From the IMG/VR virus record IMGVR_UViG_3300044846_001128, positions 1 to 22,009 of that record: a DNA stretch of 22,009 nucleotides. One strand, written 5' to 3'. Below are positions 1 through 22,009 of the stretch, in pieces. The stretch's first letter is position 1, and every line of letters starts with the position of its first letter. The stretch comes from a virus. A program made the translations under genes and the position numbers. Below the pieces are notes generated by a model that saw only the letters and a program-made list of their open reading frames with translations, made no database searches and was not told where the DNA came from.

Positions 1-160
1 TGACAGTGTCGCCCAATAATATCTGTATCTTATTTTTACGCATCTTGCCACTGATGTGGCCCAGTATGATATGATCGTTTTCTAACTTAATTCTAAACAT
101 AGCATTGGGTAGGACTTCTTCAATTTTCCCCATCATGCTAATTTGGTCTTGTTTTGCCAC
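1..160 (-). CDS. infA: Translation initiation factor IF-1 (C-terminus cut by window edge)
   Basis: Encodes the first 53 residues of an IF-1-like OB-fold protein, which in bacteria binds the 30S A site during initiation. Seen in the sequence: the N-terminus [18 protein letters not shown], the stretch [20 protein letters not shown], then [13 protein letters not shown], which match the bacterial IF-1 core almost position by position. The start is GTG at 158-160, where (M)AKQD fits the family N-terminus, with AAAGGAGA about 10 bases upstream. It is the last visible gene of the run that begins at the promoter at 2701-2729, 28 bases after the 62-residue orphan. A translation factor in a phage suggests tuning of host initiation. 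Such factors are known from some very large phages. Family assignment is firm; the phage role is inferred. Confidence 0.93.
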
Positions 161-188
161 TTAAACTTTTTCTCCTTTATTTGCTTTA

Positions 189-377
189 TTAGCGTTCATT
201 TGGTACTTCCGTAAAACGGCTAAGAAAAGCTTCTTGATAACAACTAAACTCTCTACACTCGTCACAATCGAATTGACGATAGTGAACCCATTTAATATCT
301 TCGCCGTCAGTATAGGTATTTAAAACTAGGAATCTAGATCCAGAAGCACTGCTCCAAAGACTGTTATTTTGAATCAT
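189..377 (-). CDS. Small conserved-looking phage protein, 62 residues, unknown function
   Basis: I do not recognise a named family. The product is 62 residues, starts MIQNNSLWSS, and has a compact beta-rich look: SRFLVLNTYTDGEDIKWVHYRQ, followed by a Cys cluster (C38, C41, C46 in DCDECREFSC) and the end EAFLSRFTEVPNER. It resembles small single-domain phage proteins whose core carries a W-V-H-Y-R strand, but I cannot name one. An upstream in-frame start at 476 exists, but ATG at 375-377 has GGAG six bases before it and overlaps the upstream gene by only 14 bases, so it was chosen. Three closely spaced Cys could bind a metal; no fourth ligand is obvious. Confidence 0.72.
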   Translation of the reverse strand: MIQNNSLWSSASGSRFLVLNTYTDGEDIKWVHYRQFDCDECREFSCYQEAFLSRFTEVPNER

Positions 378-621
378 TGTTTTTCTCCATATCGTATTGT
401 TTAACCATTCGATATAATGGCTCCATACGTTCTTGAAATACTTCGGGTGCTTTGTCTGCGACCATTTCCATATCAAATCTAGTGGGAAAATGTCTTAGGC
501 AATACCGAGCTTCATCTCTAACAATTTTAGGAACTCGAGGTGTATGTTCTGCACTTATTAGATTGAACAGTAGGGTGCGAGTACGCTCTATGGCGCGATA
601 TCTTTCGTCTGGCATTGTCAA
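364..621 (-). CDS. BPSL0761-family-like protein, 85 residues, TTG start
   Basis: The sequence (M)TMPDERYRAIERTRTLLF, followed by TPRVPKIVRDEARYCLRHFPT, closely recalls the BPSL0761 family of small conserved proteins of unknown function known mainly from Burkholderiales and Pseudomonas chromosomes. That family typically begins MTMPDER, which supports the TTG codon at 619-621 as the start. TTG is seven bases after GGAG; the ATG two codons later is 13 bases away. The gene overlaps the ligase stop by four bases, so it is translationally coupled. The protein is mostly helical and charged, with no membrane segment. A host-type gene in a phage early run points to capture from a beta/gammaproteobacterial host (inference). 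Confidence 0.8.
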   Translation of the reverse strand: MTMPDERYRAIERTRTLLFNLISAEHTPRVPKIVRDEARYCLRHFPTRFDMEMVADKAPEVFQERMEPLYRMVKQYDMEKNNDSK

Positions 622-1910
622 ATCTTTTCTCCTGCGGTAAATCCACGGAAACGTAGAAATCGTGGAAATCTCAAACTGTATGTTCCATCTTGATTTTGGG
701 TAACAGCATCTGCTCGAACTTCAACTATTTGACCAGCAAGGCTATCACGGCTATCCCAAAAATCACTTCGATCACTATCGCTGAAACCACTACCAACATT
801 GACCACGATATCTTTCCCGTCGTCTTGTCCGGAGCAAACCAGTGCTCCAAGCCTTCCTTCATTTCTACCAGTGCCTTCTTCAACATCCGTGACCTCCAAG
901 CTAACTTCAATAAATGGTTTTTGTTTGAGCCAGCTGGTACTACGCTTGCACTCGTAGACAGCATCAGGATCTTTGATCATAATGCCTTCGTAGCCGTTGT
1001 CAATGGCTTCTTTGTTAAAATCTTTAAACAGTAGTTCACCCACGTATTCATCCAGGTTAACTTCAGTCTGTGGAATAATTCCAATGTTGCCTACTTTGTC
1101 AAAAGTGGCCTTGAAGTTTATAAGATATTTACTACGGCGGCGCTGACCCAGCACACTTTTACCTTGTTTAAACTCGCTCAACGGCAGGATGTCAAACAAC
1201 ATCAGCACAGCATCATCAGTTTTGACGTTTTCTTTGCGGTGTACTTGTTTCATCAGTGCTTGAAAGCTGGTGCTGATTACTTCACCATCCAAAACAAAAC
1301 TACGTTCAAAGTCGTCAATGTGAAGTGCAAGTCCTTCTGTGATGTGTGTGAAGTTTTCTAAAACTTTGCCATTACGGGTATATTGTGTAACTGTGCGGCT
1401 TTCAATGTCCACTACTGTGAGTACACGAACTCCGTCCAATTTAGGTTCCAAGAGTTTTTTACCTGTGATTTTCTTTTCGTGATTGGCACCGTCATGTGCT
1501 AACATACATTCAAATACAGGAACAGCGCCCTTCTTAACCTTGTTAATGGTCTTTTCGCTGACACCGCAACGCAGGTCTTTGATAAGGATACGTCGATACC
1601 AATCATTCCACTGTGACTTTGTACTAGCACTCAAGGCTAATTCAATTGCAGTTCGAGCATCATCGCCTGTGAGTTGTCGTGTACGCAACAAGAAGCAGAG
1701 TTCCTTAAATGCTTCCCAAGGCAGGCCCTGTCCATCTGGACCGCCGTGTGTGGGAACTTTCTTGACGCCAAATGTAACTAGATTGTCAAGAGCTAGATTA
1801 AAGCCTTCAAACAATTCTGTATTGCCCACTTCGGCTTCAATAATAGCTTCCTTGTTCAGTCGGCTAGGATGATCTTCTAGTGTGCGGATAATGCTGTCAC
1901 AATTACTCAT
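618..1910 (-). CDS. ATP-dependent DNA ligase, T4 gp30-like
   Basis: Seals nicks in duplex DNA using ATP, as in phage replication and repair. The 430 residues carry the nucleotidyltransferase motifs in order: motif I EPKLDGVR with the AMP-accepting lysine K157, motif III VLDGEV (206-211), motif IV EGIMIK (308-313) and motif V around WLKQKP (327-332), then an OB-fold region to about residue 425. The N-terminal ~150 residues contain the helical segment KDLRCGVSEKTINKV, which matches T4-type ligases rather than the short T7-type enzyme (about 360 residues). The start ATG (1908-1910) overlaps the previous stop as TAATG and has AAGGAG upstream. It is fifth from the right edge of an early-type operon. 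The length is somewhat below T4 gp30 (487 residues), but nothing essential is missing. Confidence 0.96.
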   Translation of the reverse strand: MSNCDSIIRTLEDHPSRLNKEAIIEAEVGNTELFEGFNLALDNLVTFGVKKVPTHGGPDGQGLPWEAFKELCFLLRTRQLTGDDARTAIELALSASTKSQWNDWYRRILIKDLRCGVSEKTINKVKKGAVPVFECMLAHDGANHEKKITGKKLLEPKLDGVRVLTVVDIESRTVTQYTRNGKVLENFTHITEGLALHIDDFERSFVLDGEVISTSFQALMKQVHRKENVKTDDAVLMLFDILPLSEFKQGKSVLGQRRRSKYLINFKATFDKVGNIGIIPQTEVNLDEYVGELLFKDFNKEAIDNGYEGIMIKDPDAVYECKRSTSWLKQKPFIEVSLEVTDVEEGTGRNEGRLGALVCSGQDDGKDIVVNVGSGFSDSDRSDFWDSRDSLAGQIVEVRADAVTQNQDGTYSLRFPRFLRFRGFTAGEKI

Positions 1911-1922
1911 TAGTAGGTCTCC
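1908..1922 (-). repeat. Gene-junction repeat, diverged copy 3 (GGAGACCTACTAATG)
   Basis: Differs from the two identical copies at two of fifteen positions. It encodes E-T-Y-stop of the 57-residue protein and provides the Shine-Dalgarno sequence and ATG of DNA ligase. Confidence 0.7.
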
Positions 1923-2083
1923 TTGATGATGTCAAACTCCGTAGTGGGCCATTTGGCCTTGAACTCGTCAGTCTTGACGAAAGCATTGTAGTCACTGGCA
2001 TTGAAAAATACTCTGCGAAACACCGCATTGAGCTTGCCCTTTTCAGTGATTGTGAGATAAACTGATTTTGCTTTGCCTGCCAT
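1910..2083 (-). CDS. Small phage protein, 57 residues, unknown function
   Basis: Unrecognised. The product begins MAGKAKSVYLTITEKGKLN and ends FDIIKETY. The middle, VFFNASDYNAFVKTDEFKAKWP, suggests a small mixed alpha/beta fold. A longer reading from 2119 exists but would overlap the upstream gene by 37 bases. ATG at 2081-2083 is preferred because it forms TAATG with the upstream stop and has GGGAGA at good distance. Translation is therefore coupled to the 88-residue gene before it and to ligase after it. Confidence 0.75.
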   Translation of the reverse strand: MAGKAKSVYLTITEKGKLNAVFRRVFFNASDYNAFVKTDEFKAKWPTTEFDIIKETY

Positions 2084-2095
2084 TATACCGTCTCC
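2081..2095 (-). repeat. Gene-junction repeat, copy 1 (GGAGACGGTATAATG)
   Basis: The 15-mer GGAGACGGTATAATG contains a Shine-Dalgarno sequence, the last codons of the upstream gene (E-T-V-stop) and the ATG of the next gene. An identical copy lies at 2347-2361 and a diverged one, GGAGACCTACTAATG, at 1908-1922. Confidence 0.85.
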
Positions 2096-2349
2096 CAATC
2101 TAAAGTTTTTACACCACACTCAGCCAGTCTATCAATGCCCTCATGTGGGCAGTAGATTTCACTCAGTGTCCAACACTCTCTGAACTCTTTAGAGCGTGCC
2201 ACCGCATCGGTTGCGGTGTATAACCCGGCCTCCATCAATCTGGTAAAAATCTTTGTAGGAGCATCCAGTTCAAACACACACTCAGCAGGGTGCATTTGCA
2301 GGAACTCTACAACCAGTTCATAGGTCAAGTAGAAAGGTTCTGTGCTCAT
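2083..2349 (-). CDS. Small phage protein, 88 residues, unknown function
   Basis: Unrecognised, likely cytoplasmic and helical: MSTEPFYLTYELVVEFLQMH, then AECVFELDAPTKIFTRLMEAGLYTATDAVARSKEF and a C-terminal part with CPHEG. Three Cys and no membrane segment. Start and stop both use TAATG junctions with neighbours. The junction at its start and the one at its end share the identical 15-mer GGAGACGGTATAATG (see repeats). Its place between the SWIM protein and ligase suggests an accessory early role, which is inference only. Confidence 0.72.
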   Translation of the reverse strand: MSTEPFYLTYELVVEFLQMHPAECVFELDAPTKIFTRLMEAGLYTATDAVARSKEFRECWTLSEIYCPHEGIDRLAECGVKTLDWETV

Positions 2350-2361
2350 TATACCGTCTCC
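2347..2361 (-). repeat. Gene-junction repeat, copy 2 (GGAGACGGTATAATG)
   Basis: Identical to the 15-mer at 2081-2095. Here it joins the end of the SWIM gene (H-L-E-T-V-stop) to the ATG of the 88-residue gene, and supplies the ribosome binding site for the latter. Confidence 0.85.
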
Positions 2362-2666
2362 AAATGTTTACAACTACCACGAAAAGTAAATCCAGGACAA
2401 GTACAGGTCTTGGCATCTGGATCTACGGAATAAGTCTGGCCTTTACTGCCTTGTACTGTAATGGTATTAGATGCTACCTTAGTTTTAAAAGGATTAGGTG
2501 TAACTTCCATAAACTTACGACCACGTTTGTCAAAGCCTTTGATAGGCGTTTTAAAGTAGTAGGGAGTTTTTTCGTACTGTTTGATGTAGGCAACTAGTGT
2601 AGTGCCATCTAACAGATAGATGTGCGGGTGGAAGTCTCCGCCTGTAGTCTCTTTGAGTGCCTGCAC
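2349..2666 (-). CDS. SWIM zinc-finger domain protein, 105 residues
   Basis: The C-terminus carries a SWIM-type zinc-binding motif, CTCPGFTFRGSCKH, i.e. CxC-x8-CxH with C88, C90, C99 and H101. SWIM domains bind DNA or protein in many systems. Upstream residues PHIYLLDGTTLVAYIK, then PIKGFDKRGRKF, form an unassigned beta-rich region, followed by a linker (TITVQGSKGQTYSVDP). The frame is open to a TTG at 2729, but that TTG is the -35 box of a perfect promoter whose transcript would start near 2694, so it cannot be the start. GTG at 2664-2666, with AGAGG six bases upstream, is the best start. It is the first gene of the early-type operon. Its function is probably nucleic-acid binding; the target is unknown. 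Confidence 0.82.
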   Translation of the reverse strand: MQALKETTGGDFHPHIYLLDGTTLVAYIKQYEKTPYYFKTPIKGFDKRGRKFMEVTPNPFKTKVASNTITVQGSKGQTYSVDPDAKTCTCPGFTFRGSCKHLETV

Positions 2667-2700
2667 ATTACGCCTCTGATGTTTTGTTGGACATGCAGTA

Positions 2701-2729
2701 ATTATACAGGCATTTTGGTAATCTGTCAA
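2701..2729 (-). promoter_or_regulatory. Perfect sigma70-type promoter (P1)
   Basis: On the minus strand, TTGACA (2724-2729), exactly 17 bases, then TATAAT (2701-2706): full consensus at both boxes with optimal spacing. Predicted transcription start is near 2694, about 28 bases before the GTG of the SWIM gene. It would drive SWIM through infA using unmodified host RNA polymerase, as phage early promoters do. Confidence 0.9.
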
Positions 2730-2745
2730 CTAGCGGTTTTACCAA

Positions 2746-2985
2746 TTATAACTCAATTGCGTGTATTCTAGCTGTACGATCTGCGGCTATGATCTTTACA
2801 CGACTGTTAACTAAAGTAGCATAGGTCATTGTGTAGGTGTTTACTAACTTGCCCTTGTCGTTAAGCCAATGCAAATACACTTTGGAATTAGCAGGAGGAA
2901 TTAATACTGCGCCGTTTGGACCGGGTGTGTATTCTATTTCTGGATTGGCTTCAATCCATTCGTTTTTTAATGCTCGGTAGTTCAT
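2746..2985 (-). CDS. Small phage protein, 79 residues, unknown function
   Basis: Unrecognised. It begins [25 protein letters not shown] and continues with beta-like segments ([21 protein letters not shown]) and a basic C-terminal part. There are no Cys and no membrane segment. The start ATG overlaps the erpA stop as ATGA, so it is read on the same mRNA as iscU and erpA. No Shine-Dalgarno sequence is seen, which fits coupling. Whether it has anything to do with Fe-S assembly cannot be told from the sequence. Confidence 0.72.
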
Positions 2986-3308
2986 GCTACACTAAAGGAA
3001 CTTCCGCAGCCACAGCTTGTTTCGGCATTGGGATTTTTGATACTGAAACTGGATCCTTGTAGGTCCTCTTTGTAGTCAATGGTGGCACCTGTAAGATACT
3101 GCATACTCATTGCATCAACCAAAACTGTTGCCCCAGGGATGCCAAACTCAAAGTCATCTTCATTCTTTTGATCGTCAAAAGTAAATCCATATTGCATACC
3201 ACTGCATCCGCCACCCTGTACAAATGTTCTTAATTTGAGGTCGGGATTGTTTTCTTCAGCTAGGAGATCAGTGATTTTTAATTTTGCAGATTCAGTAAGT
3301 TCAAGCAT
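2982..3308 (-). CDS. erpA: A-type Fe-S carrier, ErpA-like
   Basis: A-type carrier that accepts an Fe-S cluster from a scaffold such as IscU and passes it to apo-enzymes. The 108 residues match bacterial ErpA throughout: [20 protein letters not shown], the region [19 protein letters not shown], and [15 protein letters not shown]. The three cluster ligands C35, C99 and C101 are all present. It resembles ErpA more than IscA because of the GGGCSG..YGFTFDD and TSCGCGSSF segments. It starts inside the last codons of iscU (8-base overlap), so the two are coupled. In hosts erpA is usually not fused into an isc operon with iscU alone, so this pairing looks assembled by the phage. Function is confident; the identity of its clients is inferred. 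Confidence 0.95.
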
Positions 3309-3684
3309 GATGTTTTTTCCTATAATCTTCTACAGCCGCTTTGATTGCGTCTTCAGCAAGAATTGAGCAGTGTATCTTAACCGGGGGTAATGCTAGTTCT
3401 TCGGCAATTTCGGAGTTTTTAATTGATCCTGCTTGGTCAAGGGTTTTTCCTTTGACCCACTCTGTAATGAGGCTCGAACTTGCAATAGCCGATCCGCAAC
3501 CGTACGTTTTAAATTTCGCATCTGTAATAATACCTGTATCATGATCCACCCTTATCTGTAATTTCATTACATCACCACAGGCCGGTGCACCTACCATACC
3601 TGTACCAATAGTATCGTCAACGTCAAACTTGCCCACGTTGCGGGGGTTTTCATAGTGATCAATTACTTTATCTGAATATGCCAT
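3301..3684 (-). CDS. iscU: Fe-S cluster assembly scaffold IscU
   Basis: Scaffold on which IscS-derived sulfur and iron form a [2Fe-2S] cluster. The 127 residues are a full-length Isc[61 protein letters not shown]. Ligands C36, D38, C63, H105 and C106 are all present. The HscA-recognition motif LPPVK (99-103) is intact, implying that host HscA/HscB can act on it. No IscS is encoded nearby, so sulfur must come from the host. The start ATG has AAGGA six bases upstream and a late-promoter-like TAAATA motif before that. The sequence looks beta/gammaproteobacterial, suggesting relatively recent capture (inference from memory of the family, not an alignment). Confidence 0.97.
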
Positions 3685-3701
3685 ATAGATTCCTTGCCCT
3701 G

Positions 3702-3718
3702 TATTTACCCTATAAATA
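3702..3718. promoter_or_regulatory. Back-to-back late-promoter-like motifs between iscU and iscA
   Basis: On the plus strand TATAAATA (3711-3718) matches the T4 late promoter consensus exactly. On the minus strand TAAATA (3702-3707) faces iscU. The two cores are arranged TATTTA-N5-TAAATA. T4 late transcripts start six bases past the final A. That predicts plus-strand initiation at 3724, the A of an iscA ATG, and minus-strand initiation at 3696, giving a 12-base leader that contains the iscU Shine-Dalgarno sequence. No gp55-like sigma factor is in the window, so function is inferred. Confidence 0.7.
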
Positions 3719-3723
3719 TGAGT

Positions 3724-4050
3724 ATGATAACTATTACAGCATTAGCAGTGGAAAAAGTCAAGCAGCAATTAGCCAAACGCGGCAAAGGGTTAGGTATCAA
3801 AGTAGGAGTCAAAACTACAGGGTGTAGCGGGCTAGCCTATACCTTAGAATACTTTGATAAACTAGATGACGAAGCACTGTATCATATAGTTGCAACTAAC
3901 GATATAGCAATTGTGATAGATAAAAAAAACGAACCCTATCTTAAGGGTATGACCATAGATTGGGTTCGCAATGGACTCAATGAAGGATTTGATTTTAGTA
4001 ATCCTAACGAGCGTGATCGGTGCGGTTGTGGCGAATCGTTCCGAGTTTAA
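3724..4050 (+). CDS. iscA: A-type Fe-S carrier, IscA-like
   Basis: Second A-type carrier, of the IscA rather than ErpA subtype: LAKRGKGLGIKVGVKTTGCSG, then GLNEGFDFSNPNERDRCGCG and ESFRV. Cluster or iron ligands C34, C100 and C102 are present in the 108-residue form. It is one of only three plus-strand genes found here and is divergent from iscU. Two ATGs are possible, 3718 and 3724. The later one, giving MITITALAVEKV, fits the short N-terminus of IscA and coincides exactly with the predicted late transcription start, which would make the mRNA leaderless. No Shine-Dalgarno sequence precedes either. The 3' end overlaps the convergent 74-residue gene by four bases. Confidence 0.94.
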   Translation: MITITALAVEKVKQQLAKRGKGLGIKVGVKTTGCSGLAYTLEYFDKLDDEALYHIVATNDIAIVIDKKNEPYLKGMTIDWVRNGLNEGFDFSNPNERDRCGCGESFRV

Positions 4051-4271
4051 GGCTTGCCGTCGTAGTCTTTGACAGCGCCGCCGTAGTGTACAGATTTAGC
4101 TTTGCGGCCTTTTAGATAGTTACCGTGACCATCTGTATGACCTTTGCCCTTTGATTGATGTGGCCGCAGTCCTTGACTTACGCAGGAGCTGTGATCGCTT
4201 CTGCCCAGTCGTTTAGGACTACGACATATCTTAGGGTCTGTTTTTTCGTTGATGAATTCGTAAGCTCGCAT
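4047..4271 (-). CDS. Small protein with internal-head-protein-like N-terminus, 74 residues
   Basis: The N-terminus MRAYEFINE resembles the capsid-targeting peptide of T4 internal proteins (MKTYQEFIAE), and I-N-E fits the (I/L)-x-E pattern cut by the T4-type prohead protease. The rest is basic and rich in Gly, Lys, His and Ser, with two Cys (KICRSPKRLGRSDHSSCVSQ) and a Gly/Lys-rich tail (HTDGHGNYLKGRKAKSVHYGG), as expected for a small DNA-associated protein. No domain is recognised beyond this. It is preceded by AATAAATA placed as a late promoter would be, with the predicted transcript starting at the A of ATG. The internal-head role is inference; the gene itself is likely real. Confidence 0.7.
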   Translation of the reverse strand: MRAYEFINEKTDPKICRSPKRLGRSDHSSCVSQGLRPHQSKGKGHTDGHGNYLKGRKAKSVHYGGAVKDYDGKP

Positions 4272-4276
4272 TAATT

Positions 4277-4284
4277 TATTTATT
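4277..4284 (-). promoter_or_regulatory. Late-promoter-like AATAAATA, leaderless configuration
   Basis: On the minus strand AATAAATA occupies positions -13 to -6 relative to the A of the ATG at 4271, matching seven of eight bases of T4 TATAAATA at the canonical late distance. It overlaps the 3' end of the cell-wall hydrolase gene. No Shine-Dalgarno sequence lies between it and the ATG. Confidence 0.5.
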
Positions 4285-4879
4285 GATTTTTGTCAACATA
4301 GAATATATGATTACCTATACGAATATCTCTACGGGTGTTCTTCCAACGAGGATTAACTTTGGAAGAGTGGAACCATAGCCATTCTCCCATTTCTTCCTTG
4401 TAGTGATAATAGTCACCGCCAAGAAGCCGCTCTGCTACAGCCATGCTTTCAAGCCATCTTTGATCAGTTTCTTTAATTTTGCGAGTAACTTCGCAGACCC
4501 AGCTAAACTGGCACACAGTTCTACGATGTAACACTGTGCGTTTTTCCACGTGAGTTTCAGTTTTGCCAAACCAACCTACTTTTACCACTTTGGTAGAAAT
4601 AACCTGTCGAGGTTCTACAAATACTGTCTTTTGCTTGACTACGCCGCAGATAGTTTTAGGCCATCTAGGATCTGTAGCTCTGTTTAGAGTAACCATTCCC
4701 ACGGCAATTTTGCCGGCTTCTGGTTCTCCACCTGACTCAAAATAGATATTACGTGCCAAGCACATTAATTCCTTTTGGTCGACTTTACTGGTGCCATTAT
4801 CGTATGCAGCCGCCACGCCACTTGATAAAAACATCAGGCCTATTACTGTGTTGACTACGATGTTAAGTAGTTTTGACAT
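4280..4879 (-). CDS. Secreted SleB-like cell-wall hydrolase (Hydrolase_2 family)
   Basis: Predicted peptidoglycan-cleaving enzyme of the SleB/CwlJ-type Hydrolase_2 family. Residues 1-25 form a signal peptide (hydrophobic core VVNTVIGLMFLSSGVAAA, likely cut after AAA). The conserved core follows: LARNIYFESGGEPEAGKIAV with the probable catalytic E48, then VTLNRATDPRWPKTICGVV, CQFSWVCE, and near the end VNPRWKNTRRDIRIGNHIFY. Four Cys (40, 78, 123, 129) could pair outside the cytoplasm. A 30-residue basic insert (about 88-122) separates the core halves. It begins 10 bases or so after a strong AAGGAGGG and is driven by a perfect sigma70-type promoter. It could be an exported endolysin or an enzyme for remodelling the wall early in infection. 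The family call is firm, the timing inferred. Confidence 0.9.
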   Translation of the reverse strand: MSKLLNIVVNTVIGLMFLSSGVAAAYDNGTSKVDQKELMCLARNIYFESGGEPEAGKIAVGMVTLNRATDPRWPKTICGVVKQKTVFVEPRQVISTKVVKVGWFGKTETHVEKRTVLHRRTVCQFSWVCEVTRKIKETDQRWLESMAVAERLLGGDYYHYKEEMGEWLWFHSSKVNPRWKNTRRDIRIGNHIFYVDKNQ

Positions 4880-4931
4880 TGGTATGCCCTCCTTTTTTAA
4901 GAGTTGTAAGAATAATTAGTGTATTACTCTG

Positions 4932-4968
4932 GTTTTACCGAAGAAACTGGGGGATTTTTAGGTAAAAC
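4932..4968 (-). promoter_or_regulatory. Predicted 5'-terminal mRNA hairpin ahead of the cell-wall hydrolase
   Basis: Perfect 8-base arms GTTTTACC (4961-4968, minus strand) and GGTAAAAC (4932-4939) enclose a 21-base loop. The first arm begins at about the transcription start predicted from the promoter at 4973-5001, so the mRNA would open with a stem-loop. The remaining leader to the ATG is about 50 bases. Possible roles are mRNA protection or control of translation. There is no U-run that would make it a terminator. Confidence 0.55.
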
Positions 4969-4972
4969 GCTA

Positions 4973-5001
4973 ATTATAGCTGTATATAATTAGCTTGTCA
5001 A
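4973..5001 (-). promoter_or_regulatory. Perfect sigma70-type promoter (P2)
   Basis: On the minus strand TTGACA (4996-5001), 17 bases, TATAAT (4973-4978). Predicted start is near 4966, giving a leader of roughly 87 bases before the hydrolase ATG. This is the second full-consensus promoter in the window, with the same geometry as that at 2701-2729. Confidence 0.9.
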
Positions 5002-5007
5002 GCTAGG

Positions 5008-5700
5008 TTAGCTCAAATAATCTGTAACAAACTGAGTGGCGGCTGTTTGATATATAGTCATCATTTCAGCATCAGTTTCTCGATCAACACCTGCAAAAGT
5101 TTTAATTTGATTTACAGTAGTTGTAGGATCTGTCCAAAATTGTCTAAAAGGTATTTCAAGAACGTAGTCATAATCAGGTACAGTCTTTAACCACTCTTGT
5201 TCCATAATGATTACATTCTCTAAAACTTTTTCAAATACAATTTGTTGGGTGGCTGTTAGATCGCTCCATGCTGCATCAGGGTTTGGAAATATAGTAGGAT
5301 GAGTCTCAAGCACACCTTTTAAAAAGGTTTCCCAGCCCAGAATTTCTTTCCTTGCAATTGATCTCGTGAAATTTTTTGCTATTGCTGTTACATCGTTAAC
5401 TGTGTGTGTTAGCATTATGAATCGTGTACCAGAACGCTTTTCTTTTAATTGCTCAAATCTAGGCCACCAATACAATGTATGTACATAAGTTCCTGAACTT
5501 AAAAATTCAATGTTATCATACCAAAAATTTTCATCTACAGCCTGATAAAATTGTACGGGATTTGTGAATACATATCCTCTGTTAAAAAATACATCTCCAT
5601 TGCCGTTGTCGATTACACTCCGAACTACTCTGTCCAACAGATTTACTCCGGTTCCGGGACGTCCGTGTACAAAATAAATGTTAGCAGTAGAAGCACTCAT
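5008..5700 (-). CDS. Sulfotransferase-like P-loop protein
   Basis: The N-terminus (from MSASTANIYF) leads straight into FVHGRPGTGVNLLDRVVRSV (residues 10-29), a strand, phosphate-binding loop and helix of the kind seen in PAPS-dependent sulfotransferases and related P-loop enzymes. The C-terminal part, YDYVLEIPFRQFWTDPTTTV followed by NQIKTFAGV, resembles the conserved sulfotransferase segment where a Tyr/Asp-rich strand precedes 'D-P-x-x-x-x-x-I-x-x-F-x-G'. The length (230 residues) fits a small sulfotransferase. The longer reading from 5733 was rejected because ATG at 5698-5700 has AAGGA and a TATAAATA motif upstream. It is the last gene of the modification island. A generic P-loop kinase is the alternative. 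Confidence 0.5.
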   Translation of the reverse strand: MSASTANIYFVHGRPGTGVNLLDRVVRSVIDNGNGDVFFNRGYVFTNPVQFYQAVDENFWYDNIEFLSSGTYVHTLYWWPRFEQLKEKRSGTRFIMLTHTVNDVTAIAKNFTRSIARKEILGWETFLKGVLETHPTIFPNPDAAWSDLTATQQIVFEKVLENVIIMEQEWLKTVPDYDYVLEIPFRQFWTDPTTTVNQIKTFAGVDRETDAEMMTIYQTAATQFVTDYLS

Positions 5701-5702
5701 TT

Positions 5703-6260
5703 TTATTCCTTGTTTTCTATATTTATAGGACAAATCACAAGATGCACTCTGTCAGTTATTCCAGCGTTATAAACAAAATGCGGAAGACGAGTGTCTACTA
5801 GGTAAAAATGACTATCAGCAGGTACGTGTTGACAAAACGCTGTAGGTGCAGTAAAAGACCCCTTAGCTACGTAGGCAGCAGGATTAGTGTTGATTACTAG
5901 ATGGTACCTTACTGTTTCATCATCATGCAGACTAAGTCCTGTATTAGGAATTAGTCGCATAAACCTTACTCTGCCAGGAATAAAGTTTTGGCTTTCTGCA
6001 AACTTTTCTATAATTGATCTAGTATAACTAGGAACATCAGAATTAAACTCAGTAAAATCTTCTTCAAAAAAATAGCGTTCTTTGGTAATTCTGTTCATAC
6101 CGCCACCCATTGAGTCTTTCCATAAGTCTCTGTTAGTATTTTTTCTATGTGTTAATCCTATTTGATTTCCTGGTTCCCAGCTTGTTTTAGTTAAAATTTC
6201 ATCTAAATCTAGGTTAACTTGATCTAAATCAACGGTAAAATCTAATTTTTTTATGAACAT
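5703..6260 (-). CDS. 2OG-Fe(II) oxygenase, Asp/Asn beta-hydroxylase-like
   Basis: Predicted iron- and 2-oxoglutarate-dependent dioxygenase of 185 residues. The double-stranded beta-helix region reads VRFMRLIPNTGLSLHDDETV, then RYHLVINTNP, then HFYLVDTRLPHFVYNAG and DRVHLVI. Candidate iron ligands are H112, D114 and H161. R171 within D-R-V-H-L-V is the expected 2OG-binding arginine, as in the aspartyl/asparaginyl beta-hydroxylase family. The substrate is unknown; hydroxylation of a protein side chain or a glycan-linked group is possible. It sits between a methyltransferase-like and a sulfotransferase-like gene. It starts with no Shine-Dalgarno sequence, three bases past the upstream stop, suggesting reinitiation. 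Confidence 0.78.
   Translation of the reverse strand: MFIKKLDFTVDLDQVNLDLDEILTKTSWEPGNQIGLTHRKNTNRDLWKDSMGGGMNRITKERYFFEEDFTEFNSDVPSYTRSIIEKFAESQNFIPGRVRFMRLIPNTGLSLHDDETVRYHLVINTNPAAYVAKGSFTAPTAFCQHVPADSHFYLVDTRLPHFVYNAGITDRVHLVICPINIENKE
5720..5727 (-). promoter_or_regulatory. T4-late-type promoter motif TATAAATA
   Basis: Exact TATAAATA on the minus strand. Initiation six bases beyond would fall at 5714 and give a 14-base leader carrying AAGGA before the sulfotransferase-like ATG at 5700. It lies inside the 3' end of the upstream oxygenase gene, so it could add an internal late start to the long operon. Confidence 0.6.
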
Positions 6261-6263
6261 AAA

Positions 6264-6809
6264 TTATTTAGTGCCTATTATCATGTAGCGAGTAAAGCTC
6301 CAGTCGGGGTATGTAAAATCCATAGACCCTTTATAAACAATATTACTCAAAGGATATTGAGCAACAAAATTGCCTAGTGTTTCTGAATGTATTACATGAT
6401 CGTGATGCGGCATATTATTGCCCTGTAACACAACCCTAGTTCCTTTAGGTATACGATCAAACCATTCTTTATTTTCAAAGTGTTCTGTGCTGGTGTTAAT
6501 AATTAAATCGCCAAATTGTCCTTGATAATTATTACAGTCTTGTGTAAAGGCTTTAAATTTCCAATCTTGCCATACCCAGTGTTCGTTTATCATATCAGCA
6601 ACGGGCTGGCAAGAAGGATCAATATCTAAACTTCTAATCTTATCTACTTGAAATTTGCCTCTACTCAGCAACAGGAATGAAGTAATGCCATACCATCCTG
6701 CGTAGATATAGGTTAAATTGCTGGACCACTCTAGCTTTTCTAATTCTTCACAGAGCCAAATCTTGCTGCCTATTTGTCCACTACTAAATGCATCTTTGTC
6801 CACGTTCAT
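6264..6809 (-). CDS. Class I SAM-dependent methyltransferase-like protein
   Basis: The 181-residue product has a Rossmann-like layout. LTYIYAGWYGITSFLL (32-47) fits the SAM-binding strand-loop-helix with a degenerate Gly motif, IRSLDIDPSC (59-67) supplies the acidic residue at the end of strand 2, and FGDLIINTSTEHFENKEW matches the motif-IV strand and following acidic segment. FDRIPKGTRVVLQGNN continues the fold. The Gly motif has only two glycines, so binding should be checked. The substrate is unknown. It overlaps both neighbours as ATGA or near-ATGA, deep in the modification island, which argues for a role in the same pathway. Confidence 0.62.
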   Translation of the reverse strand: MNVDKDAFSSGQIGSKIWLCEELEKLEWSSNLTYIYAGWYGITSFLLLSRGKFQVDKIRSLDIDPSCQPVADMINEHWVWQDWKFKAFTQDCNNYQGQFGDLIINTSTEHFENKEWFDRIPKGTRVVLQGNNMPHHDHVIHSETLGNFVAQYPLSNIVYKGSMDFTYPDWSFTRYMIIGTK

Positions 6810-8161
6810 GATATAAATGTTCCTTTAGGCGTATGTCCTACTACTCGAGTATTTGTATGTAGTATGTTTAAAAATTTAGTAAGGTATTGGTAGGACTGTT
6901 CTAGCCCAATACTGGCTATCATATAGTCTGTGGCAAATATATTAGAAATATGTACTAATGACTTTTTAATATCTAACTTAGATATTAGGCTGTAGGGATT
7001 GTTATATAGATCTGTCTGTACAAAAGTTACATTGCTGGATCGAAACTCTGCAAGGTATTGTAAAAATTTAGCCTGTCCTCCATAGTAATCAACCGTTATT
7101 TGAAAACTACTTAAAAAATTATTGTCTATTTTATTTTTATCAATAATAGATGGATTGTCGTGCCCAAACCATATGAGATGTTTTTTATCAGAGAATGTTC
7201 GTATCAACTGTTCTATGTCAGTTTCTGTCGAGGTGTATATATGTTTAATCCAGTCTAGTGATCTAGTGTTGTAGTCATAGATAACTATCTCTCCGTTAGG
7301 TACTAACGCATTAGATTTAAATATGTCAAGATACTTAAATCCGCTGGCCGGTAGAGCAACAACTTCATACTGTTGATCGTTGTTTAGTATGTTCATATTC
7401 TCACTGTTAACTACCCATATCTGATCCGTGACTCCTGTTATCAATTCTTTTATCAGTCTTTGTTGATTAAAATTAGTAACTCGTGTAGGGTCTTTATCTA
7501 ATAGAGCAGAATAAAATTCTTCAGGCTGCGACTCTGGATAATAGTATGTGCGTTTATTTCTTATTGTTTGATTCCAATTAATAATTGTTAAGTCATTCTT
7601 AAATGCTTGATCGATAAAATTCCATCCTGGTTTTGCATGATATTGTAATTGTCTTTGTCCTGTGTCCTTAATCCATAACGGAGTATAGTCGTCGTGAAAG
7701 TTTTCTTTACTCCTTTCTAAAACTACTAACTCGTCAGTGCCTGAAGTCCACCTTCCAAACTTTGGACAGCCAATATTTTTCCAGTGTTTAACATTAACTA
7801 GGACAAACTGCTGATGCAGCTCATACCAATTTTCTTTCCAGTCTAATATGTGTGCGGCTGCTAGATAATTAGGATTGTCCAGTATTTCTTTTTGGATATC
7901 AAAAATAATACCGCTGTCGTAGATCCTTACACCGGAAGACATAAACAAAATATGGCTATAACCACTGTTTTCTTCTAGTCCTTGATCAATAGAATCGGCA
8001 CGTAAGATATCTAGTTCTACAGAAAATTCTTTTATACGATAAGCATAGAATAACGTGTAGTCCATCATCTTATCTAATAACGATTTATAATTGCATCCTT
8101 CGCTGGGATAGATACAGATTGCAAGATTAATCTTGTTATCAAATACTCCTGGAATATTCAT
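6806..8161 (-). CDS. 451-residue protein, possibly two-domain glycosyltransferase-like, unknown function
   Basis: Not assigned with confidence. The first ~200 residues look weakly like a nucleotide-sugar transferase fold: NLAICIYPSEG opening strand, SHILFMSSGVRIYD where a DxD-like segment might be, then YLAAAHILDWKENWYELHQQ and HWKNIGCPKFGRWTSGTDEL. No clear DxD is present. The C-terminal half has alternating strands and helices (EVVALPASGFKYLDIFKSN, GEIVIYDYNTRSLDWIK, SLVHISNIFATDYMIASIG) reminiscent of a methyltransferase or Rossmann fold. Both readings are structural guesses. It overlaps its neighbours by ATGA. It is the longest protein of the window, and a good candidate for a new family. 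Confidence 0.6.
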   Translation of the reverse strand: MNIPGVFDNKINLAICIYPSEGCNYKSLLDKMMDYTLFYAYRIKEFSVELDILRADSIDQGLEENSGYSHILFMSSGVRIYDSGIIFDIQKEILDNPNYLAAAHILDWKENWYELHQQFVLVNVKHWKNIGCPKFGRWTSGTDELVVLERSKENFHDDYTPLWIKDTGQRQLQYHAKPGWNFIDQAFKNDLTIINWNQTIRNKRTYYYPESQPEEFYSALLDKDPTRVTNFNQQRLIKELITGVTDQIWVVNSENMNILNNDQQYEVVALPASGFKYLDIFKSNALVPNGEIVIYDYNTRSLDWIKHIYTSTETDIEQLIRTFSDKKHLIWFGHDNPSIIDKNKIDNNFLSSFQITVDYYGGQAKFLQYLAEFRSSNVTFVQTDLYNNPYSLISKLDIKKSLVHISNIFATDYMIASIGLEQSYQYLTKFLNILHTNTRVVGHTPKGTFIS

Positions 8162-8814
8162 AGCTTACCTACTGACGATTCTATTAATTTTTCAATTGAT
8201 CTATTTGTGCGGCCATGTATAATAATATGATAACGATCTTGATTAGACTCATTTACCACACAGTGTTTAATGCCTACATCTATTATAAATCCTCTCCCAG
8301 GTTTGAAAGGCACTTCTCCGTATTTCTCAAACACAAATTTACAGCCTTCCGGATGTGTTAGTGCAATATTCAAAGGTCCAAAGAATCTTCCGTCGCCGTC
8401 AGTGTGTGGCATAATATATCCTCCAGCGGCCAGTTTCATTATTCTTACTCTTGAAAAACTGTCATAGGGTAGCGAATTGATCAACGATTGGATATAAGGT
8501 GCGTACTCACAGACTTCAGTCCAACGATAATTAGGTTCTTCAGTGTATCCATAACGTTCATAATTCTCAGTCTTATCATAATCTAACCCGTGCAGGGTTA
8601 AGGCAGACCATCCTTCGTGTCCGTAGCTGTGTATTTTATCTTTGTCTCTGTGCGGAACAAAAAAGAATTGTAGTTTATCTAGTTCTTCCCGCACTCGTTC
8701 TTGATCTATGTCTAAGAATACAGGTGCCCATGGCCAGTTAGGATCTTCAGCATCTTTTGGGCGCCAATTCGCATTATTAGTTTCTAGAAATTCTGTTATA
8801 GTTTTGTTAAACAT
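8158..8814 (-). CDS. 2OG-Fe(II) oxygenase, Asp/Asn beta-hydroxylase-like (second copy)
   Basis: Second dioxygenase of the island, 218 residues. The core is RIMKLAAGGYIMPHTDGDGR, then GPLNIALTHPEGCKFVFE, GRGFIIDVGIKHCVVNESNQ and DRYHIIIHG. Candidate iron ligands are H137, D139 and H184, with R194 as 2OG partner. The motif layout is the same as in the oxygenase at 5703-6260, but the two differ greatly outside the core and in their N-terminal parts (here Trp/Pro-rich), so they likely act on different substrates. The substrate is not predictable; the neighbours suggest a target shared with the radical SAM and glycosyltransferase genes. It overlaps the upstream gene by eight bases. Confidence 0.82.
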   Translation of the reverse strand: MFNKTITEFLETNNANWRPKDAEDPNWPWAPVFLDIDQERVREELDKLQFFFVPHRDKDKIHSYGHEGWSALTLHGLDYDKTENYERYGYTEEPNYRWTEVCEYAPYIQSLINSLPYDSFSRVRIMKLAAGGYIMPHTDGDGRFFGPLNIALTHPEGCKFVFEKYGEVPFKPGRGFIIDVGIKHCVVNESNQDRYHIIIHGRTNRSIEKLIESSVGKL

Positions 8815-9766
8815 TAGTTAATTCAATCTTTTCTACTGATCTAAAGGTAGACAAAACTTGTCTGTTCCACTTTAATTTACACTTGTGATTAGAAATTAAC
8901 CAATGATCTTGATTAGGATCAAAGTCTAAAAACTGCTGATCTATTATTAAACTGCCTAATAAAAAACGTCCTAGTGTTAGTTTATTAAGATCGTTAAATG
9001 GTATTTTGTTTTTTATCTCGTCAGGTAAATTTTTTATCTTGTTGTAGAAACTTTGTAGTTGTTCAGTTATATGCACTTCTGGACCAAAATTCATCCATGC
9101 TTCTGCGGCAAATCTTTGTTGTGCTTTTACCTGCTCTCGTTCAATAACTTCAAAGTCCCCATCCTTCAGTACATTCATCCAATCTTTACCTAGAGTATTA
9201 TAGCCCAGATAAAGGTTACCCCATTTAAAGTCTGATTCTAAAAATAACTTATCTTCTTCGTGTATCTGTCCGTGTAGTCCTAGCGGATGTAGATCATACA
9301 ATATACCAGCAGGATTTCCTAGACTACCGTTATCGTTAAGAGCGTCCTCGCACATATGAATGTACTCGTTTAGAGCAAAGAATAAGTTAATTAATTGCTG
9401 CCCAGGACCTGTAGCTTGATAGATAAGACTTTTGCCTGCGAAAGGCCTATCAAGGTATTGTTCAAACTTTTCAAATTCTTCGTGCAGATAATTTAATTTG
9501 TCTGTGTCAAATATGTCATACACAGGCAATTTAATGTGATATAACTTATTGATTGCTAACACTGTCTGTTGTAGAGATTGGAATATTTCTGGAACATCTG
9601 CTTTGGTGCGATTATTAAAAACAGAATGAATCTTACACTGAGGATTGACTAGATTCTTCTCAGTAAGTGTAATCCATTTGTCTGTAAGAAAAGTATCAAA
9701 TAATCTGTATTTGAGTATATGAATTTTTTGATCTTTGTCTTTAATATGGACTACAAGTTTAGACAT
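8807..9766 (-). CDS. 319-residue protein of unknown function in the radical SAM cluster
   Basis: Unrecognised. It starts MSKLVVHIKDKDQKIHILKY; the frame is open upstream to 9853, but ATG at 9764-9766 overlaps the radical SAM stop by eight bases, the usual spacing in this operon. The middle, QATGPGQQLINLFFALNEYI, is followed by a His-rich segment, YDLHPLGLHGQIHEEDKLFL, and WGNLYLGYNTLGKDWMNVL. The His/Glu cluster (H-P-L-G-L-H-G-Q-I-H-E-E) could bind a metal. No membrane segment. Its fixed place directly after three radical SAM genes and before an oxygenase suggests a partner or substrate-handling role, which is inference. Confidence 0.68.
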   Translation of the reverse strand: MSKLVVHIKDKDQKIHILKYRLFDTFLTDKWITLTEKNLVNPQCKIHSVFNNRTKADVPEIFQSLQQTVLAINKLYHIKLPVYDIFDTDKLNYLHEEFEKFEQYLDRPFAGKSLIYQATGPGQQLINLFFALNEYIHMCEDALNDNGSLGNPAGILYDLHPLGLHGQIHEEDKLFLESDFKWGNLYLGYNTLGKDWMNVLKDGDFEVIEREQVKAQQRFAAEAWMNFGPEVHITEQLQSFYNKIKNLPDEIKNKIPFNDLNKLTLGRFLLGSLIIDQQFLDFDPNQDHWLISNHKCKLKWNRQVLSTFRSVEKIELTNV

Positions 9767-10790
9767 TCTTAATCCAGTTAATTTCTTCTTCAGAATATTT
9801 GTAAAGATAATATGAATGGTTGACTGCTTGATGTACACTGTCAACTGATACAATAATATTATTAAATTTTTCTTTACATATTTTGTAAAATTCTTGTGCT
9901 GTTTCTAAATTGCCAGGGTCACACATTATTCTAACACTGACCCAATTAGGGTCTCCAATACCGGGAGCACTAAGATTCTTTCTTCTAACATCAGTTGCTG
10001 CCTGTATACTTTTAATAAACTTATCTGTTCCGTATTGTTTAACATAATTCAAATGAATACTAAAACAGATATCGCTATATTCTGCAAGTTCTCTATAGTA
10101 GTTTTCATTGTGACTTCCATTAGTTGTAGTCATTACTAGGTGTCCGTCTTTCTTAAGACGTTTAACAAACGGAAGATAGTCTTTATAGACAGTTGGTTCT
10201 CCGCCAGTAAAACTAAACTTAGTTTTCTCTCCGTTGATCCAAGGTAAAAGATTATTGTAAGCAGTTTCTAATTGAACATAGGTTTTATGTTCTTCAAAGT
10301 TATTATGTACATTAGAAGGGCAATACCAACAATCAAAGTTGCAGCGTCTACCTATGTCCCATGATACAAATTTGAAAAGATTATTGGTATTTGAATACAC
10401 TACTACTGGATCAACTTTGGAGTGTTTAATATTTAATTTTTTATTGTTAACAACCGAATTAGGAAAATGTTCTTCAATTAGCTCTATAGTTTTTGCTTTA
10501 GGTACTGCCATGTCTGCACCACATGAGCACAAATTGCGGGGGCATTGAATCCAATTCTTTTCTAAAGGAAATTGGTCAGTGTATATATTACCTAGTCGTC
10601 CTCCTACCTTGCAAACTCCTTTAAATATGTCTCCATCAAAGAAAATATATAGATATCTAATACCTATACCACAATACCAATCTTTCCATTTGTTTAGTTC
10701 TGAGGAATGAACAAATTCAACGCTGTGAGTTGAATAGTTTAGATCGTTGTCAACGAAAAAGAGATTGTCATTATCCAGAGGTTCTAACAT
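9759..10790 (-). CDS. Radical SAM protein with N-terminal SPASM-like Cys cluster
   Basis: Radical SAM enzyme: C150-x3-C154-x2-C157 (RRCNFDCWYC) binds the [4Fe-4S] cluster, TGGEP (195-199) is the SAM motif, and VMTTTNG plus ICFSIHLNY continue the partial TIM barrel. Residues 40-95 hold further cysteines (C40, C60, C83, C88, C90; CPRNLCSCGAD) that look like an auxiliary SPASM/twitch cluster placed before, rather than after, the barrel. Such auxiliary clusters are typical of enzymes that modify peptides or sugars. It shares little with the next two radical SAM proteins outside the motifs. It starts 20 bases inside the upstream gene. The reaction is unknown; peptide or nucleotide-sugar modification are the main options. 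Confidence 0.88.
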   Translation of the reverse strand: MLEPLDNDNLFFVDNDLNYSTHSVEFVHSSELNKWKDWYCGIGIRYLYIFFDGDIFKGVCKVGGRLGNIYTDQFPLEKNWIQCPRNLCSCGADMAVPKAKTIELIEEHFPNSVVNNKKLNIKHSKVDPVVVYSNTNNLFKFVSWDIGRRCNFDCWYCPSNVHNNFEEHKTYVQLETAYNNLLPWINGEKTKFSFTGGEPTVYKDYLPFVKRLKKDGHLVMTTTNGSHNENYYRELAEYSDICFSIHLNYVKQYGTDKFIKSIQAATDVRRKNLSAPGIGDPNWVSVRIMCDPGNLETAQEFYKICKEKFNNIIVSVDSVHQAVNHSYYLYKYSEEEINWIKNV

Positions 10791-12030
10791 TTATAATATC
10801 TTTAAAGAACGAATTATCTGTGCCGCGTAATTGATCTAGTTTATCAATATATTCAATTGTTTGATCAAATATATTGCTCCAATCTTCACTGTTCATAAAA
10901 TCAATAATTTTTAACATGCGTTGAATACTAGGATTATCTGTATTATCTCTTGCAAATTTATAAAGTTTTTCTGATACTTTATTTTTAATTTCTTTAGGTA
11001 ATGCTTTAACGCAGAGATATTTTGGATAGTGAAGGATACCAGGATGAAATGTCCCATCTAAATTAACTCGACTAATTTTTTTAAAGTTCTGTACTGCTAA
11101 CCAATTAACTAGTTCTGGTAAGAAGAATATGTTTAATATCTGTACTGTACAAAGAATTTTTACTTCTATCATGGAAGGAGTATTATCGTATAGTTCTAGA
11201 TTTTTTCTTATAGTTTCCCAATCTGAAGGATAGCGTATATAGTCGTTTACTTCTTTGGCACCATCAATGCTAATCATAATATCAACAAATTTAAATTTAG
11301 TCCACAGTTCAACAACTTCTTTATCATAGATACTGCCGTTGGTATGATAACGAAGTTCGATATGTGTTGATTCACCCGTTGCAACTAATTTTTCTAATAT
11401 CTCTTTGTGTTCTTTAATATACAAAGGTTCACCACCACCAAATATTATATGACGGATATCTTTAGCAGACTCATAAAAATCTTTTAGAAATGTTTCATTC
11501 TTATACCATTCAAAGTTATTGGTTGAATAGTTTTCAATTTTGTGTTTCCAATCCCATTTAGCGTCTGTTTTCAATTCTTCTTTTAAAATAGTAGCATGTT
11601 TGACCCATTTACTACTATCAATTGGCCTGCACATAACACACTGTAGATTGCAAGTGTTACCTAATCTTAAATCTAAAGTGATCCATTTACTTGCTAGACT
11701 GCCGTCACTTTTAGTTTCATTTATTAAATCAGTTATATAATCATCGCCAAGTTTATTTTTCCAAATATGATTTTCAATCTGTCTATGGCTATACATTCCT
11801 ATTTCTTCTAACTTATAACAGGCGCCGCACTCTTTTACCTTTGCTCCGACCATCATTAATCTTCTAGCCTGTCGAAAATGACTGCTGTTCCATATTTCTT
11901 CCGGGCTCATTGTGTTAAAATTAAGTTCTTTTCGAGAATTTGCTACACAGCAAAGCAAGGCAGAACCGTCAGTGTATGATGCCATATGAGTCCACGGCAA
12001 TATGCAAAATGTTTTTGTTCTTTCAGTCAT
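10771..12030 (-). CDS. Radical SAM protein with N-terminal twitch domain
   Basis: Resembles the twitch-domain-containing radical SAM family. The N-terminal domain has F-C9-I-L-P-W, C27/C28, IWNSSHFRQARRLM and C68-G-A-C71, the pattern for an auxiliary Fe-S cluster. The radical SAM motif is C127-x3-C131-x2-C134 (NTCNLQCVMC), with GGGEP (198-202) for SAM, LRYHTNGS and IMISIDGA. The 419 residues end in a ~100-residue helical tail. It therefore needs about two clusters per molecule. It overlaps the neighbouring paralogue by eight bases. The substrate is unknown; the cluster context (glycosyltransferases, oxygenases) suggests sugar or peptide modification. Composition is markedly AT-rich. Confidence 0.9.
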   Translation of the reverse strand: MTERTKTFCILPWTHMASYTDGSALLCCVANSRKELNFNTMSPEEIWNSSHFRQARRLMMVGAKVKECGACYKLEEIGMYSHRQIENHIWKNKLGDDYITDLINETKSDGSLASKWITLDLRLGNTCNLQCVMCRPIDSSKWVKHATILKEELKTDAKWDWKHKIENYSTNNFEWYKNETFLKDFYESAKDIRHIIFGGGEPLYIKEHKEILEKLVATGESTHIELRYHTNGSIYDKEVVELWTKFKFVDIMISIDGAKEVNDYIRYPSDWETIRKNLELYDNTPSMIEVKILCTVQILNIFFLPELVNWLAVQNFKKISRVNLDGTFHPGILHYPKYLCVKALPKEIKNKVSEKLYKFARDNTDNPSIQRMLKIIDFMNSEDWSNIFDQTIEYIDKLDQLRGTDNSFFKDIINVRTSG

Positions 12031-13342
12031 TTAATAATTTTGCTAACTTAGGATTTACTAATTCTAGATTTTGATTTCTTTCTTTATCTAATATTTTAGT
12101 ATAAGATCGTAGACGATCAATTTGCTCTTTCCAATCTTTTGATCTTCCGTTGTTAGTCAGTAGTCCGATTATCCCATCAATACTATTGACGGTTAGTTCG
12201 GGAGATCGTTTGTTTATTTTAGTATTTTTGTATTCAATCAACAAATCGGCGGCTTGTTTCATCATATCTTCAGGTAGAATATCTACTTTTAAAAATTCAG
12301 GATGTATGTTAATTAAAAAATCAACAAAGATATGTTTTTTATATTTTTGTTGTATATCGTCTACCCAATTAAGTATATTAACTAAATCAAATACATTGTA
12401 AGTCTGTACTGTAGGAGTAATACCAAGATGCACGTTTGACATCTGTGCCAGTTTCTCAATGTTTGCACTAATTTGCAGCCATTTACTAGGAGCACGAATA
12501 TAATCATTCATTTCTCCTATGCCGTCAATACTGGCATTTATGTAGACATTGTCAAATTGTTGAATTAGAGCAGTGAATTTTTTGTTAACATTGGTGCAAT
12601 TTGTATTAAAGAATAACACAATATCTTTTCTACCTTGTTTGATACATTCTTCCATGAACTTAAAGTTGTTTTCAATTAAAGTAGGTTCTCCGCCTGTCAT
12701 ATAGACTTTGTGTAGTTTGGGAATTAATTCAATGATCTGATCCCATAAAATATCATCTTCAAAAAATTGTTGTACATCTAGAAATTGTTTATTGAAATGA
12801 CCAAAAGATTTTTCCCATACTAATTTGTATTCTTTGTCTCGGGTTTCTAAATCAAGATGTTCTTTAGCGATTTGACTACTATTCCACGGACTGCACATTC
12901 TACATTTTAAGTTGCATAGATTACCTAATCTTAAGTCAAGGTAAGCAATACTATAATCAAGCTCGCCGTTCTTAAGTATTGCCTTATCCATTAATTTATA
13001 AAGATGGTCTTTACCTAGTTTGCCTGCCCATTCATCATTGGATTGTTGCCTGTTGCTTTTTCTTCCGCTGTCTTCTTGTAAGTAACAGACTTCACAACCA
13101 GAAACTTTATTGCCAGAGATCATGTCAATTCTAATTTGTTTTAATCTGCTGCTATTCCACAAGAGTTTAAAGTCGTCTCGTACTGTGGCTATCGACCCGT
13201 CTTCGTTATGCAGAACATTAGTGCCTTTCTTCATCATACAACAAGGTTTTACAGTTGCATCCGGATTGACCATTAAGCCAACAAAAGGTATGGCACAAAA
13301 TGTTGGCATTATTTCTGTAATTGCCTGATCAAATGTTTGCAT
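12023..13342 (-). CDS. Radical SAM protein with N-terminal twitch domain (paralogue)
   Basis: Same architecture as the enzyme at 10771-12030: twitch cysteines F-C16-A-I-P-F, C34/C35, LLWNSSRLKQIRIDM, C83-x2-C86; radical SAM cysteines C143-x3-C147-x2-C150 (NLCNLKCRMC); TGGEP (216-220); LFFNTNCT and INASIDGIG; then a helical tail of about 130 residues. The 439-residue start at 13340-13342 has GGAG ten bases upstream, one of few clear ribosome binding sites in the island. Tandem paralogues suggest two successive or two substrate-specific steps. AT-rich like its neighbour (lines around 12061 are about one-quarter G+C). Confidence 0.9.
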   Translation of the reverse strand: MQTFDQAITEIMPTFCAIPFVGLMVNPDATVKPCCMMKKGTNVLHNEDGSIATVRDDFKLLWNSSRLKQIRIDMISGNKVSGCEVCYLQEDSGRKSNRQQSNDEWAGKLGKDHLYKLMDKAILKNGELDYSIAYLDLRLGNLCNLKCRMCSPWNSSQIAKEHLDLETRDKEYKLVWEKSFGHFNKQFLDVQQFFEDDILWDQIIELIPKLHKVYMTGGEPTLIENNFKFMEECIKQGRKDIVLFFNTNCTNVNKKFTALIQQFDNVYINASIDGIGEMNDYIRAPSKWLQISANIEKLAQMSNVHLGITPTVQTYNVFDLVNILNWVDDIQQKYKKHIFVDFLINIHPEFLKVDILPEDMMKQAADLLIEYKNTKINKRSPELTVNSIDGIIGLLTNNGRSKDWKEQIDRLRSYTKILDKERNQNLELVNPKLAKLLND

Positions 13343-14333
13343 TTGGATATGTCTCCGTAAATTTTAATTTTAACCAATCTCTATTGTTTATCATTGCTAA
13401 TGCTTCTTTATCATCTTGATTTAACAGACCGTATTTTAATCCAAAAGCTGCTCCTTCGAGACAAAATTTTCCGTAGGGTTTATCTTTCCCTATGGTTTTC
13501 CATGCAATGATTCTAATATTGTCAGCCTCATCAACATTTCCATTCTTTATAGCTCCAGACATTAATTTAGTGCATTCTCTTACTGCACTTCGCCATGTAC
13601 TAAAAGGGTCGGCATTGAATGCAGTAATGTTGCTAATTTTAGAAATAACATTAACATCACCTAAAGATGTTGTCATGTCAATTGTATTCTCATTCGCATT
13701 TAATATTAGTTTTTTTGGAAACAGTTTTATTCCGCCATAGCCGTATTCCAAATCATTAATCGGATTTTTACTTTTCCAAATATAAATTTTATCTCTATCA
13801 AATAGCCCAGGTTGAAAATCAAACTTCCATCCGTCAACAATATAAGAATCACCGTCGACAACATAGAACATGTCAGTCTTGGCTAATTCTGCTGCTGCTT
13901 TATGAGCACGGTGTATTCCTTTTATTCCTTGTATTCTTTTTGCTCTAGGGGCAAATTCTAATAGACGTTTAAAGTTTTCGTCCGCGTTGGGTTCATCGTA
14001 GCTAATAAAGATAATATCAAAATAACAGGCAGTGTTTAAATCGTAATTTCTTTTAGACCAGCCAGACTGCGGGGTCCAATTTTTAGGAAATTTCTTTATG
14101 AACCAATGTAATTCATTGTTCCATGTGCTTTCCCAAACTATTACTTTTTTTGAATCAACATTAATATCGGCATAGTTTAATACCCAGTCATCGAATATAG
14201 GATTGACCATAACGACATCTTCTACTGAAGTATCTTGAACTTGGGAAGCTAGTTTATATAGTCGTTCGTCATAAGATTTTGGGTCTTCGTCCCATCTAAC
14301 CGTTGCAACATATTTTTTATCAATAATTTTCAT
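13329..14333 (-). CDS. Glycosyltransferase-like protein with DGD motif
   Basis: GT-A-like protein of 334 residues. IIFISYDEPNADENFKRLLE opens the nucleotide-binding fold, and MFYVVDGDSYIVDGWKF carries the metal-binding D160-G-D162. Between them lies RAKRIQGIKGIHRAHKAAAEL. The first ~100 residues are an extra N-terminal segment absent from the next gene. The C-terminal part has DPFSTWRSAVRECTKLMSGAI, matched in the paralogue at 14330-15262 (SPLQAWRAGFREGVKMSLDQ). Donor and acceptor sugars are unknown. It overlaps the upstream gene as ATGA and the downstream one by 14 bases. The assignment rests on motif and layout, not a search. Confidence 0.72.
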   Translation of the reverse strand: MKIIDKKYVATVRWDEDPKSYDERLYKLASQVQDTSVEDVVMVNPIFDDWVLNYADINVDSKKVIVWESTWNNELHWFIKKFPKNWTPQSGWSKRNYDLNTACYFDIIFISYDEPNADENFKRLLEFAPRAKRIQGIKGIHRAHKAAAELAKTDMFYVVDGDSYIVDGWKFDFQPGLFDRDKIYIWKSKNPINDLEYGYGGIKLFPKKLILNANENTIDMTTSLGDVNVISKISNITAFNADPFSTWRSAVRECTKLMSGAIKNGNVDEADNIRIIAWKTIGKDKPYGKFCLEGAAFGLKYGLLNQDDKEALAMINNRDWLKLKFTETYPNANI

Positions 14334-15262
14334 ATATCAATTATATCCCATGTAATTTCTTTTTCTGTTAATGCAGTGTGTGTTCTTGGGGGATTAGTCC
14401 ATACTTCTTTAAAAAAGAGGCTTTGTTTATTGTCTAGGTCTGCAACTGGCAATAATAATTTTGATCTAATTTTATTCCCTAGCTCAAAAATCCTTAATTT
14501 TAACAAATCATCACTACACCCTAGCACATTCTCTTGCCAATAACGATTAAGGTATTCAAAATCTCTTACTTGTATATAATCCCAATCAGTACAGTTAGTC
14601 ATATAACATCCTAATCTTGCACCGTAGATACTCCAAAGACCGTTTTCAATATCAGCACCTACACTACACCACATTAGTAGTCGTTGATAGTTACGTTTAC
14701 CTAATTGACGTTTTGGATTTATTAGTTCCTGTCGTTGACCCTGGTCCAACGACATCTTTACACCTTCTCGAAAGCCTGCTCGCCATGCCTGTAATGGACT
14801 AGCATTATTGTATACAACTGAATATGCTTCTGCCATTTGAGTATAATTGTCTTGCCAACAAAAGTCAACTTGATTGGTGTTGTTTTCTGCATCTTCGTGT
14901 GTTTTCATGTTGAGTACAAATTCTCTTGTCCAACATTTTAATCCACCATTGCCATAAACTAATCCGTTAATAATATTTTTGCCTGCCCAACTCAATTGGG
15001 TTTTGTCTTTCTTTGGAAGTTTGTCAAGATCAATCTCTAAATCAAAGAATTTTGGATCTACGATATTATCAGCGTCTACTGTTATAAAATATTCTGTATC
15101 TGATAAACGAGCACAGGTCTTATGTGCTGCATCACTGCCTTTAACTCCGTGAACACGTTTAGCCCAGGGTGCTTTGTTTACTAGGTCTGCATAGTTACGT
15201 TCGGCATTGGGCTCGTCATAACTTAAAAATATGCAGTCAACCTCAGCTAGATTTAATTTCAT
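14330..15262 (-). CDS. Glycosyltransferase-like protein with DAD motif (paralogue)
   Basis: 310-residue paralogue of the gene at 13329-14333, lacking its first ~100 residues. FLSYDEPNAERNYADLVNKA aligns with the paralogue's ISYDEPNADENFKRLLEFA, AKRVHGVKGSDAAHKTCARL with AKRIQGIKGIHRAHKAAAEL, and ITVDADNIVDPKFF with the DGD region; D63-A-D65 is the predicted metal site. The tail (LFFKEVWTNPPRTHTALTEK) is unique. Tandem duplication followed by divergence is the simplest origin. Starts inside the upstream gene (20-base overlap). Likely a nucleotide-sugar transferase; substrates unknown. Confidence 0.74.
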   Translation of the reverse strand: MKLNLAEVDCIFLSYDEPNAERNYADLVNKAPWAKRVHGVKGSDAAHKTCARLSDTEYFITVDADNIVDPKFFDLEIDLDKLPKKDKTQLSWAGKNIINGLVYGNGGLKCWTREFVLNMKTHEDAENNTNQVDFCWQDNYTQMAEAYSVVYNNASPLQAWRAGFREGVKMSLDQGQRQELINPKRQLGKRNYQRLLMWCSVGADIENGLWSIYGARLGCYMTNCTDWDYIQVRDFEYLNRYWQENVLGCSDDLLKLRIFELGNKIRSKLLLPVADLDNKQSLFFKEVWTNPPRTHTALTEKEITWDIIDI

Positions 15263-15788
15263 GGTTATAACTTTTAAATATTTTATTTGTGTAGAAACAA
15301 AAATTATTGTTTCCTAAATAATCAAACTTTGCTATTTGATTATTAAAATCTTCGTGAGTTAATGCCTTAGACCATAATATAAGATAAGGATCCTTATCTA
15401 AACAGGCTGCTAGATATAATTTTTTATGTTTAAAATTGCTGTCTTGCTGCCACCAATAAAACATTCTTTCGTCAATAGTAATCTGTACAGTCTTGTCTAA
15501 GATATTTTGCGTAATTACAACATCAGAGTCCTCTTTATTTTCGTTGATTAAATGCACTCTATCTTTTATTGATACCGTGGTAACATTAGTGGTTGTCTTG
15601 GGTTGTATAAATCCTGTATTTGGTGCTGCACCAACAATTACTTTATATCTTAATAATTTTTCTTTTCCAAGAAAAATATCCATGGCTAGTTGATCGTCAG
15701 TATTAATATAAGGATCTGTACGATTAGAATCTAGTATTCCAGACATACCTACTATGTTTCCGTTTTCTGAGTTATAGTAGACTATCAT
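15243..15788 (-). CDS. 181-residue protein of unknown function
   Basis: Not recognised. It begins MIVYYNSENGNIVGMSGILD and is beta-rich through the middle (YKVIVGAAPNTGFIQPKTTT, VSIKDRVHLINEN, KTVQITIDERMFYWWQQDS), ending KFDYLGNNNFCFYTNKIF. N-terminal strands of the type 'I-V-Y-Y-x-x-x-x-G-x-I-V' occur in small phage structural proteins, so a virion role is possible. It sits between two glycosyltransferase pairs and overlaps both neighbours, so it could equally be an acceptor or partner of the enzymes. No membrane segment, one Cys in the middle third (C129) and one near the end. Confidence 0.62.
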   Translation of the reverse strand: MIVYYNSENGNIVGMSGILDSNRTDPYINTDDQLAMDIFLGKEKLLRYKVIVGAAPNTGFIQPKTTTNVTTVSIKDRVHLINENKEDSDVVITQNILDKTVQITIDERMFYWWQQDSNFKHKKLYLAACLDKDPYLILWSKALTHEDFNNQIAKFDYLGNNNFCFYTNKIFKSYNHEIKSS

Positions 15789-16564
15789 AAGAAATCCTTC
15801 TGTACATAATGCAGTACTCCAGATTGCAGATAAGGACCTAGTTTAATACCTTGACTAGTATTGTATCTATTTAAAACAGTGTCCCAAGGCTCGCTAGGTG
15901 TTCGCCATCCTTGGCATCCGCCTTTCATATGTGTAAATGTTGGAAAGTCTGCTGATGTAGTTACTTCAGATTCAATGTCTAATATTTTAACAGCCATGGC
16001 CATGGCTAGATCAATGCTGGGAAATAGTTGTCGAGACTCTGGAGCATATCTAACACTCCATGCATTCCAATTTGTCACTATTGATGTTAATAGATTAAAG
16101 AATATTTTGTTCTGTTGAGTCTTTTTAAAATATGTAAATGCGGAATAAGTGTTAGGCATGTTATTTGCTGCAAAGGCTTTTCTATAAGGATTAACATTGA
16201 CCCAATCATCTCTGTATGTTTTTACTTTACTAGTAATTAACATATCGTATTTGCTCATCATATCCCACCAACCGCTTACATCGCTAAGGAATAACATGTC
16301 TGCATCTAATATCACAGTTTCATCGTATGGTGACAAATCATAGAACTGACAACGATTATGTATCTTCCATTTGTCATCTCCAGACATATCAGTTGGCAGC
16401 TCGATAAAATCATCTACAGCAGAATGTTCAGTGACATCAACATCACAGTCTACAATGATACTGATATTGTTTACCGTCGACTGCGTTTTCTTAATGCTTT
16501 TAGCCAAAGCAATAGCCATGTCTAGATAGTCACCTTGAGCCATTACTAGATATCCGCGACTCAT
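15785..16564 (-). CDS. GT8-like glycosyltransferase
   Basis: 259 residues with a GT8-like layout. RGYLVMAQGDYLDMAIALAK is the N-terminal strand and helix, DDKWKIHNRCQFYDLSPYDE leads to TVILDADMLFLSDV with D87-A-D89 binding the metal-nucleotide, and YSAFTYFKKTQQNKIFFNLL and FTHMKGGCQGW follow. The motif PYDET-(x)-x-(x)-D-x-D is shared with the next gene at 16564-17379, making the two a paralogous pair. The host-sugar donor is unknown. It starts ATGA-coupled within the long operon. Glycogenin/LPS-galactosyltransferase relatives are the nearest family by architecture. Confidence 0.74.
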   Translation of the reverse strand: MSRGYLVMAQGDYLDMAIALAKSIKKTQSTVNNISIIVDCDVDVTEHSAVDDFIELPTDMSGDDKWKIHNRCQFYDLSPYDETVILDADMLFLSDVSGWWDMMSKYDMLITSKVKTYRDDWVNVNPYRKAFAANNMPNTYSAFTYFKKTQQNKIFFNLLTSIVTNWNAWSVRYAPESRQLFPSIDLAMAMAVKILDIESEVTTSADFPTFTHMKGGCQGWRTPSEPWDTVLNRYNTSQGIKLGPYLQSGVLHYVQKDFL

Positions 16565-17379
16565 TATGCAACTCCTAATTTTATTCTATTAACCAAATCA
16601 AATTTGTTCATAACGTGTACGTCTAGTTCTTTAATCTTGCATAAGCCTTTCTTGGTTAAGAACTTAGTTGAATTCTCATTGAGTTCTAGGAGTCTATCTT
16701 CATAGTTACTATGATGTATATTCCAAGGAATAGTATCAATCCATTTGTTATTGGCTGTGCCACCAAGACTGTGTATCGCTACAGACCAAATAAAATCGTT
16801 TCTTACAGGACCGTCGTAAAGATCATACACATGCTTGAACCAATTGTAGTTTTCTTTTATATATCTACAATGATCAAAGAACAGTTTTGTAGTATCTGTC
16901 TTTTTAAAATAAAACACAGTGGCCCAGAAGAATTTAACTGACTTGTCATTTACCCAAGTAAACTCAAGATCCTTAACACCGTATAGATCAGTACTGTAAT
17001 CACAGGCTAATATGTCTGATTTGTGTCCCCATAGTTTGTTTAATTGGTTGCTTTGGATTACAACATCAGTATCTATTACTATAGTTTCATCATAAGGAGT
17101 TATATCCCATGCATCGATTCGATTTAAATTATGGAATGTTAACTGCCTATCAACGTATCTTTTAGTCTGTGTCGCTGAACTTTCTTCAAAAAAGATTTTA
17201 TCAAAACTCAAGGTCCAGTCAGGTATTAGATTATCAAGTTTATGTTTTGTTATTTGATCAGTGACTAGGCTAACAGACTTGTTCAAATATTTTTGTATTC
17301 TTCTAGCTGTCCATAGCGCCATCAGCCCATAGTCAACTTCTTCGTTATTATAGGCAAAGAGTAAAAATCCCTGTGTCAT
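16564..17379 (-). CDS. GT8-like glycosyltransferase (paralogue)
   Basis: 271-residue partner of the gene at 15785-16564. GFLLFAYNNEEVDYGLMALW is the N-terminal strand/helix; NLNRIDAWDITPYDETIVID leads to D103-T-D105; FFWATVFYFKKTDTTKLFFD matches the YFKKTxxxKxFF segment of the paralogue. The C-terminal part (RNDFIWSVAIHSLGGTANNK, then TIPWNIHHSNYED) resembles the acceptor side of GT8 enzymes. Donor and acceptor unknown. The start overlaps the stop of the 112-residue gene as ATGA. The pair may add two successive sugars (inference). Confidence 0.74.
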   Translation of the reverse strand: MTQGFLLFAYNNEEVDYGLMALWTARRIQKYLNKSVSLVTDQITKHKLDNLIPDWTLSFDKIFFEESSATQTKRYVDRQLTFHNLNRIDAWDITPYDETIVIDTDVVIQSNQLNKLWGHKSDILACDYSTDLYGVKDLEFTWVNDKSVKFFWATVFYFKKTDTTKLFFDHCRYIKENYNWFKHVYDLYDGPVRNDFIWSVAIHSLGGTANNKWIDTIPWNIHHSNYEDRLLELNENSTKFLTKKGLCKIKELDVHVMNKFDLVNRIKLGVA

Positions 17380-17714
17380 AGATCTGTAAGAGATTTAACA
17401 CTTCGTTGTGTACGTAACTTAGCGAACTCTTCTCCGTATTTTACCAGTGCCTGCTGATAAATTGATTGTGCTTCTGCTAAAAATGTCACAGGATTTTCAA
17501 TATGTGTTGGGTTGCCGTTGACATCAATAAACCAATTACTGTTTGAATCAAATGAACCTAACCACTCTTGAGTTATTTTAAATAGTCCGCCATTACTTGC
17601 TATCAACGTGTCTGATTCAAACTTTTCTTTGAGTAGTCTACGCTGTTGATTAATAGTAGTTTGGTATTGAGCAAAGCTCAGGGCAGATTCTAAATGTTGA
17701 TCGATGTTTTCCAT
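17376..17714 (-). CDS. 112-residue protein, possible tail-fibre-related accessory
   Basis: Unrecognised. Mostly helical with two long helices (NIDQHLESALSFAQYQTTIN, and at the end LAEAQSIYQQALVKYGEEFA) flanking a short beta part, LIASNGGLFKITQEWLGSFD and NWFIDVNGNPTHIENPV. Small helical proteins with such a central turn are common next to phage tail genes. It is first in the coupled island and lies 44 bases after the virion-type gene, with a perfect 10-base inverted repeat in that gap. No Shine-Dalgarno sequence is visible. A chaperone or connector for the neighbouring virion protein is a guess. Confidence 0.68.
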   Translation of the reverse strand: MENIDQHLESALSFAQYQTTINQQRRLLKEKFESDTLIASNGGLFKITQEWLGSFDSNSNWFIDVNGNPTHIENPVTFLAEAQSIYQQALVKYGEEFAKLRTQRSVKSLTDL

Positions 17715-17715
17715 A

Positions 17716-17739
17716 CTGTTAATTATCAGTAATTAACAG
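17716..17739. repeat. Perfect 10-base inverted repeat with 4-base loop
   Basis: Arms CTGTTAATTA (17716-17725) and TAATTAACAG (17730-17739) around TCAG. It ends one base before the ATG of the 112-residue gene and lies 19 bases after the virion-type gene stop. AT-rich with no U-run, so it is a poor intrinsic terminator. An operator, RNA-processing site or translation-control hairpin is possible. Confidence 0.75.
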
Positions 17740-17758
17740 GCTAAACTATTGATCTTGA

Positions 17759-18604
17759 TTACCAGTTAGATGTATTTGAAGGAGTCGGAGATGTCACTGT
17801 AATGGCAGATTGACTGAAGTATCGTGTGATACTGGCGGCGGCATCTGTATTAACATTTTCGTCCTGTGCCGGGCCGGTGCCTGTTTGATCACCAACGTCG
17901 GCATCATTAAGAATAACACTGATAGTTAATACTGTGGTGCTGGTTTTAGTTATGTTGATTTGGCAATAGTTTTCTAAGTATTGTGCAGCGTTACCATATT
18001 CAGTAACAGAAATATTTGTGCCAGCATCCCACTGTGTGTTGCCGTAGGTCTGTGTAGCAATGGCGTTTAAAATATTGTTAGCCCAATCTGTATCTTTAGC
18101 ACTGGGACTGCTTGCAGGGGCTGTGCCAGATACATCAACAACAAAATAACCGCCGGCATTGAAATAATAATTTGCAGAAGCAGCATCTGGCCAGGTAAAA
18201 GTATAGGTCCAAGTATGAGCACCATTCCAGGCCGCTGTTAGAGATGTACTTAGAGCGGCACTGCCTAGTTGTGTGGCTGCAAAGACAGTATTTTTATTAG
18301 TCTCGCAATAGTCTGCCGCTGTTTTGTAAGCGTTCCAGTCATCTTTATAAATTATACCGCCAGTGGCTAAGTCGTTGATAGCACTGTTTCCGCCTGTGAT
18401 ATGCGTGTAGGCTTTGTTGATATCGGCACGTAACAAATCCATTTGTGCTGCCGAGATAGTAGTACCTTGACTAACTGCTGAACTAGTTACCGCATTTCCA
18501 TAATAGGTGCTGACTACTCCGTCTATCACAGATTTGATAGCGTTGTAGTCTTGATAATATATTGTGTCGCCCGTTACTTTGGGGAATACGCCTGCTCCAG
18601 CCAT
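17759..18604 (-). CDS. Putative virion structural protein, Ser/Thr/Ala/Asn-rich
   Basis: 281 residues, low in charge and Cys, rich in Ala, Thr, Asn and Ser: the composition of tail, fibre or head-decoration proteins. MAGAGVFPKVTGDTIYYQDY opens it, followed by NAIKSVIDGVVSTYYGNA and a beta-rich C-terminal half (TWTYTFTWPDAASANYYFNA, INITKTSTTVLTISVILNDA, AITVTSPTPSN). The phrase GDTIYYQDYNAI recurs in diverged form as GGIIYKDDWNAY, suggesting two related N-terminal segments. Preceded by TAAATA and AGGA, as for late genes. The exact virion location is unknown. It is a plausible target of the glycosyltransferases on either side (inference). Confidence 0.75.
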   Translation of the reverse strand: MAGAGVFPKVTGDTIYYQDYNAIKSVIDGVVSTYYGNAVTSSAVSQGTTISAAQMDLLRADINKAYTHITGGNSAINDLATGGIIYKDDWNAYKTAADYCETNKNTVFAATQLGSAALSTSLTAAWNGAHTWTYTFTWPDAASANYYFNAGGYFVVDVSGTAPASSPSAKDTDWANNILNAIATQTYGNTQWDAGTNISVTEYGNAAQYLENYCQINITKTSTTVLTISVILNDADVGDQTGTGPAQDENVNTDAAASITRYFSQSAITVTSPTPSNTSNW

Positions 18605-18630
18605 TGTGAGTTCCTAAATTAACTATCAAC

Positions 18631-18638
18631 TATTTAGT
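18631..18638 (-). promoter_or_regulatory. Late-promoter-like ACTAAATA
   Basis: ACTAAATA on the minus strand keeps the TAAATA core of the T4 late consensus (6 of 8 matches). Predicted start is near 18625, giving a leader of about 20 bases with AGGA before the virion-type gene at 18604. Confidence 0.4.
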
Positions 18639-18645
18639 CAATCAA

Positions 18646-19455
18646 TTAGTCCTTGACCAGGTCGTGTCCGAAGGCAAACTGTCCTATATGGTTTAATTGT
18701 CTACTGAGTATATCGTCAACCCAGATTTCATGTCCTTGTTGGCGTGCAGACATGCAGAAATTAATGTCTTCTCCTAGATAATCATCAGCTTCTGGCTGAT
18801 AAGTTGTAGGGAACCAAGGTTTTGAGATACTGTCAAACACTGTCATTTCTGTCAGCATACAGCCCATACCAATACCTTCAACTTTGATCAATTCGTTTTC
18901 CACAGGCTGATTCTTACTGTGTTTGAGATAACTATCCCAACGTCCTAGTTCTGTGTAGGCCACAGTTTTATAAGGCAGTTGTCTAGTAACATAATTGCCT
19001 GCTACGATGGGTTTTTTATGTTCTAACAGTTTGTAGGCTGTGTAAAACGGAAAGCTCATGTCGCTGTCCAACCAAAGTATATGTGTGGCTGCAAGGCTAC
19101 GGGCAGACTCTACTAAACTTTCACGCTGATGACTTAGTACAGTGCTCATGTTATAAAATACACGAGTTTCTATACCTTTTTGCCAGTTATAGTTTAATAG
19201 GCTATGTAGATTATGTGAAAATATAGTGTGTATCATGTCTCTGCAAGGCACACAGATTGCCATTCTAATTTTACTGTAATCTAAAGGTTCTGAATCCTTC
19301 TTAAGTTCAATTAAAGGCTTTCTAGATTTCTTAGCGGGCTTTGCAGACTCAGCAACAATATTTTTTGACTCTTCTGCTGTGATCACTTTTTCAACAACTG
19401 GTGTTGGCTTTACTGCGGGTTTTTGCCCCCGTAGGGCGGAGTTCATTAGGCTCAT
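18646..19455 (-). CDS. GT2-like glycosyltransferase
   Basis: 269-residue nucleotide-sugar transferase with a GT-A fold. After a Lys/Pro/Val-rich disordered N-terminal extension (about residues 8-60), IRMAICVPCRDMIHTIFSHN opens the fold. ATHILWLDSDMSFPFYTAYK has D130-S-D132, and DDYLGEDINFCMSARQQGHE provides the E-D acceptor-side motif. A shorter, more charged relative of this kind is often found in phage genomes near structural genes. It overlaps the upstream gene as ATGA. This enzyme lies outside the AT-rich island and does not look closely related to the two pairs within it. Confidence 0.8.
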   Translation of the reverse strand: MSLMNSALRGQKPAVKPTPVVEKVITAEESKNIVAESAKPAKKSRKPLIELKKDSEPLDYSKIRMAICVPCRDMIHTIFSHNLHSLLNYNWQKGIETRVFYNMSTVLSHQRESLVESARSLAATHILWLDSDMSFPFYTAYKLLEHKKPIVAGNYVTRQLPYKTVAYTELGRWDSYLKHSKNQPVENELIKVEGIGMGCMLTEMTVFDSISKPWFPTTYQPEADDYLGEDINFCMSARQQGHEIWVDDILSRQLNHIGQFAFGHDLVKD

Positions 19456-19970
19456 CGTGGCTGTCCTTCAGGTAGTGAATCTGCATTATACCCTTGATCT
19501 TCTTCAACTTCACGTGTAACTGTGTTGATCACATGCATGATTGTTCCACAAGTTTCTGCAAATTTACGATATTGTGCTTCGGGCAACAGTACAGCACGAC
19601 CCATGACATCTTTACTGGCGCGGCCATGAGTTAATAGATCCACAGCACATTGACGACCTAGGTCTTCAGCCCAGAAGTCTGCTTCACCTTCCTCTAGTTT
19701 AGCTAGCTCTGAACGAATTTCTTCTTCAGTGTGTTGATTTAACCAAGCGTCAATACGACCACATTCAATTAGCATTTCTTGTTGATCTGTGCGATTGGTA
19801 TGGCTGGCCAGATTCATATCGTCTAGGGCATCTTGTAGCTCTCTACGACGATTGAGTAGGCTTAATATTGCACGAGGTTTGTGTATGCCAAAACTTTCAA
19901 TGATAAAGTTATCAAACTCCCATTGGCTTTGGCGTGTTGAAACGGTTTTTAAAATTTCACGAATATCCAC
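19452..19970 (-). CDS. 172-residue phage protein of unknown function
   Basis: Unrecognised, helical and acidic. It begins (M)DIREILKTVSTRQSQWEFDN and continues FIIESFGIHKPRAILSLLNR and RRELQDALDDMNLASHTNRT. GTG at 19968-19970 is the start, because AAGGAG lies seven bases upstream. Predicted coiled-coil propensity over the first half (RRRELQDALDDMNL; RSELAKLEEGEADFW). The GTTAAATA motif upstream and its place between small late genes and a glycosyltransferase suggest late expression. A structural or assembly role is a guess. Confidence 0.72.
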   Translation of the reverse strand: MDIREILKTVSTRQSQWEFDNFIIESFGIHKPRAILSLLNRRRELQDALDDMNLASHTNRTDQQEMLIECGRIDAWLNQHTEEEIRSELAKLEEGEADFWAEDLGRQCAVDLLTHGRASKDVMGRAVLLPEAQYRKFAETCGTIMHVINTVTREVEEDQGYNADSLPEGQPR

Positions 19971-19988
19971 GATAGAACTCCTTTGGAG

Positions 19989-19996
19989 TATTTAAC
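19989..19996 (-). promoter_or_regulatory. Late-promoter-like GTTAAATA
   Basis: GTTAAATA on the minus strand has the TAAATA core. Initiation six bases on (19983) would give a 13-base leader beginning at AAGGAG and leading to the GTG start at 19970. Confidence 0.45.
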
Positions 19997-20026
19997 TACC
20001 TAGATAATTGATTTTGCAGTTTTTGA

Positions 20027-20215
20027 TTAGTAAGTGTGGGGATATAAACGTCCACCAAAACTACTGCTCAAAGCAACAGTACTGCCTCCAAGTCCGTAGT
20101 AGGCACCACAGTTTGCTCTCAGCTGAGCTTGGGATCCTAGGCCATTATTACTAATAGCACGCCAGGTTCTACCTAGCTCTCTGTTGCTACCTGTTGCTGA
20201 GAAAAAACCTGCCAT
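20027..20215 (-). CDS. Small Gly/Ser-rich late protein, 62 residues
   Basis: Unrecognised. MAGFFSATGSNRELGRTWRA, then a Gly/Ser/Asn/Tyr-rich region with AYYGLGGSTVALSSSFGGRL and one Cys (C36). It resembles small virion accessory proteins by composition. The ATG at 20213-20215 has CGGAG seven bases upstream, and a minus-strand late-promoter-like motif (GATAAATA) gives an 18-base leader. A small decoration or tail protein is the most plausible role (inference). Confidence 0.68.
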   Translation of the reverse strand: MAGFFSATGSNRELGRTWRAISNNGLGSQAQLRANCGAYYGLGGSTVALSSSFGGRLYPHTY

Positions 20216-20236
20216 TTGTTACTCCGTTATCTAACG

Positions 20237-20257
20237 AATATTTATCTAATAAATATT
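20237..20257. promoter_or_regulatory. Back-to-back late-promoter-like motifs in a 9-base inverted repeat
   Basis: AATATTTAT (20237-20245), CTA, ATAAATATT (20249-20257) form a perfect inverted repeat that carries a TAAATA core on each strand (20239-20244 minus, 20250-20255 plus). The cores have the same TATTTA-N5-TAAATA spacing as at 3702-3718. Predicted plus start is 20261, exactly the A of an ATG; predicted minus start is 20233. Confidence 0.72.
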
Positions 20258-20260
20258 TGC

Positions 20261-20413
20261 ATGACCAAGAATCAATTACTACAACGACTGCGAGAGGATC
20301 TAGAAGAATTGGATCACGCTATGATGCATGAAGAATCTGAAGAATTGCAAATAGCACGTATGAATTTGCAGGGTCGTATTCAAGAGCTTGAACTTGAACT
20401 GTTAGAAAATTGA
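20261..20413 (+). CDS. Small coiled-coil protein, 50 residues
   Basis: Plus-strand gene of 50 residues (MTKNQLLQRLREDLEELDHA, ending IQELELELLEN) with heptad-like Leu spacing through nearly its whole length: a short coiled coil, likely a dimer. No Cys. There is no Shine-Dalgarno sequence; the ATG coincides with the predicted late transcription start, so the message would be leaderless. The frame is open upstream to 20216 but those codons precede the predicted start. Divergent from the 62-residue Gly/Ser-rich gene. Function unknown; oligomer-forming partner is a guess. Confidence 0.65.
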   Translation: MTKNQLLQRLREDLEELDHAMMHEESEELQIARMNLQGRIQELELELLEN

Positions 20414-20414
20414 C

Positions 20415-20633
20415 ATGATACCTCGTGATCGCTCAGACGGACAGCATTTTCTAGCACTGTATACGTTCAGCGATCAACCCTATGAGCCCAGTCTGCATTG
20501 GAATACCAATCGAGGGTGGGTTCAAGACCCGTTACATGTCGCACCCAAAAAGCACTACGAAAATGATCACAGGCCTAAGTCTCGGCCATTCATTCTGGAT
20601 ACTACGTTGACTTCTCCGGTGATGATCTCGTAG
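20415..20633 (+). CDS. Small plus-strand protein, 72 residues, unknown function
   Basis: Starts one base after the preceding stop (TGACATG), so it could be read by reinitiation. It begins MIPRDRSDGQHFLALYTFSD and continues with PYEPSLHWNTNRGWVQ, which looks like genuine protein sequence. The last 22 codons overlap, convergently, the 3' end of the HAD gene at 20567-21199, and that part is less protein-like. No domain recognised. It is kept because it fills an otherwise empty 150 bases in a very compact genome, but it could be spurious. Confidence 0.5.
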   Translation: MIPRDRSDGQHFLALYTFSDQPYEPSLHWNTNRGWVQDPLHVAPKKHYENDHRPKSRPFILDTTLTSPVMIS

Positions 20634-21199
20634 ATTGCCCGCCAGTTTTTAACCTTGCGGATATAAGGGGTAGGGGTATTCATATTATGCCCGTGTTCCA
20701 TAATTAGGCTGTTTAGGCCCAGGGCTCGCCCACATTCGGCGTTTTCAACCTTGTCTTCAATCCAGTATAGCCCAGATCCCCTGTAGGGTTCCAGTGCATC
20801 ATCCTTGTCCGACCCTGTGGGTAGACAGACTAGTTTAGTAAAAGTGTTTTTACCAAACAGTTTCTGTAGATTCATCTCACGTAGGCGTTGGGCATTGCGA
20901 TCAGTGCTGAGGCTAGTGATACAGTGGAACTCGTATCCATGCTCCTCATGTAGGCGTTTAACATAGTACACGCTGTCTCGCAATGGGGGTAGAAACCCTA
21001 TAGCGGCAGATTCGTTAAACAAGCATGTAAATTTTTTAGCATCTGACTCATTTAAATTTTCAAACTGATCATTGATTTTATAGTAGTCTTTTGCGTTTGG
21101 TCGTTGCATATAACCACGTTCCTGCATCCAAATATTGAATGCCCACTCCCAGTCTAGTAGAACACCGTCTGCGTCTGTGAGTATAATTTTATCTGTCAT
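20567..21199 (-). CDS. HAD-superfamily phosphatase-like protein (5'-nucleotidase type)
   Basis: 210 residues with HAD motifs: IILTDADGVLLDW (nucleophile D9, acid/base D11), FHCITSLS as motif II, and YWIEDKVENAECGRAL, where D149 fits motif IV. The length and DxDGV opening suit small phosphatases such as the 5'(3')-deoxyribonucleotidases that phages carry, but the substrate is not certain. The start ATG has AAGGAAG seven bases upstream. Its end overlaps convergently with the plus-strand 72-residue ORF by 67 bases. A role in nucleotide metabolism during infection is inferred. Confidence 0.8.
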   Translation of the reverse strand: MTDKIILTDADGVLLDWEWAFNIWMQERGYMQRPNAKDYYKINDQFENLNESDAKKFTCLFNESAAIGFLPPLRDSVYYVKRLHEEHGYEFHCITSLSTDRNAQRLREMNLQKLFGKNTFTKLVCLPTGSDKDDALEPYRGSGLYWIEDKVENAECGRALGLNSLIMEHGHNMNTPTPYIRKVKNWRAIYEIITGEVNVVSRMNGRDLGL

Positions 21200-21239
21200 T
21201 ATTTACTTCCTTGTTTAATTGTTGTTAGCTCAGTCATAG

Positions 21240-21419
21240 TTAGACCATTTCATCAATGTTTTGACCCTTGTCCGGATCCTGAGCTTTGGTTATTCGCACT
21301 ATCTCATCTTGGCGTTGTTCAATAGCCTTGAGCTGTTGTTGTTTGATTTGAGCCTGTTGGGTAAGACGTTGTTGCTCAATTCTATAGGCTATCCCGGGGT
21401 CTATTTTACCTGTTTTCAT
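21240..21419 (-). CDS. Small Gln-rich coiled-coil protein, 59 residues
   Basis: Short gene starting MKTGKIDPGIAYRIEQQRLT and continuing with a very Gln-rich helix (QQAQIKQQQLKAIEQRQDEI), ending DKGQNIDEMV. The helix is probably a coiled coil. The ATG at 21417-21419 overlaps the upstream stop by 14 bases and has AGGA seven bases before it. It fills the stretch between the HAD gene and the 71-residue gene. Function unknown. Confidence 0.65.
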   Translation of the reverse strand: MKTGKIDPGIAYRIEQQRLTQQAQIKQQQLKAIEQRQDEIVRITKAQDPDKGQNIDEMV

Positions 21420-21621
21420 TGTTAATTCCTAGACGATCCAAGATAAACCGTTCAAGACTGGGCTCAGTGCGAGTCTCACCAAACAACCAAATACAGTCCT
21501 GCACAATCAACTGGGCAAACTTTTTAGGATCATCAATGGTATACTGGGGCCAAGTGTGCTGATTGCCCGTGTCATAATGACCCCCAGCCTTGGACCAAAG
21601 TTCTCGAATTCGTCCGTTCAT
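21406..21621 (-). CDS. Small phage protein, 71 residues, unknown function
   Basis: Unrecognised by name, but its pattern (MNGRIRELWSKAGGHYDTGN, then KKFAQLIVQDCIWLFGETRT) recurs in small orphan phage proteins. Predicted mainly helical and cytoplasmic; one Cys (C43). Starts at an ATGA overlap with the upstream gene with AAGGA upstream. Confidence 0.72.
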   Translation of the reverse strand: MNGRIRELWSKAGGHYDTGNQHTWPQYTIDDPKKFAQLIVQDCIWLFGETRTEPSLERFILDRLGINNENR

Positions 21622-21800
21622 TTTTCAATCCTTACGCATCGCATATTTACATATCCTGTTTTACCCTTGGCATCGGCAGCAAATGCCTGAATGGCCTGTT
21701 GACATTTCCAATAGGTATTGAATTCCATAGTGGGGATCACTGTATTGGTAAAATGCCCATTACTGTTTAATACAATCAAAACAAATACAATGGTGTTCAT
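21618..21800 (-). CDS. Small exported or membrane-anchored phage protein, 60 residues
   Basis: MNTIVFVLIVLNSNGHFTNT opens it: a short hydrophobic stretch followed by Thr/Asn-rich residues, then a segment with two Cys (C33 and C55) that may pair outside the cytoplasm. Architecture resembles small phage proteins such as the DUF1482 type; that identity is not secure. The ATG has the exact GGAGTTGAAGAATG module seen before the 22-residue gene. Confidence 0.68.
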   Translation of the reverse strand: MNTIVFVLIVLNSNGHFTNTVIPTMEFNTYWKCQQAIQAFAADAKGKTGYVNMRCVRIEK

Positions 21801-21812
21801 TCTTCAACTCCA
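21798..21812 (-). repeat. Gene-junction repeat GGAGTTGAAGAATG, copy 2
   Basis: The plus-strand block TCATTCTTCAACTCC at 21797-21811 is identical to that at 21883-21897, and similarity continues about 8 bases further. Both copies carry the Shine-Dalgarno sequence and ATG of the following gene. In this copy the preceding bases are non-coding but would still encode Y-F-G-V-E-E-stop. Confidence 0.7.
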
Positions 21813-21817
21813 AAATA

Positions 21818-21886
21818 TTACTTGCCCAAGTAGTAAACAACTACCGTGGGACCAATTACACACACAAGGGCCAATAGTTCAATCAT
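21818..21886 (-). CDS. Very short single-membrane-span protein, 22 residues
   Basis: ATG at 21884-21886 overlaps the upstream stop as ATGA, with GGAG seven bases upstream. The product starts MIELLALVCVIG and ends VVVYYLGK: almost wholly hydrophobic, with a single Cys and Pro, and one Lys at the C-terminus, as expected of a tiny single-span membrane peptide. Too short for similarity reasoning. Membrane-active phage peptides of this size can influence lysis or envelope permeability, but no such role is shown. Confidence 0.55.
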   Translation of the reverse strand: MIELLALVCVIGPTVVVYYLGK

Positions 21887-21897
21887 TCTTCAACTCC
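21883..21897 (-). repeat. Gene-junction repeat GGAGTTGAAGAATG, copy 1
   Basis: Encodes F-G-V-E-E-stop of the gene cut by the right edge and provides the ribosome binding site and ATG of the 22-residue gene. Partner copy at 21797-21811. Confidence 0.7.
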
Positions 21898-22009
21898 GAA
21901 ATGTTCTTTGATCGTTTTAGCACACTCTCTTTGTCCTTCACGGACTGCTTCATTTGCCTTGACACTATCTAACCAATCACTGCATGTGTCAGCACGATGA
22001 TTGATAATA
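21883..22009 (-). CDS. C-terminal part of a protein of unknown function (start beyond right edge)
   Basis: The last 42 codons are visible: helical, ending KTIKEHFGVEE, with a segment NHRADTCSDWLDSVKANEAV and two Cys. No family recognised. Its stop overlaps the next ATG (ATGA). The final six codons and stop are repeated in non-coding form 86 bases further on. Confidence 0.65.
   Translation of the reverse strand, partial: IINHRADTCSDWLDSVKANEAVREGQRECAKTIKEHFGVEE

What the first reader, a model, noticed from the sequence alone, without database searches (positions are those of the whole stretch)
5008..17714. Large modification island: radical SAM, 2OG oxygenases, glycosyltransferases, methyltransferase and sulfotransferase-like genes in one coupled run
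About 14 genes joined by 4-20 base overlaps encode three radical SAM enzymes, two Asp/Asn-hydroxylase-like oxygenases, four glycosyltransferases in two paralogous pairs, one methyltransferase-like and one sulfotransferase-like protein, plus unknowns. The coupling implies one pathway. It sits beside a virion-type gene, so a modified virion glycan or peptide is a leading idea; envelope remodelling of the host is the alternative.
Basis: partly seen in the sequence, partly recalled or inferred. Interest (0 to 1): 0.82.

Follow-up and report, generated by a model that had tools for sequence, protein, structure and literature searches.

The report
Phage tail-fibre chemical modification operon
A large, uncultivated virus of bacteria carries 15 tightly packed genes for radical, oxidising and sugar-adding enzymes; they directly follow a virion fibre gene and probably share its late promoter, so the virus may chemically decorate its own host-binding fibres, which nobody has yet shown.

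Summary
From 5008 to 17714 (minus strand) 15 genes abut: 12 of 14 junctions overlap by 1-20 nt. They encode three radical SAM enzymes, two PF05118 oxygenases, a glycogenin-like glycosyltransferase pair, a second glycosyltransferase-like pair with no Pfam or PDB family, and a methyltransferase-like protein. The sulfotransferase label is unsupported. All genes are under purifying selection.

The block is not a one-off. The order fibre gene d - e - GT8 - GT8 - h - GTa - radical SAM recurs in hundreds of uncultivated, mostly T4-like virus contigs, some with up to 17 radical SAM genes. Genes e and GTa occur in none of 50,697 deposited phage records. In the large clade the tail-fibre genes lie just upstream. 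In an unrelated phage the d domain is fused to a tailspike beside the same enzymes. A T4-type late promoter motif precedes d and the fibre genes far above chance but not the enzyme genes, which therefore probably read through from d.

Best explanation: a late-expressed operon that modifies the co-encoded fibre (confidence 0.5). Host-surface remodelling remains a real rival (0.25): related enzymes occur in predatory bacteria and, without d/e, in Vibrio phages. No modification has been demonstrated.

The parts
18631..18637 (-). CTAAATA, T4-type late promoter motif 26 nt before the start of d
   Evidence: same position in L001-L004, TATAAATA/CATAAATA there in L024/L026/L028; motif enriched upstream of d in relatives
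17759..18604 (-). d, 281 aa virion fibre-type protein (N-terminal helices, C-terminal beta domain)
   Evidence: d domain fused to a tailspike in L031; confident model, no PDB match, BFVD match TM 0.71 to unnamed proteins
17376..17714 (-). e, 112 aa unknown; followed by GT8 in 80 of 80 relatives
16564..17379 (-). f, GT8-like glycosyltransferase
   Evidence: profile match to glycogenin E 1e-6
15785..16564 (-). g, GT8-like glycosyltransferase, paralogue of f
15243..15788 (-). h, 181 aa unknown
   Evidence: conserved in the module
14330..15262 (-). i, GTa-family glycosyltransferase-like (VDADN)
   Evidence: no match in 50,697 phage records
13329..14333 (-). j, GTa-family glycosyltransferase-like (VDGD), paralogue of i
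   Evidence: i/j-type pair fused in 15 relatives
12023..13342 (-). k, radical SAM with N-terminal twitch/SPASM domain
   Evidence: NF033640 E 5.5e-105, PF04055 and PF13186
10771..12030 (-). l, radical SAM with N-terminal twitch/SPASM domain
   Evidence: NF033640 E 6.2e-111
9759..10790 (-). m, radical SAM with N-terminal Cys-rich domain
   Evidence: PF04055 E 3.6e-15; absent in L003
8807..9766 (-). n, unknown partner protein (corrected start)
   Evidence: fused to an m-type radical SAM in L033 and L034
8158..8814 (-). o, PF05118 2-oxoglutarate oxygenase
   Evidence: E 1.7e-11, 44.6 bits against cut-off 22.6
6806..8161 (-). p, GT-A-like domain plus methyltransferase-like domain
   Evidence: model pLDDT 90.6; Foldseek to LH3, PBCV-1 capsid GT, NNMT
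6264..6809 (-). q, methyltransferase-like
   Evidence: motif only; family fused to GTa pair in L325
5703..6260 (-). r, PF05118 2-oxoglutarate oxygenase
   Evidence: E 1.9e-6, 28.2 bits against cut-off 22.6
5008..5700 (-). s, unknown with a P-loop-like N terminus (corrected start)
18646..19455 (-). c, GT-like protein upstream of d
   Evidence: phrog_1574 E 3.6e-29, weak GT PHROGs
3301..3684 (-). IscU/NifU-type Fe-S scaffold, possible cluster supply
   Evidence: phrog_8429 E 6.8e-41
2982..3308 (-). A-type Fe-S carrier (sequence reading; second copy 3694-4050 +)
   Evidence: C-x-C-G-C motif read directly; the two copies are about 32% identical

Best explanation
The block is a late-expressed operon that post-translationally modifies, most likely glycosylates and remodels by radical and oxygenase chemistry, the fibre protein(s) encoded with it. 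Proposed order of events: (1) the phage late sigma system reads from the motif in front of d through e and all enzymes (motif statistics shown; transcription inferred). (2) Fibre d, perhaps helped by e, is made together with the enzymes (inferred). (3) GT8 (f, g) and GTa (j, i) build a short glycan or add single sugars, with methyl capping by q and p (inferred from families and fusions). (4) Radical SAM k, l, m with partner n, and oxygenases o, r, make C-H functionalisations on the same protein or glycan (inferred). (5) Phage IscU and A-type carriers nearby may supply the clusters (inferred). The modified fibre would alter receptor binding, stability or escape from host recognition.
For: Order kept d-e-GT8-GT8-h-GTa: e followed by GT8 in 80/80, preceded by d in 76/80, tail-fibre genes upstream in 70/70, GTa downstream in 49/49 and radical SAM in 47/49 testable loci. 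In all 14 relative records that have e, the nearest radical SAM array lies downstream on the same strand, usually within 6 kb. The same core follows a different upstream context in the window's lineage (b, c; no fibre family phrog_14394 in its three longer relatives). d domain fused to a tailspike in unrelated L031, where GTa, two radical SAM, n, AspH and p follow within 13 kb. In L036 and L047 the enzymes lie between fibre and tail sheath or tube genes. Late motif [AC]TAAATA 20-50 nt before d in 66/136 and before fibres in 64/149 clustered upstream regions (expected about 11 and 8), but e 4/100, GT8 4/182, h 1/90, GTa 2/203, radical SAM 26/481, all at or below chance (also 113). Both motif variants are published T4-type late promoters (PMC2984593, PMC1524935). 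Fusions GTa-GTa (15), GTa-GTa-MT, radical SAM-n. No membrane segment in any of the 15 proteins. p resembles LH3 and the PBCV-1 capsid glycosyltransferase, both protein glycosyltransferases.
Against: No modified virion has been observed. Much of the synteny comes from one virus clade and could persist by descent. The same radical SAM family occurs in Vibrio phages without d, e, GT8 or GTa, near a pagP gene. Predatory bacteria carry GTa-MT-radical SAM clusters with ordinary GT2 genes and no phage fibre found. p lacks a clear DxD and its matches have low TM-scores.
Confidence: 0.5

Rival explanations
1. Host-surface remodelling: the enzymes alter host LPS, capsule or surface protein glycans to block superinfection or aid release; they sit by the fibres only because both evolve in the same hypervariable host-interaction region.
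For: Pelagimyophage host recognition clusters hold fibres, GTs and radical SAM cassettes and are read this way by their authors (PMC7029224). Related GTa-MT-radical SAM clusters exist in predatory bacteria beside GT2 genes. Epimerases occur in 6 of 15 relative records, in three of them inside or at the end of the island. Vibrio phage K566 has such radical SAM genes near pagP.
Against: No membrane protein in the run, so no flippase or membrane GT as in seroconversion cassettes; no NDP-sugar nucleotidyltransferase over cut-off in 15 relatives; d and e travel with the enzymes and d carries the late promoter motif.
Confidence: 0.25
2. A RiPP-like or small-molecule product: radical SAM, oxygenases and GTs mature a peptide (possibly e) or build a diffusible compound.
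For: SPASM/twitch radical SAM enzymes are often peptide maturases; distant similarity of k, l to PapB-type maturases.
Against: No gap above 3 nt between s and e, so no room for a short precursor gene; e is a 112 aa conserved protein without a Cys-rich or variable core; no transporter or protease in the run.
Confidence: 0.1
3. Auxiliary metabolism: the radical SAM and Fe-S genes serve host Fe-S or cofactor metabolism, unrelated to virions.
For: T4-like environmental genomes with an A-type carrier and 12 radical SAM genes were reported and read as Fe-S metabolism (PMC5332604).
Against: Does not explain the fixed d-e-GT8-GT8-GTa order or the fusions of GTs with each other and with a methyltransferase.
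Confidence: 0.07
4. DNA hypermodification system.
For: Phage DNA modification pathways can use oxygenases and GTs (own knowledge).
Against: The oxygenases are PF05118, not TET/JBP; no TET/JBP match in 15 relatives, though the control rang nowhere, so absence is not proven.
Confidence: 0.03

Closest known systems
Host recognition cluster (HRC) of pelagimyophages and cyanomyophages (PMC7029224)
   Same: Hypervariable region of T4-like marine phages with tail fibres, glycosyltransferases and radical SAM cassettes
   Different: The passages read describe no fixed d-e-GT8-GT8-h-GTa order, late-promoter linkage, oxygenase-p pair or radical SAM arrays, and read the GTs as host O-chain modifiers
T4-like environmental genomes with an A-type carrier/IscU and up to 12 radical SAM genes (PMC5332604)
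   Same: Fe-S assembly genes plus many radical SAM genes in T4-like marine viruses
   Different: Interpreted as Fe-S metabolism; the section read makes no link to fibres or GTs
NF033640 twitch domain-containing radical SAM family
   Same: k and l are clear members
   Different: No function is assigned to the family in the sources read; m is not a member by cut-off
Chlorovirus PBCV-1 capsid glycosylation and LH3/collagen hydroxylysine glycosylation
   Same: Virus-encoded or oxygenase-linked protein glycosylation; p's GT-like domain matches both structurally
   Different: Weak fold match only, no clear DxD, tailed phage rather than NCLDV, radical SAM enzymes added
GTa-MT-radical SAM clusters of Bdellovibrionota (L115, L118, L119, L121, L123, L124, L128)
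   Same: Same GTa, methyltransferase and radical SAM families clustered, including a radical SAM-GTa fusion in L128
   Different: Bacterial contigs, no d, e or GT8 found nearby

Membership tests
Radical SAM, NF033640 N_Twi_rSAM | CxxxCxxC motif, N-terminal twitch/SPASM cysteines, score over 170 bits | tested here: met
   k 351.7 and l 371.3 bits; SPASM PF13186 at the N terminus; motif kept
Radical SAM, NF033640 N_Twi_rSAM (protein m) | Score over 170 bits | tested here: not met
   m scores 25.5 bits; it is a radical SAM protein by PF04055 only
PF05118 Asp/Asn beta-hydroxylase-like | Over curated cut-off; HxD/E...H pattern | tested here: met
   o 44.6 and r 28.2 bits against 22.6; pattern in 46 of 46 distinct relatives
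GT8 glycosyltransferase (f, g) | GT-A fold with DxD; match to GT8 | tested here: inconclusive
   Profile matches glycogenin E 1e-6 over about 100 residues and a D-x-D is present, but no GT8 Pfam hit
Glycosyltransferase (i, j; GTa) | Recognisable GT fold or family | tested here: inconclusive
   D-x-D-like motif; one of 14 relatives hits PF13641 at E 0.017; no PDB hit
Sulfotransferase (s) | Over PF13469 cut-off | tested here: not met
   13.7 bits against 27; no PDB hit
SAM methyltransferase (q) | Match to a methyltransferase family or structure | tested here: inconclusive
   No Pfam or PDB match
Seroconversion (gtr-type) cassette | Membrane flippase and membrane glycosyltransferase | tested here: not met
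   No membrane segment in the run
Radical SAM RiPP cluster | Short precursor peptide gene next to the maturase | tested here: not met
   No gap over 3 nt from s to e; e itself remains a conceivable substrate
Virion-protein modification system | Covalent modification on virion protein | not testable with these tools
   Needs virion mass spectrometry
TET/JBP-type DNA hypermodification | PF12851 oxygenase | tested here: inconclusive
   0 of 15 relatives, but controls rang nowhere

The most novel reading that the evidence does not exclude
Hundreds of uncultivated, mostly T4-like jumbo phages share a late-transcribed tail-fibre operon in which arrays of radical SAM enzymes, together with new glycosyltransferases, oxygenases and methyltransferases, install C-H-derived modifications and glycans on receptor-binding fibres: a radical-chemistry protein maturation system for virions, with a related, still unexplained enzyme set in predatory bacteria.
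Probability: 0.4. Interest if true: 0.9.

Novelty: new variant of a known kind. Interest (0 to 1): 0.75.

Why it matters
If true, phages build chemically modified fibres with radical enzymes, which would change how host range, receptor recognition and fibre stability are thought to evolve in some of the commonest marine viruses, and would provide a large set of uncharacterised radical SAM protein or glycan modifying enzymes. It also turns 'hypervariable auxiliary genes' into a specific testable claim: modified late virion proteins.

Tried and rejected
Whole-window nucleotide search of phages: no match. GTa and e protein searches of phages, from the window and from the large clade: no match. 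PDB profile searches for d, h, p, GTa, q and s gave nothing reliable. PDB fold search of d: none below E 0.001. GTa against GT8 profile comparison: no relation detected. The first iterative profile for n absorbed m-type radical SAM proteins because of natural fusions; a clean profile was built. Relatives of a virus record cannot be drawn by taxonomy. The diverse e alignment was too variable to scan, so a closer set was used. A possible conserved Tat-exported substrate in predatory bacteria was rejected: the two candidates are not homologous at a meaningful level (E 0.03). sigma-70 promoter scan: 80 found against 67.8 expected, not informative. Exact TATAAATA in the window alone is not above chance; the promoter argument rests on position and relatives.
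Full report
What the window is. The window is a 22,009-base IMG/VR virus record without near relatives among 50,697 deposited phage records. It carries an ATP-dependent DNA ligase, a SleB-type cell wall hydrolase (4280-4879), an IscU/NifU-type scaffold and two proteins read here as A-type Fe-S carriers, and the reported block.

The observation. The block is real. After correcting two over-long TTG starts, 15 genes run on the minus strand from 17714 down to 5008; 12 of 14 junctions overlap by 1-20 nt and two have gaps of 2-3 nt. Three radical SAM proteins and two PF05118 oxygenases pass curated cut-offs. k and l belong to NF033640, with the auxiliary cysteine domain at the N terminus. f and g match glycogenin by profile. 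i and j form a second pair with a D-x-D-like motif and no PDB family. q is methyltransferase-like by motif only. s is not supported as a sulfotransferase. p, unknown by sequence, gave a confident model (pLDDT 90.6) with a GT-A-like N-terminal domain, whose best matches include lysyl hydroxylase LH3, majastridin and the PBCV-1 capsid glycosyltransferase, and a methyltransferase-like C-terminal domain; scores are modest and no clear DxD is visible.

Conservation. Four other contigs carry the same order at 58-95% protein identity; one (L003) lacks m. Every gene with a computable value is under purifying selection, dN/dS 0.03-0.17. A wider scan found more than 520 virus contigs with relatives of k/l. 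The order d-e-GT8-GT8-h-GTa is retained in lineages whose e proteins are only 26-40% identical, while radical SAM genes, methyltransferase, AspH-p and n vary in number and place downstream. Single records hold up to 17 NF033640 genes.

Link to the virion. In 80 e-centred loci, all e genes are followed by GT8 on the same strand, 76 are preceded by d, and all 70 with enough upstream sequence have fibre genes there. These loci were retrieved with sequences from one clade, so they are not 80 independent events. The upstream proteins match tail fibre and virion structural PHROGs and structural proteins of PA5oct-type Pseudomonas phages and Campylobacter tail fibres. In the window's own lineage this fibre family is absent from the three longer relatives, and b and c precede d instead, but d-e-GT8-GT8 remains together. 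In L031, a contig without gp23, a d domain (E 2.9e-26 with a profile built without it) is fused to a tailspike, and GTa, two radical SAM genes, n, AspH and p follow downstream. In L036 the enzymes lie between a fibre and a tail sheath gene, and in L047 between a fibre and a tail tube gene. d itself has a confident model without PDB match and strong BFVD matches to unnamed viral proteins.

Expression. T4-like phages use late promoters TATAAATA/NATAAATA, and Aeh1 uses CTAAATA (PMC2984593, PMC1524935). In relatives, [AC]TAAATA lies 20-50 nt before d in 66 of 136 and before fibre genes in 64 of 149 non-redundant upstream regions, where about 11 and 8 are expected, but before e in 4 of 100, GT8 4 of 182, h 1 of 90, GTa 2 of 203 and radical SAM 26 of 481, at or below expectation (with the stricter motif and dinucleotide shuffles). 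In the window CTAAATA lies at 18631-18637, 26 nt before d, at the same place as in L001-L004, and is TATAAATA or CATAAATA at that place in L024, L026 and L028. The enzymes therefore most likely read through from the promoter of d, as late genes; this is inferred from sequence, not measured.

Functional coupling. Natural fusions join GTa to GTa (15 cases), GTa-GTa to the q family (L325) and n to an m-type radical SAM (L033, L034); in the last, the auxiliary Cys domain lies C-terminally, permuted relative to m. A bacterial protein (L128) joins a radical SAM-like region to GTa; its radical SAM part was recognised by the CxxxCxxC motif and weak profile matches only. n-o-p behaves as a submodule: it is missing as a block in L028, and AspH and p stay neighbours even when inverted.

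Interpretation. Co-inheritance with d, the tailspike fusion, position within tail gene regions and the promoter pattern favour modification of the fibre. Against this stand Vibrio phages that carry the radical SAM family without d, e, GT8 or GTa, bacterial GTa-MT-radical SAM clusters in Bdellovibrionota, and published readings of such regions as host-surface modifiers. The absence of membrane proteins and of NDP-sugar nucleotidyltransferases over cut-off weighs against a complete envelope pathway but does not exclude cytoplasmic modification of host precursors. The target is therefore held at 0.5 for the fibre and 0.25 for the host surface.

What is known. T4-like genomes with many radical SAM genes and Fe-S carriers were reported in 2017, and fibre regions with GTs and radical SAM cassettes in 2020. 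Searches of the open-access library found no description of the fixed operon, its late-promoter linkage or the fibre fusion. That library lacks most subscription papers and preprints. A speculative parallel is that Bdellovibrio recognises prey with phage-like chimeric fibre proteins (PMC10769870), so a shared fibre-modifying enzyme set is conceivable; nothing here tests it.

Noticed in passing
window 2982-3684 (-) and 3694-4050 (+): IscU-type scaffold and two A-type carriers beside an island with three radical SAM enzymes; IscU relatives seen only in some close kin, an A-type carrier in most of the lineage.
   Followed up: partly
L115, L118, L119, L121, L123, L124, L128: Predatory bacteria (Bdellovibrionota MAGs) carry GTa-MT-radical SAM clusters, with a radical SAM-GTa fusion in L128; function unknown.
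   Followed up: partly
L097-L109, L122, L125: Contigs binned into bacterial or archaeal MAGs (Neomarinimicrobiota, Rickettsiales, Pacearchaeota and others) carry this phage fibre-enzyme locus; L098's assembly also holds gp23. They look like phage contigs in bacterial bins.
   Followed up: partly
L033:12469-14604, L034:12619-14703 against window 9759-10790: The auxiliary Cys domain of the m-type radical SAM lies C-terminally in the fused proteins and N-terminally in the window: a domain permutation.
   Followed up: no
window 13329-14333 (j): j is the most divergent gene in most comparisons (64% identity against 78-95% for its neighbours in L001 and L002), with the highest dN in those two.
   Followed up: no
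L336 and L337 (Vibrio phages K566, D484): Cultured phages with several N_Twi-like radical SAM genes beside GT-like genes (K566 also near pagP), without d, e, GT8 or GTa: a tractable laboratory system.
   Followed up: partly
window 5720-5726 (-): A late-promoter-like ATAAATA lies 19 nt before the corrected start of s, inside r; it may be a second late start.
   Followed up: no

Follow-up and report, generated by a model that had tools for sequence, protein, structure and literature searches.

Introduction

Compact divergent late promoters are already known in kind from phages of the T4 group. T4 carries TATTTATCATATTTATAAATA between genes 26 and 51, and at the 26|51 junctions of T4, RB69 and RB49 divergent late genes flank two inverted TAAATA boxes contained within about 12-21 bp, the gap between the boxes being 0 or 9 bp in T4 and 8 bp in RB49. 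Overlapping T4 promoters that drive divergent transcription of the baseplate cluster were reportedly described by Scarlato and colleagues in Virology in 1989. Compact divergent pairs also occur at the 4|48 junctions of KVP40 and Aeh1 and in HTVC008M. A search by phrase for divergent or bidirectional late promoters gave no hit in the literature collection that it covered.

The T4 late promoter consists of a -10-type box only and needs no -35 element; gp55 recognises the box, while gp33 and the sliding clamp gp45 activate transcription (PMC2988020). The clamp is positioned upstream of the polymerase; the strand on which it is loaded sets the way it faces, and this in turn decides which promoters are served (PMC2988020). 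Divergent transcription from a short site is also known from sigma-70 bidirectional promoters, where one near-symmetric site yields divergent RNAs from mutually exclusive polymerases; in those promoters the two directions share one symmetric -10, and the starts fall within it or flank it at a distance from each other of 18, 10 or 23 bp, most often 18 (PMC12825309).

Here we analyse a paired late-promoter-like element at 20.2 kb of an uncultured viral sequence. The window, that is, the whole stretch of DNA analysed, is a complete IMG/VR contig of 22,009 bases and represents a 22-kb fragment. A near-identity search of the window against named phages gave no match.

A rare paired motif at two divergent junctions

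The window contains exactly two matches to TATTTA-N5-TAAATA, TATTTATCTAATAAATA at 20239-20255 and TATTTACCCTATAAATA at 3702-3718, both lying between divergent genes and both with hexamer starts 11 bp apart. Dinucleotide shuffling gave an expectation of 0.01 matches, and none of 100 shuffles produced two. Similarly, when the window's 20 TAAATA hexamers were placed randomly, two pairs with k=5 (k being the length in bases of the gap that separates the hexamers) arose in 0 of 20,000 trials. On its own, TAAATA shows no enrichment, the window holding 20 copies against 34 expected. At 20.2 kb both hexamers are enclosed in a perfect, unstranded 9-bp inverted repeat with a 3-nt spacer (20237-20257; arms AATATTTAT at 20237-20245 and ATAAATATT at 20249-20257). 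The extended arms are absent from the 3702 copy, and what the two copies share is limited to the hexamers and the spacing from these to the start codons. The shared 11-base spacing, the perfect inverted repeat and the position at divergent starts had all been part of the original prediction of a bidirectional late-promoter-like element, and each held up, the spacing also against the shuffled background within the window.

On the minus strand, the hexamer at 20239..20244 (TAAATA on that strand) precedes p62, which encodes a 62-aa protein (20027..20215) behind a leader of about 18 nt with a GGAG Shine-Dalgarno-type sequence; on the plus strand, the TAAATA at 20250..20255 precedes p50, which encodes a 50-aa protein (20261..20413). 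The corresponding hexamers of the other copy, at 3702..3707 (minus strand) and 3713..3718 (plus strand), stand before genes for an IscU/NifU-like scaffold protein (3301..3684, minus strand; NifU_N, PF01592, 1.2e-54; leader AAGGAA) and for a second IscA, which is IscA/HesB-like (3724..4050, plus strand; PF01521, 2.7e-17). Searches of PHROG and Pfam gave no match above the cut-off for p62, p50 or p72, and p62 had no match among named phages. p50 shows a coding signal, with 7 synonymous-only against 2 nonsynonymous codon changes between the window and its relative L084, and homologous open frames are found in all 7 contigs that have the junction.

The window holds, at 2982-4050, IscU and two IscA-like paralogues within one phage; among relatives, the IscU neighbourhoods are strongly rearranged. 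A 72-aa plus-strand ORF (20415-20633; 75% identity in L084) overlaps by 67 bases the 3' end of a minus-strand gene with a phrog_420 match (20567-21199). Judged by eye only, three ORFs at 9759-13342 with CxxxCxxC-type motifs (CNFDCWYC, CNLQCVMC and CNLKCRMC) appear radical SAM-like and adjoin several glycosyltransferase-like ORFs.

Predicted starts and a probable leaderless side

A T4-type late promoter is recognised by a TATAAATA-like box at -13 to -6 with a TAAATA core, in which position -13 is variable among T4 relatives. The core is present on both strands at both elements, each box sits just upstream of a same-strand gene, and the TATAAATA octamer is complete at 3711-3718. At position -13, the plus side at 20.2 kb has A, whereas the minus sides of the two elements have G instead of T or A. 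In a 4-sequence alignment, the -35-equivalent region falls within leader or coding sequence that has constraints of its own.

In T4 the late octamer occupies -13 to -6 relative to the start of transcription (PMC1524935). By this rule the ATG at 20261, which lies 5 nt beyond TAAATA, would be +1, and the same offset from 3713-3718 puts the predicted start on the A of the ATG at 3724; a further ATG, at 3718, shares bases with the hexamer and would fall upstream of that start. The minus-strand start at 20.2 kb is predicted near 20233. On their plus sides both elements thus read TAAATA, five bases, ATG, and since the predicted start is the A of this ATG, the mRNAs of p50 and of the second IscA are predicted to carry no leader; the minus side of each has a Shine-Dalgarno-type leader.

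Across 82 relatives and the window, an ATG-started ORF began no more than 60 bases downstream of TAAATA in 432 of 760 cases. For TATTTA, AATATA, TATAAA and ATAATA the same test gave 190-230 of 760-915, so that TAAATA precedes ORFs about twice as often as similar hexamers, in counts that take in many homologous loci and hence non-independent cases. ATAAAT was upstream of ORFs in 325 of 836 cases in this set, but it overlaps the TAAATA motif. The distance from TAAATA to the ATG (N, the bases between them) has two peaks in the same sequences, at N4-5 and at about N17-28. Counted over whole genomes, N4-5 cases number 13 in HTVC008M (null mean 2.2, null maximum 6), 9 in the relative G035 (null mean 2.9, maximum 5) and 3 in T4 (null mean 2.6), which supports the prediction of leaderless late starts in HTVC008M and G035, and not in T4.

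TAAATA-N5-ATG recurs ahead of many different genes in HTVC008M (L223-L230), in G035 (L231-L238) and in freshwater relatives, a recurrence not seen in T4. It predicts that late mRNAs without leaders are general in HTVC008M, G035 and the freshwater relatives.

Conservation of the junctions in diverged relatives

The p62|p50 junction is present in 7 contigs, namely the window, L340/L083, L341, L343/L084, L339 (G011), L342 (G047) and L344 (G048), which form 4 clearly diverged lineages; L083 matches the window exactly across the junction, and L341 and L084 differ little from these two. All 7 contigs have k=5 and N=5, despite spacer sequences that vary (TTAGA, TTGGA, TAGGC or TTTGG) and p62 leaders of 15, 19, 22 or 23 nt. 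Between the window and G011, where protein identity is 47% for p50 and 61% for p62, 16 of the 17 core bases are kept and the single change falls in the spacer. The inverted repeat at 20237..20257 is unchanged in L084. The element that the original prediction expected in related phages is therefore found there, and its further claim, that the plus-strand transcript begins at the ATG at 20261, gains in silico support from the constant five-base distance, as a predicted start.

The IscA element recurs as well. It has k=5 with two different partner genes in L345-L347 and k=4 with another partner in L351, and a separate IscU|IscA junction in L179 has k=5.

Upstream of IscU in nine loci (L024, L032, L033, L039, L040, L041, L042, L069 and L071), TTGACA- and TATAAT-like boxes stand at about sigma-70 spacing with TAAATA between them, an arrangement whose motifs suggest an early and a late promoter in one.

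Most of the window is syntenic with G047 (140 kb), its closest long relative, which carries genes like rIIA and rIIB and has a block of proteins in common with HTVC008M at 28-48% identity. Searches detected a gp55-like sigma in HTVC008M and in the relatives G043, G035 and G053, and a sliding clamp in G043 and HTVC008M. Family searches, with a local profile search added for G047, found no gp55- or gp45-like genes in the window, G047 or G048, of which G047 and G048 may be fragments. The phage of the window presumably depends on a gp55-like factor.

Orientation and spacing of paired boxes

In the 82 relatives plus the window, divergent TAAATA pairs peak at k=4 (9 cases), k=5 (10), k=18 (5) and k=24-25 (22), and convergent and tandem pairs are near zero. 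Spacings of 0-12, 17-18 and 24-25 bp all occur at divergent late starts.

A wider divergent pair with a spacer of 24 precedes a 95-aa gene in L104, L105, L111 and L127 and in some ten further IMG/VR loci; all of these have a conserved TTATAATCTTAATG core that contains a perfect TATAAT.

In 1.43 Mb of relatives, sequence that was not chosen for the motif, we found 25 compact divergent pairs (k 0-9). Simple gene calling placed 20 of them at divergent junctions, which make up only 7% (136/1,849) of the junctions in this sequence; the other five are L068 and four copies of a single junction family overlooked by the gene caller. In a slightly larger set, 29 of 30 compact pairs had an ORF start on both sides. 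Compact pairs are thus not as frequent inside genes as at divergent starts, in agreement with the original prediction.

Clustering of the flanking genes resolved the divergent pairs with ORFs on both sides into 53 gene-family pairs, a set that includes loci fetched by motif pattern and is therefore biased in its mix of leadered and leaderless sides. Counted once per family pair and spacing, k was 0-9 in 40, 10-19 in 20, 20-29 in 11 and larger in 2, with k=5 the commonest single spacing. We also scanned IMG/VR with a pattern that joined a Shine-Dalgarno sequence to TATTTA-N0-30-TAAATA-N5-ATG. ORFs of at least 45 codons flanked both sides in 94 among the 120 matches listed, a count that gives no measure of how frequent the leadered/leaderless asymmetry is, since the pattern itself required one side of each kind. 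With the control motif TAATTT/AAATTA in its place, the same pattern occurred at 73 loci in the whole IMG/VR collection, with such ORFs on both sides in 4 of the 73. The matches in P-SSM2 and P-SSM4 that were inspected were tandem or inside genes; we set these aside as chance-like.

Comparison with described divergent promoters

Like the T4 26|51 type, the window element has inverted late boxes within about 12 bp between divergent genes, but its boxes are 5 bp apart and one of its sides is predicted to be leaderless, whereas both genes at T4 26|51 have Shine-Dalgarno leaders. At the DNA-end-protector|head-closure junction of HTVC008M, inverted TATTTA/TAAATA boxes likewise lie between divergent late genes and TAAATA-N5-ATG is present; there, however, the arrangement is TATTTA-N4-TAAATA and both sides are predicted leaderless, in contrast to the 5-bp spacer and single leaderless side here. 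Compared with sigma-70 bidirectional promoters, which share one -10, the element has two separate boxes with predicted starts at 20233 and 20261, 28 bp apart; it would act like such a promoter but is not one. Finding the element twice in one window is no evidence of novelty, since compact divergent late promoters exist in T4-group phages. What sets the window element apart is that its 5-bp spacing is fixed at p62|p50 and that one side is predicted leaderless; of these two, the leaderless side is the unusual part.

A model for the element and its alternatives

The two exact matches against 0.01 expected, together with the orientation, spacing and junction placement of such pairs and their conservation in diverged relatives, indicate that the element is very probably a compact bidirectional late promoter, formed by two T4-type, -10-type TAAATA boxes set back to back 11 bp apart. 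By analogy with T4, late RNA polymerase would bind it with a gp55-like sigma and gp33- and gp45-like partners. In one binding orientation, the polymerase would start near 20233 and transcribe the 62-aa gene with its leader; in the opposite one, it would start at 20261, and the AUG of the 50-aa gene would then open the mRNA. Two polymerases should not fit on boxes 11 bp apart at the same time, because their footprints must overlap, and each binding event would then serve one side only. Two observations speak against the promoter reading: the G at position -13 on both minus sides, and the negative searches for gp55- and gp45-like genes in the window, G047 and G048.

Whether the two promoters are coupled at all is a separate matter. 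Two ordinary, uncoupled late promoters packed together by genome compaction, with an incidental 5-bp gap, would leave the promoter reading as it is and differ on coupling only. We regard this as a serious possibility, though somewhat short of an even chance: the range of spacings used at divergent late starts, including those of T4 itself, speaks for it, whereas the gap of exactly 5 in four diverged lineages, despite the changes in leader length and spacer sequence, does not, and neither does the retention of 5 with two different partners at the IscA junction, the value of 4 in L351 notwithstanding. The varied spacing elsewhere thus favours space-saving, and the invariant spacing at p62|p50 favours some coupling. 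The stronger form of coupling, a regulated switch with the transcribed side chosen by clamp orientation or fork direction, seems unlikely. It has precedents in T4, where clamp orientation fixes the late promoters open to activation and the upstream end of the complex is occupied by gp45 (PMC2988020), and in the mutual exclusion of opposing polymerases on sigma-70 bidirectional promoters (PMC12825309). However, there is no sign that p62 and p50 are needed at different times, a replicating genome should provide clamps in both orientations, and the spacing is not fixed elsewhere. The designed two-way switch of the original prediction is not borne out. Its spacing of one helical turn fared better in part, being invariant at p62|p50 and the commonest across gene-family pairs, but distances of 0-12 bp occur elsewhere, T4 included. 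Helical phasing as a general rule was rejected, as the modes of the spacing, near 5, 9, 17-18 and 24, do not follow one another at intervals of 10-11 bp.

The perfect 9-bp inverted repeat could also suggest that a DNA-binding protein uses the site as a palindromic operator, or that the RNA folds into a hairpin, in place of a promoter. This is very improbable given that the 3702 copy lacks the extended arms and retains the hexamers and their start-codon distance; the hairpin was rejected outright, since both predicted starts lie outside the repeat and the late mRNAs would not contain it. A chance product of AT-rich sequence, to which the unremarkable frequency of TAAATA alone might point, is next to negligible, because the paired form is far above expectation and conserved, and the tests of orientation, spacing and conservation contradict it.

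Implications

A wider view can be formulated, in which bidirectional late promoters of fixed 11-bp spacing, with one leadered and one leaderless side, would form a class in T4-superfamily phages; clamp orientation would set the direction of transcription, mRNA type would set translation, and a built-in ratio of two late products would result. We put this forward as a long shot. Compact divergent late promoters themselves are widespread, with divergent pairs at 53 gene-family pairs in the sequences examined, and offer a simple handle for late genes and gene starts in uncultured phages. The distance to the ATG, invariant at p62|p50, predicts leaderless late mRNAs, a form that T4 apparently does not use, and promoters set back to back, if clamp-dependent, would make a clean substrate for asking whether clamp orientation sets the direction of late transcription.
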